A stretch of 64,000 nucleotides of DNA from Sphingobium sp. JS3065 (GTDB lineage Bacteria; Pseudomonadota; Alphaproteobacteria; Sphingomonadales; Sphingomonadaceae): contig NZ_CP102664.1 of the NCBI RefSeq assembly GCF_026427355.1, positions 3,103,501 to 3,167,500 on the forward strand, read 5' to 3'. The notes beneath the pieces were generated by a model. The model made no database searches. It was not told where the DNA came from and saw nothing but the letters and a program-made list of their open reading frames with translations. Positions 1 to 64,000 of this stretch are shown here, piece by piece. A program made the translations under genes and the position numbers. Each line of letters begins with the position of its first letter. Position 1 is the first letter of the stretch.

Positions 1-448
1 CGGTCGGGTCGTAATAGACCGTCTCTATGCCCAGCGGGCGCAGCATCAGTTCGCAGAAATTGCGGGTCGGGTCATAGGCGCTGTCCACCATCAGCAATTG
101 GTCGCCGGGCTTCAGCACCGCCATCAGCGCGCAGGCGATGGCCGCGACGCCGGAGGGATAGAGCATCGTGCCCTCCGCGCCCGGCTCCATTTCGGTGAGG
201 GCGTCGGCCAGGCTCCATGCGGTCGGCGTGCCCTTGCGGCCGTAGAAGAGGCGTTCGTGGGTGCTGCGCCCCGCCGCGCTGCGCAGATGCGCGACATCGT
301 CATAGAGGATGGTCGATGCGCGCCAGACGGGCGGGCTGACGATGCCGCCGGGCTGGCCGGGCATGCCGGTCCATTCGGGCTTGCGGCCCGCCTGCGCGAG
401 GTGGGTGAGGGGCTTGCGGCTCCCTCGCTTATCGGAATTCTGGCTCAT
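1..448 (-). CDS. metC: Cystathionine beta-lyase, C-terminally truncated by window edge
   Basis: This is a PLP-dependent Cys/Met-metabolism enzyme that would cleave cystathionine to homocysteine, pyruvate and ammonia in the cytosol. Translating the minus strand from ATG at 448 gives about 149 residues. They begin MSQNSDKRGSRKPLTHLAQA and continue with the family N-terminus: substrate-channel residues in FYGRKGTPT, then the YPSGVAAIACALMAVLKPGD stretch that binds the PLP phosphate, then a VDSAYDPTRNF segment typical of MetC. The catalytic lysine lies beyond the window. The start codon overlaps the stop of sseA in an ATGA arrangement, so the two are translationally coupled. Cystathionine gamma-synthase or O-succinylhomoserine sulfhydrylase are alternatives within the same fold, but the tyrosine and glycine pattern fits MetC best. 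Confidence 0.85.
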   Translation of the reverse strand, partial: MSQNSDKRGSRKPLTHLAQAGRKPEWTGMPGQPGGIVSPPVWRASTILYDDVAHLRSAAGRSTHERLFYGRKGTPTAWSLADALTEMEPGAEGTMLYPSGVAAIACALMAVLKPGDQLLMVDSAYDPTRNFCELMLRPLGIETVYYDPT

Positions 449-1293
449 GCTGCGGGGCCGGTTTCCTTCGGCGTGGCGGGGTCCAGCCCCCATTCGGACC
501 AGCTTCCGTCATAGAGGGTGACGTCGGTCTTGCCGATCAGTTCCAGCCCCGCAAGGATGATCGCCGCCGTGACGCCGCTGCCGCAACTGGTGATGATGGG
601 ACGGTCGAAATCGGTCCCGGCATCCAGGAAGAGGCGGCGAAGTTCCTCTCCCCGCTTCATGCTGTTGTCGGCATGGTAGAAGGCGGACGAGGGGATGTTG
701 CGGCTGTGCGGGATATGGCCCGACGCCATGCCGGGGCGGGGTTCCTTTTCCTCCCCGGTGAAGCGCGGCGCGCCGCGTGCGTCCAGCACCTGTTCTGCCC
801 GGCTTTCCAGATTGGCGAGAAGCTCTTCCTTGGTCCGGACCTGCCCTGCGGCCCGTTTCGCAACCGCATTGCCGGGCGCGGGCCTGGGCATGCCGCTTTC
901 CACGGGCCGCCCCTCCGCCAGCCATTTGGGCAGGCCGCCGTCCAGCATCGCCGCGCCCTTGCCCACGCCGTAGAGGCGCATCATCCACCAGCCGCGCGCG
1001 GCGCTGTGGGTCGGGCTGTTGTCGTAGACGACGATGCGGCTGTCCGCATCGATGCCCAGCGCCCGGCAGCGCTCCGTCATGAAGGCGTCGGTCGGCAACA
1101 TGCCGGGGCGCGGATCGTCCGGATCGGCCAGTGTGGGAAGGTCGAGGAACGCCGCGCCAGGGATATGGGCGGCTTCGAACTCCGTCTTGGGATCGCGGGG
1201 CGTGCCGGGCAGGAAAAGGCTGGCGTCGACGATCCTGAGGTCCGGTTTGCCGATTTCCCCGGCAAGCCAGTCGGTGGATACCAATATCTCCAT
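445..1293 (-). CDS. sseA: 3-mercaptopyruvate sulfurtransferase (two-domain rhodanese)
   Basis: The 282-residue product has the full length of a SseA-type enzyme, which moves sulfur from 3-mercaptopyruvate to thiol or cyanide acceptors. The N-terminal non-catalytic rhodanese domain starts with VSTDWLAGEIGKPDLRIVDA. The second domain carries the active-site loop TSCGSGVTAAI near residue 240; CGSGVTA is the mercaptopyruvate-type loop and differs from the CRKG-like loop of thiosulfate rhodaneses. An AAGG-type ribosome binding site lies about 8 bases before the ATG. The gene is followed by metC with a 4-base overlap, which places sulfur transfer and transsulfuration in one transcript. Confidence 0.93.
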   Translation of the reverse strand: MEILVSTDWLAGEIGKPDLRIVDASLFLPGTPRDPKTEFEAAHIPGAAFLDLPTLADPDDPRPGMLPTDAFMTERCRALGIDADSRIVVYDNSPTHSAARGWWMMRLYGVGKGAAMLDGGLPKWLAEGRPVESGMPRPAPGNAVAKRAAGQVRTKEELLANLESRAEQVLDARGAPRFTGEEKEPRPGMASGHIPHSRNIPSSAFYHADNSMKRGEELRRLFLDAGTDFDRPIITSCGSGVTAAIILAGLELIGKTDVTLYDGSWSEWGLDPATPKETGPAA

Positions 1294-1364
1294 GTGCAGC
1301 CTTTTCCTTTGCGCTTGCCTCCTTTTTAGGGGCGTCGGTCGGCAGTGGAAAGGGCCGATTGACC

Positions 1365-2522
1365 CTAGCTGGCAAGGGACAGCGCGGTAGCCCGGCTGCC
1401 CGGCGCACGATATTGGCGCGGCCCCAGGTCGAGGCGGAAGGGGGAGAGGCGCTCGACCTGCGGCGACTGCTCCTCGCCCACGATGAAGGCGCGGCCAGTG
1501 CGTCCGATGCCTTCGCTCTCCCCGGCCCAGCGATATTGTGCATCGAAGGCGATGATCGGGATCAGCAGGGCGCGCTGGCCCATCCGGATCGCTTCGATGG
1601 CCTGCGCGTCCAAACGCATCTCGCCGGTCAGCGTCTGCGTCCCGCCCGGCGCGATGGAAACGATGGAATGGACGGGCAGGCCGGTTTCGCCCGCGAAAAA
1701 TTGCTGGAACAGCGCCTGTTGCTGCGCGTCGGCATTGGCGATCAGGCTGCGGACCAGAATATCCTCCGCCGTCCGCTCGCCCCGATTATGAACCGTCAGC
1801 GCATAGCCGATGGTCGCGCCCATCAGTGTCAGGCGCGCCGCCTGGACCTCCATGCTGATGTCGAGCCAGGGACGGTCCCCCGGTTCGGGCTTGCCGGAGG
1901 CTGGCGGCGGGACGGGGGTCGCCTTGGGTTGCGCGGGTGCAGGCCGCGCGGGTTCGGTTTCTTCATAGGATTCCTCGACCTCTTCCGGTTTGCGGCGGCG
2001 AAGCCAGAGGAAAGCGCCGGTCAGCATGACGGCGCCCGCGGCTGCGGCGGCGATCCACGGCCAGCGGGAGGCGGGTTCCTCCGCAGGCGCCAGCGGCACC
2101 GCTTCGGGAACGGCGCTGGCGTTGCTCTCGGCGGGTATGGGGGGCTGGCTCTCCACCACCTGCGGCGCTGGCGTGGTTTCGTTGGTCTGATCGCTCGCTG
2201 GCGGTGTGGGTTGGGGCGCGGGCCGGACCTCCGCCGGGCGGGATCGCGACGGCTGGGGCGCAGGCTGCGGCGCGGGCGTGACGGGCGGCGGCACCTGGAT
2301 CGTCGGAGCGACGACCGGCGGCGGCGTCACCGTCGCGGGCGCGCCGCGAAAGACGTCGAGTTCCGGGCCTTGCCTGTCCGTGGGCGTCTGGGGCTGGCTG
2401 CGCGGCAGGTTGAACACCGGCTCCGCGCCATTTTCCTGCTGGGCAAGGACGGGCGCGGCCAGCAGCATCGGCGCGGCGAACAGAAACGAGAAACGGAACC
2501 CCATGAGGCGCAGCCAAGGCAT
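1365..2522 (-). CDS. Proline-rich anchored protein of unknown function
   Basis: I do not recognise the family. From ATG at 2522 the product is about 385 residues. An N-terminal signal-like segment (FSFLFAAPMLLAAPVLAQQ) is followed by about 130 residues rich in proline, alanine and glutamine. A transmembrane helix (WPWIAAAAAGAVMLTGAFLW) ends in LRRRKPEE, and a folded C-terminal domain of about 160 residues follows. The layout suggests a low-complexity periplasmic part and a cytoplasmic domain, or the reverse if the first segment is not cleaved. I chose 2522 because GGAG sits just upstream. An ATG at 2543 (7 more residues) lacks a ribosome binding site. It lies upstream of sseA on the same strand with a 71-base gap, and is divergent from queF. 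Confidence 0.75.
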   Translation of the reverse strand: MPWLRLMGFRFSFLFAAPMLLAAPVLAQQENGAEPVFNLPRSQPQTPTDRQGPELDVFRGAPATVTPPPVVAPTIQVPPPVTPAPQPAPQPSRSRPAEVRPAPQPTPPASDQTNETTPAPQVVESQPPIPAESNASAVPEAVPLAPAEEPASRWPWIAAAAAGAVMLTGAFLWLRRRKPEEVEESYEETEPARPAPAQPKATPVPPPASGKPEPGDRPWLDISMEVQAARLTLMGATIGYALTVHNRGERTAEDILVRSLIANADAQQQALFQQFFAGETGLPVHSIVSIAPGGTQTLTGEMRLDAQAIEAIRMGQRALLIPIIAFDAQYRWAGESEGIGRTGRAFIVGEEQSPQVERLSPFRLDLGPRQYRAPGSRATALSLAS

Positions 2523-2606
2523 AAGCTCCAGTGAACCCGCCATGAACGAAAGGCAAGAGAGGGGCGACGATGACATATGGCGTGCAATCGCGTAGATGGC
2601 CTGCCC

Positions 2607-3080
2607 ATGACTGATACGCCGACTCCGCTCCAACCCTCTCCGATTCATCTGGGCCAGGCCAGCGCCCTCCCGTCGCGTCCCGAGGATGCCGTGCTGGACT
2701 ATGTGCCCAATCCCCGACCGGGCAAACCCTATCTGGTGCGCTTCACCGCGCCGGAATTCACCTCGCTCTGTCCGGTGACGGGCCAGCCGGATTTCGCGCA
2801 TCTGGTGATCGATTACGCCCCCGCCGCGACCATCGTGGAATCCAAGTCGCTGAAGCTGTTCCTGGGGTCGTTCCGCAACCATGCGGCCTTTCATGAGGAT
2901 TGCACGGTCGGGATCGGGGAACGCCTGTTCGCGGAGATGAATCCGGTCTGGCTGCGGATCGGGGGCTATTGGTATCCGCGTGGCGGCATTCCCATCGACG
3001 TGTTCTGGCAATCCGGCGAACCGCCCGCAGGCCTCTGGCTGCCGCCGCAGGATGTACCGGGCTATCGCGGACGGGGTTAG
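2607..3080 (+). CDS. queF: NADPH-dependent 7-cyano-7-deazaguanine reductase
   Basis: QueF reduces preQ0 to preQ1 in queuosine synthesis. The 157-residue product is the short unimodular type. It contains the catalytic cysteine in [13 protein letters not shown] (the cysteine forms the thioimide, the aspartate in QPD is the proton donor) and the QueF signature [15 protein letters not shown] followed by HEDC. I start it at ATG 2607 ([12 protein letters not shown]). An upstream in-frame ATG at 2577 would add ten residues that do not look like the family. The gene is divergent from the proline-rich protein gene. Confidence 0.93.
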
Positions 3081-3093
3081 GTTCGCCCTTATC

Positions 3094-3187
3094 GTCATGC
3101 CAGCGAACGCTGGCTTCTTGTTGAGTGGCGGGATTTGTTCGAAATCATCGCATAGCGGCCTGAGATCCCAGCGTCCGCTGGGATGAC
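3094..3187 (+). repeat. REP-like composite palindrome
   Basis: Two facing short palindromes lie about 50 bases apart: 3094-3113 (GTCATGCCAGCGAACGCTGG) and 3167-3187 (CCCAGCGTCCGCTGGGATGAC). Each forms its own hairpin (CCAGCG/CGCTGG), and the outer arms GTCAT and ATGAC also pair, so the whole unit can fold as a large imperfect inverted repeat. It lies between queF and the aminopeptidase gene. The form is that of dispersed extragenic palindromes of sphingomonads; copy number elsewhere cannot be judged from this window. Confidence 0.7.
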
Positions 3188-3343
3188 GACGATTTGTTTG
3201 ACAAACGAACAATAGGGTTCGACCAACGACATGGGCGGCGGGACGCCCGGCTTGACCGGTGAGGCGAAAGGGCCGATCCCCCTGTCATTCGGGTGCGGCG
3301 CGTGTCCGCCGTGCCGTTCCAACCTGTCGGAGTTGCGAACCTC

Positions 3344-6001
<2,658 letters not shown>

Positions 6002-6040
6002 AAGAAAGGGCGGTGGAGCGATCCACCGTCCTTTCTTATT
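6002..6040 (+). terminator. Rho-independent terminator of the aminopeptidase gene
   Basis: Directly after the TGA, an AAGAAAGG-CGGTGG arm pairs with CCACCG-CCTTTCTT around a 6-base loop, with one mismatch pair, and is followed by TATT. The A-rich 5' arm means it could also work for transcripts from the other side. Confidence 0.8.
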
Positions 6041-6120
6041 CCTCCCTACGCGAAGCGTGGGGAGGGGGACCGCGCGCAGCGCGGTGGAGGGGAAGGTGCA
6101 CAGGTCGTGCCTCCTTCCCC
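6041..6120. repeat. Cluster of three adjoining hairpins (REP/BIME-like)
   Basis: Three perfect or near-perfect hairpins follow each other: 6041-6065 (CCTCCC/GGGAGG with inner ACGC/GCGT), 6069-6085 (ACCGCGC/GCGCGGT around GCA) and 6089-6120 (GGGGAAGG/CCTTCCCC with inner GCAC/GTGC). They fill the space between the convergent aminopeptidase and OPT genes. This compact form is typical of a bacterial interspersed mosaic element. Confidence 0.65.
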
Positions 6121-6140
6121 TATCTTCCGATGAAAAGAAT

Positions 6141-8120
6141 TCACCCCAGCGGCGCGCTCGCCCAACGCCGCAGCCGCCCGTACAGCGCTGCGATCACGCC
6201 GAAGAAGGCGATCACGGAAAGAATCACCGCCCACGGATTTTCCGCCACCAGCGCCAGCGGCGCATCGCTGTCGGTCGCCGCGACGATGCCCGCGAAGGCC
6301 ACGCCGAACAGGCTCTCTCCCACGATGAAGCCCGTCGCCATCAGCACGCCCATGCGCTCGGCAAATTCGGGGTTGGACTGGCGCAGTGCCCAGCGGTTGT
6401 AGAAATGCCCGATCGCCGCGCCGACCGGGATCAGCAGCGTCAGCGCCATCGGCAGGTAGATGCCCATGCCGACGGCCAGCGGCGGCAGGCGCAGCTTGCC
6501 CGCCTTGCCCAGAAGTTCGTCGATGGCGATCACGATAACGCCGATGCCCGCGCCGAAACCGATAAGGTTCCAGTCGAGATCGCCGCCCAGCACGCCCTTC
6601 GCCAGCGCGGAGATCAGCGCGGCCTGCGGGGCGGGCAGGGCGCTCGCCTTCGCGCCTGGCGCGCCTGCGAAGCCGAAGGCGCTGTTGAGCAGGTCCAGCA
6701 CCGGCGGGATCACCAGCGCGCCGAAGATCACGCCCAGGATCAGCGCGACCTGCTGCTTCCACGGCGTGGCGCCGACAAGCTGCCCGGTCTTCAGATCCTG
6801 CAGGTTATCGTTGGAGATGGTCGCGACCCCGAAGATGATGGCGGTCGTGAACAGCGCATAGGCGATCAGCGCCTGGGATTGCTTCGGGTCGCCGCCCGAA
6901 CCGTAGATCGCCGCAAGGATCAGCGACGCGCCCAGCACCGCCAGGATGCCGACGCCGGAAATCGGGCTGTTCGAAGCGCCGATCAGGCCCGCCATATAGC
7001 CGCAGACAGAGGCGATCACGACCCCAGCGACCAATATATAGGCCAGCGTAAGACCGATGATCGGCACCGGATTGAGCGCGATCGGCCCGCCCTGCGCGAA
7101 CACCCACAGCAGGATGGCGATGGGGATGAGCGAGGCGAGGATGGTGCCGCCGACGATGCCGATGGGCAGGTCGCGCTCGGTCAGTTCCAGCAGCCCGGCA
7201 TGGCCCCCCTTGCGCAGCTTCGTGGCGGCCAGGGCGGAACGAATGCCGCTGACGATGGGGCCAAGGATCTTGAGCAGGGTCCAGATCGCCGCCACGCCGA
7301 TGGTGCCCGCGCCGATGAAGCGCGCCTTCATGCGGAATGTGGTCCCGACGATCTCCGAAAGGTCCGCGCCGGAGGGTAGCGGGGCGGTCAGATAGGGGAC
7401 CAGCCCGACCCAGCTTATCAGCAGGCCGAAGAACATGGCGACGCCCACCGACAGGCCCACCAGATGGCCGACGCCGATCAGCGCCATGGAAAAGCTGGTG
7501 GAGACGCTCGACGCACCCGCGCCGAATTGGAAGAAGGTGGCGGCTTCCTCCGCGATCAGCTTCGTCTTGGCCAGGATGGAGAAGGCGGCGGCGGCGACCG
7601 AACTGGCGACGATGGCGGCCAGCCCGCGCTTATTCTCCTCCAGCCCTTCGCGGGAGCCTGCGCCCACCTTCAGCACTTCGGCGGCGGCGACCCCTTCGGG
7701 ATAGGGCAGGTCGGACCCCGTCACCAGCGCGCGGCGCAGCGGCACCGAATACATGACGCCCAATATGCCGCCCAGCGCGATGGTGAAGGCGGAAAGCCAA
7801 TAGGGAAAGCCCTGCCACCACCCGATGATGACCAACCCCGGCAACACGAAGATGATTGCGGACAGCGTGCCGGCGGCGGACGCGATGGTCTGGACGATGT
7901 TGTTTTCCAGGATCGTGCCGGTCGCGAACAGGCGCAGCACCGCCATGGAAATGACCGCCGCGGGGATGGAGGTGGCGAAGGTCAGGCCGATCTTCAGCCC
8001 CAGATAGACGTTCGCCGCCGTGAACAGCAAGGTGATGAGCGCGCCCAATATGACGCCGCGAAGCGTCAGCTCCGCCATCGGGGCCGCCCTGGCGGAATCG
8101 CCTGTTACTCGACTGCTCAC
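6141..8120 (-). CDS. OPT-family oligopeptide/metal-chelate transporter
   Basis: The 659-residue, very hydrophobic product has about 16 membrane segments and the OPT-family start LTLRGVILGALITLLFTAAN followed by VYLGLKIGLTFATSIPAA. Bacterial OPT proteins import peptides or metal-chelate complexes into the cytoplasm; the substrate here cannot be read from the sequence. Length matches the bacterial OPT group (about 650). A second candidate start downstream at residue 15 (MAELTLRG) would also give a complete protein. It is transcribed away from the SGNH hydrolase stop, with an 80-base gap that could hold its own promoter. Confidence 0.9.
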   Translation of the reverse strand: MSSRVTGDSARAAPMAELTLRGVILGALITLLFTAANVYLGLKIGLTFATSIPAAVISMAVLRLFATGTILENNIVQTIASAAGTLSAIIFVLPGLVIIGWWQGFPYWLSAFTIALGGILGVMYSVPLRRALVTGSDLPYPEGVAAAEVLKVGAGSREGLEENKRGLAAIVASSVAAAAFSILAKTKLIAEEAATFFQFGAGASSVSTSFSMALIGVGHLVGLSVGVAMFFGLLISWVGLVPYLTAPLPSGADLSEIVGTTFRMKARFIGAGTIGVAAIWTLLKILGPIVSGIRSALAATKLRKGGHAGLLELTERDLPIGIVGGTILASLIPIAILLWVFAQGGPIALNPVPIIGLTLAYILVAGVVIASVCGYMAGLIGASNSPISGVGILAVLGASLILAAIYGSGGDPKQSQALIAYALFTTAIIFGVATISNDNLQDLKTGQLVGATPWKQQVALILGVIFGALVIPPVLDLLNSAFGFAGAPGAKASALPAPQAALISALAKGVLGGDLDWNLIGFGAGIGVIVIAIDELLGKAGKLRLPPLAVGMGIYLPMALTLLIPVGAAIGHFYNRWALRQSNPEFAERMGVLMATGFIVGESLFGVAFAGIVAATDSDAPLALVAENPWAVILSVIAFFGVIAALYGRLRRWASAPLG

Positions 8121-8200
8121 TCGTCTGTCCCCTTGCCTGCGGCTGTTTTATGAATGTCCGGTAATAATGTTGCTTGCGCGTGGATCAATCGGAAAGTGCT

Positions 8201-8971
8201 TCAGGAGGGGGAAGCCGGTTCAAGTTCGGCGGCGGCGGCCTTATCCAGATAGGCATCGACCAGCCGTGTCCACAGCGTATAGCCGCGTGGGTTCATGTGC
8301 AGCCCGTCGGGCCGGAACAGGGATGCGTCGGGCAGCCCGTCGGCGGCCAGCAGCACCCGGCCGACATCCAGATAATCGAAGCGGGTCACCCGCGACCGTG
8401 CCGCCACCGTCATGTTGACCGCCGCCATTTTCGGCCAGAGCGTCCAGCGGATCGGGCTGGGTTTCAGCGACAGATAGGCGATATGCGCCTTGGGATAATC
8501 GGCGCGAAGCTGTTTGAGCAGGGTCAGCACATTGTTCGCGACCTCGCCGGGCGCCGCGCCGGCGGCCAGATCATTTTCCCCGACATAGACCAGGATGGAG
8601 CGCGGCCTGGCCTTGGGCAGCAGGCGCTTGTAATATCGCAGCACGTCGGGCGTCGTCGCGCCGCCGAAGCCGCGATTGACGGTGCCGATGTCCGGGAAGC
8701 TGCCGCTTATGTCCCACAGGCGGATGCTGGAACTGCCCAGGAACAGCGTGGCGTCGGCGATGGCCGGACCCGCTTCATTGGCCTTGGCGAAGGCCTCGAT
8801 CTCCCGCGAAAAGGGGAAGGCGGGGTCGGCGTTGATCCTGAGCGGTGGCGTCTGCGCCTGCGGCTCGGCCGCGAGCAGCAGGCCGCCCGGCGCGAGCAGC
8901 AGGGCAAGGCCGATCAGCGCCCGCGCCTTAATGCCGGTGCAGCGGGCGCAGTTGATATTTGCCGTTCGCAT
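8201..8971 (-). CDS. SGNH/GDSL-type hydrolase, exported
   Basis: The 256-residue product is a serine esterase or lipase-like enzyme. Block I is LFLGSSSIRLW with the nucleophile serine in the GSSS variant of GDSL. Block II is the glycine in NRGFGG, block III is VYVGEND with the asparagine of the oxyanion hole, and block V is DGLHMN with the catalytic Asp and His. The N-terminus (ALIGLALLLAPGGLLLAAEP) is a signal or lipoprotein-like hydrophobic segment, so the enzyme is probably periplasmic. The only ATG in frame overlaps the end of hspQ by 44 bases; a later non-ATG start just after the hspQ stop cannot be excluded. Substrate unknown. Confidence 0.85.
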   Translation of the reverse strand: MRTANINCARCTGIKARALIGLALLLAPGGLLLAAEPQAQTPPLRINADPAFPFSREIEAFAKANEAGPAIADATLFLGSSSIRLWDISGSFPDIGTVNRGFGGATTPDVLRYYKRLLPKARPRSILVYVGENDLAAGAAPGEVANNVLTLLKQLRADYPKAHIAYLSLKPSPIRWTLWPKMAAVNMTVAARSRVTRFDYLDVGRVLLAADGLPDASLFRPDGLHMNPRGYTLWTRLVDAYLDKAAAAELEPASPS

Positions 8972-9299
8972 AGGTGCCGAACATGTCGGAAATGGCGGGA
9001 TGGTCGACAGGTTCCTCGCTGTCGTCCGCGATCAGATTCTGCTGGCTGACATAGGCGACATAGCTGCTTTCGCCATTTTCGGCGAGCAGGTGGTAGAAGG
9101 GCTGCTCCTTGTCCGGCCGGACCTCTTCGGGGATGGCCTGATACCATTCTTCGGTATTGGCGAAGACCGGGTCGATGTCGAAAATCACGCCGCGAAAAGC
9201 GAAGCGCCTGTGCTGGACCACGTCGCCGATGCTGAAGCGGGCATGGACGATGGGCGGGGCGGTGACATCCTGTCCGAAAATCTGAATCATGTCGTTCAT
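8928..9299 (-). CDS. hspQ: Heat shock protein HspQ (YccV-like, hemimethylated-DNA-binding fold)
   Basis: The 123-residue product carries the compact HspQ/YccV domain: ARFSIGDVVQHRRFAFRGVI, then DIDPVF, EEWYQ, QPFYHLLAE and YVSQQNL. In enterobacteria HspQ is a specificity factor for the Lon protease and affects DnaA stability; the role in alphaproteobacteria is inferred from the family. I start it at ATG 9299 (MNDMIQIF). A start three codons on is equally possible, and neither has a clear ribosome binding site. The longer frame upstream to 9332 (MSGCKHPK) is not supported. Confidence 0.9.
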   Translation of the reverse strand: MNDMIQIFGQDVTAPPIVHARFSIGDVVQHRRFAFRGVIFDIDPVFANTEEWYQAIPEEVRPDKEQPFYHLLAENGESSYVAYVSQQNLIADDSEEPVDHPAISDMFGTYANGKYQLRPLHRH

Positions 9300-9353
9300 A
9301 TGACGTAATTTAGGATGCTTGCATCCCGACACAAGAAAAATGCTCGCCGCCGC

Positions 9354-9382
9354 TTGGCAAGGCGGAAATCATTCGCTAATGG
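9354..9382 (+). promoter_or_regulatory. Promoter of tRNA-Ser
   Basis: A -35 box TTGGCA (9354-9359) and a -10 box TAATGG (9377-9382) are separated by exactly 17 bases. They place transcription start near 9389, about 33 bases before the mature tRNA. Confidence 0.6.
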
Positions 9383-9421
9383 CCGCCGCTCGACCGGAAC
9401 GGCACGCGCCGAACCTTCTGC

Positions 9422-9511
<90 letters not shown>

Positions 9512-9544
9512 CTTGGTCATCCAACCGGATCCAAGATCATCCAT

Positions 9545-9568
9545 AAAATCCCGTCTTAACGGGATTTT
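9545..9568 (+). terminator. Terminator behind tRNA-Ser
   Basis: AAAATCCCGT (9545-9554) and ACGGGATTTT (9559-9568) pair perfectly over ten bases around a CTTA loop, ending in four T. It closes the tRNA transcription unit. Confidence 0.85.
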
Positions 9569-9622
9569 AGGTGATTCGCGTGTCCAAGCGCATCCAGCGA
9601 TATCCAGTCCAAGCCAACGCTA

Positions 9623-9666
9623 TTTGGGGGCATTTTGGGGGCATCGAATTGGAGATTTGGGGGCAT
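9623..9666 (+). repeat. Three direct copies of TTTGGGGGCAT before the integrase
   Basis: The 11-mer TTTGGGGGCAT occurs at 9623-9633, 9634-9644 and 9656-9666; the last copy runs into the integrase start codon. Iterated sites between a tRNA attachment site and an integrase start are candidates for integrase arm-type binding sites or autoregulation. Confidence 0.6.
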
Positions 9667-10987
9667 GCTGACCGACGCGGCAATTCGCAAGGCGAAGCCT
9701 AAGGACAAGGACTACAAGCTCGCCGATTATGGTGGCTTGTATCTGTTCATCACGAAAGCCGGCCACCGGAGTTGGCGGCTCAAGTACCGTTTCGGAGATA
9801 AAGAGAAGCGCCTCGTGTTGGGGAGCTACCCCGATCTGTCGTTGGCTGAAGCCAGGGATTTGCGGGATGATGCCAAGCGGATGTTACGTGACGGTCGCGA
9901 TCCGGTGATCGAGGCGAAGAAGCGCAAGCTAGCCAACGTCGTTCAGATGGAAAACACTTTCGAGAAGGTGGGCCGTCAGTGGTATGCCGACCAAGTGGCT
10001 CGCTGGAAGCCTGTCCACGCTGCGGACGTCATCACGAGCCTGGAGCGAGATGTTTTTCCTGCCATAGGAGGGCTTCCGATAACCGATATCGATGAGCCAC
10101 TCCTTCTGGCGACGCTGAAGAAAGTTGAAGGGCGCGGCGCCATTGAAACTGCGCATCGCTTACTGCAGCGGTGTTCGTCCATATTCAAATATGGCAAGGG
10201 CATCGGTGCGTGCCGCGAGAACCCTGCCGTTGACATGAAGGTCAGCCTCAAAACGGTTCCCCCGGCTCGCAGATGGCCTGCGCTTACAGAGTTGGATCAG
10301 CTTCAGGCTCTGATTCGCGCCGTAGATTGCTCCACCTCCCATCCGATTACCCGTCTTGCATCAAGAATGATGGCGCTCACTGCTCAGCGACCGGGGATGA
10401 TCCGAACCGCGCCATGGAGCGAGTTTGAAGGAATCGATTGGGATAAGCCGGATGGGGTTCCGGATAAGCCGCAATGGCGGATCTCGGCCTCCCGCATCAA
10501 GCTGGTGCTCGAACTTCGTGAAGATGAAACCTTTGAGCACATCGTGCCCCTGTCGCACCAAGCTGTCGAGGTTCTGCATGTCGCCCGCCGTTTGTCGGGA
10601 AGAGGTCCCTTGGTATTCCCAGGAGCACGAAGCGGCTTGGAGCCGTTGAGTGAGAACGCCGTAGGATATTTGTACAATCGGATCGGCTACAAGGGACGGC
10701 ACGTTCCGCATGGATGGCGTTCGTCTTTCTCAACCACGATGAACGGCTTGGTGGAACGTTCGCACCCAGGTTCAGATCGGCTCGTCATTGATCGGCTTAT
10801 CATTGATCTCATGCTGGCGCATATCCCGGCTGGAATGTCCGGCAGTGAACTGATTTATAACCGGGCCGCATACATGGAGCGAAGAAGGGAACTCGTGCAA
10901 CAGTGGGGGGATATGTTGATGGAAGGTCAAGTTGCCGCCGGTGATCTTCTAGGGGGTAGAAGGCGCTCAAAATCCAACACGCGGTGA
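9665..10987 (+). CDS. P4-type tyrosine integrase
   Basis: The 440-residue product would integrate and excise the island at tRNA-Ser. Residues 1-90 are the DUF4102-type arm-binding domain (LTDAAIRKAKPKDKDYKLAD, then GGLYLFI and SWRLKYRF), followed by a SAM-like core-binding domain. The catalytic domain has Arg in TAQRPGMIR, the HGWR box, a second histidine-bearing LAHIP and the nucleophile tyrosine in YNRAAYMERR, so all key residues are present and the enzyme looks intact. I start it at ATG 9665, where family similarity begins; the longer frame from 9635 starts inside the direct repeats. Confidence 0.93.
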   Translation: MLTDAAIRKAKPKDKDYKLADYGGLYLFITKAGHRSWRLKYRFGDKEKRLVLGSYPDLSLAEARDLRDDAKRMLRDGRDPVIEAKKRKLANVVQMENTFEKVGRQWYADQVARWKPVHAADVITSLERDVFPAIGGLPITDIDEPLLLATLKKVEGRGAIETAHRLLQRCSSIFKYGKGIGACRENPAVDMKVSLKTVPPARRWPALTELDQLQALIRAVDCSTSHPITRLASRMMALTAQRPGMIRTAPWSEFEGIDWDKPDGVPDKPQWRISASRIKLVLELREDETFEHIVPLSHQAVEVLHVARRLSGRGPLVFPGARSGLEPLSENAVGYLYNRIGYKGRHVPHGWRSSFSTTMNGLVERSHPGSDRLVIDRLIIDLMLAHIPAGMSGSELIYNRAAYMERRRELVQQWGDMLMEGQVAAGDLLGGRRRSKSNTR

Positions 10988-11153
10988 TCAACGTATCAGT
11001 GATGGACTCATTCTTTATCCTGTTGCACGAAGTGTTTGATAGAAGATTAGCCATCCCGACGCCTTTTCGCGACCGAGGTAGGACCGCTGTTCTCGATGGC
11101 TTCGGTCCCTCCGAGGTGATCTGAATCTTCGATGCGACCGCGGTAGCTAAATG

Positions 11154-11181
11154 TTGAAGAGTTGTAGATGGACGCTACATA
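11154..11181 (+). promoter_or_regulatory. Candidate promoter of the helicase/type III locus
   Basis: TTGAAG (11154-11159) and TACATA (11176-11181) are 16 bases apart, upstream of the GTG start at 11260. It is the best pair I see in the 272-base gap behind the integrase; otherwise that gap appears empty. Confidence 0.3.
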
Positions 11182-11259
11182 TTTCACCAGTGAGTGAATA
11201 GGTCGTCGATGTCGCGCATCGGGGCGCTGGGGAGTTCGTGAAATGTTTGGGGAGCCGAT

Positions 11260-14200
11260 GTGCGCTTAATTGCCAATTCCGGGACTGACCGGGCAATCGA
11301 CATCGTAAAAAGCTTTCAAGGCAATTCCCTGGAGATCCTTACTGAACTGATTTCTATTTTTGGCGCGCGCGAAGCGTTGAACGCGAGCGGTCTGCGGCTT
11401 GATCGCCTTCTACTCGGAATGGCGAGCGATACGGCCTTAGCTGGCGACGAGACAGATCGAGTTCGACGCAATCGCCTTCAAAGCCGATCGGTAGCAACTT
11501 CGCTCGCTCGTGCTCTCACTGTCGCCCAAATTAGACAAACTCGATTACCTCCCTCGCAATCGGTGCTGCTCACCGAGGGGGGCGCAGTGCTAGGTAATTG
11601 CAGCCTGACAACAGGAGGTCTCGGTATTGCGCCGCAGTCTCGACTTGGGTTTGTCCAACAGACCGAAAGTGCCGCCGAGTTGGCAATGGTCCGTCAGTGG
11701 TTCGAAACGGAGTGGAATGCAGCCAATCCGCTAGGGCCAGCGGTGTCAGCCCTGACTGATGCAGTGACCGCCGCCGCCGCCGACCATGCTCCCGGCGCGG
11801 TCTACACGCAGGCCTTGCATCAACTGTTCGCTGAGATGGAAGTAGGCACCGACGAGGCGCGCATAGTCGATTCCGCGACTGGCATCGGCGAAACCCAGGT
11901 CTGGTCGAAACTCTATCGCTTTCAGAAGGATGGCGTAATCGGTGCCATCGACAAGCTGCAGCGGTTCGGCGGCTGCATCATCGCCGACAGCGTCGGCTTG
12001 GGCAAAACCTTCGAGGCGCTGGCCGTCATCAAATATTTCGAACTGCGCAACGCTCGGGTGCTTGTCCTTGCACCCAAGCGGCTAAGGGAAAACTGGACGC
12101 TGTGGACACGCAACGATGTCCGCAACATGCTCGCCAGCGACCGCTTCGCCTTCGACGTGCTGAACCATACAGATCTGTCACGTGAGGGCGGCCAGTCCGG
12201 CGACATTGACCTCGGCCATATCAATTGGGCCAATTACGATTTGGTCGTCATCGACGAAAGCCATAATTTCCGGAACCGTCCAGCTGGCAAGGGCGAGCGA
12301 GAGAGCCGCTATGACAAGCTGCTGAACGCCGTGGTGAAGGCTGGCGTGAAGACGAGAGTGCTGATGCTATCGGCCACTCCGGTCAACAACCGTCTAAACG
12401 ATCTGAAGAACCAGATTGCCTTCGCCACCGAGGGTCATGACCAGGCGCTGGCAGGACACGGCATCGCGAGCATCGCCGGCACTATTCGCATAGCACAGGG
12501 CCAGTTCAACCGCTGGCAGCAACTTCCGGAGGCAGCGCGCACGCCGGCGAAGCTGCTGGAGATGTTGGGCTTCGACTATTTCCGCCTGCTCGACCTGCTG
12601 ACCATCGCGCGCAGCCGCAAGCACATCGAACGCTACTATGGGACCGCGGAAACCGGCACCTTCCCGGAAAAACTGGCCCCCGCCAACATCAAATCCGACG
12701 TCGACCTCACAGGCTCATTTCCGCCCATCGTTGAGGTCAACAACGAGATCCGCCGGCTGAAGCTCGCAGCCTTCGCGCCGCTCCGCTATGTGCTGGACGA
12801 TCGCCGTGCGGCCTATGAGCGGCGCTATAACCAGGATGTCGCCGGCGCGGGCGGCGGCGCCAGCGTGTTCCGTCAGTTGGACCGCGAAGAGAGCCTGATC
12901 GCGCTGCTTCGGGTCAACCTGCTGAAGCGCATGGAAAGCTCGGTTCATGCCTTTGCCTTGACCATCGGGCGGCAGTTGGAGGCGGTCGAGGCGCTGATCG
13001 CACGCATAGACGCGCATGACGACAGCATCGCCGCCCCCGCGATCGACGATCTCGACGATGACGATCCTGCATTCGACCAGCTTGGTGTCGGGCGCAGCGT
13101 TCGCGTGTTGCTTAGCGACGCGGATCTGGTCCGCTGGCGTCAGGATCTGGCCGAAGATCGGGATCGGCTAGCGCGCCTGCACGCGCAGGCCACCAGCGTC
13201 ACCCCGGAGCGTGACGCCAAGCTGGCCGACCTGAAGAAGCTGATCGCCGATAAGCTGGCCGATCCGTTCAATCCCGGCAACGTCAAGCTGTTGGTGTTCA
13301 CCGCCTTCGCTGACACCGCCGCCTATCTCTATGACGCGATCCGGGCCGACTACCCGCACCGCATGGCGCTGGTCACGGGGTCGGGCCGCAACAAGACGAC
13401 GCATCCCAAGCTCACCGCTGACCTCAGCTCTATTCTCACCGCCTTCGCGCCCGGCGCCCGGTCGCGTCCGGAGGCGCTAGCGGGCGAGGAAGAGATCGAC
13501 CTCATCATCGCCACCGATTGCATATCCGAAGGCCAGAACCTGCAGGACTGCGATTGCGTGGTGAATTACGACATCCACTGGAACCCGGTCCGCATAGTCC
13601 AGCGCTTCGGCCGCATCGATCGCCTGGGTTCGCCCAACGCGGTTATCCGGCTGGTCAACTTCTGGCCGAACATGGACCTGGATAGCTATATTGGCCTGGA
13701 GCGCAGCGTTTCCGGCAAGATGATGCTGCTCGACGTATCCGCGACCGGCGAGGAGAATTTGATCGAGACGCAGGCGGGCGACCAGATGAACGATCTGGAA
13801 TATCGCCGCCAGCAACTGGAAACGCTGCAATCGCGGGTCGTGGACCTGGAGGATCTGTCATCCGGCGTGTCCATCACCGATCTGACGCTGAACGATCTGA
13901 GGCTGGATCTGGCGCGCTTGTCCCCGGATGAGCGCGTGGCCCTCGGCAAGCAATTGCTGGGCACATACTCGCCGATCTTCGCCAGCGATGATTTTCCGCC
14001 CGGCGCGTTGTTCGTCCTGCGCGCCGCGACGCCGGCAGCGGAACGGTCGATAGCAAAAGGCGATCCACTCTTTCCCCATGCGCTGATCTACGTTGGCATC
14101 GATGATCGTATCATCCTGCCGCATAGCCAGCCCAAGCGGATGCTGGACCTGTTGCGTCTCGCCGCCGCGACATCTGCGGATCAGCAAGCCGAGGCGTGGA

Positions 14201-14409
14201 CACGGTTCGATGCCGAAACGCGAGGCGGTGAGGCGATGGAGGCATGGCAGTCCTTGCTGGCGGCCGCCATCCGGGGCGTGACCGGCAAGGCGGAGGAACG
14301 CGCGGTCGAGAGCCTGTTCACCACTGGCGGGATCGAGGGTGCAGGCGGTGAAAGCGGGTTGGATGATTGGGAAGTCATCTGCTGGCTGGCCGTCTTGCCG
14401 CCTAAATGA
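11260..14409 (+). CDS. SNF2/superfamily 2 helicase of an extended type III R-M locus
   Basis: The 1049-residue product is an SF2 ATPase. An uncharacterised N-terminal region of about 230 residues leads into Walker A ADSVGLGKT near residue 241, the DExH box VVIDESHNFRN near 330 and motif III LSATPVNN. The C-terminal RecA lobe has ATDCISEGQNLQDCD and VQRFGRIDRLGS near 780. These are SNF2/RapA-like features, so it should move on duplex DNA or remodel bound proteins rather than unwind forks. The start is GTG at 11260 with GGGGAG five bases ahead; the nearby ATG frames stop at once. It is followed by the DUF4391-like gene, mod and res on the same strand with 10-45-base gaps, so the four form an operon. 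Confidence 0.88.
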   Translation: MRLIANSGTDRAIDIVKSFQGNSLEILTELISIFGAREALNASGLRLDRLLLGMASDTALAGDETDRVRRNRLQSRSVATSLARALTVAQIRQTRLPPSQSVLLTEGGAVLGNCSLTTGGLGIAPQSRLGFVQQTESAAELAMVRQWFETEWNAANPLGPAVSALTDAVTAAAADHAPGAVYTQALHQLFAEMEVGTDEARIVDSATGIGETQVWSKLYRFQKDGVIGAIDKLQRFGGCIIADSVGLGKTFEALAVIKYFELRNARVLVLAPKRLRENWTLWTRNDVRNMLASDRFAFDVLNHTDLSREGGQSGDIDLGHINWANYDLVVIDESHNFRNRPAGKGERESRYDKLLNAVVKAGVKTRVLMLSATPVNNRLNDLKNQIAFATEGHDQALAGHGIASIAGTIRIAQGQFNRWQQLPEAARTPAKLLEMLGFDYFRLLDLLTIARSRKHIERYYGTAETGTFPEKLAPANIKSDVDLTGSFPPIVEVNNEIRRLKLAAFAPLRYVLDDRRAAYERRYNQDVAGAGGGASVFRQLDREESLIALLRVNLLKRMESSVHAFALTIGRQLEAVEALIARIDAHDDSIAAPAIDDLDDDDPAFDQLGVGRSVRVLLSDADLVRWRQDLAEDRDRLARLHAQATSVTPERDAKLADLKKLIADKLADPFNPGNVKLLVFTAFADTAAYLYDAIRADYPHRMALVTGSGRNKTTHPKLTADLSSILTAFAPGARSRPEALAGEEEIDLIIATDCISEGQNLQDCDCVVNYDIHWNPVRIVQRFGRIDRLGSPNAVIRLVNFWPNMDLDSYIGLERSVSGKMMLLDVSATGEENLIETQAGDQMNDLEYRRQQLETLQSRVVDLEDLSSGVSITDLTLNDLRLDLARLSPDERVALGKQLLGTYSPIFASDDFPPGALFVLRAATPAAERSIAKGDPLFPHALIYVGIDDRIILPHSQPKRMLDLLRLAAATSADQQAEAWTRFDAETRGGEAMEAWQSLLAAAIRGVTGKAEERAVESLFTTGGIEGAGGESGLDDWEVICWLAVLPPK

Positions 14410-14419
14410 TGGCCGTCGC

Positions 14420-15211
14420 ATGACGGTCACGCCCGCCGATATTCGCGCCGCACTGGCTTTGCCCGCGATGAATGCTCCTGCGCGGCGGTTACCGAAAGAT
14501 GTGCTGGCGCAGCATGGCGCCGCCAACACCGCCGACCGCAAGCTGATCGACAGTGCAATCGAGCGGCTGGACTGGTGGGCAACCTTGTCCCCCGCCACGA
14601 TCGGCGTCGCGGCGGGCGTGGATGAAGAGCGACCGGTCCCGGCCATCCAGTTGCTGGCTATGACGGCGCGGATCGAGCCGACCCAGCGACTGCTGACCCT
14701 GATCCATCGCGCCGTCCCTGTGCCGATCATCCTCGCTACGGCATTGCCGGGAGGCGCTGGAACCCGGCTAAGCCTTGCCCCACTCCGCCGGGCGGAGCGG
14801 ATCGCGGACCAGATGGTGGTCGAGCGGTTGATCATCGTGCCGGACCTTGAGGCTGAGCAAGATCCTGCCTCGGTGTCATTCCTGTCGAGCCTCGCGCTGC
14901 CGGGCCTGCCGCAGGCGCATCTGTCCGCGCTTTATGGTGCATTGATCGAGCGGGCTGAGGCGCTTGCAATAGCCCGGATCGTCAAGCAGCCATTCCAACT
15001 GGCGCCTGATGCGGCATCCACCGAAGCGCGTCGGACGGCGCTGCAACGCTATAGACAGGTCGAAACGGAATGGCTGACGGCCCGTGCGGCCGCGCGCAGG
15101 GAAAAGCGGCTGGCTCAACAGGTTGAACTTGGCAATCAGGCGCGGGAGCTTAAAGATAGGCTTCAGGCCATCGCGGGGGAGTTGGCCGAAACTCCCTTCG
15201 CTCGACAATAA
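14420..15211 (+). CDS. DUF4391-like protein of the type III locus
   Basis: The product is 263 residues from ATG 14420, ten bases behind the helicase stop. Its N-terminal half (LPKDVLAQHG, then IDSAIERLDWWATLSPATIG) and its C-terminal helical, arginine-rich part fit DUF4391, a family I know mainly from neighbourhoods of type III Mod/Res genes. No catalytic motif is evident. The C-terminus (roughly residues 200-255) looks like a coiled coil, which suggests a bridging or loading role between helicase and Mod or Res. Function is inferred from context only. Confidence 0.7.
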   Translation: MTVTPADIRAALALPAMNAPARRLPKDVLAQHGAANTADRKLIDSAIERLDWWATLSPATIGVAAGVDEERPVPAIQLLAMTARIEPTQRLLTLIHRAVPVPIILATALPGGAGTRLSLAPLRRAERIADQMVVERLIIVPDLEAEQDPASVSFLSSLALPGLPQAHLSALYGALIERAEALAIARIVKQPFQLAPDAASTEARRTALQRYRQVETEWLTARAAARREKRLAQQVELGNQARELKDRLQAIAGELAETPFARQ

Positions 15212-15255
15212 TTTTGAAGGAAGATGCGGGCCTTGGGCGCGCATGGAGATGAAGT

Positions 15256-17283
15256 GTGACTTACGCCAGCGACCCTATTCCGCAGATCACCCGCGATGAT
15301 GAAGCGGCGGGCAGCGGCGACCTTGTCGCAGGCAACGTCGCGCGGCTGAAAGAGCTGTTCCCGGAAATCATGATCGATGGCACGATCGATTTCGAAATCC
15401 TGCGGGAAATACTCGGCGATTCTGTGGAGGGCGGCGAGGAGCGGTATGGTCTCAACTGGAAGGGAAAGCGCAAGGCTCGTGCCTTTGCTCTGACACCGAG
15501 CCTGGGAACGCTGCTGCCTGCGCCCGAGGACAGCGTCGATTGGAATACGACGCAGAACCTCATGATCGAGGGCGACAATCTGGAAACACTGAAACTGCTG
15601 CGGCGATCGTATGCTGGTCAAGTAAAGTTGATATATATTGATCCTCCGTATAATACGGGAAAGGATTTTGTATATCCTGACAATTATACGGAATCGATTT
15701 CAACATATCTCGCACTAACAGGTCAGAGTGGAAGTGTAGGTGAATTGTTGACAACAGATCGCGAGGCTGCGGGACGGCTGCACGCTGAATGGCTCAGCAT
15801 GATGTATCCCAGATTAATTTTGGCAAAGGAGATGCTGGCAGATAAAGGTGTTATCGCCATATCGATCGAAGAGCGCGAATACTCTAATCTGTGGGCAATA
15901 TGCTGCGATATTTTCGGACAGGAGAATATTGTTGGAACTATCGTATGGAAGAATGCAACAGACAACAATCCAACAAATGTAGCGGTTGAACACGAATACA
16001 TAATAGTTGTTGCTCGAAGCAAGGCGGCTATCGACGGGGTATGGAGGTCCAGAGCATCAGCTGTAAAAGATATACTTATCGAAAAGGGCTTTGAGCTTTC
16101 TGCCATTTATCATGGCGACCGTCTTTCAGAAGAATATGACAAATGGTATCGCGCCCACCGAGCCGAATTGTGGCCTTTGGATAGATACAAGTATATTGAC
16201 GAAGGCGGAATTTATACGGGAAGTCAGAGCGTTCATAACCCGGGCAAGGAGGGCTACCGATACGATGTTCTCCATCCGGTGACTGGCAAGCCAACGAAGC
16301 AGCCACTATTAGGCTATCGCTTTCCAAAAGAGACAATGGATAAGCTTCTGAATGACGATCGCATATTGTTTGGAGAAGATGAAAATAAAATTGTAGAGCT
16401 TAAAGTGTATGCCAAAGATTACAGTGCAAAGCTGCCAAGTTGGGTCGATATAGATGGGCGACTTGGCGCGTATGATCTGCGCGATGATTTTCCAGAGTCA
16501 GTGCGGGTGTTCTCCAACCCTAAGCCGGTTTCGCTGATATCGTTGTTAATTTCCTACACGGCGGTCGACGATGGCGACTGCATAATGGACTTTTTCGCAG
16601 GTTCCGGTACGACTGGACGTGGAGTTTGGCAGGCAACTCTAGAAGATGGCGTTGCACGACGGTGCATCCTTGTGCAGCTGCCGGAGCTGCTGGAGGCTGG
16701 ACAGGCCAGTCAAAACGCGGCTGTCAAGTTTCTAGGCTCTATCGGTAAGCCGGCCAATATCGCAGAATTGACCAAGGAGCGCCTGCGTCGTGCCGGTGCG
16801 AAAATCCGCAAGGAGCATCCTGGCGCCAAGATCGACACCGGCTTTCGTGTCTACAAGCTCGCAACGTCGAACCTGAAGCCATGGCAGCCAGATGTCGAAA
16901 ATCTGGAGGCGAGCATCCTCGATGCCGTCGACAATGTCCTGCCCGGTCGCACCGAGAACGACCTGCTCGTCGAGCTGCTGCTCAAGACCGGCATTGATCT
17001 GACGCTGCCGGAAGAGAAGCGTAGCGTTTCGGGCCAGATCGTCCACGCGATGGGCGGCGGCACATTGATGGTCTCCCTGGGCAATGTCGACGCCGACGAC
17101 GCCGAAGCACTAAGCCAAGGCATCGCGGATTGGGTCGAGGAACTCGATCCGGTGCAGACAACAGTCTATTTCAAGGACACGGGGCTGGGTGCCGATGGCA
17201 ACCGCGCGGCAACTAAGGCGAACCTTGCGGCCATCCTGCGTCAGCGTCTGGGCGATCGCATCGCCAAGATCGCCAGCATCTGA
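15256..17283 (+). CDS. mod: Type III DNA adenine methyltransferase (Mod)
   Basis: The 675-residue product methylates adenine in an asymmetric site and provides sequence recognition for Res. Motif IV is IYIDPPYNTG near residue 128 and motif I is MDFFAGSGTTG near 442. This order (catalytic before SAM-binding) is the beta class usual for Mod, with the target recognition domain between them. The start is GTG 15256 with GGAG six bases before it. The segment from about 15600 to 16600, covering motif IV, the recognition domain and motif I, is clearly AT-richer and uses ATA codons, unlike both ends of the gene. This suggests the recognition core was exchanged. Confidence 0.93.
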   Translation: MTYASDPIPQITRDDEAAGSGDLVAGNVARLKELFPEIMIDGTIDFEILREILGDSVEGGEERYGLNWKGKRKARAFALTPSLGTLLPAPEDSVDWNTTQNLMIEGDNLETLKLLRRSYAGQVKLIYIDPPYNTGKDFVYPDNYTESISTYLALTGQSGSVGELLTTDREAAGRLHAEWLSMMYPRLILAKEMLADKGVIAISIEEREYSNLWAICCDIFGQENIVGTIVWKNATDNNPTNVAVEHEYIIVVARSKAAIDGVWRSRASAVKDILIEKGFELSAIYHGDRLSEEYDKWYRAHRAELWPLDRYKYIDEGGIYTGSQSVHNPGKEGYRYDVLHPVTGKPTKQPLLGYRFPKETMDKLLNDDRILFGEDENKIVELKVYAKDYSAKLPSWVDIDGRLGAYDLRDDFPESVRVFSNPKPVSLISLLISYTAVDDGDCIMDFFAGSGTTGRGVWQATLEDGVARRCILVQLPELLEAGQASQNAAVKFLGSIGKPANIAELTKERLRRAGAKIRKEHPGAKIDTGFRVYKLATSNLKPWQPDVENLEASILDAVDNVLPGRTENDLLVELLLKTGIDLTLPEEKRSVSGQIVHAMGGGTLMVSLGNVDADDAEALSQGIADWVEELDPVQTTVYFKDTGLGADGNRAATKANLAAILRQRLGDRIAKIASI

Positions 17284-17294
17284 TTGGACGGCCG

Positions 17295-20200
17295 ATGAAA
17301 TTTGTCTTCGAAGCCGAGCTTCCGCATCAGGTCGCCGCCATCGACGCCGTTGTTGATCTGTTCGCTGGGCAGGAAGAACGCCAATCGCTCTTCACCGTCG
17401 CTCCGCGCCAAATCGCGGGCGAACTGGAATATAACGAGAAGCTGCTGGGCTACGCCAACCGCTCTGACCTGCTCGACGAGGCGGTGCTGGAAAATCTGCA
17501 CATCGTGCAGAACCGCCACGCGCTGCCTGCTTCTCCAGACCTGAACGTCGCGTCCAAGGGCAAGAAGGATGCTGGCGGCGACTATGACATGGATTTCACC
17601 GTCGAGATGGAGACGGGCACCGGTAAGACCTATGTCTATTTGCGCACCATCTTTGAACTGAACCGACGTTACGGCTTCACCAAGTTCGTCATCGTCGTCC
17701 CATCTGTTGCGATCCGAGAGGGCGTGAAGAAGACAATCGAGCAGACACGCGACCATTTCCGTCAGATCTACGATGGCGTGCCTTTCGAGAGCTTCGTCTA
17801 TGACAGTTCCGACCTGTCTCGGATCATCGATTTCGCGTCGTCCTCGTCGATCCGGGTGATGATCGCCACCGTGCAGTCGCTCGGCACCAAGACTGCCGTG
17901 TTCCAGCAGGCACGCGAACAGACGCGCGATATTCCCGGCGTCGAATGGGTGAAGAGCACCCGTCCGATCATCATCGTTGACGAGCCGCAGTCAGTCGATG
18001 CCAATCCCAATGGCGCAGGCCGCCAGATCATGCGGGCAATGCAGCCATTGGCGACGATCCGCTATTCGGCGACGCATGTGGCCAAGTTTCACCCGGTCTA
18101 TCGCCTAGACGCTTTCGACGCGCATGACCGGGGGCTGGTGAAGTCAATCGAAGTGGACGGTGCCCAGATCCAGGACGCCGACAACAGCCCCTATGTGAAA
18201 TTGCTGGAGGTCGAGGCCAGGAAGGGACAGCTCCCACGCGCCCGGGTCGAGATCGCCAAGCAGATGAAGGGCGGCGTGTCCCGCCAGGCGGTGTGGGTCT
18301 ATGACGGGACCGAACTGATCGAGGATCAGGCGTCCGGCGGGCGGACAGTCTATGCCGGATACCGCATCGGCATCATTGAGAAGATGCGTGGCGGCGGATC
18401 AATGCAACTGATCGTTCCCGGTGATGGCGTGAAGGTGCTTGGGATAAATGACAGCTGGGGCGATGTTGATGCCGCGTCGCTGTCCCGCGCGATGGTGCGC
18501 CAGACGATCGAGCACCATTTCCGTAAAGAACTACGGAATCGGCCGCTGGGCATCAAGACGCTCAGTCTGTTCTTCATCGACGCGGTGGCCGATTATCGCC
18601 GGTATGACGAGGCAAACAACCCACAGCCCGGCCCGCTCGCAACCATGTTCGAAGAAGAATATGCCAAGCTAGCCGCGCAGCCGCGCTTCCAGTCGCTCTT
18701 CGCTGAAGTGCCCGCGGACGCCCCCCGAGCGCATGACGGATATTTCTCGCAAGACAAGAAGGGTCGGTTCACCGAGCCGACGTTGAACGCGGCTGGCGAA
18801 TTCTCCAATGCCCGCTCACGTGAGGATGCGGAACGTACCTTCGACCTAATTATGAAGGACAAAGAGCGCCTACTCGACGAATCCGAGCCCCTGCGTTTCA
18901 TCTTCTCGCACTCCGCGCTACGCGAGGGCTGGGATAATCCCAACGTCTTTCAGATCTGCTCGCTGCGCGAGATGGCCAACGAGACACGGCGGCGGCAGTC
19001 CATCGGCCGGGGCCTGCGCCTATGCGTCGACCAGGGCGGCCAACGCCGGCGCGACGAGGGGCTGAACGTCCTCACTGTCATTGCACAGGAGGGCTACAAG
19101 GAATTCGCCCAAGGCCTGCAGACCGAGATGGAACAGGCGCTGGATGTCAAGCTAGGCATCGTCACCGCCGACCTGTTCGCCGGCCTCACGTACGTTCTGC
19201 CAGATGGCAGCACAGCCCTCGTGTCGGTGAAGGAAAGCCGCGCCGTTTTCGACGGCCTCGCGGATGCGGGGCTGATCGACGAGAAGGGCAATGCGAAGCC
19301 TGAGCTCCGTACCGCCCTCGCCCAGAACACCGTACCGCTCCCTGCCGACCTGCCGCCACCGGCGGCTAAGCTGGTTCGCGATATGCTGCACCGTCTTGCG
19401 CGCAAGGTGCCGGTCAGCGACGCCCGCGACAAGCGGCAGGTTAAGCTCAACCTCAAGGTGCTTGAGGGGCATGACTTCCAGGCGCTGTGGGAACGGATCA
19501 GCCGCAAGACGACCTATCGCCTCGACTTCGACGACACGGCGCTGGTCGCGCGGTGCGCGCAAGCGCTACGGGATATGCCGCGCCCCGGCGAGGCCCGCGT
19601 TACTTTCGAGCTTGCCGAGATGCTGATCGGCCGAGAAGGGGTAACCCCGGAAAAGGTCGGGACTTCACAGCCGCAACGGCTTGCCGTCACGCGCCTCGAC
19701 GTGCCCGATCTTTTGGGCGAGTTACAGAACCGCACCGAATTGCCGCGTAAGGTGCTGGCCGACATCCTTGTTCAGTCCGGTCGGCTGGCGGACGCGGCGG
19801 TGAACCCGTCCGCCTTCGTCGACGCGGTGACGGCGATTATCCAGGCGGGTAAACGGCTGATGATGACGAACGGCATCATCTATAAGCCGCTGGACGAATG
19901 GTGGGCCCAGGACCTGTTCGCGCCCGAAGACGATGTGTCGGTCGATCGGCTGGTCTCGGTCGAGCACGCGCCGCTCGATCACATCGTCACGGACTCGAAC
20001 ATTGAGGCCGAACTCGCCAAGGCGCTCGACATCAGCGGCGCGATAAAGGTGTTCGCCAAGCTTCCGCAGGGCTTCAAGATCACCACGCCGTTGGGCACGT
20101 ATAATCCAGACTGGGCCATCGTCCGCCAGCATGATGGTCGAGAAGACGTCTATCTGGTCAGTGAGAGCAAGGGCGACCTGAATACGCTCCGCGACGCCGA

Positions 20201-20297
20201 GAAGGCGCAGATCGCTTGCGGCAAGGCGCACTTCAAGGCGCTGGACGTACCCTTCGTGACCGCGACCAACCTCGACGGAATTCTCGCGCAGATTTAG
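17295..20297 (+). CDS. res: Type III restriction endonuclease (Res)
   Basis: The 1000-residue product is the translocating and cleaving subunit. Walker A is EMETGTGKT near residue 105 and the DEAD-like box is IIVDEPQSVD near 228. The second helicase lobe holds SALREGWDNPNVFQI near 541 and SIGRGLRLCVD. The C-terminal PD-(D/E)XK nuclease shows NPDWAIV and, about 15 residues later, LVSESKGD around residues 940-960, so the catalytic Asp, Glu and Lys are all there. Length is normal for the family (about 980) and no frameshift is seen. ATG 17295 lies 11 bases behind mod, and the two should be cotranscribed and form the Mod-Res complex. Confidence 0.94.
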   Translation: MKFVFEAELPHQVAAIDAVVDLFAGQEERQSLFTVAPRQIAGELEYNEKLLGYANRSDLLDEAVLENLHIVQNRHALPASPDLNVASKGKKDAGGDYDMDFTVEMETGTGKTYVYLRTIFELNRRYGFTKFVIVVPSVAIREGVKKTIEQTRDHFRQIYDGVPFESFVYDSSDLSRIIDFASSSSIRVMIATVQSLGTKTAVFQQAREQTRDIPGVEWVKSTRPIIIVDEPQSVDANPNGAGRQIMRAMQPLATIRYSATHVAKFHPVYRLDAFDAHDRGLVKSIEVDGAQIQDADNSPYVKLLEVEARKGQLPRARVEIAKQMKGGVSRQAVWVYDGTELIEDQASGGRTVYAGYRIGIIEKMRGGGSMQLIVPGDGVKVLGINDSWGDVDAASLSRAMVRQTIEHHFRKELRNRPLGIKTLSLFFIDAVADYRRYDEANNPQPGPLATMFEEEYAKLAAQPRFQSLFAEVPADAPRAHDGYFSQDKKGRFTEPTLNAAGEFSNARSREDAERTFDLIMKDKERLLDESEPLRFIFSHSALREGWDNPNVFQICSLREMANETRRRQSIGRGLRLCVDQGGQRRRDEGLNVLTVIAQEGYKEFAQGLQTEMEQALDVKLGIVTADLFAGLTYVLPDGSTALVSVKESRAVFDGLADAGLIDEKGNAKPELRTALAQNTVPLPADLPPPAAKLVRDMLHRLARKVPVSDARDKRQVKLNLKVLEGHDFQALWERISRKTTYRLDFDDTALVARCAQALRDMPRPGEARVTFELAEMLIGREGVTPEKVGTSQPQRLAVTRLDVPDLLGELQNRTELPRKVLADILVQSGRLADAAVNPSAFVDAVTAIIQAGKRLMMTNGIIYKPLDEWWAQDLFAPEDDVSVDRLVSVEHAPLDHIVTDSNIEAELAKALDISGAIKVFAKLPQGFKITTPLGTYNPDWAIVRQHDGREDVYLVSESKGDLNTLRDAEKAQIACGKAHFKALDVPFVTATNLDGILAQI

Positions 20298-20397
20298 CGG
20301 CTGCTCGAATGCTGGGGCGAAGTACATTAGGTATCAGCTTTGATGCCGGACTTCGCCTCGGGGCAGTGCGAAAAACCGCTTTGATCGCGCGAATGTG

Positions 20398-20523
20398 TCA
20401 CGCTGGGTTTGCGCACCACGTTTCAATATCGGATTCCCGCCAAGCAGTGCAATTGTTTGAGATCTGGATTTGCGACGGAAATGACCCTGCCGCAATCTTG
20501 TTATACAGTGTGGACCTCTTTAG
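20398..20523 (-). pseudogene. alpA: 3' part of an alpA-type regulator gene interrupted by the IS
   Basis: Read on the minus strand across the left IS junction, this piece encodes the end of an AlpA-family winged-helix regulator: RSTLYNKIAAGSFPSQIQIS, then AWRESDIETW, with a stop at 20398-20400. It joins in frame with the 5' part at 22170-22440 once the IS and one TTAG copy are removed. It ends 100 bases from the convergent stop of res. Alone it has no start and should be silent. Confidence 0.88.
20520..20523. repeat. Left target-site duplication TTAG
   Basis: The four bases directly before the left inverted repeat of the IS are repeated directly after the right one (22170-22173). A 4-bp duplication is what IS1380-family elements make. 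Confidence 0.85.
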
Positions 20524-22169
20524 CCCGCCTTATTCACCAAAAGTGTCCTGAAGGGTTGGCGGGAGTGGCGTAAGCCTCTGATCTGAATTAGGAACTGGGT
20601 GTCTAAGCCGAACCTGCCGCAGGGCAGAAAATGCCACGGGCCACACCCGCCATGAACGATGATATCGCAAGCTCATTTGGATTCCCAGCAGTCGGCCGCA
20701 AGAAAATCACAGCTGCGTTCGACGGTGGCCGGCTTACCTCGGATGGCGGTGTTCTACTGCTTGCACAGGCCGAGCGCGCGATGGGGATTTGCCAGCGCCT
20801 GGCGGCTTGTATTGCCGATCCGCGCGATCCAGCGCGGGTGATCCATCGCCTGGATGACATTCTGCGTGCCCGTGTGTTCGCGATTGCGTGCGGCTATGAG
20901 GATGCCGATGATCTCGATGCTCTGCGCGACGATCCAGGCTTCCGCCTGGCGCTCGGCAAGCTGCCGGAATCGGGCGCGGGGCTGGCCAGCCAACCGACGA
21001 TGAGCCGGTGGGAAAATGCACCGACTACGCGCGAACTGGCCAGCATGATGGCCGCGATGATCGACATCTACTGCGCCAGCTATCCCGCCCCTCCGACAGC
21101 GGTCACGCTGGATATCGACGACACGTGCGACGTCGTGCATGGCTATCAACAGCTCTCGTTCTGGAACGGGCATCATGGGGAGCGCTGCTTCCTACCGATC
21201 CATATCTACGACACCGCGACCGGCAGGCCGGTGGCCATGCTGCTGCGCACAGGCAAGACGCCTTCTGGAAAGGAGGCGGCGGGGCACATCCGACGCCTGG
21301 TGCGTCACCTGCGCCGTAATTGGCCCGATACCCACATCACTATCCGCGGCGACGGGCACTATGGTCGACCCGAGGTCATGGCCTACTGCGATGCGGCCCG
21401 CGTCGATTACGTGTTCGGCCTGCCCACCAATTCAGCGCTGCGCGCCGATCCCGCCATTGTTGCGGTCGCCGATGCCTGCGCGGTCAAGCGCGCCCAGCGT
21501 CAGTGTCCCGTCCTGCGCAACTATGCCGAGACCCGCTATGGGGCAAAGACCTGGAAGTGCCAGCGTCGCGTCGTTGCACGGATCGAGGCCAGCACGCTGG
21601 GCATGGACATCCGCTATGTCGTCACCTCGTTGGCAACAGGATCGGCCGAGCACATCTACGACACGCTCTACTGCGCGCGTGGTCAGGCCGAGAACCTGAT
21701 CAAGCGCCACAAGTCCCAGCTCGCCAGCGACCGAACCTCGTGCCGCTCGGCCAATGCCAATCAGATGCGCCTGATACTGCACACTGCCGCATACTGGCTG
21801 CTATGGCGCATCCAGCAGGCGATGCCCAGGACCGCTGCTCTGGCAAGCGCGGAGTTTACCACCTTGCGCCTGCGGCTGCTCAAGGTCGCTGCGCGCGTCG
21901 TAGAAAGTGCTAGCCGCATCCGCATTGCCTTCGCTTCCGCCTGTCCGGATGCCGACCTGTTCCGCGCCCTCGTTCTCCGGCTGAAGCCTGCGCCGACGTA
22001 GCCCATGCGGCAGCGCCGCAGAACTCCGAGCCCAGCCCTTCAACCCGAAAAGCCCATCAATCCGAATGCGGTGAAACAAACGCCAGCGATGCCGGTCGTC
22101 CGCGCAATACAGCCAGCCGCAGCAAATGCCCAGAGCGGGCCCGAAACCGAGCGTCGTGAATAAGAGAGG
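20524..22169 (+). mobile_element. Complete IS1380-family insertion sequence, 1646 bp
   Basis: The left end begins CCCGCCTTATTCAC and the right end, on the other strand, begins CCTCTCTTATTCAC, so 11 of 14 bases match, including nine in a row. The flanks are the TTAG duplication. Size and duplication length match the IS1380 family. The element contains one full-length transposase. The two sides join to give a continuous alpA-type frame, which confirms the boundaries to the base. Confidence 0.93.
20631..22001 (+). CDS. IS1380-family DDE transposase
   Basis: The 456-residue product is intact. Typical features are DGGRLTSDGGVLLLAQAE near the start, the first catalytic aspartate in VTLDIDDTCDVVHG near residue 161, the second region TIRGDGHYGRPEVM near 243, and the C-terminal glutamate region ARGQAENLIKRHKSQL near 350. 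ATG 20631 has an AGGG sequence about seven bases ahead; ATG 20652 is an alternative without one. Transposase and ends are both complete, so the element may still be active. Confidence 0.93.
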   Translation: MPRATPAMNDDIASSFGFPAVGRKKITAAFDGGRLTSDGGVLLLAQAERAMGICQRLAACIADPRDPARVIHRLDDILRARVFAIACGYEDADDLDALRDDPGFRLALGKLPESGAGLASQPTMSRWENAPTTRELASMMAAMIDIYCASYPAPPTAVTLDIDDTCDVVHGYQQLSFWNGHHGERCFLPIHIYDTATGRPVAMLLRTGKTPSGKEAAGHIRRLVRHLRRNWPDTHITIRGDGHYGRPEVMAYCDAARVDYVFGLPTNSALRADPAIVAVADACAVKRAQRQCPVLRNYAETRYGAKTWKCQRRVVARIEASTLGMDIRYVVTSLATGSAEHIYDTLYCARGQAENLIKRHKSQLASDRTSCRSANANQMRLILHTAAYWLLWRIQQAMPRTAALASAEFTTLRLRLLKVAARVVESASRIRIAFASACPDADLFRALVLRLKPAPT

Positions 22170-22173
22170 TTAG
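22170..22173. repeat. Right target-site duplication TTAG
   Basis: This is the second copy of the 4-bp target duplication, directly behind the right inverted repeat of the IS. Confidence 0.85.
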
Positions 22174-22440
22174 GCCTGTCCGGCGTAGCACCTCTGGTAG
22201 CCGAAGTAAGCTTGAGCTGGATCTGCTGGTCTGATCGACTGGTCTCAATGAAGTTGCAAATGAAAGGCATATGGGAAGGATGGCGGCAATCAGGTGCTGC
22301 CGCTCCTTACTAGGAAGATGTTTTAGAGATTGCATCAGGTTCGAAATCAGTCCGCCGAGTTCATCCAAATCGACTGGGCGCTCGGGGGCTTCTCCGAGAG
22401 CGGCTTTCCAATTTGTATTTAGGGCGCGGGGGTTGGTCAT
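22170..22440 (-). pseudogene. alpA: 5' part of the interrupted alpA-type regulator gene
   Basis: From ATG 22440 this frame gives MTNPRALNTNWKAALGEAPE and an N-terminal extension of about 75 residues. It then enters the AlpA domain with LLRLPEVLRRTGL, where the IS cuts it. Excising the IS gives an intact protein of about 130 residues ending at 20398. AlpA-type regulators often control integrase or excision genes of P4-like elements, so its loss could lock the island in place. As it stands the frame reads on into the IS to 22057, giving a chimeric product of about 127 residues. The first 80 bases overlap the end of the 22361-23863 gene. Confidence 0.85.
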
Positions 22441-23863
22441 GCCCAACCGTAGGCTTTCTCGTCCTCTCCTTGGAGGTAGACGATTTGAGATTTAATCCAA
22501 TCCTGTAGTCGGGCAGGAGGTCTATCTCGTGAACTCCCGCTAAGCTCAGCTTGTTATCCAGAGGCACTGTTTCTCGATTTACAGCACTTTTCATTGGATA
22601 GCCTCGCTTTGCATCCCTAAGTAGGGATATGCCCGCCACGTTGCCGTCATGATCGTGCGAGTTCATTTGCGATGACAGATGACAAGCCTTGCCGTCGGAA
22701 TCAAACGCCGTGCCGGCTTGGCGATCCTCAAGGATCAACGCTCTCATGACAAAAAGTATCGTCTTGGCCCCGTTGTGCCGTTTGGCTGGGAGATCCTCTT
22801 TAAGCCATTCCCAGAACGCTAACTCACGATGGCTAGGATTTGGCGACGTCAGCTGCCTTTTTCTTTTAGAGAGGTTTATGAGTCGCAATGCGGCAAAAGC
22901 TATTTGGGTCCCAGCGCTTATGCCAAAAAAATAGGTTGATGCCGCTGTGCTCTTGAAGTTTTCAATATCCTCTTTAGTTGGGCGCTTGAATTCTGGGTCA
23001 TTTTTGGCTCGATCGATGATGTCTTTAATCTCACCAAACGTTTGATAAAGTTCGTCACTCAGCGTCCCAAAATTGCCATCTTGGTCCTTCTTGGAGATTC
23101 CTTTTGATTTGGCGACGCCTCTGGCGAAATTTAGGTTAAATTTTGATGCGAGTACGGGAGGACGACCCTGTATTAGTGGAAGATTATTGACTTTAAGATG
23201 GTTTTGACGATAGCGATAAACATAGGCGTCGGCAATATCAGACATGAGGTTTAATATAGCCCGCTCTGTCATCTCGGTGTGATCAAAGGGCAGGAATTTT
23301 CCGGCGTCCAAAACCACAGCTCGTGCTGCAAGCACCTGAATTTCAAACATTGAATAAAGCACAAGCATATCTGCGATACATGCTTGTGCGCGGGATAAAT
23401 CCGTACTTCCGAGATGCAGATTCGCCAAATATTCCAAAGGCTCATCGAGGTGTCCGCTAATGACATCGAAAAACAGACTATGATTCTGCTCACGCATCTC
23501 AATAAGATTTGATGCCAGCTTGCTCGTCTCGATCTTCAAAGCGTCCGCAAGAAGGAGGCGGGCTTCCGGATGAGGGCGGACGCAAAGCATGTGATCCAAA
23601 AGGCCAGTGATCTCGTCTTGATCTTTGTCTTTGAGGTCGAGGGCGAATTCCCGTGGCATGCGGATGCGATGGTCCATCAGGTGTCCGATGGGCAAGCTTG
23701 CGAGATCTTCTTCAGTAAATAGACGGCCGAGATACGTTTGCCGGTCCATATCATGCGTTTGAGCGCTCAGAACAAACTCCCGCGCCAGGGACCTCAAAAT
23801 CCCCATGTCCACGGGTCCGTTCCCAAAACCGCTTCTGATGAAATTCGAGGGATCTTCAAACAT
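22361..23863 (-). CDS. Unknown 500-residue protein
   Basis: I do not recognise this protein. The start ATG 23863 has GGAG about nine bases upstream. The product is mixed alpha-helical and soluble, with segments such as LYSMFEIQVLAARAVVLDAG and a conspicuous small-residue stretch YFFGISAGTQIAFAALRLIN near residue 315 that could be a single membrane helix. The last 45 residues are basic and disordered-looking. The gene is AT-richer than its neighbours, in line with recent acquisition. Its end overlaps the start of the alpA-type gene on the same strand by about 80 bases, which is unusually long and may mean the C-terminus is not the ancestral one. Confidence 0.65.
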   Translation of the reverse strand: MFEDPSNFIRSGFGNGPVDMGILRSLAREFVLSAQTHDMDRQTYLGRLFTEEDLASLPIGHLMDHRIRMPREFALDLKDKDQDEITGLLDHMLCVRPHPEARLLLADALKIETSKLASNLIEMREQNHSLFFDVISGHLDEPLEYLANLHLGSTDLSRAQACIADMLVLYSMFEIQVLAARAVVLDAGKFLPFDHTEMTERAILNLMSDIADAYVYRYRQNHLKVNNLPLIQGRPPVLASKFNLNFARGVAKSKGISKKDQDGNFGTLSDELYQTFGEIKDIIDRAKNDPEFKRPTKEDIENFKSTAASTYFFGISAGTQIAFAALRLINLSKRKRQLTSPNPSHRELAFWEWLKEDLPAKRHNGAKTILFVMRALILEDRQAGTAFDSDGKACHLSSQMNSHDHDGNVAGISLLRDAKRGYPMKSAVNRETVPLDNKLSLAGVHEIDLLPDYRIGLNLKSSTSKERTRKPTVGHDQPPRPKYKLESRSRRSPRAPSRFG

Positions 23864-24018
23864 CTGGTTTCGCTCCGGTGAACTGGCCCGGAGCGCTGTG
23901 GATGAAGACCCTAAAGTTCTGATTAAAAGCCGGATCGTATACCAATCGAAGACGTCGTTAGCTGTGTACGAACGTCCTTATCGAGCCGCAGTGGTTCGGT
24001 TTAAATGAGGACGTAAAG

Positions 24019-24471
24019 ATGATTAACGATGAAGCGGAACTTGGTACGGAAGTTGCGCGCGAACTGCTCGCAGATCGCGAGCTGCTTGCCGCCCCGCAGG
24101 TAGCGGCCGCCCGGTTCGTGAAGGCCCTTTTGGCGGCGAACCCTCGGGTGAAACTGCCGGCGATTGTCGCCAACCAGAAGGCCAGAGATTGGATGGAGGC
24201 TGCCAGCGTTACGCCGTCGATCCTCCGTGAGGCGCTGGCTGCTGGTCGCAAGGAGCTGAAAGCGGTTGGCGCTGAAACCGCGCTGAAGCGGCCGAAGAAG
24301 CGCCAGAAGTATGCGCCCGTCGATGCGGAGCCGGTCTCGCCGCGGAATGCGCGGCAGCAAACCGCTTTGGGAACTTCAGTCCCGTCGAAGGCGAGCAGCG
24401 CTCACAGCGTCGTGGCTCCCAAGCCAGCACCTCACGCTGATCTCTATAGTGATGTGATGGTGCCGAACTAA
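24019..24471 (+). CDS. Small hypothetical protein of the mobilisation region
   Basis: The product has 150 residues from ATG 24019, with GAGG seven bases ahead. The first 80 residues are helical (LGTEVARELLADRELLAAPQ); the rest is rich in lysine, alanine, proline and serine and looks unstructured. No known domain is evident. It lies just upstream of the ParA-like fragment and on the same strand as the mobilisation genes, so an accessory role in partition or transfer is possible but unproven. Confidence 0.6.
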   Translation: MINDEAELGTEVARELLADRELLAAPQVAAARFVKALLAANPRVKLPAIVANQKARDWMEAASVTPSILREALAAGRKELKAVGAETALKRPKKRQKYAPVDAEPVSPRNARQQTALGTSVPSKASSAHSVVAPKPAPHADLYSDVMVPN

Positions 24472-24567
24472 TCCTCCTTTCTAAAGCCTCGCATCAAAAT
24501 GGCGGGCGGCTTGATCGTGTCATCTGCCCGCATTCTTTCGAAATGACGCCAACAGGACTCAAAAATC

Positions 24568-24747
24568 ATGACCATGATTATCGATAAAAATGCTGCCGTT
24601 CGCCGTGAGCCTCATGCTGTGGAAAGCGCCTCGGTGATCTTCGTCACCGGTAACAAAGGAGGCGCAGGTAAGTCGTTCAAGGCCTTAAGCTTTATGCGTT
24701 TGTCTCGCACTAGCTGGCCACAGGCTGCTTCGCCGAAATGGCGTTGA
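24568..24747 (+). pseudogene. Truncated ParA-family ATPase (P-loop only)
   Basis: From ATG 24568 the frame gives 59 residues. It reaches a textbook deviant Walker A motif (VIFVTGNKGGAGKSF) at residue 25-39 and then switches to unrelated sequence ending at 24747. A working ParA needs about 200 more residues, so this is the 5' end of a gene whose remainder was lost. The intact ParA-like gene at 24894 follows within 150 bases and may have replaced it by recombination. The intervening bases 24690-24890 are of unknown origin. Confidence 0.7.
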
Positions 24748-24893
24748 AAGCTCAGGCAAGCGCAGACTAGCTGGCGGATAACCCGCGCCGGCACGGATTG
24801 AACAACTGCGGCCAGGCGCTCTGCGCTTCCGTCACGGACGCTCATCACTCGATCAGCGACCACATTGATAAAATTTTTCGAGGAGTGCACGTT

Positions 24894-25655
24894 ATGTCTG
24901 CAAAGACAGGATCGATTTGCCCCGAATTTCCGCCACTCGCTACTTCACCACGTCTGCCAATCATTGTCGTAAATGGTGACAAGGGTGGAATCGGCAAGTC
25001 TCTCATCGCCCGTATTTTGGCCGCATTTCTCCGGTCAGCCGGTTACCCCGTCGTCGGTTTCGATTGCGATGCGCGCAATGCGCATTTGGATCGCTACTAT
25101 CGTAGCGTCATGCCGGTAACGCGGGCTTATCTTCGCCATACGGATGGTTGGGGATTGCTTCTTGATGGGTGGGAGAATTCCCCTTCAAATGCCGCGCTCC
25201 TTGTCGATATGCCAGGAAATGTTGGCGACGCGCTGGAGCGCGAGATGCACCGGGTAAATCGGGCCGTAGCAAAGCTCAATCGCGACATTTTGCATGTTTG
25301 GGTGATTGATGAGGAGGAAGACGTAATCACCCTGTTGAATCGCGTCAAAGATTTCGCGCCTCCAGAGAAAACGCTAATCGTGATGAATGGGCGGTTCGGC
25401 GATAGCCCCCGCTCATTCGTACTGTGGCACGAGTCCGAACTGCGCGAAGAAATGCTTGCGGCCGGCGCGTCGGAGACCTTCATTCCGGCGCTGCAAATTC
25501 GGCCTCGTACGAAGATCGCCCGCGCACGTTGCCCGTTCGATGATTTGTCGATGTTGACCCTGAGCGTATCCGAACAGGTCGATTTCGAGCTGTGGTGGGA
25601 CGACGTCATTCGAGCCTTTCGTCCGTTTTGCATTCAGTCGGGGTTGATCCTATGA
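24894..25655 (+). CDS. ParA/MinD-superfamily ATPase of the mobilisation region
   Basis: The 253-residue product has a deviant Walker A NGDKGGIGKSLIAR near residue 24-37, switch I/A' region VGFDCDARNAHLDRYY, and Walker B-like LLVDMPGN. It resembles TraL-like ATPases found next to relaxases more than classical partition ParA. No ParB partner is visible. I start it at ATG 24894, which has AGGAG eight bases ahead; the longer frame from 24798 lacks support. Its stop overlaps the next start by ATGA (25652-25655), so the two genes are coupled. Confidence 0.82.
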   Translation: MSAKTGSICPEFPPLATSPRLPIIVVNGDKGGIGKSLIARILAAFLRSAGYPVVGFDCDARNAHLDRYYRSVMPVTRAYLRHTDGWGLLLDGWENSPSNAALLVDMPGNVGDALEREMHRVNRAVAKLNRDILHVWVIDEEEDVITLLNRVKDFAPPEKTLIVMNGRFGDSPRSFVLWHESELREEMLAAGASETFIPALQIRPRTKIARARCPFDDLSMLTLSVSEQVDFELWWDDVIRAFRPFCIQSGLIL

Positions 25656-26236
25656 GGCAACTTGTCGAACAGATGTATCGTGATCTATTGGAGCGCGAAG
25701 CAAGTTCCGAAGATTACGTCAGAATGGAAAAATTCCTCCGACGGCTTCCTGCGGGAATGCGGGATTCGCCGGGGGTTCTTGCTGAGATAATCTTCCGGTT
25801 AGAACATATCCGCCAAATTGATGAAGTTGTACAGAAGGCCTCATTCGAGGCACAACAGACCGTTCACCGAGACCTGCCAAAACGCGTCGAGAAGGCAGCG
25901 GAAACTGCCTTCTATACCTTCCGCGATCTGATGCCAGTCGATAGTCAGGACGCGATGGCGCGCCTGTATCGCTGGGGCGCGTTTTGGATGCTGTTTGTTT
26001 TGATCTTCGGCCTCGTCACTGGTGGGGCCAGCACCAAATGGTGGCTCTCGCGTCCTGAGGTACGCCAGCACGCAATCTCGGAAATCAACTTCAATCACTG
26101 CATTGATGCCGTCTTCGGAGCAGCAGCGATCAAACAGCGGAATGTCGCCGAAGCTGCAGATTACGCCGTGGAACAGTTCCGCAGCGACTCTCGCATTTGT
26201 GCGGCGGAATACGCCGACCGCCTCGCAAATCAGTAA
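25652..26236 (+). CDS. Single-pass membrane protein coupled to the ParA-like ATPase
   Basis: The 194-residue product has a long helical cytoplasmic part (residues 1-105, charged, coiled-coil-prone), one membrane helix (AFWMLFVLIFGLVTGGAS), and about 65 residues behind it with two cysteines (NHCIDAVF and SRICAAEY) that could form a periplasmic disulfide. I do not recognise the family. The 4-base overlap with the ATPase gene suggests a membrane partner, perhaps for positioning the relaxosome or ATPase. Confidence 0.7.
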   Translation: MRQLVEQMYRDLLEREASSEDYVRMEKFLRRLPAGMRDSPGVLAEIIFRLEHIRQIDEVVQKASFEAQQTVHRDLPKRVEKAAETAFYTFRDLMPVDSQDAMARLYRWGAFWMLFVLIFGLVTGGASTKWWLSRPEVRQHAISEINFNHCIDAVFGAAAIKQRNVAEAADYAVEQFRSDSRICAAEYADRLANQ

Positions 26237-26529
26237 TTGAAGGCCCGTCAGTTCAACGATGTTGTGCTGACAGGCTCTCCCCTCCGCCTTCGGCTCCGTC
26301 CGCAGATAGCTGCGGGTTTAAGTTTAGTGTGCTTTCAAATTAACGTGGGAGGAAATTAGCCAGGGCTGGCCAACGTATACCGCGCATCGGCGCGGAGACG
26401 TCAGCTTTGTCGCGTGGTCGCTCTGGCGCTGCCGTTGACGTGGCCGGACCTGGCCGGGGAGGAGCGTTGCCCTCCCCTGGACCCCTCCCTCCAAGACTTT
26501 TCGAAACCCTTGTTTCTGGAGAAAATGAA
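26237..26529 (+). other. Candidate origin of transfer (oriT)
   Basis: This 293-base non-coding stretch directly precedes mobC and the relaxase, the usual place of oriT. It has a GC-rich half with a 7-bp inverted repeat GGGGAGG (26456-26462) / CCTCCCC (26471-26477) around AGCGTTGC, followed by pyrimidine-rich sequence, and an AT-richer half (26320-26370). Nick sites of such relaxases often lie beside a repeat of this kind. Nothing in it looks coding. Confidence 0.5.
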
Positions 26530-26853
26530 ATGACCCATCGCTCAGGCAGCGAGGTTCGTGTGCGCACCGTCGTGCTTCCCACGCGCTGGTCACCTGCCGA
26601 ATATGATCTCCTCCAGGAGATCGCAGAACATTCGGACATCTCAACTGCTGAAGTGCTCCGCCGTTTGGTGCGGCAATCGCATCCCCAGCTCATTCCTTCG
26701 CGTCAGTTGGTTCATGATGTCCGGCGTATCGGCCAGAACATCAACCAGATTGCGCGTCATGCCAATACCGCGCGCTCCGTCGAACTCGTGGGCGAGCTGC
26801 AAGCCGCCTATGCCGACCTGCTCGACGCCATCCGCAGGATGCTTGCGTCGTGA
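26530..26853 (+). CDS. mobC: MobC-type relaxosome protein
   Basis: The 107-residue product has an N-terminal ribbon-helix-helix-like part (VRTVVLPTRWSPAEYDLLQE, then ISTAEVLRRLVRQ). It also carries the MobC hallmark VHDVRRIGQNINQIARHANT near residue 62. Such proteins bind oriT and help the relaxase open the strands. I start it at ATG 26530; the frame upstream to 26407 is low-complexity and falls in the oriT region. The stop overlaps the relaxase start (GTGA at 26850-26853). Confidence 0.88.
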   Translation: MTHRSGSEVRVRTVVLPTRWSPAEYDLLQEIAEHSDISTAEVLRRLVRQSHPQLIPSRQLVHDVRRIGQNINQIARHANTARSVELVGELQAAYADLLDAIRRMLAS

Positions 26854-28346
26854 TCCCCTCAATCACATGGGGCCGAAATTTCTCCGGACTGGAGGTATAC
26901 CTTACCTACAATCGCGATCACGAGATCCTCGATTTGCGCGAGGTTTCGTCACTCCAGAATGCATCAGCGGAGATGGCTTTGGTCGCCGAGCAGGCGCCTC
27001 GCGCCAAGGCGGTCGTGATGCACATTTCGCTTTCCGCGGCCGTCGAAGACGGGGAGTTGTCTGACGAGACATGGAAGCACATCATTGATGATCTGCTCGA
27101 CGAATTCGGCCTTCACGGCCACCAGCTAGTTGCCGTCCGCCACCGCGATAAGCAATATGATCATATCCACCTCATGATCTGCACCGTGTCGCCTTTAACT
27201 CTTAAGACACCTCCGAAGCAGGCTTTCCTCGCGCCGCACGCGCGTCACAAAGGGGTTGCATCTTTCGCCCTCAAAAAGACTGAGGTTGAGCAGTTGCCCG
27301 TGGCGGATGTTGTGTGGCGATCGTTCAATCAGTTTGCACTGTTCCGGCTTCAAGACCTGTGCAGGGCGATCGAGAAGCGGCTCGAACTGCGCCAATTGCG
27401 TACCCACCTCGACATGGAGGGCGTACGAGAAGTCGGGCCGTCGCGTCGGACGAAAGCCGCCCATGAACATCGGCGCGCCCGAACTGGTGAGCGGTCTTTG
27501 CTTGAACGGGCTGATGACATCCGTGCCGCTCTGGACCTTCCGAGCTGGCATCACGCTGGACGGGCCCTCGCCGCCATCGGTGTGGGTTTCGAGGCTGCCT
27601 TGCGCAAAAGCAAAAAGGCAAGGGCAAAGATCATTGGGCTAACGCTGTATGATTTGCGCAGCGTCAACAATCGAATCAAGGCCTCCGATTTGGATACCGC
27701 GGAGAGCCGATATGGGTTGCTTCAAATTGAAAAGCGCCGCCCGGCGGACGCTATCACCTTTGAGCGGTGGTGGCCGCAAAATACCGACTATCTGCGCGCC
27801 TGCCCGGAGATGAAGGTCGAAGAGGTGCGACCAGACCGGACTGAATTTAATCTATACCGGACGCAGCATTTCGAGGCGCGCCGACTGGCGCGTCTCGAGC
27901 GGGAAAAGCTGAAACGCTCGCACCGGGCAAAGCGGAAGGCTCAGTCTGAGCGACTCACCAAACAGCGCAAGGAGGAAACTGCACGTCTCCCTTCATCGCA
28001 AAGGCGATCGTTCAGCGTCGCGTTCACGAAGAACGTGCGATTGCCTCAGCTCAAGGCGCTGGACGATGACTTCCGGACGCAAATAGGCAAGCTTCGACTA
28101 CCGCGCTTGTTGAGCTACGCGCTTTTCATGGCTCAGAATGTGCCCGAGAAATCTGTCGTCGAGCATAGTGATCCGGTGTTCTACGAAATGCCCGCTCACA
28201 AACCAAGCACGAAGGAAACTGTTGTGGAGCGATCAGCGGTTGCCCCCCTGCACACGCAACCGCATGCTGAACCTCGGGTCGAGACTGACCCCGACATCGA
28301 TCGTCAACAGGCCTGGATTGCGCAACAATCAGGCCGTTCGCGTTGA
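26850..28346 (+). CDS. Relaxase / mobilisation nuclease
   Basis: The 498-residue product would nick oriT and pilot the strand. The three-histidine metal site is seen in VRHRDKQYDHIHLMI near residue 95-108, with an additional conserved histidine in VVMHISLSA near 56. The tyrosine in EVYLTYNRD near residue 20 is a nucleophile candidate. The middle and C-terminal parts are basic and helical (KRSHRAKRKAQSERLTK), without a primase or helicase domain. Start is GTG 26850, overlapping mobC. MOBP/MOBQ-like by layout; the exact class needs a search. Confidence 0.87.
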   Translation: MIPSITWGRNFSGLEVYLTYNRDHEILDLREVSSLQNASAEMALVAEQAPRAKAVVMHISLSAAVEDGELSDETWKHIIDDLLDEFGLHGHQLVAVRHRDKQYDHIHLMICTVSPLTLKTPPKQAFLAPHARHKGVASFALKKTEVEQLPVADVVWRSFNQFALFRLQDLCRAIEKRLELRQLRTHLDMEGVREVGPSRRTKAAHEHRRARTGERSLLERADDIRAALDLPSWHHAGRALAAIGVGFEAALRKSKKARAKIIGLTLYDLRSVNNRIKASDLDTAESRYGLLQIEKRRPADAITFERWWPQNTDYLRACPEMKVEEVRPDRTEFNLYRTQHFEARRLARLEREKLKRSHRAKRKAQSERLTKQRKEETARLPSSQRRSFSVAFTKNVRLPQLKALDDDFRTQIGKLRLPRLLSYALFMAQNVPEKSVVEHSDPVFYEMPAHKPSTKETVVERSAVAPLHTQPHAEPRVETDPDIDRQQAWIAQQSGRSR

Positions 28347-28531
28347 CATTGTGAGAGAGCCGAGCTCCGCCAAGGCCATCGGAATTGCGAACCCGTTCTC
28401 AGACATACGACCGTTACTGTCGTAGACTGTTGTACGGCTTGGCTCGTCTAAAAGGCATGGAAAGTTAACAAGAAAATCGTAGCTCCAACGAGCCGATAGC
28501 GTTAGCTGGATGCGGAAAATGGGGGGCTGAT

Positions 28532-31500
28532 TTGCAAGAAGCGGAGTTTAAGGCTTGGCTTGCCGAGCGGGGAGCGAATACTGAAAGCGGTCGAAGCACT
28601 CGTGCCCATGCAGTTCGGACCATCGAGAATAACCTGTCTGCGTTAGGCTCTCCTCATTCGGATCTCGCCGACGCCTGGCAGGCTGACAAATTTGTACATT
28701 TACGTCAGCGTCTGAAGGCAATGCAGGCCGACTTTCAAAACGGCGGCAGTGATTTCAAGATACTCATGCCGCAGTCTAAGAGGCCGCTAAATCGATTGGC
28801 TAGCTGGCGCTCCTGGCTGGGCCAGTACGGGCAGTTTTTGGAAGGGGCGGTACTGGGCGATCGGTACGCCGACGCCATTCGACTGCACGTCCTTGAGAAC
28901 TACATTGAGCCGGCACGTGAGCGCGAAGAGGATAGCGTTGAGGTTCTCGTGCGCGACGTCAATGCGGCTCTCGGCCTGAAGGAGGCTTGGCCGAACATCT
29001 GCCAGGCTCTTGCCGGCCGCAAGTTTCGCGAAATGGCTGATGTGAGACTGGCTGAGCGTGTCGGAGCGAATATCAGCCCGGCAACTGTCTTATGTTTTGA
29101 TCTCGCGGCAAATGACGGTGACATCGAAGGGGAACTGCGTCAGCGATACGGCGTCCCGATTGTGGATACCGCTAAGATGCTGGCATTTGGCCTGCCAGAT
29201 GGGCGTCAGCTTGCGTGGGAGCGCACGGTCTCGGTAGCTCAAATTTGGATTGAAGACAGTGTCGATCGAGAGTCTTGCCCGCTTCCTATTCACCGCACGT
29301 ACCTTCCCACACAGGCGCGGCATTCTAATCTACCGCCTCGGCTGAAACATAGGGCGGCAAATGGACATAGGCCGCGACCCGTTTTGATCGTTCGCCCAGC
29401 GGATGCAGTGCAGCTTGTTGAACTGCTCGATTGGTATGAGGATGCCGGCCCCTATGTCGATCGTGACTGGCTCGACGGGTTGCGTTCTGAATTTCTTGAG
29501 CGCCACCCCGGGTTCGTAAGCTTCGAGGACGGCGCCAGTTATGCGTCTAATGAGGGCAGTAAAAGGCGCAATCTTGTACAACATGCGCAAGCTTTGGTAG
29601 GCCAATTCACGGGCGAAACGAAGAATGAGCCATCCTTAGGCGCATCGTTGCTCGACCTGCTCGTCGGCAAAGCCGGGGTGCCATGCGAGCTTCTTGATTG
29701 GCGGGTGATCAATATTGTCCAAGCGCTTCGGACTGACAATCCAGGAGTGGTGGAGCAAGCAGCTGAGGATCTGGCTCAGGTCGGGGACGACGTTGCCGGA
29801 GTCATGGCTTTCGTCGGCGCTACGTGGCCGCTGATGCTGCCTCATGCGCAAGCAAATCCGTATGCCGAAAGCCGGACGATATCGACCATGCTTCGGGCGT
29901 TGATCGCTCCCGAAGGAATGTTTGGCATCCGATCCACCCCCACGGACAACGCATGTTGGATGCTGAGCGGCAGCCCCGCTTTCGGCCCGAATCCATTGAG
30001 CGAAGGTGAGTTGGCCGGCGTGATGCGCCTTGTCCGCACGGTAGAGCGGATCATGCGTGACGAATGGCAGTGGGCGCCTCGCGATCTCTGGGACGTTCAA
30101 GGCTTTGTTTGGGAAACCTGCCAGAAGCGATTACCGGAACCCGAAGCGAAGGTCGGCGAGATCACCGGTGGGACCCCAATCTGGCTTGTGACTTCCCGTG
30201 ATGGGGACGCTGACGGGTTCGCCAGCTTCGTGGAACGTGGCACATGGCATCTGCTCTACGACAGCGACAGCAAGTATAATCATATGGTTCGCGAGATGCA
30301 GGCGGGCGACAGGATCGTCTTGCGAGACTACCTGCCAAACCAGCGAAATGCGCCATTTGAAACCAACGGTAAACCGGTCAGTGCCATGCGGATACGGGCA
30401 ACCGGGATTGTGACGGGCAAAGGGGAAGACGGTCGTCAGGTTCAAGTGGATTGGACCGTCTTGCCCGAGCCGCTGCTCTGGTGGCTCTACACCAACAACG
30501 ACACAATTTGGCGCCTTCGGCCTGAACGCGAGGCCGCACAGAAGCTTGCGGCGTTCATTTTTGAGGGCGAAGCGCAAGATTTCAATTGGTTCTTGAATTC
30601 ACCTTTTTGGCGTGATCGCCTCAACGCATCGCAGGATGACAATATAATGCTCAACCCGACCAATCTCATTCTCTATGGGCCTCCCGGCACCGGTAAGACC
30701 TACTCTACGGCCCGGGAAGCCGTGCGCTTGTGCGTTGGTTCGGCTGACTTCGCGGAAACGGCCGAGGGGAGGGCTGCTCTGATGGCTCGCTATCGGCAGC
30801 TCGAAGCGGAGAAGCGCATTGCGTTCGTCACCTTCCATCAGGCCTACGACTATGAAAATTTCGTGGAAGGTTTGCGGCCTGACGAAGATGCCGAAGAACA
30901 GGGAGCTGGTTTCCGGCTAAAGCCGTGTCCGGGCATTCTACGTGAGATTTGTGCGCTCGCTGAACATGCTCGGAAAAAGGCGGAAGCAGGCGAAACGGGT
31001 AGTGCGATCGATCTTTCCACCTGCCAATTTTGGAAGATGGGCTTGGGTGCCATTCGGCAGGAGGAAGAAGTTTACGAGGCGGCGCTAAAGGACGAATACA
31101 TCGCTTTGGGTTGGGGGAGAGCGGAAGATTGGAGCGATGACCGCTTCTCGACCGTAGAGGCGATCAAGTCCCATTGGTTGTCGCTGTTTCCTGAAAGCCA
31201 AGAGCCCAGCAATTGGACTCAGACCCACCGTTTCCGCAATGATATGGCGATAGGTGATATCGTCATTGTTCCTTTCGGCAATAGCGCGTTTCGAGCCGTG
31301 GGGCAGATCGTAGGCGATTACGAGTTCATCCCTGAAGCCGAAGGTTATTTTGCCCACCGGCGCAAGGTGAAATGGCTCATGACAGCTGATGAGCCGCTGC
31401 CTCTAGACGTTATCATCGACGGCAATTTCACTATGCGCACCGTTTACGAGATACCTCGTAAGCGCATCAACATTCCTGCATTGAGTCGTCTGCTTAAGGC

Positions 31501-32242
31501 CGATAAAGAGCCTGGCGAGTCGCCGATCGCTTCGACCAAGCCCGACGAATTTGTCTTAGTCATCGATGAAATCAATCGGGCGAACATATCAAAGGTATTT
31601 GGAGAGCTCATCACACTCCTAGAGCCGGACAAGCGGCTCGGCATGCCTAACGCTCTGACTGTACGATTGCCGTATTCGAAGGCAGAGTTCGGCGTGCCGG
31701 CGAACCTTCACGTCATTGGCACGATGAACACTGCCGACCGGTCTATAGCATTGCTCGATACTGCGCTTCGTCGCCGCTTTAAATTTCGCGAGATTGCCCC
31801 TGATCCGCAGCAACTCAAGGGTGTAGCTGAAGCGGTGAAACTGCCTCTCGTCCAGATATTAGAGACGATCAACGATCGGATTGAGTATCTGATCGATCGC
31901 GAGCACCGTATCGGACATGCCTTCTTCATGGGCTGCAATATGTCCGACGATGTTGTCGACGTGATGCGCGACAAGATCATTCCACTGCTTCAGGAGTATT
32001 TCTTCGAAGATTGGAGCCGCGTTCGGATGGTGCTTGGCGACGGGTTCATTGGCCAAGGAGTGATCAAGGCTCCACCTGGCATGGAGGGTATTAATCGCGA
32101 GCGTTGGTTTGTTCGAGATTTCTACAGTGCTGAACCGGAAATTTCCCTCTCTGACGCTTTCGCCCGTCTTCTGGGCAAAGGGGCAATTTTGTCAGCGGTC
32201 AACGAGGATGATGCGCCGGACGCGGAGAACGACGTCGCATGA
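28532..32242 (+). CDS. mcrB: McrB-type AAA+ restriction NTPase with two PUA/EVE-like modules
   Basis: The 1236-residue product is the motor of a modification-dependent restriction system. The AAA+ core shows Walker A ILYGPPGTGKTYS near residue 716, Walker B LVIDEINRANISKVF near 1008 and the sensor IGTMNTADRSIALLD near 1060, all typical for McrB. Residues 1-130 are helical. Residues about 547-665 (TPIWLVTSRDGDADGF, then ERGTWHLL) look like an EVE/PUA fold that could read modified bases. A second such fold (CQFWKMGLGAI to IVPFGNSAFRAVGQIVGDYE, about 828-935) is inserted between Walker A and B. The start is TTG 28532 behind GGGGGG; no ATG fits. It overlaps mcrC by four bases. Confidence 0.9.
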   Translation: MQEAEFKAWLAERGANTESGRSTRAHAVRTIENNLSALGSPHSDLADAWQADKFVHLRQRLKAMQADFQNGGSDFKILMPQSKRPLNRLASWRSWLGQYGQFLEGAVLGDRYADAIRLHVLENYIEPAREREEDSVEVLVRDVNAALGLKEAWPNICQALAGRKFREMADVRLAERVGANISPATVLCFDLAANDGDIEGELRQRYGVPIVDTAKMLAFGLPDGRQLAWERTVSVAQIWIEDSVDRESCPLPIHRTYLPTQARHSNLPPRLKHRAANGHRPRPVLIVRPADAVQLVELLDWYEDAGPYVDRDWLDGLRSEFLERHPGFVSFEDGASYASNEGSKRRNLVQHAQALVGQFTGETKNEPSLGASLLDLLVGKAGVPCELLDWRVINIVQALRTDNPGVVEQAAEDLAQVGDDVAGVMAFVGATWPLMLPHAQANPYAESRTISTMLRALIAPEGMFGIRSTPTDNACWMLSGSPAFGPNPLSEGELAGVMRLVRTVERIMRDEWQWAPRDLWDVQGFVWETCQKRLPEPEAKVGEITGGTPIWLVTSRDGDADGFASFVERGTWHLLYDSDSKYNHMVREMQAGDRIVLRDYLPNQRNAPFETNGKPVSAMRIRATGIVTGKGEDGRQVQVDWTVLPEPLLWWLYTNNDTIWRLRPEREAAQKLAAFIFEGEAQDFNWFLNSPFWRDRLNASQDDNIMLNPTNLILYGPPGTGKTYSTAREAVRLCVGSADFAETAEGRAALMARYRQLEAEKRIAFVTFHQAYDYENFVEGLRPDEDAEEQGAGFRLKPCPGILREICALAEHARKKAEAGETGSAIDLSTCQFWKMGLGAIRQEEEVYEAALKDEYIALGWGRAEDWSDDRFSTVEAIKSHWLSLFPESQEPSNWTQTHRFRNDMAIGDIVIVPFGNSAFRAVGQIVGDYEFIPEAEGYFAHRRKVKWLMTADEPLPLDVIIDGNFTMRTVYEIPRKRINIPALSRLLKADKEPGESPIASTKPDEFVLVIDEINRANISKVFGELITLLEPDKRLGMPNALTVRLPYSKAEFGVPANLHVIGTMNTADRSIALLDTALRRRFKFREIAPDPQQLKGVAEAVKLPLVQILETINDRIEYLIDREHRIGHAFFMGCNMSDDVVDVMRDKIIPLLQEYFFEDWSRVRMVLGDGFIGQGVIKAPPGMEGINRERWFVRDFYSAEPEISLSDAFARLLGKGAILSAVNEDDAPDAENDVA

Positions 32243-33570
32243 CGCATCTCCACGTGCCCGAGTGGGGACGAGTAGCAATCGGTCCAGATGGCTTTTCCCT
32301 GGCGCAGGCTGAGGCGCTGCTGGCTGCCGCTCGGGCACATCCGATGGGTGGAGAGGATGGGAGCGCCATCCTGACCGATCATCGTCATCACCTGCGGGCC
32401 AAACAGATGGTGGGCGTCATCGCCGCACCAGGTTGCAGCTTAGAAATCTTGCCGAAAGTCGATCCTGAGGCCGAACTGGGTGATCTCCCGACGGTTCGGT
32501 CCCGCCTGATTTGCTTGCTGGACTTGGCGCTGGGGCTGAACTTGGCGGACGGTGCTCAGGCAGCCTTGGCTCACGGCGCCGAAAACCTGCTCGATATTTT
32601 GATCCGCCACTTTGCGCAGCGGCTGTTAGGCTTAGCTCGCCGAGGCTTGCCTCGCGCTTATCAAGCCCGCGCTGAAGATCTGCCGACACTCCGCGGAAAG
32701 CTCGATATTGTCCGCCAACTGACAGTTCATGTGGGGCGCCCGGATCGGCTCGCCTGCCGCTTTGATGTGCTGTCTAGCGACACACCGCTGATGCAGGTGA
32801 TGAAAGCAGCCGTGGTCTTTCTGTCTCGGTTGGCCCGCGCGCACGACACGCGCCGACTGCTAGAAGAACTGCGCTTCGTTCTGGCAGATGTCGCAGATGT
32901 ACCTATTTCCGCACTTCCCTGGGAGAAGGTCAGGATTGATCGCACCAGTCAGCGGTGGGAAACTGTCTTCGCTTTGGCGAAATTGCTGCTCAGGCGTGAT
33001 TGGCAGGGAACGACTTACGATCATCGATCACACAACGGCATAACGCTTCTCTTTCCAATGAATGACCTTTTCGAAGCAGCGGTCGCTGCCCTGCTACGGC
33101 GGGCTTTGTCAGGAAGCGGCATCAGCGTCGTGGAGCAGGGAGGCCTTCGTCATTGTTTGGGCGAATGGACAAAAGATGAGGATTGTGAGGGCCACGTGTT
33201 CCAAACACGACCTGATATCCTTCTTCGCCGTGGAGGGAAGGACCTCGCCATTATCGATACCAAATGGAAATGTCTTACCCCGGATGCTTCGGTTGCAAAG
33301 AGGGGGGTGGCCCAGGGCGATGTGTACCAGATGATGGCTTATTCTCGTCTCTATCAGTGCGATCGCCTGATGTTACTCTATCCCGCAGTCGCGGGGAACG
33401 GAACGGCTGTCAGCCACCGCTTCGGCATAGCGGGGGGGCGGGAAATGCTGGCGCTGGGAGTAGTCGATTTGACGGCGCAGATGAACCTCGTCCAAAACGA
33501 ATTGAAAAAACTGATTTTCGACTTTCTGCCTCGTGAACTCGAGAGTGATCTGAAGTTGGCTACAGCATGA
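32239..33570 (+). CDS. mcrC: McrC-type nuclease subunit
   Basis: The 443-residue product partners with McrB and carries the cutting site. The N-terminal McrC domain (VIAAPGCSLEILPKV) is followed by the helical YARAEDLPTLRGKLD-like section, which binds McrB. The PD-(D/E)XK site is at the C-terminus: TRPDILLRRGGKDLAIIDTKWK near residue 320-340, with Asp, Asp and Lys in the usual places, then GDVYQMMAYSRLY. The ATG overlaps the mcrB stop (ATGA), so expression is coupled in a fixed ratio. Confidence 0.94.
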   Translation: MTHLHVPEWGRVAIGPDGFSLAQAEALLAAARAHPMGGEDGSAILTDHRHHLRAKQMVGVIAAPGCSLEILPKVDPEAELGDLPTVRSRLICLLDLALGLNLADGAQAALAHGAENLLDILIRHFAQRLLGLARRGLPRAYQARAEDLPTLRGKLDIVRQLTVHVGRPDRLACRFDVLSSDTPLMQVMKAAVVFLSRLARAHDTRRLLEELRFVLADVADVPISALPWEKVRIDRTSQRWETVFALAKLLLRRDWQGTTYDHRSHNGITLLFPMNDLFEAAVAALLRRALSGSGISVVEQGGLRHCLGEWTKDEDCEGHVFQTRPDILLRRGGKDLAIIDTKWKCLTPDASVAKRGVAQGDVYQMMAYSRLYQCDRLMLLYPAVAGNGTAVSHRFGIAGGREMLALGVVDLTAQMNLVQNELKKLIFDFLPRELESDLKLATA

Positions 33571-34124
33571 TCGGTCTACGTTCGGTGCGATGCAACGTCC
33601 CTGCGCCGATCTGATCAGCCCTTCCTCGGCGGCAGGGCCCAGCACTCTTGCATCGTACTGCGTAGTGGAAAGGCTGCCCGGCGGGACAAGAACTAAAATT
33701 TGCCGATGCGTAAGTAAATCAACTTTTCGGCAGTAGCTGTCTGTGCAACAGATCCGATGTTGGTTCTGTTGGCAGTCGAGAAGGGGGCATTCTGATTGAT
33801 AGCTGCATCTCGTCAAAGCACCCGCTGGTTTGCGCCATTTACCCAAGCGCACGGAATTCGAGGCGAATGATGGTGCGACCAATTTTGTCGCTTGATCGTG
33901 CCACGCTGTAGCGCATGTCAAGAATCCATCAATTCAGCGCCAGCTGCCGTCAACCGTGGCCCCCGTGCCCTGTATATGGGCGGAGCGTAATCTCGCTCAG
34001 ATCTTCGTGATCGCTGGCGGTTCGGTAGCGGCACGGAGTTTGTGGCGCTTACAACCTAGCAGCCATCGGTGAAATCTCGCATCTGATGAATAATTGGCCT
34101 CAGAAACTCTTGAGTTGAAATTGC
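33571..34124. other. 554-base non-coding stretch upstream of the double-GHKL operon
   Basis: I see no gene here on either strand. It should hold the promoter of the 34125-44034 operon. A 16-base motif GCGACCAATTTTGTCG (33875-33890), with GCGAC/GTCGC arms when the next base is included, occurs again at 61675-61690 upstream of the dGTPase gene. Confidence 0.5.
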
Positions 34125-37100
34125 ATGACCGCACTGAAGACCACGCCGCAGGCGACCATACAGCAGATCCAGACCTTGCTCTCGGAAAGTTACGGATCGG
34201 GCTTCACGATCTTCAAGGAACTAATTCAGAACGCTGATGATGTAGGCGCTACTCGGCTTCTCTTGGCCGGGCACGACGGCTTCCCTGATGCTGACAACGT
34301 GCTGTTGCGTGCGCCTGGGATCTTTGTCGCCAATGATGGTCCGGTGAGTTCGAGCAACTGGGAGGGATTGCAACTGGCTGCCGGCGGCAGTAAGGGTGGT
34401 GACGGCCAGGCGGTCGGCCGCTTCGGTTTAGGCCAGAAGGCGCTTTACCACCTGTGCGATGCATATCCCGTGTTCGCCCGGATCGATGGCGGTCCTAAGC
34501 CGACCACGATGATCCTCAATCCGTATGAGGAAATCGCTGAGGCCGATCACGCCCGCGCATGGAAGTCGCTTTCGGCGAAGGATGAAATGCTGTTGGCTGA
34601 TTGGGCCGATGGTCAGGGGATGGCGATGGGGCTCGTTCTCTACATCCCGTTGCGCACTGATACGCTGCGGCCCAGTTCTGACTCCCGGATTAGCCTGACC
34701 AGAGCGCAATGGAATCCTCGCGACGCATTGAAGGATATTGTAGATGGCGAGCAGCTCCACGCCACAATAAGTTGCCTGCGTCACCTCGTGCGGATCGACA
34801 TCGAATGCCCGGGCGAAATTTCCTGGCGCGCCGAAGTTCAGCCGGGGGGCACGCGCCTCTCCGGCCCTGGCGATGACGCCCAGCGTCAGATGGAGGCAGC
34901 GTTTGGGGGGCGCTTCACTGTAAACGGGAAAGCGTGCGAGGTACATGGCGCCCAGCGCAGCCTCACCGATGGAACGGCTGTGACGCTGAGGCAAGAAGGT
35001 GACTGGCCCTCTGCTTGGACGTTGACCGGGCTGGACAAGGCGAAAGCCACGCCACATGGAGCGTCGATCATTTGCCGGCACCCGGTAGGTCCCGGCAAGT
35101 CCGCGCGACTACGCATATGGCAGGGTGTCTATCTGCCGCTCGGTGACCCGGCCAAGGACCGCAGTGTCGTACTTGGCGATCCCGCGCTGCTAGGAAATGA
35201 AAATGTCGACATCGTCGTCCACGGCGACTTCTTTGTGTCGAGCAATCGCGCGAGTATTCTTGTTAACGACGGTAACAGGGGGCAGGACGCGATCAAGCTC
35301 CGCTGGAACGAAGCCTTGCAGGCCGAAGCTTCGCTCCCGTGCGTGCTCGACGCTGTGGCTCAGGCGGTCCTCGGCATCAAAGCCAACAACGACCGCTATG
35401 AGCTGATTCGCGCTCTTGGTGAAAGTCGTTGGTGGCGGGAGAGGGCGAGAGCGATTTGCGGAGGTCGCGCGCTGGTGCGGAGACTCGATGGGAGCGATAG
35501 CAACTGGCGCATCGAGAAGGCGACGCAACTGCGCCCAATGCCTTCGTCCGAGGCAACTCGCCCGCGCCGCCTCACGGAGGCGTGGAAGGGCTTTCTTGAT
35601 TGGTGCACAGCAAATGAGTTCGTGCTCGCGCAAGGCGTCACGCTCGGCGAAGCGCGCCCTGCGTGGGAGGATCGTGAGCTGGCCGAGTTGGTAGCCGGCT
35701 TCGCCCCAGCATCTCTATCGAGCAAGGATGCCGCCAATACATTGGTCGAAATTCTCGATTACAATGCCAGCACGGGCGGCGGCGAGATTGGTCCGTTGGC
35801 CCGGGCCGCAATGGCGAATGCGTTTCGCGCTGCCATGCGCAATGGCACGAAGTTGGCGCCGATGGCCCAGCTCAGGCGACTGACATTGCATCTGCCGCAC
35901 GATCAGGTGCTCGTCCTCCCCAAGTCGGTGACCGATCCGGAGTTGCTCGCTCGCCTTGCAGAACTTCCAGACACATTGTGCATTCGCGCAGAATGGATAA
36001 GCGAGGAGCAGGCGAAGCAAACGCGTAGGCTTGCGCGTGACGAAGCAGTGTCGTTGCTGGCTGTGCTTGAATCGGTGACCCAGCGGCCGAGCCGCATCTT
36101 CGATCAGGCGCTCGCACTCATCGGACTTGTTCTGCAGAACGGCCTGACGCTTGCCGAACTGGCGCGCGACAGCAAGGCAGCATCGCTGAAGGTCATCCCC
36201 GTTGTGCGGGTTGATGATCGAGCAGACATCATGCTCTCCCCCGCGGAAGTCCTCGACCTCATGCGCGAGAAGCTGCTGTTCCACCATGGCCCGCAGTCGC
36301 AGCTTGAAAAGCTTGCCAGCGCGATTGTTGAGCCGGTGATCTACCACTTGCGGCAGAATATCGCGCTCCCCCCGCCGCCGGGCATGTCGTTGGCTTCGTC
36401 GAACACGGTATCCGACAAGGTCGCGGTGCTGGGAAAAGTTCTGCAATTCGGCCCGATTTCAGCGCGGGTCGAACTGTTCAAGGAATTGCGCGAACACATG
36501 CCGGCACCGCTGATGCGGCGGCTGATAACGGGCGAACCGGGCCTACGTGATCAGGTCACGTTGGCGCGGCTTGTCGGCTTGCCTGTGGCGCTGGGATCTC
36601 TCGTCCATAAATTGATGGCGGATGATGTCTCAATCCGTCTGCTTGACCCGGCCATCGCCGACAAGCTCGGCCACGAGGAGGCGCGCAAGACCGACATTGA
36701 GGATCTCGATCTGGCCTGGCTCGGTGAACAGCTGGTGCGCCGGCGCAGCTTCGTCGAGCCATTTAGCGAAAATCAGGCTGAAACTTTACTTACGTCGGGC
36801 CTCTCGAAAGAAGTCCTAATGCAATTGGCGTTGCACCGGGCGATGAATGAGGAGGGACTGCACCGTGCGGACACCCTGCTTCGAGGTGGGCTCAATGCCG
36901 TGCCCGTGACCATGCGAAGGCTCGTGCGGATTTTGGACCCTTGGCCTGATCCGCGCGCCTCTGCCGTGCAAAATGCCCTCATAGTCGGATGGAGTCCGCA
37001 GCGCCAGGTTAGGCTCGCGCTAGACAGTGCCGAACCGCATCGGTTCTGCTCGGAGATAGCCGAGGTGCTGGGCAGTATCGCGTCACTCGAGGATTCGATG

Positions 37101-40100
37101 GATGCGGATCTGCGTGATCGGGCTTGGTTGGCGGTGGATGGGCGCGGCCGTGCGCCGCGCGATGTGCTCGACCTGCCGACTTGCGCTGCCGATGCGTGGA
37201 CCCAGGTGATGGCTGCACAGACCCCGGTCCTCCGCGAGCAATTGTCCCCCGACCTGCTTTCGGCGCTTGATCGCCATCGCCTCGTCGACGATCGAGCAAC
37301 GGCTTTCCGCCGGGTGCTGCGCGACGCGGCCGAAAGCCGCCTGGCGGGGTTGATCGTGGATACGTTGAACTGGCGGGCGGATCTGACAAAGCTTGCGCAC
37401 GCGCGCTGCGACCTGGCCGAAGGCGCTTGGCCGATCGTTGCTAGTACGCTCCGCAACTTTCCGGATGAGGAGGCGCTACGAGCGGTCATGGCCGGCATCC
37501 GCTTTGCCGCCCCCGATCTCGATGCCGTCGTCGACCAACTCAATGCGCTGGCCGGAATCGCCGGGCGCGATGGTCAGGTCGGTGAGGCCGCCCGCAGGTT
37601 GTGGCGCGCCGGTTTTGAGAAGCATGCCCCAGACCTGCGTACCGAAACCGATTTTCTGCCCGCCGATGTGCTGGTGGAAAGCGAGGCCGGTCGCTTTGCC
37701 CGTGCCGACGAACTGGCCCTCTCTGCCTCAGGTGTGGAACCGCGCGATCTGTTAGCGCGGCAATGGCGGTTCGATGTGCCTGCCGATCATTCGCCGGCCG
37801 CATTTGGCAAAGAGGTAGCGTGCCGGCCGATCGGGGACATGGTTGAGGCGCTGTTCAAGCCGTTCCAGCCCTTCCACGAACTGCACACTGCGGTGCTAAT
37901 GGTTCTGGCCATGTTGGGGCGCGAAAAGGCCATTCGCCGGGTCGCTAGCCAATTCATGGGCAATCCCGGTTTCGACGACATATGTGCAGACCTTGATGAC
38001 CGGTCGCGCCGACAACTGGGCTTGTACGATCCGCTGGCGGAGCACATGGCGCGCCTGCGCCTGATGGTAGTTCCGGTGCAGGACGGCCAGGCACTGACGC
38101 TGTCAGCCGCGGGCACGACCATGCTGGCTGCTGCCGAGCGGGAAGGCGCGCTGCTCTACGGCTGTTTGAAGACGGGCGATGGGGTCCATAGTTGGCAGCT
38201 GACAATGTCGCCGATCGAACCCCGGGATCTAACGCACGCCACAAATCTGCTGCGCGATGCGGTGAAAAAGCTCGTCGAACCGATCGGTATGCGGATGCAA
38301 AACCAGTCTAGCACGGTGCTGGCCCAGTTCGATGGCTACCTCGCCTCCGACCAAGCAACTCTTGACGAACTAATCGCCGACATCCGCGACGGCTTGGCCG
38401 AGCGGATCAAGAAGCTGACTCGCGGAACTTATCTCAAATCGGCATTGAGCCGCTACGACGACGACCGCAAACAGGGCCGCCACGAACAGGACGATACCGC
38501 TGCGCGGCAGCGCGCCAAGGACAATCTGTGGGCAGCGATCTCTCGCCCGGAGGCAGGCAAGGAATTGCTCGCGTCGGTCCGAGAGAAGATGTTGCGGCGC
38601 AACTACGCGCCATCGCGGACGCTATTCGAGCTCTTCCAGAACGCGGTCGATGCGGCCCGTCAGAAAGGCCAGCCTTCCGACGTTCGCGTCGAGGCTGAAC
38701 GCGACGAAACGGGCGCGATTTGCCACCTTCGCTTCATCCACTGGGGGCGGCCGGTCAACGTGCCGGGCGGCCCGCTGACGCCTGCCCGCTATGCGCGCGA
38801 TCTCGATAATATGCTCGATCTCGACTCATCTGAGAAGGAAGCCGATCACGGCAAGCACGGCCTTGGCTTCAAGACGACCCACATGTTGAGCGACAATGTG
38901 GGTGTCGCTAGCGGGCGGCTGCGCTTTCGCATCGAAGGTGGATTGATTCCTAAAAATTGGGAAGATGGCCGTGCTCTTCAGCAGTTGCATAACACCAAAG
39001 ACGCGCAGGCGACGATCATCGATATGCCGATTTCCCCCGGTTTGGAGCATGCTGCAGCCGATGCGTGGAACTGCTTCGTTGAGGTCGCACCGTTCCTGCC
39101 CGTTACCGCGCCAGAAATCGGCGAAATCGTGATCAAGGACGGCGGCGAAACCCGTAGTGGCGAAGCCGCCGTCACTGAGGTCGCTCCAGGTATCGCTGCG
39201 GTTCAGTATGGCCACGATCAGCGCTCTTTGCGCCTTGATCTTGGCCGCCAGCATTATCTCTACATCAAGCTCATCGCGGGTACGCCAGTGCCGTTCGCCA
39301 AAGGGTGGAGCCGGCTGTGGAACCTTGCTCCGCTGGATGGCGAGACGGTGAACGCCGCGTGGTTGATTGACGGCCGGTTTGAGATGGACCAGGGGCGACG
39401 CGGGCTCCATGGTCAGGGAGAAGACAAACGCCGCGCTATGCGCGCGCTTGGGGCCCCGCTTGGTGATCGGCTAGTCGAATTTTTTCAGGGCTGGGACGAG
39501 ATAGCGCCTATAGCTGGGCTGGCTGTCGATGGTCGCGACGATTTCTTCGCGCTCTTAATCGACCGCATGATCGATGACACGCATGACCAACTTGCCCTTG
39601 AACTGCATGGGCGAGTTGGGCAGTCTCTCCAAGTTGGCGCATTGCGCGGACTGGCTGCGCTCGTCGATGCATGTCCGGTGGTACCACTGTCCGGAGGCGG
39701 TCTGGTTTGCGCTGATGAGGTTGAGGGCGTCTATCGAAATACCCTAGCAGATCCCGCGACATTGCAGTGCGTTAGAGCTTGGGGCGATGAACTCGGTTTT
39801 CACAACCACGCGATAAACGCGGGGTGGGCCGCAAATCTAGAGGCACTCGGCTTCGACAAGGTGGCCGGGATCGATCTTGGCGTACTCGCAGAGCGGCTGT
39901 TCTCCGGTGGCGGTGTTGATCCGGTTCGTGCTGCGGCGTTCGGCACGGTGTTCAATTCGAGTGAACGCCAGAATTGGCATCCTGAGGAGCGCCAGCGGGC
40001 GGAACGCGCGTTGCGCGATGTTCTACTGCTGCCTGAGGACGGCAGCTATGTGCGTTCTAACCAGTTATTGTTCCCGCAAGACACACGCGAGACTCAGGAG

Positions 40101-41360
40101 GGCGAGACTGAGCGACAGCGCGCCGCCTTTGCGCCCGCCGCGGGCAGGCTTAACTCTGACTATACGGGCAATGCGGTGGAATTTGCTCACCTCGTGCGCG
40201 CGCTGGCGGGCTATTCTCAGACCATCGTACGCAAATATCTCGCAACCGCTAATCAGGACTCAGCTCGCCTTTTTGCGGCCCTCACCTATTTGGCCGATCG
40301 CCCCAGCGAGATTGGTGGGATCGAATGGCTCTCCACCGTCGCCGACCTTCAATCTTTGAAAGAATATCGTCAGCTTAGCCGCCAGCAGCAGCTTTCGATC
40401 GAGGCCCGACTCGTCAACAACAGCGAAAATCCTTCTTCTCCCCAATCGGCGTTCGATTTCGAGGATGATGTCGTACGCAGCGCCGAGGAAATCCTTCAAG
40501 ACGTGGCCTCCTGGTGGGAGGAAAACCGCTTTGCCCTAGTTGCGCGGCATGATCGCCTCACATACGGCGAGCTCTGCGACCCGGCGGACCTCATCGATAT
40601 GGATGACGTGGCCTGGTTCACGCTGCTCTCGCTCGGTTCGTTTCAGACGTTGGGCCGGATCACGCCTCAGCAGTCGCGTGGCTTCATTGAGCGCTGTGTA
40701 AATGAAGGGTGGTGGCGCGATCTCGCGACCATCGACGAAAGTGATCGCGAATTGAAGCCGTATGTCCAGCGATTGCTCGACTGGACAGAGATCGGCGCGG
40801 CAGACGACTATCTCATGTGGCGACGTTGCCTTGGCGATATGTGCATGATCGCGAGGCATCTTGAAACCTATCGTGAGATTTTTCTCAATCTACCACAGAT
40901 GGTGCGCCAGCATGACGACAAACTGGCGCTCCGTGATTTGTTGCGTCCGTCCAGCAGCCACATCGTCGCCCGGATGGGGCTAGATGCCGCGCCGATCGCC
41001 CGGTCCCTCGGTATGGGGGCGAATTGGATCGTGCGTGAGCTGGCAAGGCGTGGCGTCTATGACGAGGATGACGCGGAAATCGTCCAACCCTTCGCGTGGA
41101 GCGCACGGCTCCGAATTCGCCATTTTGCCAGCGCGATCGGCCTCGGCGATTTCGAATCTGGCATTGATGAGGGGCGGGCCTTGCATGACGCCGTGCTTGA
41201 GGAAGTGGGGGTTGACATGCCCTTCGGGACAGACGGCGACTTGCCGCTAGAACTGCTCAATACCCGTGAACCCGGCCGCGGATGGTTGCCCGCCCGTACC
41301 CAAATTCTCAAGGGAACCTGGATCGCCCCTGATCTCGATGAGGTGACGGAAAATGCTTGA
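34125..41360 (+). CDS. Giant sacsin-like protein with two GHKL/HSP90-type ATPase domains
   Basis: The 2411-residue product begins with a sacsin/HSP90-type ATP site: FKELIQNADDVGATRLLL (N box, residues 28-45), FVANDGP (G1) and GRFGLGQKALYHLCD (G2 near 100). A second, separate GHKL site lies near 1496-1585: LFELFQNAVDAARQK, then LRFIHWGRP and GKHGLGFKTTHML. Some 1400 residues between them and the last 800 residues show no motif I know. Two ATP-gated clamp domains in one chain suggest a conformational switch that senses DNA or protein and controls a partner. It overlaps the SNF2 helicase gene by eight bases, so the two form a unit. No nuclease domain is obvious. The surrounding genes point to anti-phage defence; this is inference. 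Confidence 0.85.
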   Translation: MTALKTTPQATIQQIQTLLSESYGSGFTIFKELIQNADDVGATRLLLAGHDGFPDADNVLLRAPGIFVANDGPVSSSNWEGLQLAAGGSKGGDGQAVGRFGLGQKALYHLCDAYPVFARIDGGPKPTTMILNPYEEIAEADHARAWKSLSAKDEMLLADWADGQGMAMGLVLYIPLRTDTLRPSSDSRISLTRAQWNPRDALKDIVDGEQLHATISCLRHLVRIDIECPGEISWRAEVQPGGTRLSGPGDDAQRQMEAAFGGRFTVNGKACEVHGAQRSLTDGTAVTLRQEGDWPSAWTLTGLDKAKATPHGASIICRHPVGPGKSARLRIWQGVYLPLGDPAKDRSVVLGDPALLGNENVDIVVHGDFFVSSNRASILVNDGNRGQDAIKLRWNEALQAEASLPCVLDAVAQAVLGIKANNDRYELIRALGESRWWRERARAICGGRALVRRLDGSDSNWRIEKATQLRPMPSSEATRPRRLTEAWKGFLDWCTANEFVLAQGVTLGEARPAWEDRELAELVAGFAPASLSSKDAANTLVEILDYNASTGGGEIGPLARAAMANAFRAAMRNGTKLAPMAQLRRLTLHLPHDQVLVLPKSVTDPELLARLAELPDTLCIRAEWISEEQAKQTRRLARDEAVSLLAVLESVTQRPSRIFDQALALIGLVLQNGLTLAELARDSKAASLKVIPVVRVDDRADIMLSPAEVLDLMREKLLFHHGPQSQLEKLASAIVEPVIYHLRQNIALPPPPGMSLASSNTVSDKVAVLGKVLQFGPISARVELFKELREHMPAPLMRRLITGEPGLRDQVTLARLVGLPVALGSLVHKLMADDVSIRLLDPAIADKLGHEEARKTDIEDLDLAWLGEQLVRRRSFVEPFSENQAETLLTSGLSKEVLMQLALHRAMNEEGLHRADTLLRGGLNAVPVTMRRLVRILDPWPDPRASAVQNALIVGWSPQRQVRLALDSAEPHRFCSEIAEVLGSIASLEDSMDADLRDRAWLAVDGRGRAPRDVLDLPTCAADAWTQVMAAQTPVLREQLSPDLLSALDRHRLVDDRATAFRRVLRDAAESRLAGLIVDTLNWRADLTKLAHARCDLAEGAWPIVASTLRNFPDEEALRAVMAGIRFAAPDLDAVVDQLNALAGIAGRDGQVGEAARRLWRAGFEKHAPDLRTETDFLPADVLVESEAGRFARADELALSASGVEPRDLLARQWRFDVPADHSPAAFGKEVACRPIGDMVEALFKPFQPFHELHTAVLMVLAMLGREKAIRRVASQFMGNPGFDDICADLDDRSRRQLGLYDPLAEHMARLRLMVVPVQDGQALTLSAAGTTMLAAAEREGALLYGCLKTGDGVHSWQLTMSPIEPRDLTHATNLLRDAVKKLVEPIGMRMQNQSSTVLAQFDGYLASDQATLDELIADIRDGLAERIKKLTRGTYLKSALSRYDDDRKQGRHEQDDTAARQRAKDNLWAAISRPEAGKELLASVREKMLRRNYAPSRTLFELFQNAVDAARQKGQPSDVRVEAERDETGAICHLRFIHWGRPVNVPGGPLTPARYARDLDNMLDLDSSEKEADHGKHGLGFKTTHMLSDNVGVASGRLRFRIEGGLIPKNWEDGRALQQLHNTKDAQATIIDMPISPGLEHAAADAWNCFVEVAPFLPVTAPEIGEIVIKDGGETRSGEAAVTEVAPGIAAVQYGHDQRSLRLDLGRQHYLYIKLIAGTPVPFAKGWSRLWNLAPLDGETVNAAWLIDGRFEMDQGRRGLHGQGEDKRRAMRALGAPLGDRLVEFFQGWDEIAPIAGLAVDGRDDFFALLIDRMIDDTHDQLALELHGRVGQSLQVGALRGLAALVDACPVVPLSGGGLVCADEVEGVYRNTLADPATLQCVRAWGDELGFHNHAINAGWAANLEALGFDKVAGIDLGVLAERLFSGGGVDPVRAAAFGTVFNSSERQNWHPEERQRAERALRDVLLLPEDGSYVRSNQLLFPQDTRETQEGETERQRAAFAPAAGRLNSDYTGNAVEFAHLVRALAGYSQTIVRKYLATANQDSARLFAALTYLADRPSEIGGIEWLSTVADLQSLKEYRQLSRQQQLSIEARLVNNSENPSSPQSAFDFEDDVVRSAEEILQDVASWWEENRFALVARHDRLTYGELCDPADLIDMDDVAWFTLLSLGSFQTLGRITPQQSRGFIERCVNEGWWRDLATIDESDRELKPYVQRLLDWTEIGAADDYLMWRRCLGDMCMIARHLETYREIFLNLPQMVRQHDDKLALRDLLRPSSSHIVARMGLDAAPIARSLGMGANWIVRELARRGVYDEDDAEIVQPFAWSARLRIRHFASAIGLGDFESGIDEGRALHDAVLEEVGVDMPFGTDGDLPLELLNTREPGRGWLPARTQILKGTWIAPDLDEVTENA

Positions 41361-44034
41361 TGCCGCCGATGCGCTAGCGCCCAATACCCCCGTTTCGCAC
41401 CCGATTCACGGTACTGGACAAGTCATTGCCGATACCGGTGCCACGGTAGTGGTCCGTTTCGGCGCGGAGATCCAACAGGTCCTGCGTTCCGAACTCGCTC
41501 TTGCCCGCTCGCTCGAACTTGCGTTGGGCGCCGGCCAGCTCGATGATAGCGCCGATGGCCTGCTGCGTGCCAGCGCGCTCGCGATCCGTTCGGTCAACGA
41601 CCAGTGGGGTGTGTTCTCGCGCTCGCGCGTGCAGCTACTTCCACACCAGCTCTGGGTCTGTCACAAGGTCAACCGCCAGTGGCCGTTCCGCTGGTTGGTC
41701 GCCGACGATGTGGGCCTCGGCAAGACAATCGAGGCGGGCCTGGTCCTCATGCCACTGGTGGCACGCGCGCAGGTGCGCCGCTTACTGATACTCGCGCCCG
41801 CCAAATTGGTGCCGCAGTGGCAGGCGCGACTGCGCCAGATGTTCGATCTCCGCCTGCAGATGTACGACCGTGAGGTCGACAAACCCACTGCCGATTTCTG
41901 GGGAACGGCGCAGATGGTCGTTGCCTCAGTTCATACACTTAGGCGCGAGGTCGCTGAGGGTCGCGCTCAGGCCAGTCGATTCCTGGATGCCGAGCCGTGG
42001 GACGCGGTGGTTGTCGATGAAGCGCATCACCTTCATGCCGACGAGAGAACAGGGGAGACGCTTTCGCTTGAGTTGTTGAAGGAGATGGAGAGGCGACAGA
42101 AAATCCGGTCGCTGCTGCTGTTCACCGGGACGCCTCACCGCGGGAAGGATCATGGTTTCTTCTCTCTGCTGAGCCTGCTTGATGCCGAACGGTTCGGGCC
42201 GGACAAAGACGTCGATGAACAGCTCGCCGCGTTGCCCGACTTCATGATCCGCAACAACAAGGCTACGGTCACCGATCTTAAGGGCAAACGCCTGTTCACG
42301 CCGGTCACAGTCGAGACGCGCGATTATGCCTTCTCCGGAGCCGAGGCCGCGTTCTACGAAACACTAAGCGCCTTCATCATCGACGGCCGCGCCTATGCTT
42401 CTACACTCGATGGAAGAGCGCAGTCTGCCAGGATGCTGCTCCTGATTGCACTGCAGAAGCTCGCCGCATCCTCGATTGCGGCTATCCGTAGCGCGCTGAT
42501 CAAGCGCCGAGCAAAACTGGCGGCCGTGGCCGAGAATGCGAGAGTGGCACTCAGCATTCCCGAGGAGGCCGAAACGCTCGACGAGCAGGCGGTCCAGGTA
42601 GAGAACACCTTGGCGCAGATGCTGGTAGAGCTGATGGACGGCGAGGTCGCGCGTCTCGATGAACTGCTGGAACTCGCCGAGCCGATCGTGCGCGAGCAGA
42701 AGATCGAGCGACTTGTCGGCCTGATCGACAAGGATTTGCCGGAAAATGAACCGGTCCTGCTGTTCACTGAATATAAGGCGACGCAGGCGATGGTCGTCGA
42801 TGCGCTTCACGCTCGCTTCGGGCATGGATGCTGCGCCTTCATCAACGGTGACGGACGGCTCGACGACCTTTCGCTCGCGAATGGCAGCCGCGGCCCGCGT
42901 AGTTGGACTCGGGAGGCAGCGGCCGACGCATTCAACGGTGGGAAGGTGCGCTTCCTCGTGTCGACGGAGGCTGCAGGGGAAGGCATCGACCTTCAGGAAC
43001 GCTGCGCCACGCTGGTTCATGTGGACATGCCATGGAACCCGATGCGGCTGCACCAGCGGGTTGGCCGTCTGTCGCGTTATGGTCAGAAGCGGCCAGTCGA
43101 AGTTTTCATCCTGCGAAATCCAGACACCGTCGAGGCGCGGATCTGGGATCTTCTCAATGCCAAGCTGGAGCGCATACAGGCCGCGCTCGACGTCGCGATG
43201 GATGAGCGCGAGGACATCAGCCAGCTGGTTGTAGGCATGAGCGGTCCGGCGACGATCGAAGCGATCTTTGCCGATGGGCAGACGCGCGGGAGAGAAGGGC
43301 TGACTCAATGGTTCGACCAGCGTTCCGCCACGATCGGTGGGCGCGACGTCGTAGAGAGCGTTCGGAATATGCTTGGCAGCGTCAGCCGCTTCGATTTCGC
43401 GCAAGTCGGGCGTAATCTGCCCCAAGTTGATCTGCCAGATCTCGAACGCTTTTTGAAACTTGAGCTGGAACGTCAGGGGCGCCGCGCCATGAGCCGCGCT
43501 GACGGATTAGAGGTGAACTCGCCCGATGCCTGGAGCAAGTCCGACTACGCTATCAGTAAGAAGTACTCGGGCCTCGTGTTCGATCGCAACGCCCCGATCG
43601 ACTCAAAGCAGGCTCCGACCAGATTGGTAGGCGTCGGCCATGCACTGTTCGACCGCGCTCTGCTGGAAAGTGAGAGGCGCGACGTGTTTCTCGCAACGTG
43701 CAACAGGCTTGATTCTCCGCTGCTTGTTGCCACGATTAGCGATGAAGTCACTGGCCAAGGCCAAACGGTCAGCCGTGTTGTGATCGGGGCGTGGCAGGAT
43801 CCTGAGGGCGAGGTGCACATCCTTCGCGACTGGGAACTGCTACAGCGGTTGAACCGTCTTGGCCGATCGGATGCTGCGACAACCTCCCTGCAAAACGGAG
43901 GCGCGGCTCTGGCAACGCTCACCAAGGCCTTGCTGGCGCACGCCTATGAGGCAGCGCCAGGCATCGCAGAAGGCATGACCCGTCCGACCGTAAGAGGCGA
44001 AGTGTTGCTTGTCCCTGAGGAGATGGCAGTTTGA
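41353..44034 (+). CDS. SNF2/RapA-like helicase paired with the double-GHKL protein
   Basis: The 893-residue product starts with a small SH3/Tudor-like domain (HPIHGTGQVIADTGATVVVR), as in RapA and DrmD-type proteins. The SF2 core follows: Walker A VADDVGLGKTIEAGLVL near 119, DEAH in VVVDEAHHLHAD near 221, FTGTPHRG, and STEAAGEGIDLQ with HQRVGRLSRYGQ near 571. The last 250 residues are unique. It should translocate on duplex DNA. Its ATG overlaps the end of the giant gene by eight bases, which implies translational coupling. It resembles DISARM DrmD, but none of DrmA, DrmB, DrmC or the DISARM methylase is next to it. Confidence 0.9.
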   Translation: MLDAADALAPNTPVSHPIHGTGQVIADTGATVVVRFGAEIQQVLRSELALARSLELALGAGQLDDSADGLLRASALAIRSVNDQWGVFSRSRVQLLPHQLWVCHKVNRQWPFRWLVADDVGLGKTIEAGLVLMPLVARAQVRRLLILAPAKLVPQWQARLRQMFDLRLQMYDREVDKPTADFWGTAQMVVASVHTLRREVAEGRAQASRFLDAEPWDAVVVDEAHHLHADERTGETLSLELLKEMERRQKIRSLLLFTGTPHRGKDHGFFSLLSLLDAERFGPDKDVDEQLAALPDFMIRNNKATVTDLKGKRLFTPVTVETRDYAFSGAEAAFYETLSAFIIDGRAYASTLDGRAQSARMLLLIALQKLAASSIAAIRSALIKRRAKLAAVAENARVALSIPEEAETLDEQAVQVENTLAQMLVELMDGEVARLDELLELAEPIVREQKIERLVGLIDKDLPENEPVLLFTEYKATQAMVVDALHARFGHGCCAFINGDGRLDDLSLANGSRGPRSWTREAAADAFNGGKVRFLVSTEAAGEGIDLQERCATLVHVDMPWNPMRLHQRVGRLSRYGQKRPVEVFILRNPDTVEARIWDLLNAKLERIQAALDVAMDEREDISQLVVGMSGPATIEAIFADGQTRGREGLTQWFDQRSATIGGRDVVESVRNMLGSVSRFDFAQVGRNLPQVDLPDLERFLKLELERQGRRAMSRADGLEVNSPDAWSKSDYAISKKYSGLVFDRNAPIDSKQAPTRLVGVGHALFDRALLESERRDVFLATCNRLDSPLLVATISDEVTGQGQTVSRVVIGAWQDPEGEVHILRDWELLQRLNRLGRSDAATTSLQNGGAALATLTKALLAHAYEAAPGIAEGMTRPTVRGEVLLVPEEMAV

Positions 44035-44224
44035 GCGAACGCACCTTTTCTCAACCGCTCCGTGAGTGCGCACGTGTCGGAAAGTGCCTCCTGTGAGAAC
44101 GAAAAGAGCCAGCCAGCAGAATCGCAGCCTTCCCGACCGGAGATTTCATCAACGGCCACTCCGTTTGGCCAGCGGGCATCTTGAGTCCGAACATCAGAGC
44201 ATGTCCGGATGCAAAATCAGCGGG

Positions 44225-47200
44225 CTATCCACTGATCACCGATAGTTCGCTACGACCACGGGCGACGGGCGTCACCTCAATCTTCACGGGGATCCGTTCT
44301 TTGATCTCTTCGACATGGCTGATGACGCCTACTCGGCGCCCGGTCGCGTGAAGATGCTCCAAGACAGACAGGGCTTGGCCGAGGCTGGCGCCGTCCAGTG
44401 CGCCAAATCCTTCATCGATGAACAGGCTTTCTATCTTGAGGCCGCGGCCAGTCGACATTTCGGCAAGGCCGAGTGCCAAGGCAAGACTAATCAGGAAACG
44501 CTCGCCGCCTGAAAGATTGTGCACCCCACGGATTTCGCCAGCCATGTCATGGTCGATCACTTGGATAAGCATGTCGCCGCTGGGCGCGCGCTGGAGTTCA
44601 TAACGGGGCTTGAGATCCGCCAGCCTCGAATTTGCGTGCGCTAGCAGTCGGTCAAGCGTTAGCCCTTGGGCGAAGCGCCGGAACCGAGCACCCGTCGCAT
44701 CGCCGATGAGTTCATCAAGGGCGAGCCACACCCGCGCCGCTGCCCGCTCGCGTTCCAGGTCGGCACGCAGCTTCGTAGTCTGCGTCCGTACCTCATCATC
44801 CCGGCGGAGGACAAACTGAACATCTTGGAACGCCTTCTGGGCCGCCTCGTCCGCGCGCTTGGCTTCGCCGACCGCTTGAGCAAGGGCGTCGCCGGAGAGG
44901 GAAGGAGGGTCAGTCTGATCGTGGCGGGTCAGATCCTGCTGCCGTTGAATCAGTAGGGCAGCGGCATGCTCCGCAGCCTTGTCGATGTTGGCAAGAGCCT
45001 CAACCTCCTGATCGATCGCCTCCTGTCCCGCTTGAGCTGCGTCGGCGACGACGTCTTCTTCGATCGCCAACTCAGTAAGGCGTGCGTGAAATCGACCTTG
45101 GCGATCCAGATGGTCCTTGATCCTGCGCTCTGCTTCTTGGTCCGCGGACTCTTTGTGAGCGGTTGCGGCCGCCTGCTGCTCTCGCGCCTTGCTGGCCTCT
45201 ACTTGGGCAACTTCCAAAGCGCGGCGGCTCTGCGATAGGGCCGCTTCGTTGCGGGCGACGACGATATCCACCGTGTCGCCGTCAAGCAGGCTTTTCCGAG
45301 TGTCTGTTTGCCGAAGCTGATCTTCCTCCCACCCCTTCGCTTGAGACTCGATTTCGTCGAACCGGGCGGCGGCTGTGGCGGTCTCTGTACGCGCGTCAGC
45401 AACGGATTTCTCCAGCCCCGGAATTGCGGCGAGAAGCCGTGAATGTTCCGCAGAGTGGGCACGCCAAGCCTTGGCAGATTCATCGAGCCAGGCTGCTGGG
45501 TCAGGCAACTGTCGCCAGTCTGCGCTGCCCCCGACCCTTGCGTCGATCGATCGCGCGAGCCGATCTCGTGTTTCTTTAGCGTGCGATCGGCGCTCCGCTA
45601 TGCCGCTCGATTGCTGTTCGATATCGCGCACTGTCTGAGCGGCGAGACTGGAGGCTGCGCGGCATTTCTCCCACTCGTTTCGAGCCTTTTCATCGGCGAC
45701 CTGCGTGATCGTGACTGCGGTCCTCGCCTCCGTCATCGAAGCGCGCTGCTTGTCCAGCGCGGCGTGTTCGCTTTGCAGAGTAGCTTCGAAGTCCGGCCCG
45801 GCCGGATCAAGGCCCACCGAGCCGCATTTTTCTGACAGGATGGCAAAGGCAGATTGGGCATTATTGCTGGCCGCCGCCAATGCGGCGGTCTGACTTTCTA
45901 TTTCGTGGTCCAGTCGGAGGATTGACTGGTCAGTAGCCTGAATCCCTGTGGCCAGAACGGCCTCTTCAGCGGTCTTTGAAGACAGTGAGGCGTCCAGCTG
46001 GGCGATGCGCTCCCGCTGCTCCCGAAGCTGTAGCCCCAAGAGCGAGTCGATTGCACTCAATGCGTGTTCGGTCGCCCCGCAAACCGGGCAGGCCTGTCCA
46101 TCCTCAAGCGTGGCGCGAAGTTGCATTGCCGCTTCGCCCGAGGCCGTTTCGGCTAACTCGCTCGCACGCCGTGCCTCCTGCAATTGCGCTCGCAGAATAG
46201 GAAGGGAGGAGCTGACCTGGGAATGCCGGACGACCAGATCTTTGCGTTCGGCCTTAGCGTCATCGAGATTGCTGCGTAGACGGACCAGGAGATCACGGGA
46301 TGTTTCTACCTGAGCTTCTTGATGCTTCCAGTCTACCAGGAGAGGGGAAAGACCTCCCAGGCGATCCCGTTTTTCAATGATCGCTGAGAAGGCGGCATCG
46401 GATGGTGCTGAAGCCTTAGCCTCGTCCAAAATGTTGCGAGCCCATGTGGCAGCTGCGGCGGTTCCCTCTTCCGCTGCCTTCGCGGCTTCCCATGTGGCGT
46501 TGGCCTCTATTTTGGAGGCCTCTGCTTCCTTTGCGCTCTCTGAAAGCTCGGACAGCTTTATATCGACGGCTGCGATCTCGACGAGCTCTGCAGAGAGTTC
46601 CTGCTGCTGTGCAGCCAACGTGGCAAGCTCGGCGTTCGCCGCAAGCCACGACGCCTGAGCGTCACGAGTTTCTGTAGCCTCAGCCAACAAGGTGTTAGCG
46701 GCCTGCTCAAGCTGCCGACATCTGGACAGGGCTTGCGCGCGCGCAGCGCGAACGTCTGCTATGCCATCAAGCGATGCGCTTGTTTCGGAAAGCTTCCGGT
46801 CGATCGCACGGGCTTCTTCGATCTCAGAAGATTGAGCGGCGACCCGTTCAGTTTCGAGCCGGAGCTGAGCTGCTGCGTGCTTTTCTTCAGCTGCCGTCTG
46901 CGTCGCGCGATCGTTCGCTTGCTCCAATTCACTTTGCCGCACTACAACAGTTTGGCGCGCTTCCTGCGCCAGGATGGCCGCATCCTGGACGGCGGTCCAG
47001 TCTCCTGCGAGGGCGAACGCGGCTTTACGCAGGCGCAGGGCCTCATGCCGAGGGGCGGCTTCTTCGCGGGCTGCGCTTGCGGTCGACGCGGCTAGCTCAC
47101 ATTCTGCCACCTTGTTGGCCAAGGCCGCACGATCGGTCTCCCAGCGAACAGCGTTGGAGAGTTCTCCAAGGGTAGCGGCGGTTCGATCCGCGACCGCCTT

Positions 47201-47932
47201 CGCCTCACTTTGCCGTTCTTCGGCAATCCGACGGGCTTCGTCGTCGAGGCCGTTCTGCGCCTCAATGCGGTCAAGGATTGCCTGCTGCTGGGCCCGGAGC
47301 GTCGTAGCCTTTTCATGAGCTGCGCGGCCAAGACTCGCATAAATATGCGACCCCGTCAGCCGTTCGAGTAGCTGGGCTCGCTCGTTATCGTCAGCTTTGA
47401 TGAAGGCCTCGAAATCGCCCTGTGCCAGGAGGACGGCCCGACGAAACTGCTCAGCTGACAAACCGACGAGACGGTGAATCTCCGCCAGCGTTTCAGTTTT
47501 GGTCCCGCCAAGGATCTCGCCGTCAGCAAGGCGCGTGAGGTTGTGCCGGGTGGCCTGCATGCGGCCATCGGTCTTCTGACGAGCGCGCTGCACGGTCCAC
47601 CGGGCGCGGTAGCGCTCTCCGTCTCGCCCAACAAAGTCGAGCTCGGCGAAACCCTCGCCGGAGCCATGCCGAAGGATGGCCCTTGGGTCTCCGGCCGACA
47701 GCTCGTCACCTTGGGCAGTTTCGAACTTGGCTCGTGCCGGTGCTGCGCCGAGACGTGGTACCGAATCGAACAATGCCAGGCACATGGCGTCGAGCAGGGT
47801 AGATTTCCCTGCACCGGTCGGACCGGTGATCGCAAAGATGCCGGCGTCGCTCAGTGGCTCAGCTTCGAAATCAACTTCAAAATCGCCGTTCAGGCTGGCG
47901 AGATTACGGCCGCGGATTGCCAGGACACGCAT
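44225..47932 (-). CDS. sbcC: SbcC-like SMC-type exonuclease ATPase
   Basis: The 1235-residue product is the ATPase arm of an SbcCD (Mre11-Rad50-like) nuclease. The N-terminal P-loop is FAITGPTGAGKSTLLDAMCL near residue 37. Long coiled coils follow, with the zinc hook ACPVCGATEH near residue 615. The C-terminal lobe has the ABC signature HNLSGGERFLISLALALG near 1137 and Walker B SLFIDEGFGALDG. All key parts are present and the length is somewhat above the E. coli protein (1048). Start codon and sbcD stop overlap by one base (TAATG). It is the last gene of the leftward WYL operon. Confidence 0.94.
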   Translation of the reverse strand: MRVLAIRGRNLASLNGDFEVDFEAEPLSDAGIFAITGPTGAGKSTLLDAMCLALFDSVPRLGAAPARAKFETAQGDELSAGDPRAILRHGSGEGFAELDFVGRDGERYRARWTVQRARQKTDGRMQATRHNLTRLADGEILGGTKTETLAEIHRLVGLSAEQFRRAVLLAQGDFEAFIKADDNERAQLLERLTGSHIYASLGRAAHEKATTLRAQQQAILDRIEAQNGLDDEARRIAEERQSEAKAVADRTAATLGELSNAVRWETDRAALANKVAECELAASTASAAREEAAPRHEALRLRKAAFALAGDWTAVQDAAILAQEARQTVVVRQSELEQANDRATQTAAEEKHAAAQLRLETERVAAQSSEIEEARAIDRKLSETSASLDGIADVRAARAQALSRCRQLEQAANTLLAEATETRDAQASWLAANAELATLAAQQQELSAELVEIAAVDIKLSELSESAKEAEASKIEANATWEAAKAAEEGTAAAATWARNILDEAKASAPSDAAFSAIIEKRDRLGGLSPLLVDWKHQEAQVETSRDLLVRLRSNLDDAKAERKDLVVRHSQVSSSLPILRAQLQEARRASELAETASGEAAMQLRATLEDGQACPVCGATEHALSAIDSLLGLQLREQRERIAQLDASLSSKTAEEAVLATGIQATDQSILRLDHEIESQTAALAAASNNAQSAFAILSEKCGSVGLDPAGPDFEATLQSEHAALDKQRASMTEARTAVTITQVADEKARNEWEKCRAASSLAAQTVRDIEQQSSGIAERRSHAKETRDRLARSIDARVGGSADWRQLPDPAAWLDESAKAWRAHSAEHSRLLAAIPGLEKSVADARTETATAAARFDEIESQAKGWEEDQLRQTDTRKSLLDGDTVDIVVARNEAALSQSRRALEVAQVEASKAREQQAAATAHKESADQEAERRIKDHLDRQGRFHARLTELAIEEDVVADAAQAGQEAIDQEVEALANIDKAAEHAAALLIQRQQDLTRHDQTDPPSLSGDALAQAVGEAKRADEAAQKAFQDVQFVLRRDDEVRTQTTKLRADLERERAAARVWLALDELIGDATGARFRRFAQGLTLDRLLAHANSRLADLKPRYELQRAPSGDMLIQVIDHDMAGEIRGVHNLSGGERFLISLALALGLAEMSTGRGLKIESLFIDEGFGALDGASLGQALSVLEHLHATGRRVGVISHVEEIKERIPVKIEVTPVARGRSELSVISG

Positions 47933-49164
47933 TAGGCGTCCTCCCTCGATGTTTGTGTCTCGATGAGAAGGGTTTGAAACGCTTGCTTTAAATCGTCCGG
48001 CGGTTCGCTGCCGTGAGCCCGCTCGAACAGCTCTGCGAACACGGCATCAGGAAGCAGTTCGGCTAGCTCTACATCGCGCTCAGCGATGGCTTGGTTGGTG
48101 GCCTCACGAGCCGAGACCCGTGCAATGCGCGTCAGCCGCACAGCCTTCCCATCGAGTGCCGTCATGATCCGAGCTTGTAGGTTGGGTTCAGGGCCATCAA
48201 CGAGGACTGAAACCTCCACAAATGGATGCAGCCCGCGAGGAAGATCGTGATCGTGGTCCAGTCCCTGAATTGCGACCTCCACCTCGCTGATCGGCTTTGG
48301 GCCGTCAGCCGGGATCGTCAGAAAGGGGACGATTCGGGGAATTTCTTCCTCTCGGACGGTCGCGCCGCCCGGAGCAAGGTCGACTATGCTGACTGAATGT
48401 CGGTAGAGCCTTTCCGTTGCGGACAAGGGGAATGGCGAACCCGCATAGCGGATCAGAGTATCGCCCTTGATCGTCTGAGGGCGATGAAGATGGCCAAGCG
48501 CAACATAAGCTGCTCGGTCGTCAAAAAGGGCTGTGGCCTGGGCTTCCTCACCCCCTACGGTGATTCGACGTTCTGAATGTTCAGAGATGTCCCCTTCCGC
48601 GACGTGAAGGTGGCCGGTCACTATGAGAGGCAGCCCGTCTGCTCGTGCAGCGCCCGCCGTCAGAACATTGGCGTACAACTCTGGGAGCCCGCCAGCGCCA
48701 ATATCTCCAGGCCGGCAGTAGGGAACGGCTGCCAAGCATGCTGCGGGCTTACCCGTCCGATCGGTGAGCGGGATCAGCAATCGATCCGGGTCTGCTATGC
48801 CGTTTGTGCGCGGCAGGGAGCCCACAAGGTGGATGCGTCCTGGTCCGAGAAGTGCGGCGGGTAGATTGATCCTCGCGGCGCTGTCATGGTTCCCGCCAAT
48901 GATGACGATCTGCAGATCGGGGCAGCGCGTCGTGGCATCCCGTAGGAAGGCATAAAGCCGTGCCATGGCTGACACCGGCGGGTTCGCCACATCGTAAATG
49001 TCGCCCGTGACGAGCAGCAGATCCGCTTCTTCGGCCACGAGGCGATCAAGGAGCCAGGAGAGAAAAGCCTCATGCTCTGCCTCTCGTTCATGGCTGAACA
49101 GCTCATGCCCGATATGCCAGTCAGAACTATGGATCAGCCGGAAGGCGGGTATCGATTCGGTCAT
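47932..49164 (-). CDS. sbcD: SbcD-like metallophosphoesterase nuclease
   Basis: The 410-residue product is the Mre11-type nuclease subunit, cutting hairpins, blocked ends and palindromes. The five phosphodiesterase motifs are complete: HSSDWHIG, VTGDIYDV, IIGGNHDSAAR, VTGHLHV and LGHLHRPQ. I start it at ATG 49164 (MTESIPAFRLIH); the longer frame to 49305 overlaps the upstream gene and does not look like the family. It sits 71 bases behind the DUF2779-type gene and one base over the sbcC start. Confidence 0.94.
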   Translation of the reverse strand: MTESIPAFRLIHSSDWHIGHELFSHEREAEHEAFLSWLLDRLVAEEADLLLVTGDIYDVANPPVSAMARLYAFLRDATTRCPDLQIVIIGGNHDSAARINLPAALLGPGRIHLVGSLPRTNGIADPDRLLIPLTDRTGKPAACLAAVPYCRPGDIGAGGLPELYANVLTAGAARADGLPLIVTGHLHVAEGDISEHSERRITVGGEEAQATALFDDRAAYVALGHLHRPQTIKGDTLIRYAGSPFPLSATERLYRHSVSIVDLAPGGATVREEEIPRIVPFLTIPADGPKPISEVEVAIQGLDHDHDLPRGLHPFVEVSVLVDGPEPNLQARIMTALDGKAVRLTRIARVSAREATNQAIAERDVELAELLPDAVFAELFERAHGSEPPDDLKQAFQTLLIETQTSREDA

Positions 49165-49235
49165 GGGTTCAGTTTCGCAAAATTGGCGACAGAAATGGAC
49201 GTAACTCGATCGCGGAAGATCTGGCCGGTGCTGCC

Positions 49236-50723
49236 TTAGCAGCCATCCCCGTGCTGGCAGAGGTGTTTGGCAAGGACGATCATGGCTTCTGTGTCTCGCC
49301 CGCAATAAGCTCGTAGCGCCGTACCGAGCGCCGCTCGGCGATCTTCTGTCGTTGCGGGGGAAATGGCCTCCAGATAGGCGGCCTGGGCGTTCCCGCCGTC
49401 TTTGACCTCAAGCTCTGAATAATCAAGATCTGGGGCCACTGTGGGCAGAACGGCTTTGATCGACCAACTGCCGCGCTGGTCACGGTGATACCAGTTGGCG
49501 CGCGTGACCGGCAAAAGGTCAACGACCCGCTCAATGATCGAATTGAGATCGTCCGCCAGATCGGGAAAAAAGTCAGCAAGTTCGCGGAGGCGCCCCTTTT
49601 CAAAGCTAGCGTTGTAAGCGACTACCGCGCCCGACTTAGGGATCATCGTCACCAGCGCGTCGGCACAGGCCCTGCGTGGGTCCGCCCCGTCCAGGCTGAG
49701 GAATTCATGGTGCTGAAGGCCTCCATCCTCCGCTTCCACATGAGCGGAAAACTGGAACGGCACCTGTTGATAGGGGCGGGTACCCACCCAGCGAGGAATA
49801 GCAAAAGCGATCGTCTCAAAGTCCAACCACGTTCGGGGGAAGGCCCAATCCGCCATGGCGGATCTGGCCCCTTCCACGTTGTGATCGGGTTCGCCGGTAA
49901 GGGTGGCTTGAAACACCCGTTGATGGGTCGGATTGGTCAGCGCCGCAGGGTCGACCTCGAGAAGATCCTCGACCCCGCGCTTTAGCCACTGATTGCCGCC
50001 CCCGTATGGAAGTACGGTAACAGGCCATTCCGGGCCGGGAGGAAGCGCTGCTTCGCAATATGTGGCGAAATTGCACGGGAGCCCGTTACAATGTGGGCCA
50101 GGAAGGATGCTGGGTTCGATGCCAGTGAGCGTTTCGCGTGCAGCTGCCACTACTGCGGCTCGCGTTTCGACGCGATCCTCGATGTTTGAAGTCAGGTCGC
50201 TGTCGAAAAACAGACCCTCGAGCGAACCTTCATTTTTGAGGACGAAGTCGGAGTCCAGATGGCGGATCGCTGCGCTGCCGATTTGCACGCCGGCTTGGCG
50301 GGCGACCCAGACCTGTGTGGCTAGGTCATTGACGTGATAGTCCTTGGGCTTCGTCGAACTTTTTACCTCGGCCATGTGCCAGCCACCGAGGCCATTTGGC
50401 TCGAGAATATCGACGCGCACCAGAACGCCATCATGCTGAAAGGTGGCCTCGAATATCGGATCCTCGTGACCGTTTTCCAGCAAAGCCTTTGTCGTCGCCA
50501 ACGCAGCGGACAGATCGGGTTCAGCCTCCACCATGACACCGCCCGGCAAAAGCGAGCAGGCAGCCGCGCCAACCTCGTGCCCGGCAGCAAATCGCGCTTC
50601 TGCACCTTCATCATCTTCCGCGAGTTCAGGGCGATGAACCGATAGCCATAGCCGCTTCGGGCATTGCTCGAAGTAGGTGATCCTCGATTTGGAAAGACCA
50701 TGCGGGCGCGGTGAGACGCTCAT
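49236..50723 (-). CDS. DUF2779-type fusion of Cas4-like nuclease and DnaQ-like exonuclease
   Basis: The 495-residue product has two nuclease-like halves. The N-terminal half begins SKSRITYFEQCPKRLWL (first cysteine near residue 18), has a PD-(D/E)XK-type HMAEVKSSTK segment near 118 and a cysteine group CNGLPCNFATYC near 205-220. This is the Cas4/AddB plan with four cysteines for an iron-sulfur cluster. The C-terminal half is an RNase H-like 3'-5' exonuclease: TWLDFETIAFAIP (DxE), AYNASFEKGRL and AYCGRDTEAM. Together this is the DUF2779 architecture. ATG 50723 has GAGGG seven bases ahead; a TTG at 50792 is an alternative. It lies between the WYL and sbcD genes. Confidence 0.88.
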   Translation of the reverse strand: MSVSPRPHGLSKSRITYFEQCPKRLWLSVHRPELAEDDEGAEARFAAGHEVGAAACSLLPGGVMVEAEPDLSAALATTKALLENGHEDPIFEATFQHDGVLVRVDILEPNGLGGWHMAEVKSSTKPKDYHVNDLATQVWVARQAGVQIGSAAIRHLDSDFVLKNEGSLEGLFFDSDLTSNIEDRVETRAAVVAAARETLTGIEPSILPGPHCNGLPCNFATYCEAALPPGPEWPVTVLPYGGGNQWLKRGVEDLLEVDPAALTNPTHQRVFQATLTGEPDHNVEGARSAMADWAFPRTWLDFETIAFAIPRWVGTRPYQQVPFQFSAHVEAEDGGLQHHEFLSLDGADPRRACADALVTMIPKSGAVVAYNASFEKGRLRELADFFPDLADDLNSIIERVVDLLPVTRANWYHRDQRGSWSIKAVLPTVAPDLDYSELEVKDGGNAQAAYLEAISPATTEDRRAALGTALRAYCGRDTEAMIVLAKHLCQHGDGC

Positions 50724-50788
50724 GCTGCCACCCTCATGATGAGGTTGAGGAGGGGGCTGAAAAATCTTGGAGAGCTGATCGTCATGAT

Positions 50789-51829
50789 TCAACCATGCAT
50801 CGTCGATGCGACAGAAATGGTCGCTTCGGATGGCTGGGCCTGAGACGGCAACATCGTCAACGCAGCCACGATGCGCTGGCGCATCATCTCAATCAGGGCA
50901 TCAGGCTGCTCGATGACGAGCTCATTGCCCCACGTGAACAGATGCTCGGCCAGCTCCCGCATGCCGCCGCTGGTGAAGCGGATGAGAAGATCTCCATTCT
51001 CCAGTTCCTCGATTTGCTGATGGCGATGGAAGCGCCATTCTCGCGCTCGCGAGGCGGCCGATGCGTGGACGCGAAGCACGACGTCTTGCTTCTCGTCTCG
51101 CCAGACAGCGAAGCTGTCGGCGAGCCAGGCGTCGATGTCCCAGTCATCTGGGGCGCAGCCGAGCTTTTCGCTCAGCCGGGGGTCAATCATGCGATCCAGT
51201 CGATAATAGACCGGATCATTCTCTCGGTCGGGCATCTTTCCGACCAAGTACGACAGGGGGCCGTGAACGATGCCATAGGGAATGACCCGTCGCCAGCGAG
51301 GCTCCTGCTGCTGAACGGCGGCATAGCTGAATTCGAGGCAGCTACCGGACAATATCGCAGCTTGGACGGTTGCGATTGTCTCGGGAGGCACGGTCGCAAC
51401 AGGGCCCGCGGTGACCATCGTCCGCTGAAGCCGAGTGAGCGCTTCTAGATCAGGGTCAATGCGGCGCTTCTCGCGATCATCGAACGCCCCTTTCACCTTT
51501 GCCAGAAGGTTCGCCAATTGGTCGGCACGAACCGTTTGGCCAGCTTCTCGTCGTCCATCCACCTCGGCCTGTAGTGCTGCGACTTCAGCGGCAGTGGGGC
51601 GGGTATAAACGCGGCGAAGGCTGTCCCGTATGAGAAAGCGCTTTCGGCGATCTTCTGTCACTTCCTCAAGGTCAAAGTGCCGAGCGATGACGTCGCGCAT
51701 GCGTTCGGCAGTTCTGCGATTGACGCCGAGCGTTTCCGCCATCTCATCGAGCGTCAGGCCCTCTGTAGATTCCGAAAGCGCGTGAACGAGCGCCAACAAT
51801 CGATCCAGTTTGGCCATACGATCGGTCAT
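50789..51829 (-). CDS. WYL-domain transcriptional regulator
   Basis: The 346-residue product has an N-terminal winged helix-turn-helix (LTLDEMAETLGVNRRTAERM, residues 25-44). The WYL domain follows at about 150-240: LEFSYAAVQQQEPRWR, then VIPYGIVHGPLSYLVG and PVYYRLDRM. A C-terminal WCX-like extension completes it. Such proteins (BrxR, CapW and relatives) repress defence operons and sense nucleic acid or nucleotide ligands. It is the first gene of the leftward operon WYL-DUF2779-sbcD-sbcC, and an inverted repeat lies 29-46 bases before its start, so it probably controls itself and its operon. Confidence 0.9.
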   Translation of the reverse strand: MTDRMAKLDRLLALVHALSESTEGLTLDEMAETLGVNRRTAERMRDVIARHFDLEEVTEDRRKRFLIRDSLRRVYTRPTAAEVAALQAEVDGRREAGQTVRADQLANLLAKVKGAFDDREKRRIDPDLEALTRLQRTMVTAGPVATVPPETIATVQAAILSGSCLEFSYAAVQQQEPRWRRVIPYGIVHGPLSYLVGKMPDRENDPVYYRLDRMIDPRLSEKLGCAPDDWDIDAWLADSFAVWRDEKQDVVLRVHASAASRAREWRFHRHQQIEELENGDLLIRFTSGGMRELAEHLFTWGNELVIEQPDALIEMMRQRIVAALTMLPSQAQPSEATISVASTMHG

Positions 51830-51857
51830 GCTGCACTACCCCCCATTTATGTCCAAC

Positions 51858-51875
51858 TACGACCGCACCCGTCGT
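51858..51875. promoter_or_regulatory. Candidate operator in front of the WYL operon
   Basis: TACGACCG (51858-51865) forms, with GTCGT (51871-51875), an ACGAC/GTCGT inverted repeat over 7 bases. It lies just upstream of an ATAAAT-like -10 element of the WYL promoter. The same 8-mer is in the larger inverted repeat at 53497-53525. Confidence 0.5.
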
Positions 51876-51957
51876 TTTTTCAAGGGCCTAAAGGCGGAAA
51901 TTGAGGCCCGCGACCGTGGAGGTGCGGCGCTGTGGCTGGAGGGACCGCGCTGAGGAT

Positions 51958-53442
51958 CTACCGAGACAGAAGCTGGTCAGCCATTTCACCGATGCGTTCA
52001 TATCCGACGATCCGGTTTCGCCAAGCTTCGGGAATGCCGTTCTCGCCATAGAGTGCGCCGGCGAGCTGGCCCGTAATGGCAGCTGTCGTATCAGCGTCCT
52101 CGCCTAGATTGGCGGCAGTGAGGACAGCCTCGGCGAAACTGCCGGTCCGGCCGATGCACCAGAATGCGGCTTCGAGCGAATGCGCCACATAGCCTGAAGC
52201 GCGGATATCCCACCTCGGCTTACCGCGCCAGGATCCACCAACGATGTGAGAGATTTTCCCAGTTACGCTCTCTGTGTGGATGTTGAGAACATCGTGGAGG
52301 CTCTTGCCGGAAATCGCCATCGCGATCATTCGCCCGTAGATGACGCAGGCATCTACAGCCTCAGGCGCTCCATGCGTGACACGGCTTTGACGTGCAGCTG
52401 CTTCTTCGAGGGAAGGGGTATCTTCATGATACCGCAGAGCGATTGGCGCCAGGCGCATTAAGCTGCCGTTCCCCGCGGTGGTGGGGTCTGTTGATCCGGC
52501 GATGGGGTTTCCTGATCGCTCCCAGTGGGCCAATGCCGCACTGACGGTCGTGCCGATGTCGAAGCAGTGCCCGTTCGATGAATATGCTCCCTCATCTCGC
52601 CACGCGACGAAGCGCTTCATCAGATCCGCTTCATCGATGCCGTTGCAGGATATGACGCTGTCCGCCAAGGCAAGCGCCATTGACGTGTCGTCTGTCCATT
52701 CCCCGGGCTTCAGGCCGAAGGGGCCGCCACCGATCATGTCGGTTAGAATGGGATAGGTGTCCCGGCGCGCAAACTCCAATGTCGTTCCCAGTGCGTCGCC
52801 TACAGCCAATCCGATCAAGGCGCCTCGGCCTCGATCACGCGTGGCCGCGGGCGTCTGGGCGGGACTGACCTCTGCGACTGCGGCTTTTTGCTTCACGTAA
52901 GTGAGCTGCTCGTGCGTTTCGATCGCTCCAGGACGAGCCATTCGCACTTGGTCTATGGCAGCGCTGGGTTCGGTTCCCAACTCGACCAGCAGGCGTGCGG
53001 CCATCATTCCAGCGCGTCCCAAGCCGCCCTTGCAATGTACCACGATGTCGAAGCCCTGGCGTAGCCGTGAGCGCAGATTTGCGCCGATGGTGGTCCATTC
53101 CTGCTCGAACAACGGCCCCGGTATGCTCACGTCAGCAATGGGCAGATGGAACCAGTCCATGTGACGCGCGCGTACTTCCTCGCCGAGCCGATCCACGCCG
53201 AGACGCTGGAATTCTGAGGGCTCAATGAGAGAAACGACAGCCGCCGCTCCGCTAGCTTGAATGGCGTCTAGGTCGACGCAAAGGTCGCGGTCCCACGCAC
53301 CCGTTAGTGCATCATGCTGCTTTTTTCCGGGGCAGAATGTGATTCCTATTCTACCCCCGTTGTCGCGCGTTTGGACGAACTCGATTTGCAGCGGATGGCT
53401 CGCGCTGGTGCGGGGCGTATGGGCAGCGTCTCTTTGTTTCAT
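51958..53442 (-). CDS. Fusion of dual-specificity phosphatase and ADP-ribosylglycohydrolase
   Basis: The 494-residue product joins two signalling enzymes. Residues 1-185 are a protein-tyrosine/dual-specificity phosphatase with the P-loop VVHCKGGLGRAGMMAAR (Cys and Arg present) near 135. Residues 205-494 are a DraG/ARH-type ADP-ribosylglycohydrolase: GALIGLAVGDALGTTLEF, the metal-binding GEWTDDTSMA and the C-terminal NLGEDADTTAAITGQLAG. It could remove ADP-ribose and phosphate marks from protein, nucleic acid or nucleotide. AGGA lies five bases before ATG 53442. It is separate from, but upstream of and codirectional with, the WYL operon and shares its operator motif. Confidence 0.92.
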   Translation of the reverse strand: MKQRDAAHTPRTSASHPLQIEFVQTRDNGGRIGITFCPGKKQHDALTGAWDRDLCVDLDAIQASGAAAVVSLIEPSEFQRLGVDRLGEEVRARHMDWFHLPIADVSIPGPLFEQEWTTIGANLRSRLRQGFDIVVHCKGGLGRAGMMAARLLVELGTEPSAAIDQVRMARPGAIETHEQLTYVKQKAAVAEVSPAQTPAATRDRGRGALIGLAVGDALGTTLEFARRDTYPILTDMIGGGPFGLKPGEWTDDTSMALALADSVISCNGIDEADLMKRFVAWRDEGAYSSNGHCFDIGTTVSAALAHWERSGNPIAGSTDPTTAGNGSLMRLAPIALRYHEDTPSLEEAAARQSRVTHGAPEAVDACVIYGRMIAMAISGKSLHDVLNIHTESVTGKISHIVGGSWRGKPRWDIRASGYVAHSLEAAFWCIGRTGSFAEAVLTAANLGEDADTTAAITGQLAGALYGENGIPEAWRNRIVGYERIGEMADQLLSR

Positions 53443-53496
53443 TCTTATCCTTTCTAGCCATTCCTGATGTCACCAGCTTGGCTCGGTCAGAGCTAT

Positions 53497-53525
53497 TACG
53501 ACCGAATCTGACAGATACGGTCGTA
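53497..53525. promoter_or_regulatory. Candidate operator in front of the phosphatase/ARH gene
   Basis: TACGACCG (53497-53504) and CGGTCGTA (53518-53525) are a perfect 8-bp inverted repeat, 13 bases apart, about 55 bases before ATG 53442. The centre-to-centre distance is two helix turns, as for a dimeric regulator. The WYL protein is the obvious candidate. Confidence 0.6.
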
Positions 53526-53611
53526 CCTACTTCTCCATGGCCTTTGTGGGGCTAAACTGTCTTGACCCAGCAGTCTCGATAGGGTGGTGAAAGCGTCAGA
53601 GGGGAAATATC

Positions 53612-53860
53612 ATGAAGATTGATCGAGATACGCTGAAAGAGGCAGGAGCCAGCGCCGCAAAGGTCGGCCAGAGAATTGGCGAGAAGACTGTCGGTGGAGT
53701 GAAGAAGGCTTGGGAAACGGAGATGGGGCGCACCGCCATCACCGGCGCTGCGGCCGGCGCGGCTATCGCTGCGGTCGTCCCGTTCGTTACGGTTGGAGCC
53801 GGCTTGCTGATCGGTGGCGCGATTTCCGTGTTGGCGAAGAACGTCAGGTCGGGTCAGTAA
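53612..53860 (+). CDS. Small glycine/alanine-rich membrane protein
   Basis: The 82-residue product has a charged N-terminus (MKIDRDTLKEAGASAAK) and then two glycine-rich hydrophobic segments (TGAAAGAAIAAVVPFVTVGA and LLIGGAISVLA). These could form a helical hairpin in the membrane, as in holin-like or glycine-zipper proteins. AGAGGGG lies about eight bases before the ATG. The family is unknown to me; a pore-forming role is conceivable but unsupported. Confidence 0.65.
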   Translation: MKIDRDTLKEAGASAAKVGQRIGEKTVGGVKKAWETEMGRTAITGAAAGAAIAAVVPFVTVGAGLLIGGAISVLAKNVRSGQ

Positions 53861-53973
53861 ACCTCGTCTGGGACCGGAAGCCTGCCAATGGCGAGACGGT
53901 CTCAACCTGCCATGGTCAGCCCCACCTCAGTAGAGGCTGCGAGGTGATCGAGAAACGCTGAACGGAACCTAAC

Positions 53974-54321
53974 ATGTTTGGAATATTCCTGCTGGCGGCT
54001 GTAACCGTCGTTGACGGCGATACCCTGCGCTTGGACGGAGAACGCGTACGTCTGGTAGGTATTGATGCCCCTGAGATACATGGGTGTCCGGCGGGGCGCG
54101 CCTGTGCTCCTGGCGACGGCCAGGCGAGCAAACGCAGCCTACAAAATCTGATGAACGGATCCCTCAGCATTCGCCGCGTCGGACACGACCGCTATGGCCG
54201 TACCCTAGCGCACGTCTACGTAAACGGCGTGAACGTTGCCTGTGAGCAGATCGGCCGCGGGCAGGCGGTTTACATGAGGAAGTGGGACAATGGGCTCGAG
54301 CTGGCGCGGGAGTGCAGGTGA
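53974..54321 (+). CDS. Small staphylococcal-nuclease-like (SNase) protein
   Basis: The 115-residue product has the SNase/thermonuclease core: VVDGDTLRLDGERVRLVGID, then APEIHG, a middle KRSLQNLM helix, and DRYGRTLAHVYVNG with the catalytic arginine. It is shorter than usual (about 150) and lacks a clear signal peptide, although the first 12 residues are hydrophobic. It would hydrolyse DNA or RNA with calcium. The stop overlaps the next start (TGATG). Confidence 0.85.
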   Translation: MFGIFLLAAVTVVDGDTLRLDGERVRLVGIDAPEIHGCPAGRACAPGDGQASKRSLQNLMNGSLSIRRVGHDRYGRTLAHVYVNGVNVACEQIGRGQAVYMRKWDNGLELARECR

Positions 54322-54479
54322 TGGCTCGTCGCTGGGATGAGAAGGGTACAGAGGCGGATGGTCCTGCATTCCCTTATCTAGTGGCGTTGGAAGCAATCAT
54401 CATTGGAGGGCTTATCCTGCTGGGCACGGGCATGATGTTGGTATCGGGCGTAAGGTGGCTTTTTGGTCTCTTCGGTTGA
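54321..54479 (+). CDS. Very small membrane protein
   Basis: The 52-residue product from ATG 54321 overlaps the SNase stop by one base. It has one hydrophobic helix (LEAIIIGGLILLGTGMMLVS) and ends GVRWLFGLFG. The overlap indicates coupled translation with the SNase gene. Function unknown. Confidence 0.55.
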   Translation: MARRWDEKGTEADGPAFPYLVALEAIIIGGLILLGTGMMLVSGVRWLFGLFG

Positions 54480-54490
54480 GAGGGAACGGG

Positions 54491-54730
54491 ATGAAGGGCG
54501 AGTGCCAAAGCGATAGCGCGGTCATACATGCTAATCGCATCGCGATGGCTCGCGACCTGATAACAAAATCACGTTCCGGTTCGACAAACCGATTAGCCCG
54601 AGAGTTGGGTATTCAATATGCCTATGCGCGCCGCATTATGCAGGAGATGGAGGAGTGCGGGTTGGTAAGTGCACCAGATAAACGCGGCGCGAGAACAGTT
54701 GCCTCATGTGTATCTGTCTCGGAGAAATGA
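54491..54730 (+). CDS. Stand-alone FtsK-gamma-like winged-helix protein
   Basis: The 79-residue product is nearly all one domain: ARDLITKSRSGSTNRLAREL, then IQYAYARRIMQEMEE and GLVSAPDKRGAR. This matches the gamma domain of the DNA translocase FtsK, which reads KOPS sequences, but there is no motor attached. ATG 54491 follows AGGGAACGGG. It may bind KOPS-like DNA and modulate the host FtsK or dif/Xer recombination, or act as a plain repressor. Confidence 0.7.
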   Translation: MKGECQSDSAVIHANRIAMARDLITKSRSGSTNRLARELGIQYAYARRIMQEMEECGLVSAPDKRGARTVASCVSVSEK

Positions 54731-54731
54731 G

Positions 54732-55469
54732 TTGGCGCGGCTGATTTTTATTGCGTTCCTGTTGGTCACCGGCGCTGTTTTTCTGCGCTTAGCTTGGAAT
54801 GCGGCGCTTAAGATTTTGCAGGCCATCGTCAAACTCGCCTCTATCTCAGCCAAGGTGGCGGGAGCGGCGCTGGTGGCGGGATTGGCTGGCCTCGTCGCCT
54901 TCTTTGTTCTGCCTATCGCTGTCGTGGGTGACTGGTTCGGAATTGCGGTTGTGAGTGTCGCGATCGCGGCCTTCGCCCTGTGTTGGAGGAAATTCGCGGT
55001 TCGAGACGGACGCGCCGCTCGTCCGCTGTCCCCGGTGGAGAACGATCAGTCGACGTCCTTCCCGATCGTCGAGGAAGCGATCAAGCCTGAGGCGGATCCT
55101 CGCATTGCTGAGGCGTGGAAAATGGCGGGAGAGCTTGCACCGGAATATGCTCAGCGTCTTTCAGCAGCAAGGCGCAGCTGTGCTCAAGTGTTGGAGATGG
55201 CAGCCGGGGGCCAGGTCGAATGGAGCGTCGTAGATTGTTCGACATTTATCTCGCGCACCGTGCCAGATGCGGTTTCAACGGCAGCAGCACTGATGAAGGA
55301 CGCCGACCACTCAGAGCGGAGCGGCCTTGCTGGTGAACTGGTCGTTGACCTTGAACGGATCGCGAGCCGCGCGCGCGAGGAAGTCGACAGTCGCCGCCAT
55401 CAGCTTCGCAACAGTTGGCACGTTATCCGAACTCATATTGCGAACCGGACAGCACGCGATGCGTCCTGA
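54732..55469 (+). CDS. Two-segment membrane protein of unknown function
   Basis: I read the start as TTG 54732 with GGAG seven bases ahead, one base behind the preceding TGA; an upstream in-frame ATG at 54669 overlaps the FtsK-gamma-like gene. The 245-residue product has an N-terminal hydrophobic block with about three helices (LARLIFIAFLLVTGAVFLRL, a second one around ISAKVAGAALVAGLAG and GIAVVSVAIAAFALC). A soluble helical domain of about 150 residues follows. No known family. It seems to be the last gene of the SNase operon. Confidence 0.6.
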   Translation: MARLIFIAFLLVTGAVFLRLAWNAALKILQAIVKLASISAKVAGAALVAGLAGLVAFFVLPIAVVGDWFGIAVVSVAIAAFALCWRKFAVRDGRAARPLSPVENDQSTSFPIVEEAIKPEADPRIAEAWKMAGELAPEYAQRLSAARRSCAQVLEMAAGGQVEWSVVDCSTFISRTVPDAVSTAAALMKDADHSERSGLAGELVVDLERIASRAREEVDSRRHQLRNSWHVIRTHIANRTARDAS

Positions 55470-55559
55470 TGGTGCGGCGGCGGGTTTTGACTTTGTGGCA
55501 TGCTGCACGTCAACGACGCTGATGCTTAAGACATTGAAGTCCGGCACGGCCCCGAGCCG

Positions 55560-56258
55560 TCAAGCCGGTGAATCGACCACCGGGTAGTGCGGCATCGGCC
55601 ATTCATGATCCGCGTTGTCCATCATCAGGTCGATAAACAGGGGCAGAAGGGAGCCCAGCAAGGCGCCGCAATCTCGAACTTGAGTGCGGTTGACCTCGCT
55701 ATTCCAGGTTGCCCCTCCGTGGACCAATTGGTTCCGCAGGACGTACAGGCGTCCAAACAATATCGACAGCAAGGTGGCGGTGTCGTGGCGACGAAGGGCG
55801 TTCGCCGTAGCAACGCGCTCCCGTTCCAGCATTCCGCTCCAATCCTCGAAACCGGCAACCTCATTGTGATGATGCCAGAAGGGCGCGAAGACATAGCGGT
55901 TGTCTAGCAGCAGCCTAATTTCTTGACTGAAGCGCTGCCAGACCAGGTCATAAATTCGATGTTTGCTGTCAAAGCCAACCAAAGTGGAGAAAAAGCGCGC
56001 GAAGGCATCGCGCTCGCGCTGACTCTCTCCACCCAACGCTAGGCTAACGTCGCCTGCGTACGCTGCGTTAAACCCGATCCAAAGCAGTATGAAGCGCACA
56101 TCTTCATCGCCCTCGTCGGCTTCTGCACGGCGCAGCCAGGAAAGTGCTCGGTGAACGCGAAGCGTAAGAGGCATGGCGAAGCTGTCGCGAAGGCTACGTT
56201 GCTTCCGCTTGAGCGCCTCAGGATGAAGCGGACTAGAAGATGGGTAGCGGAAAGACAT
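55560..56258 (-). CDS. HEPN-domain protein (putative RNase)
   Basis: The 232-residue helical product has the HEPN signature RNQLVH (Arg, Asn and His of Rx4H) near residue 178, in LYVLRNQLVHGGA, preceded by a helix FILLWIGFNAAYAG and by AFARFFSTL. It resembles Apea-like HEPN proteins, many of which are metal-independent RNases in toxin or abortive-infection systems. No MNT nucleotidyltransferase partner is adjacent. It is transcribed opposite to the SNase operon and separated from it by 90 bases. Confidence 0.75.
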   Translation of the reverse strand: MSFRYPSSSPLHPEALKRKQRSLRDSFAMPLTLRVHRALSWLRRAEADEGDEDVRFILLWIGFNAAYAGDVSLALGGESQRERDAFARFFSTLVGFDSKHRIYDLVWQRFSQEIRLLLDNRYVFAPFWHHHNEVAGFEDWSGMLERERVATANALRRHDTATLLSILFGRLYVLRNQLVHGGATWNSEVNRTQVRDCGALLGSLLPLFIDLMMDNADHEWPMPHYPVVDSPA

Positions 56259-56330
56259 TGCTCAGCTTCTCTGTTTCAGATGTCTAAGATAGTTCTACGA
56301 TGTAAAGATCGCGCAACCGGCCAACATTTA

Positions 56331-56894
56331 TCATGAATGAGGACCGTCTTGGTTCGAGATCAAGAGAGGAGGGGCCGCAGGCTCTTCGCCATCTGCGATA
56401 TATCCATGAATAATATCGCCCGCCTTGAAGGTTGCATTGCCGCCTTTGTTAAGGAGGCCGAGGAGACCAAAGCCTAACACGCCCAAAATGACTCCGCCTG
56501 TGTTTGAGGCTCCTTCAGCGCCCTTTGTACCAGTCAACGCGACCGGCCCCCATTGCGTGTCGACGTGGATCAAGCGCAGGCTCAGTTGGCCTTTTCCTCC
56601 CGCCGCGCTGGTGCCCGAGACGGAAACGATTTCGCCCCAAGCGACAGATCCGATCGGGATTGCGATTGTCCCGTCAACTGTCACGGGTGAGTTGACGCGC
56701 AGCCGGAAGCGCTCGCCGGCTTTCGCTGATCGGCTGTTCACTTCCCGAACAACCATCAGTTCGATGTCCGTCCCTTTTACCCAACGTGGATGGAATGAGG
56801 CCGGGACGACCGAGGCTTCTGAAGTGACGTCCTGTGCGGCCGCCAACGGGCTGCCGACTAGGAGAAGTCCTGCCATAAAGGCTGCGCGCAACAT
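56331..56894 (-). CDS. Secreted protein, paralogue of 57320-57964
   Basis: The 187-residue product has a signal peptide (MLRAAFMAGLLLVGSPLAAA). A beta-rich domain follows (GTDIELMVVREVNSRSAKAG, then ERFRLRVNSPVTVDG and IPIGSVAWGEIVSV) that matches residues 40-130 of the protein at 57320-57964. A glycine-rich hydrophobic segment follows (GGVILGVLGFGLLGLLNKGG). It is probably periplasmic or attached to the envelope. ATG 56894 is four bases after the stop of the next gene upstream, so the three secreted-protein genes form a leftward operon. Confidence 0.7.
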   Translation of the reverse strand: MLRAAFMAGLLLVGSPLAAAQDVTSEASVVPASFHPRWVKGTDIELMVVREVNSRSAKAGERFRLRVNSPVTVDGTIAIPIGSVAWGEIVSVSGTSAAGGKGQLSLRLIHVDTQWGPVALTGTKGAEGASNTGGVILGVLGFGLLGLLNKGGNATFKAGDIIHGYIADGEEPAAPPLLISNQDGPHS

Positions 56895-56898
56895 TGGG

Positions 56899-57291
56899 TT
56901 AGTGAGAGCCCGCAGCGGTAACTGCCGCGGTGGTGCCGCTGGCCGGCAAGAAGCGGACCGCCGTGCCAGTCGCATTTGCCTTGCCCCAGCTGAATGCCGA
57001 CACGTGAGCATCGCCATATTGCGCTTTGACCACGGCATCAGCACCGAGCTTCTGCGCGCGTTCCCAAAGCTCCTTGTAGATTTTGTCCTGCGAGGGCGAC
57101 TTGCTGAAAACGGTTGCTTTGCGGACGCCCGCCTTGACCTCTCCCAGGACCTCATAAGGGCGATCAGTGATGTCATACGGGAAAACGGGTACGCCGACTT
57201 CCTCATTCACAAGCGGCTGGGCTTGCGGTGCTTGGCCAAAGGCAGGCGCTGCAATACCCATCGAGAGGGCAGCAATCAGAACGAAACGCAT
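56899..57291 (-). CDS. Small secreted protein, YbjQ/DUF-like alpha-beta domain
   Basis: The 130-residue product has a signal peptide (MRFVLIAALSMGIAAPAFGQ) and a domain with YEVLGEVKAGV, a helix YKELWERAQKLGADAVVKAQ and a closing strand GKANATGTAVRF. The strand-helix-strand order with LGADAVV recalls heavy-metal-binding YbjQ-like folds and small lipoproteins of that type; this is a weak likeness. It lies between the two paralogous secreted proteins in the same operon. Confidence 0.65.
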   Translation of the reverse strand: MRFVLIAALSMGIAAPAFGQAPQAQPLVNEEVGVPVFPYDITDRPYEVLGEVKAGVRKATVFSKSPSQDKIYKELWERAQKLGADAVVKAQYGDAHVSAFSWGKANATGTAVRFLPASGTTAAVTAAGSH

Positions 57292-57319
57292 AAAGTGTAC
57301 TTTCCCTGTTGGAGCCGGC

Positions 57320-57964
57320 TTACTTCGCGGCAGTAGCTACTGCCGAACCTGGCTGAATTGCGGTTGCAACAGATGAGGAAGCTGCAATGGGAACGGTCAC
57401 AGGTTCAGAAGGCGCAGCCGCGGCGAAGACCAAAGGCACGTCTTCACCGATGAAGCCCTTGACCTGCGATCCGGCAGCGATTTTGGCGCTTGTGCCTGTA
57501 GTGAAAAATCCAACGACAGGAACGAAGGCCACAGCAGCTACGACACCTGCCGTTCCGGTAACGCCTTTGTCATCAAACGTGCCGGTCAGCCGGATCTGGC
57601 GCCCGTTCACGCTCACATTGAGGAGCGAGGCGGTCAAATGGCCAGACTTGCCCCACATCCCTTTATTACGAACTTCGGTGATTTCACCGACGGCTGGCGA
57701 ACCGACCGGAATGACGACCTGCCCCCCAACAGAAACCGGCTCGATCACGGAGAGCCTGAAGTGCTGACCTACCCGAAGCTTCTTGCCTTCGGTCGTCAGG
57801 GGCTCTTCCATCTTGAGTTGGATTTCAGTGCCAGTGCGGAGAACATTGCTGGCCGTCGGTCCGACAGCGAGGGCAGGCGCTTGAACCTGAGCATGTGCAG
57901 GCGTTGACGACGCGATTGCGCACGCAAGCGCAACATACATCAATCTCATTGATTTTACCCCCAT
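57320..57964 (-). CDS. Secreted protein with a beta-rich domain, first of three
   Basis: The 214-residue product starts at ATG 57964 with AAGG six bases ahead. A signal peptide (MRLMYVALACAIASSTPAHA) is followed by the domain GTEIQLKMEEPLTTEGKKLR, VGQHFRLSVIEPVSVGG and VIPVGSPAVGEITEV. A hydrophobic glycine-rich hairpin follows (GVVAAVAFVPVVGFFTTGTS). Its domain recurs at 56331-56894, so a duplication occurred. The GQHFRL/VPVGS arrangement resembles bacterial SH3-like or type IV secretion-associated barrel domains, but I cannot name the family. Confidence 0.7.
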   Translation of the reverse strand: MGVKSMRLMYVALACAIASSTPAHAQVQAPALAVGPTASNVLRTGTEIQLKMEEPLTTEGKKLRVGQHFRLSVIEPVSVGGQVVIPVGSPAVGEITEVRNKGMWGKSGHLTASLLNVSVNGRQIRLTGTFDDKGVTGTAGVVAAVAFVPVVGFFTTGTSAKIAAGSQVKGFIGEDVPLVFAAAAPSEPVTVPIAASSSVATAIQPGSAVATAAK

Positions 57965-58063
57965 ATTTGGCCTTCCCCAAGGCCAGTCAACGTGTTGCAG
58001 AGCGCCGGTCGGGATGTCAAGCGACTGGCCACAGGGATTGAAAAACCTTGTGGGCCGACGGTT

Positions 58064-58252
58064 TTACTGAATTGAGTCTGGTCGAAGTATTTGGTCCATT
58101 TTGGATGCTATCAGCTTCCAGAAGGACAACCCTTCCCAATCAGCTTCGACAGCAAGTTCGCCGATCCGCTCGGCTACTTTGACCGGCGCTTGGTTACCAT
58201 GTCTCCTCAACAGCATCATGGCTGCGCCCAGTGCGATATGATCGTTGGTCAT
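58064..58252 (-). CDS. Small DUF6961-like protein
   Basis: The 62-residue product resembles the DUF6961 family common in sphingomonads: MLLRRHGNQAPVKVAERIGE, then a W-rich end GLSFWKLIASKMDQIL. GGAG lies nine bases before ATG 58252. These proteins are small, helical and uncharacterised. The 278 bases that follow upstream (58253-58530) hold no convincing gene; a 24-codon frame for a single hydrophobic helix (minus strand, GTG 58389 to stop at 58315) is the only thing I see there. Confidence 0.6.
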   Translation of the reverse strand: MTNDHIALGAAMMLLRRHGNQAPVKVAERIGELAVEADWEGLSFWKLIASKMDQILRPDSIQ

Positions 58253-58530
58253 CCTATCGCTCTCCTGGATTAGCTCTTAACGCCGGACGGCGTCTGGACT
58301 TCCACCGTCATCTTCTAGCGATAGCGGTGCTCGCCAAGGATACCGTAGCCGTAGGCGGTAAGTACAAGTGCGATACCCGCGATCAGCACTCCAAAGTTAT
58401 CCAGCAGCCGCGTACGACATATCCCGTTTTGACGTGAGCCTTATTGTATGGAGATATTTCGATCAGACTAATAGCTGGGGCGGTGGCCTAGTCGTCATAT
58501 AAACGCTGGATTTCGAGCGGATTGAAGCTG

Positions 58531-58986
58531 TCATGCCCTCGGAAAATCGCGAGGGGTGCGGACATCGAGCGTCGGGAATAGGCCGCGCATATGACCGATG
58601 TTCCAGGTCACGATCGTTGGGACACCGTGTACCACCGCTGTTTGGCCGATCATTCGATCGTAGAGGCGAGCCCCGATCCCGCCATCGGCTGCATAGCTGC
58701 GCACCGTGTCGAACGTCTGCGCCGGGGTCAAGCCGATCAAGTGGGTGACGGTTCTCACGCTTTCAAGCGCGGCCCAGGCTTCCTCTGCCGTGAAACGAAA
58801 TGGCGCGTGTGTGCCGCGACGGGTCAGGGTGCTATAGACTTCGGCATAGCTGTGTGCGGCAACGCCCAGCACATGACCGCGACCAGCGTCGAACAGGTCG
58901 GCCGACGAAGCATGATGCTCATGATCGCCTGCCAACGCCGCTATAATCACATTGCTGTCGATCAGCGCGTCAATCGTCAATGTCAT
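58531..58986 (-). CDS. PIN-domain toxin (VapC-like)
   Basis: The 151-residue product is a PIN nuclease with the acidic set in order: IDSNVIIAALAGD (first Asp), HSYAEVYSTL (Glu), ARLYDRMIGQTA (Asp) and a C-terminal TWNIGHMRG. Such toxins cut tRNA or rRNA when freed from the antitoxin. I start it at ATG 58986; the longer frame to 59115 lies inside the antitoxin gene. It overlaps the antitoxin gene by 17 bases, the usual arrangement for coupled translation. Confidence 0.88.
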   Translation of the reverse strand: MTLTIDALIDSNVIIAALAGDHEHHASSADLFDAGRGHVLGVAAHSYAEVYSTLTRRGTHAPFRFTAEEAWAALESVRTVTHLIGLTPAQTFDTVRSYAADGGIGARLYDRMIGQTAVVHGVPTIVTWNIGHMRGLFPTLDVRTPRDFPRA

Positions 58987-59239
58987 GTTCACGGGATCGA
59001 TCGAGAGCCTCATTGGCGCTTTCGAGGCTGACGGGCTTGCCGCTCGCCGGACGAACCAGCAGCGCGCCGCGCCGCACCAGCTTGCCGGTATTGGCTGGAA
59101 TACCTGGCGGGACATAACCTCGCAGCGCGTCCTCGATCACCTCACTGGCCGTCATGCCGGTGAGCTTCGTAAGCGCATGGACCCGATCGCGCGCAAAAGC
59201 CGAGCGGACGTTGAGCTGGATATTTTCGGCACGACCCAT
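58970..59239 (-). CDS. Ribbon-helix-helix antitoxin of the PIN toxin
   Basis: The 89-residue product has an N-terminal RHH-like DNA-binding part (NIQLNVRSAFARDRVHALTK, then LTGMTASEVIEDALRGY). A C-terminal acidic tail (LESANEALDRSREHDIDD) is suited to wrap around the toxin. It precedes and overlaps the toxin gene. The pair probably represses its own promoter in the 131-base space up to 59371. Confidence 0.85.
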   Translation of the reverse strand: MGRAENIQLNVRSAFARDRVHALTKLTGMTASEVIEDALRGYVPPGIPANTGKLVRRGALLVRPASGKPVSLESANEALDRSREHDIDD

Positions 59240-59370
59240 GACCGACTCCTTTGCGACACAGATATATCATGTCGACGCTCGGCGGGCTATCAAAATTCTG
59301 TTTTGGCTAGCCCTGGAATCTGACACCGTCGTTTCATCCTGGTAGAAAAGAGGACTTGCGGGAATCGACT

Positions 59371-59919
59371 TCACTGGTCCAGTTTCCAATCATTATCTGC
59401 AATGATGTTTCGCATCTTCCAAACCACGCGTGGATGAGGTCCTCCTGCGCCGCTGAATTGGGGATATACCGTAAAATGCGTGCGGAAGCCCGGCTTCAGG
59501 TCGAGCGACAGATTATCATGGCTTTCGCTGACCGGAGTGCACCGGCCGATCGGCTGGTCGGGTGTGTCGCATTCGTAAAGGCGACCGACCAGAGCCGCGC
59601 TTTCGAGTGCCTCCCTCCCATGGTTTTGAAACCATCCTTTCACGGAATAGCGAAGCTGCTGATCGTCAGCGTTGGATTGAAGAGCCTGCTCCTTGATTGT
59701 CCATTCTGCGATGGGAGAGCTTGCGGGTAGCTCATGTTCGCTCCACCAATCTTGAAACGCTAGAAATCCCAGCCATGCGACGAGCGCGTAAACGGCCCAA
59801 CGGAAAGGGGCTACCTGCATCATTAACGCGAAGGCGACGCCCGCGCCCACCCAGGCTAGAAGATCCTTCTCGCGTTCCGCCACACCTGCTCCCCGCCGTT
59901 GTTCGGAGTCTGATGACAT
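59371..59919 (-). CDS. Membrane protein of unknown function
   Basis: The 182-residue product has two close hydrophobic helices at residues about 22-55 (LLAWVGAGVAFALMMQVAPF, then AVYALVAWLGFLAF), followed by a soluble beta-rich domain (EWTIKEQALQSNADDQQLRY, and a HFTVYPQF strand). The C-terminal domain resembles small extracytoplasmic domains that handle charge or ligands, but I recognise no family. It stands alone between the antitoxin and the dGTPase genes. Confidence 0.6.
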   Translation of the reverse strand: MSSDSEQRRGAGVAEREKDLLAWVGAGVAFALMMQVAPFRWAVYALVAWLGFLAFQDWWSEHELPASSPIAEWTIKEQALQSNADDQQLRYSVKGWFQNHGREALESAALVGRLYECDTPDQPIGRCTPVSESHDNLSLDLKPGFRTHFTVYPQFSGAGGPHPRVVWKMRNIIADNDWKLDQ

Positions 59920-60061
59920 GACGCTGCGTCAAAATCGGTCACAAGACTTGCAGTTGGATCTCGATCTTGACCACCCGCCTTCTGAGATGCTGATATGCAA
60001 GCCGCCTGCACTTGGTTAGCTCAGATCCGCGCCGTAACAGCTGAGGGACACCTTCAGCATT

Positions 60062-61402
60062 TCAAAGCTTGTCAAAAACCGATCCCATCCGCGGTGCGAA
60101 AAGGCGTTCATAGGTTCGCAGCAGGTGGGAATCCGTCATGCCTGAAACATAATCACAGATGATCCTCATCGGATCGGAAGCGCTGGCGAGTTTGGCGTAC
60201 GCATCGCCGGGCAGGAACCTCTTGGGCTCAGACTTCATGACCTCGAATACGGCGATTACCATCATCTGCCCTTTGAACTCGAGATGCTGGACGCTGGGGC
60301 TACAAATGACTTCCTCGTAAACCAGGTTCGTTACCGCTGTCAGGAAATCCGCTACGGGTTTTGGGACCTCCGCACGATACCGAAGCCTCGGCTCCTCAAA
60401 TTCGGCTTCGTCGCGGATCTGGATGCTCGGGATGACGAAGTTGAGGATCCGGTTGATCTGGTGTTTGCGGTCGTTGCCGTCACCAAATAGGCGATCGAGT
60501 AGGCCCCCATATACGTCGTTGCCATACTGCCCGCGATATTGGCTGCTAAGATAGTCAAGTAGGCCCTGGCAGGCCGCGGCGGGTACGTGCGTTTGAAACT
60601 GCTTTTGATCTATCAGTCTGAGCTCGAGCGCGTCCTCTAGGTCGTGGATGCCGAAGCTGATGTCATCTGCAAGGTCCATGATCGAGCAAGCGAGGGATTT
60701 ATGACGTGCCTTGGCATGCCTACCTGCTCGAATGTCAAACTGGCGGAAAGCATCCTGATCGCTCTTGGAGAGCGGGGAGAGGATCCAGTCCACGACATCC
60801 TGTTCGCTATCCATGAAGCATTTCGGAGGCTCGGATACCTTGCGATCAAGCAGCGGCGTGCCGCTTGTATCTGCTAACATTCCCGGACGGAGGTCTGGGT
60901 TGGCCACTTCGCTGAACGGCGCGGGATATTTGAGAACGCCGAGCAGCGTTTCGCGCGTCAGGTTCGAACCCGCAACCTCAGAAAATTTCTCCAAGCGCGA
61001 TAGAATCCGAAGCGTTTGGCCGTTCCCTTCAAAGCCGCCATGATCTCTCATGCAGTAGTTGAGGGCAATTTCGCCGCCATGGCCGAATGGAGGATGCCCC
61101 AGATCATGGGTGCAGGCGATCGCCTGAAGGAGCGCATGTTCGGGAAGGTGCTCGAGGGCCGGATGGCCGGGCAGATTATGGACCAACTGTTTGGCTAACC
61201 CGCCAGCGATCTGCGCGACTTCAAGCGAATGCGTGAGGCGAGTGCGGTAGAAATCGCTTTCCCCTAGGTTGAGGATTTGGGTCTTACCCTGCAGCCGCCG
61301 AAAGGAGGCTGAGTGAACGACGCGGCCATAATCCACGTCGCCCTCAGACCGCGCATCGAAAGACTTTCGCAACTCTGGTGTTCTGCGATCAAGCCAGCTC
61401 AT
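60062..61402 (-). CDS. dgt: dGTP triphosphohydrolase (Dgt-like HD enzyme), likely anti-phage type
   Basis: The 446-residue product hydrolyses dGTP (or other dNTPs) to nucleoside and tripolyphosphate. HD residues are complete: SFRRLQGKTQ, then RTRLTHSLEVAQI (His), ACTHDLGHPPFGHGGE (His-Asp near 98) and DLADDISFGIHDLEDA (Asp). It is shorter than E. coli Dgt (505). GGAG lies five bases before ATG 61402. Enzymes of this group deplete dNTPs during phage infection, and the location in a defence island fits that role. A housekeeping dGTPase is the alternative. Confidence 0.9.
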   Translation of the reverse strand: MSWLDRRTPELRKSFDARSEGDVDYGRVVHSASFRRLQGKTQILNLGESDFYRTRLTHSLEVAQIAGGLAKQLVHNLPGHPALEHLPEHALLQAIACTHDLGHPPFGHGGEIALNYCMRDHGGFEGNGQTLRILSRLEKFSEVAGSNLTRETLLGVLKYPAPFSEVANPDLRPGMLADTSGTPLLDRKVSEPPKCFMDSEQDVVDWILSPLSKSDQDAFRQFDIRAGRHAKARHKSLACSIMDLADDISFGIHDLEDALELRLIDQKQFQTHVPAAACQGLLDYLSSQYRGQYGNDVYGGLLDRLFGDGNDRKHQINRILNFVIPSIQIRDEAEFEEPRLRYRAEVPKPVADFLTAVTNLVYEEVICSPSVQHLEFKGQMMVIAVFEVMKSEPKRFLPGDAYAKLASASDPMRIICDYVSGMTDSHLLRTYERLFAPRMGSVFDKL

Positions 61403-61928
61403 TATGTCTCCAGTTCCTCAGCGCAATATCTGCCCGCTAGCATGGAGAATGGAGTGCGGGAACCGACGCTGTTTCGCCAATGACGCGCAGCTGCTGAATG
61501 AACGTCGCAAGAGGGGGAGTCCTATCCTCAAACCTCACCACGGATCAAAGAGCCCGCTTATGCGGTGCTGGTTGGAAGGAAGATGTCGCGGGCGACGCTT
61601 CCACAAAAAATTAAGAACTTAGAACGTAACGACTGCGGAATGGTGACTTCTGGAACGGCAGGGATCGGCTCGACGCGACCAATTTTGTCGTGCAATCAGA
61701 TATCATCCCTCAGCGCCCCTTGGGATCGATGCATAGGGCAGGCAGCCCGTGGGCATTGGCAGGAGAAGTTCGAAATTGACGCAGCGTAATATCACCCCGG
61801 TCGATATCGAGATTGCGGGAATCCTGTATCCTTTCAGAGCTGACTCCAGAGATGGCGTGATGACTAAGCATTTCGCGATCAAACATTACGCCTGATGCGG
61901 CCGGTCTTTGGCGTCGGGACCACTGTAG
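61403..61928. other. 526-base non-coding stretch
   Basis: No gene is convincing on either strand. It should contain the promoter of the dGTPase gene. The motif GCGACCAATTTTGTCG (61675-61690) is identical to one at 33875-33890, upstream of the double-GHKL operon. Confidence 0.5.
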
Positions 61929-63170
61929 TTACGGCACCAGCCAGTGTTCCCCATCGGCAAGGCGCTGGATAGGCGGAAGGTCGATGCCGGGTGCATCCCA
62001 TGACAAACCGTGGACTGGGACCAGGGCGCGCGGGTTTACCGCTTTGGCAAAGCGCGCGATGTCGGAAGGGCTGGCGTGGCCGCTGGTGTGGAGGTGCAGT
62101 GCCTTCGCACCGGCCTGCCGGGCACGACCCCAACCCGCGGCTTCATCCAAGTAGCCGCGCCAGTTAGAGAAGACGTATGCATCGCGCTCTGTGAAGCCGA
62201 GGCCGCCGCGCGCGAACTCCGCCACCATGGAGTCCCGCGTCATAACTATTGCGCGACCGCCTGATAGACGCTTGCGGGAGGTGGCATATGGTTTCCGAGC
62301 AAGAGCGTCGACCCAGTCATCGCGACCTTGCCTTGCATAGAGGCGTTTTCCTGAGCCGGTAATGATTACCTGCAACTCGGGGAATCGCGGATCGCCGGGG
62401 AAGGGGATCCCCGTGCCAGGTGCAATCCGTTGCAGTACGTCTGCGCCATAGAGGTCCACCACCAGGGAACGCCCGGTGCGTTTCGCGGCGCGGAACAATG
62501 TGACTGTTCGGTCGAGATTCTGTGCGGACCAGTTTACGAAGATGTGTCCCTGCACCTCCTGAGCAAGCTGGGTAAAATCCTGTTCCAGCTCTGCCTCGGT
62601 GACGACAGGCTTGTGGGTTCCCAGGTTCGTGCCTTCGATGATCAGTGCGTCCACATCTCGGGGCGGATTTGCGATCATCGCCTCAACGAGTGCGGCCTTA
62701 CGCCCGTGGCAGCGAAAATCTCCTGAATAGAGTATGCGGCGGCCCTCTGCTTCGATCAGGAGCATGTATGCGTCAGCGGCGCTATGGTCGGTGAGGAAAG
62801 GTGTCACCGAGAATGCGCCGAGGGCAAGAGGACATGACCTAGCCCGCCACGTGGAGATCGAACGGGAAAGCGGCGTCCCGAACAGACCAGAAGTAAGCCG
62901 CATCAACTCCGCTGCTTTTTCACCGGTCCAAAGGGGCCAATGCGCGGGCAGTTCGTCGATCAGGCCCCAGTGATCCATGTGCGCGTGGCTGAACAGAACG
63001 GTGGCGGGACCGTAGCGATCGAGTGTCTGGGGTAGGAGGCCGCTCGCCTCGCGCGGTGCGTCGAGCGGCCGGCCGGCATCCAGGATCAAGCGCTCGCCTC
63101 CTGAGGCGACGAGTTCGATGCACGAGCCGCCGATCGCGCGTGTGCCGCGATGGACAATCACCTCAAGCAT
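61929..63170 (-). CDS. Metallo-beta-lactamase-fold hydrolase (RNase J/CPSF-like)
   Basis: The 413-residue product begins EVIVHRGTRAIGGSCIELVA. It carries the zinc motif LFSHAHMDHWG near residue 65, LTDHSAADAYMLLIE, the aspartate in ILYSGDFRCHGRK and a C-terminal histidine in LHLHTSGHASPSDIARF, a beta-CASP-like arrangement. Such enzymes process RNA or DNA; the exact substrate is unknown. The start overlaps the stop of the preceding gene by one base (TGATG), so the two work together. Confidence 0.85.
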   Translation of the reverse strand: MLEVIVHRGTRAIGGSCIELVASGGERLILDAGRPLDAPREASGLLPQTLDRYGPATVLFSHAHMDHWGLIDELPAHWPLWTGEKAAELMRLTSGLFGTPLSRSISTWRARSCPLALGAFSVTPFLTDHSAADAYMLLIEAEGRRILYSGDFRCHGRKAALVEAMIANPPRDVDALIIEGTNLGTHKPVVTEAELEQDFTQLAQEVQGHIFVNWSAQNLDRTVTLFRAAKRTGRSLVVDLYGADVLQRIAPGTGIPFPGDPRFPELQVIITGSGKRLYARQGRDDWVDALARKPYATSRKRLSGGRAIVMTRDSMVAEFARGGLGFTERDAYVFSNWRGYLDEAAGWGRARQAGAKALHLHTSGHASPSDIARFAKAVNPRALVPVHGLSWDAPGIDLPPIQRLADGEHWLVP

Positions 63171-64000
63171 CAGGGGCGCGGTTCCAGTTCCGGGATACTG
63201 CCTTGGTCCAAAACGCCAAGGCATGATGCCGTTGGCTTGCAGCCAATTGGAACGACTTTGATACCAAATCGAGAGAGACGCGCCTCGTGCTCGTTTTGCA
63301 CGAAGGAATTTGCATGGGCCAAATAGCGCTCCATCTCTGTACTGCGCGGCACTCCATCGGCTCGGGGCGAACAGTAATTGCCGACGACCACTCCGGGAGG
63401 AAGGATCACGGATGCTGCATCGCCGGCGTCGGCAAATGTCTGCCAAGCTGCGATGGCCGGGCCGGTCTTGCCGAACATTTCGGCTAGGGCGAGAAGGATC
63501 CGTGCAGCTTCGGAATAGGCTGAGCGCACCTCGCTGGGACCGCCGTCGTGATCCATCCAACCCACATATTTGCGGAGCTGATCCACCACGTGTGGTGCCG
63601 CTGGTTTATTGTGGTCGGACCGTAGTTCACCGTTCACGGCGCATTTGGCTTCCCAGAACCCGATGTCCTGACCCTGCGCCACCACTAGATCCATGCGGGG
63701 TGCGACTCTACCGGTGGCATCGGGACGAGCAGGAAGAGCCATTTCCAGGTCCAGCGTGCCCGCAGTGACGGCCACTAAATCATCTACAAAACGCTTCTCG
63801 TCACCTGCATAGGTTTCGGCGGCGTGAACCCATTTAGCGACGTCCATCATGGGTGTCGCCGTCCCACGACCGAGCGAGAAGGACGTATATTTCTGAGCAT
63901 ATTTGCTCTCGTCTTCGTGCCCTTTAACGACGCCCGCCACATATTTGTCGTGGACTTCGAAACGAGGTGAGCCGGAACGTATGCTTAGCTTGGCTACGGA
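63170..64000 (-). CDS. PD-(D/E)XK-like protein, 5' end beyond the window
   Basis: The frame is open to the window edge, so at least 276 residues are visible and the start is missing. A possible nuclease core is seen in APRMDLVVAQGQDIGFWEAK, with Asp and Glu-x-Lys about 13 residues apart, as in restriction-type nucleases. A conserved stretch VDQLRKYVGWMDHDGG follows. I do not recognise the family. It overlaps the metallo-beta-lactamase gene by one base, so the pair may be a nuclease module. Confidence 0.6.
   Translation of the reverse strand, partial: SVAKLSIRSGSPRFEVHDKYVAGVVKGHEDESKYAQKYTSFSLGRGTATPMMDVAKWVHAAETYAGDEKRFVDDLVAVTAGTLDLEMALPARPDATGRVAPRMDLVVAQGQDIGFWEAKCAVNGELRSDHNKPAAPHVVDQLRKYVGWMDHDGGPSEVRSAYSEAARILLALAEMFGKTGPAIAAWQTFADAGDAASVILPPGVVVGNYCSPRADGVPRSTEMERYLAHANSFVQNEHEARLSRFGIKVVPIGCKPTASCLGVLDQGSIPELEPRP

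Follow-up and report, generated by a model that had tools for sequence, protein, structure and literature searches.

The window, by which we mean the whole stretch of 64,000 nucleotides analysed, carries on its forward strand a gene for a giant protein of 2411 residues, followed by a gene for an SNF2/RapA-like helicase of 893 residues. The reading frames overlap by 8 nt. A preliminary description of this DNA had called them a two-gene operon with McrBC genes on one side and SbcCD and WYL genes on the other. Both the reading frames and the neighbours are as it stated, with McrBC upstream and the SbcCD-like and WYL genes downstream. The features are given below; for the giant, conservation refers to an alignment of 115 rows (the window, 57 loci and 57 database proteins, near-duplicates included), and for the helicase to 72 aligned helicases.

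28532..33570, forward: McrB-like (1236 aa) and McrC-like (443 aa) type IV restriction genes
28656..44225, no strand: segment replaced by an Azaca operon in G818, a genome of the same genus (most of McrB, McrC, giant, helicase)
34125..41360, forward: giant protein, 2411 aa, two GHKL-transducer modules
34125..35414, forward: module 1, residues 1-430, sacsin/MORC-type GHKL plus transducer
34218..34241, forward: site 1 N-box, E32..N36..D39 (each in 113 of 115 rows, 2 gaps)
34332..34340, forward: site 1 G1 box, N70-D71-G72 (N70 in 113 of 115, 2 gaps)
34416..34439, forward: site 1 G2 box GRFGLGQK, residues 98-105 (G98, G101, G103 in 113 of 115, 2 gaps)
35247..35249, forward: R375, invariant basic residue of the transducer (115 of 115), candidate catalytic Arg
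35415..38387, forward: inter-module region, residues 431-1421, mainly helical in models
38388..39671, forward: module 2, residues about 1422-1849, GHKL plus transducer
38628..38651, forward: site 2 N-box, E1502..N1506..D1509 (115 of 115)
38739..38747, forward: site 2 G1 box, H1539-W1540-G1541 (H1539 in 113, W1540 in 109, G1541 in 115, of 115)
38850..38873, forward: site 2 G2 box GKHGLGFK, residues 1576-1583 (G1576, G1579, G1581, K1583 in 115 of 115)
39396..39398, forward: R1758, invariant basic residue of the module 2 transducer (115 of 115), candidate catalytic Arg
39672..41360, forward: C-terminal region, residues 1850-2411, helical in models, invariant Trp
41353..44034, forward: SNF2/RapA-like helicase, 893 aa, 8-nt overlap with the giant
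41704..41727, forward: helicase Walker A, D118-T125 (DDVGLGKT; each at least 95% in 72)
42016..42027, forward: helicase DEAH box, residues 222-225 (each at least 95% in 72)
43054..43077, forward: helicase motif VI, residues 568-575 (7 of 8 residues at least 95% in 72)

The giant protein and its helicase

The giant is no chance reading frame, because 50 of its 78 database matches span 99-100% of its length, at 29-96% identity. The genome that contains the window measures 5.1 Mb, and its giant is 96% identical to a protein named from Sphingobium sp. YBL2. Animal sacsins among the database matches cover only 4-7% of it, namely the GHKL stretch.

The proposal that one chain holds two HSP90/GHKL ATP sites is borne out by profile matches, modelled fold and module homology alike. 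Pfam SACS matches module 1 only (E 5.7e-17; 62.8 bits, cut-off 32.8), site 2 gives only a sub-threshold Pfam match to HATPase_c_2 (15.9 bits, cut-off 27.4), NCBIfam P_loop_sacsin lies above its cut-off in two stretches, and the PADLOC TmtA models match both sites. In the predicted structures each module adopts the GHKL (Bergerat) fold followed by a transducer domain. The two modules are homologous over 308 columns in a single profile-profile comparison (Prob 98.3, E 1.4e-13), a method that detected no repeats outside them. The fold-search matches listed for the giant are all taken up by the GHKL modules, and these structural relatives include the DNA-handling proteins GyrB, TopoVI and MORC. 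Sacsin SR1 comes closest to module 1 in sequence as well as in structure, and module 2 and the transducers resemble GyrB, TopoVI and MORC as well as Hsp90.

The N-box and G2 motifs attributed to the sites are confirmed: the N-box Glu and Asn together with the GxxGxG of the G2 box occur in 113 of 115 rows at site 1, the other two being gaps, and in all rows at site 2. The canonical G1-box Asp, in contrast, is replaced at both sites, by Asn (N70) at site 1 and by His (H1539) at site 2. We take this position, from the Hsp90 motifs, to be that of the Asp contacting adenine; with this Asp replaced, ATP turnover is not assured at either site. Human sacsin likewise has Asn there in an alignment. Five Trp residues of the C-terminal region (W2068, W2130, W2131, W2164 and W2196) are present in 115 of 115 rows. 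Constraint is strong on both ATPase sites of the giant and on the SNF2 motifs of the helicase.

The giant is divided at a common point in three genera of cyanobacteria: Trichormus (L137, 7935-18704), Tychonema (L078) and Pseudanabaena (L080). The first protein ends at profile position 802 of 2468 in all three and the second starts at 794-811; site 1 lies on the first, site 2 on the second, and the helicase gene comes next. The modules can therefore work as separate chains, and a clamp confined to a single chain is not required.

The helicase had been described as RapA/DrmD-like. The RapA half of this label stands, RapA being its closest relative by sequence among PDB chains (E 2e-31), with a score on the NCBIfam RapA model (166 bits) below the cut-off of 576. 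The DrmD half derives from the PADLOC family PDLC02634, named DrmD, which matches residues 13-835 with 778 bits, but other DISARM genes do not accompany it, and the NCBIfam DrmD equivalog gives 271 bits against a cut-off of 610. The sole other matches to PDLC02634 at E 1e-60 in the 398 genomes of a phylum sample score about 260. The family therefore seems to describe the clade of the pair's helicase and not the DrmD of DISARM, and automatic annotation with it may call false DISARM genes.

Co-inheritance and spread of the pair

A scan of genome contigs with the giant as a single protein found no relative; an alignment scan gave 172, of which the best 80 were studied. Motifs of the giant itself, and not the helicase, served to select these loci. 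A helicase gene lies beside the giant in 72 of the 80, which is 72 of the 75 loci with room, as five contigs end too soon. The gap is 20 nt or less, overlaps included, in 65 of the 72 (gaps and overlaps are approximate, the reading frames coming from a greedy longest-ORF script), and the two genes share a strand in 71, the exception being L072, where the helicase is inverted. At the three loci with room and no helicase (L028, L031 and L040) the match to the giant profile stops at positions 2338, 2056 and 1780 of 2468. On the Haematobacter plasmid pOT1-5 (L138) the match likewise runs to 2056, there is no helicase, and transporter genes come next. All four helicase-less giants lack the C-terminal end, and the common stop at 2056 suggests that L031 and L138 share a truncated form.

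The two proteins also travel together across genomes. Among 397 Sphingomonadaceae genomes, our own included, nine have matches to the giant (seven in one piece, one in two pieces, one a fragment), and the same eight with an intact or two-piece giant have a helicase scoring at least 1300 bits, the next score being 204. Each of 32 pair-holding genomes has one helicase above 740 bits, with the next best at 282. Distances between giants and between helicases correlate (r 0.918, 57 pairs), a value reached in none of 2000 permutations. Supported clades of the giant recur in the helicase tree in 26 of 45 cases and are absent in 19, and 39 supported split pairs are in conflict; because of these absent clades and conflicts, we regard the association as tight, not strictly congruent. 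A search for a conserved third core gene found none: after giant and helicase, no neighbour cluster is found in more than 9 of 90 loci, some of them duplicates.

The pair is rare and widely scattered. It occurs in one of the 398 genomes of the phylum sample, which is our own, and in 4 of the 61 genomes of a genus sample, one with the giant in two pieces 1.4 kb apart. By record title, holders include alpha- and gammaproteobacteria, deltaproteobacterial MAGs, cyanobacteria, Vicinamibacteria and Bryobacterales (which we take to be Acidobacteriota), Aporhodopirellula (presumably Planctomycetota), and Anaerolineae and SAR202 (presumably Chloroflexota). Deinococcus plasmids carry it as well; seven plasmid records have matches, of which five were examined (H1, H2, H3, H4 and H6; H5 and H7 were left out). 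Supported tree neighbours join L042 (Novosphingobium) with L015 and L016 (Rhizobiales), L011 (Bradyrhizobium) with L022 (a Qipengyuania MAG), and L075 (an Actinomycetota MAG) with L079 (Planctomycetota), although such order- and phylum-crossing neighbours may include MAG binning errors. No giant was matched in 50,697 phage records; viral contigs gave one full-length match and one fragment.

Signs of decay are seen in other genomes. They comprise a two-piece giant in another genome of the genus (G825 C1:203407-211866), a fragment of the giant (G246 C32:949-1623) and a C-terminal fragment of the helicase (G290 C1:1478092-1478532).

Genes around the pair

The flanks of the pair are rich in defence genes. 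At E 1e-15, 175 PADLOC families are matched by 80 flank proteins from 20 loci, against one by 80 control proteins; the flank figure counts families, not proteins, and is inflated by SNF2 cross-hits. The proteins scanned were 80 and 80 of the 120 and 120 chosen, from 20 of the 80 loci, and the control regions were picked by hand from the contigs that carry the pair, at a distance of about 50-105 kb for 9 of the 20 and farther for the others. Annotated neighbours include HsdR, an Eco57I-type methylase, a WYL regulator, McrBC, BrxL, a PglZ-domain protein, a PLD-SNF2 protein and a type III-like restriction enzyme. McrBC-like genes recur near the pair and are not obligatory; a McrC-like gene lies within 10 kb in only 6 of the 80 loci besides the window, and we reject the pair as a fixed part of type IV McrBC restriction.

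Two genomes of the same genus, G817 and G810, carry the cassette collinearly at 91-95% nucleotide identity, with a giant 96% identical. In G818 a 6.5-kb insert stands in place of window positions 28656-44225, between flanks of 91.6% and 92.7% identity, and encodes ZacA, ZacB and ZacC (253, 310 and 697 bits, over nearly the whole length of each model). Azaca is presented, in the available text of two sources, as a defence system of unknown mechanism (PMC12926258, PMC10482375). This natural replacement is the strongest single fact for a defence setting. Since McrBC was swapped out together with the pair, the cassette in that lineage may be one compound unit. The neighbourhood search proposed for the pair returned the helicase in 72 of 75 loci with room, defence-rich flanks and one exchange for Azaca, and so did not give the refuting picture of homologues mainly outside defence loci and lacking the helicase. 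The giant and its SNF2/RapA-like helicase are almost obligate partners that are inherited jointly, move horizontally and sit in defence-rich regions.

The preliminary description saw no nuclease site in either protein, and no nuclease or DNA-binding domain was found in giant or helicase with the HMM libraries. Some loci, however, have a candidate beside the pair. The gene cluster c3, of about 1100 aa and with RNase_H_2 and SF1-helicase domains in its representative L021, lies near the pair in 9 of 80 loci and overlaps the start of the giant in 6, by 1-4 nt in L021, L038, L039, L043 and L046 and by 112 nt (a longest-ORF call) in L037. In L015, L016 and L042 the order is c3-McrB-McrC-giant-helicase, McrC overlapping the giant's reading frame, and the Haematobacter plasmid has a gene annotated as a TM0106 family RecB-like putative nuclease upstream of the giant. 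c3 is a possible third component, a nuclease may act in trans at the six overlap loci, and an upstream nuclease-type gene may be the missing nuclease in some versions of the system. A divergent WYL gene stands alongside at several of the c3-overlap loci (among L021, L037, L038, L039, L043 and L046).

Other parts of the window were also inspected. The likely left edge of an integrated island is at 9422-10987, where a tRNA-Ser (cga) precedes an integrase carrying Arm-DNA-bind_3 and Phage_int_M domains; a search of the own genome by exact 23-nt match found no repeat of the tRNA 3' end. The restriction-like cluster at 11260-20297 (HKD and Snf2-like helicase, DUF4391 protein, type III methylase, type III restriction enzyme) is absent or mostly different in 20-kb stretches of G810 and G817, and is possibly a second exchange slot. 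G818, G817 and G810 all retain a ParA-like ATPase and a MobA/VirD2-type relaxase (24798-28346) next to the exchanged cassette, and the island may be mobilisable. Positions 44225-51829, convergent to the pair, are a candidate for another defence cluster: they hold SbcC-like and SbcD-like genes, whose scores fall short of the NCBIfam equivalog cut-offs, together with a DUF2779/Cas4-like protein and a WYL regulator. In G817 a 2.6-kb insertion (L148 8951-11589) with two reading frames of 490 and 287 aa, which we presume to be IS21-like, interrupts the SbcC-like gene at the equivalent of about 45692-45705. At 51958-53442 an ADP-ribosylglycohydrolase domain is fused to a DSP-PTPase-like domain.

Interpretation and comparison with known systems

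We consider it highly likely that the pair serves defence of some kind, and it is very probably a bacterial defence system as yet unnamed. The SNF2 motor would engage and track incoming double-stranded DNA and would load or activate the giant. When ATP drives the two GHKL modules shut, in a single chain or across two chains, they could form a clamp like those of gyrase, MORC or Hsp90, which would trap the DNA or a complex on it and so stop that DNA from being replicated, transcribed or packaged. Where a nuclease or restriction system is linked to the pair, as the RNase_H_2/SF1 protein or McrBC is in some genomes, it may deal with the invader in trans. A two-gene module against mobile DNA, most likely phages, with the DNA clamp included, is a statement to which we give an even chance as a whole. 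The earlier suggestion of a sensor-and-switch that tracks DNA stays plausible as a candidate. In its strictest form, a nuclease-free machine would hold both clamp halves in one polypeptide, be loaded on invading DNA by its dedicated SNF2 motor and act as a topological trap that does not cut, with the cyanobacterial proteins as a two-chain form; we put this forward tentatively, as possible and on balance doubtful.

The kinships of the two proteins point in two directions. The SNF2 partner and the GyrB-, TopoVI- and MORC-like folds favour action on DNA, whereas kinship to sacsin, Hsp90 and RapA favours action on protein. Sacsin, to which module 1 is closest, is linked to chaperones, so the substrate could be a protein. 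The giant might then sense or disassemble a phage protein complex by sacsin/Hsp90-like remodelling, without any clamp, while the SNF2 ATPase removes proteins from DNA, in the way that RapA works on RNA polymerase. The closeness of module 1 to SR1, that of the helicase to RapA and the lack of nuclease and DNA-binding matches in both proteins all speak for such remodelling; with a DNA-type motor as partner, with module 2 and the transducers matching GyrB, TopoVI and MORC no less than Hsp90, and with neither the DnaJ nor the HEPN domain of sacsin in the giant, we hold it to be rather unlikely. Cleavage in trans, with the pair as the scanning or licensing half and McrC, the RNase_H_2/SF1 protein or another neighbour as nuclease, is less probable still. 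It would account for the overlaps of c3 and McrC with the giant and for the joint exchange of McrBC and pair in G818, and MORC-type systems use nucleases according to the available part of PMC2292703. Yet c3 (9 of 80 loci) and McrC (6 of 80) are infrequent, no neighbour family is obligatory, and the Deinococcus plasmid L140 has no restriction gene annotated within 15 kb; another such plasmid, L136, has an HNH-motif protein and a CHAT-domain protein nearby.

That the pair is no defence system at all, and instead a mobile DNA-repair or other housekeeping module sitting in islands by chance, appears very improbable. SNF2 and GHKL proteins also serve repair, and in the window SbcCD-like genes lie downstream of the pair; loci L001-L090, however, contain nothing that matches this SbcC or SbcD at E 1e-10, although G810 and G817 share the stretch. 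The patchy distribution with fragments and split copies, the flank enrichment in PADLOC families and the replacement by Azaca also speak against a housekeeping role. Least probable of all is a DISARM variant, with the helicase as DrmD and the giant as an accessory. Apart from the PDLC02634 match, it could draw on plasmid C of Trichormus variabilis, where a DISARM locus adjoins the pair. This locus, however, has its own annotated drmD, drmA, DUF1998 gene and drmC; on the profile built from the pair's helicases that drmD reaches 131 bits, where the helicase of the pair reaches 1335. DrmB and DrmC are absent among the PADLOC matches listed for 20 window proteins, for two of them the best 25, the DrmA matches fall on SNF2 helicases, and a type III methylase lies 14 kb from the pair in another cluster. 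With the helicase below the NCBIfam DrmD cut-off, a separate drmD in the DISARM locus on the Trichormus plasmid, and DrmB and DrmC missing from the matches listed for the window, we reject DISARM membership.

If the reading of the pair as a clamping defence module is correct, a widely scattered, unnamed two-gene system would be added to the catalogue, and the helicase that PADLOC labels DrmD would be accounted for. Giant tandem Hsp90/GHKL proteins, human sacsin among them, would gain a bacterial model, and eukaryotic MORC-type silencing a testable link to bacterial immunity. The pair raises directly the question of whether clamping without cleavage can stop invading DNA.

As the preliminary description had expected, neither PADLOC 2023 nor NCBIfam (June 2026) holds a named system for the pair; in the latter, no equivalog is above its cut-off for either protein, and only the generic sacsin domain is. 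A limited literature search found no published description, which supports absence from print weakly. Tiamat, a single-gene system to which we take the gene name TmtA to belong, resembles the giant in having a GHKL ATPase in a large defence protein; its models, 1063-1655 residues long, match only the GHKL sites over about 40-115 residues, and we reject membership. The SR1 Hsp90-like domain of sacsin (Pfam PF25794) is like module 1 in sequence, fold and G1-box Asn, and sacsin is likewise a giant multi-module chain; the giant differs in being bacterial, in its pairing with an SNF2 helicase and in having no Pfam match to DnaJ or HEPN at E 0.1. RapA, the RNA polymerase-associated SNF2 ATPase, is the closest solved relative of the helicase, and differs in gene context. 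DISARM DrmD is similarly SNF2-like, but coexists with the pair as a separate gene on one plasmid. The GHKL-type Shedu protein VcSduA, as far as the available text of PMC12137116 describes it, also has a GHKL ATPase domain in an antiphage protein; unlike the giant, which has no such match, it is fused to a PD-(D/E)xK nuclease (DUF4263).

A further comparison is with the MORC/paraMORC GHKL-S5 ATPases, which, in the part of PMC2292703 available, are encoded beside SF-II helicases (SWI2/SNF2 included) in restriction-like operons. The S5 motif GhXhhpXXRhl given there is found in 0 of 115 rows at each module, with our own residue classes for h and p; a looser motif, G-x-[FYLWM]-5-R, fits 111 and 85 of 115 at the two modules. 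The pair shares the combination of a GHKL plus S5 ATPase with an SF-II helicase, and differs from the systems in that part of the source in carrying two modules in one chain and no obligatory nuclease or methylase neighbour. Since GHKL-S5 ATPases beside SF-II helicases are described there, its kind is already known; a tandem-GHKL giant with its own helicase and without a nuclease is absent from the libraries compared and from the literature found.
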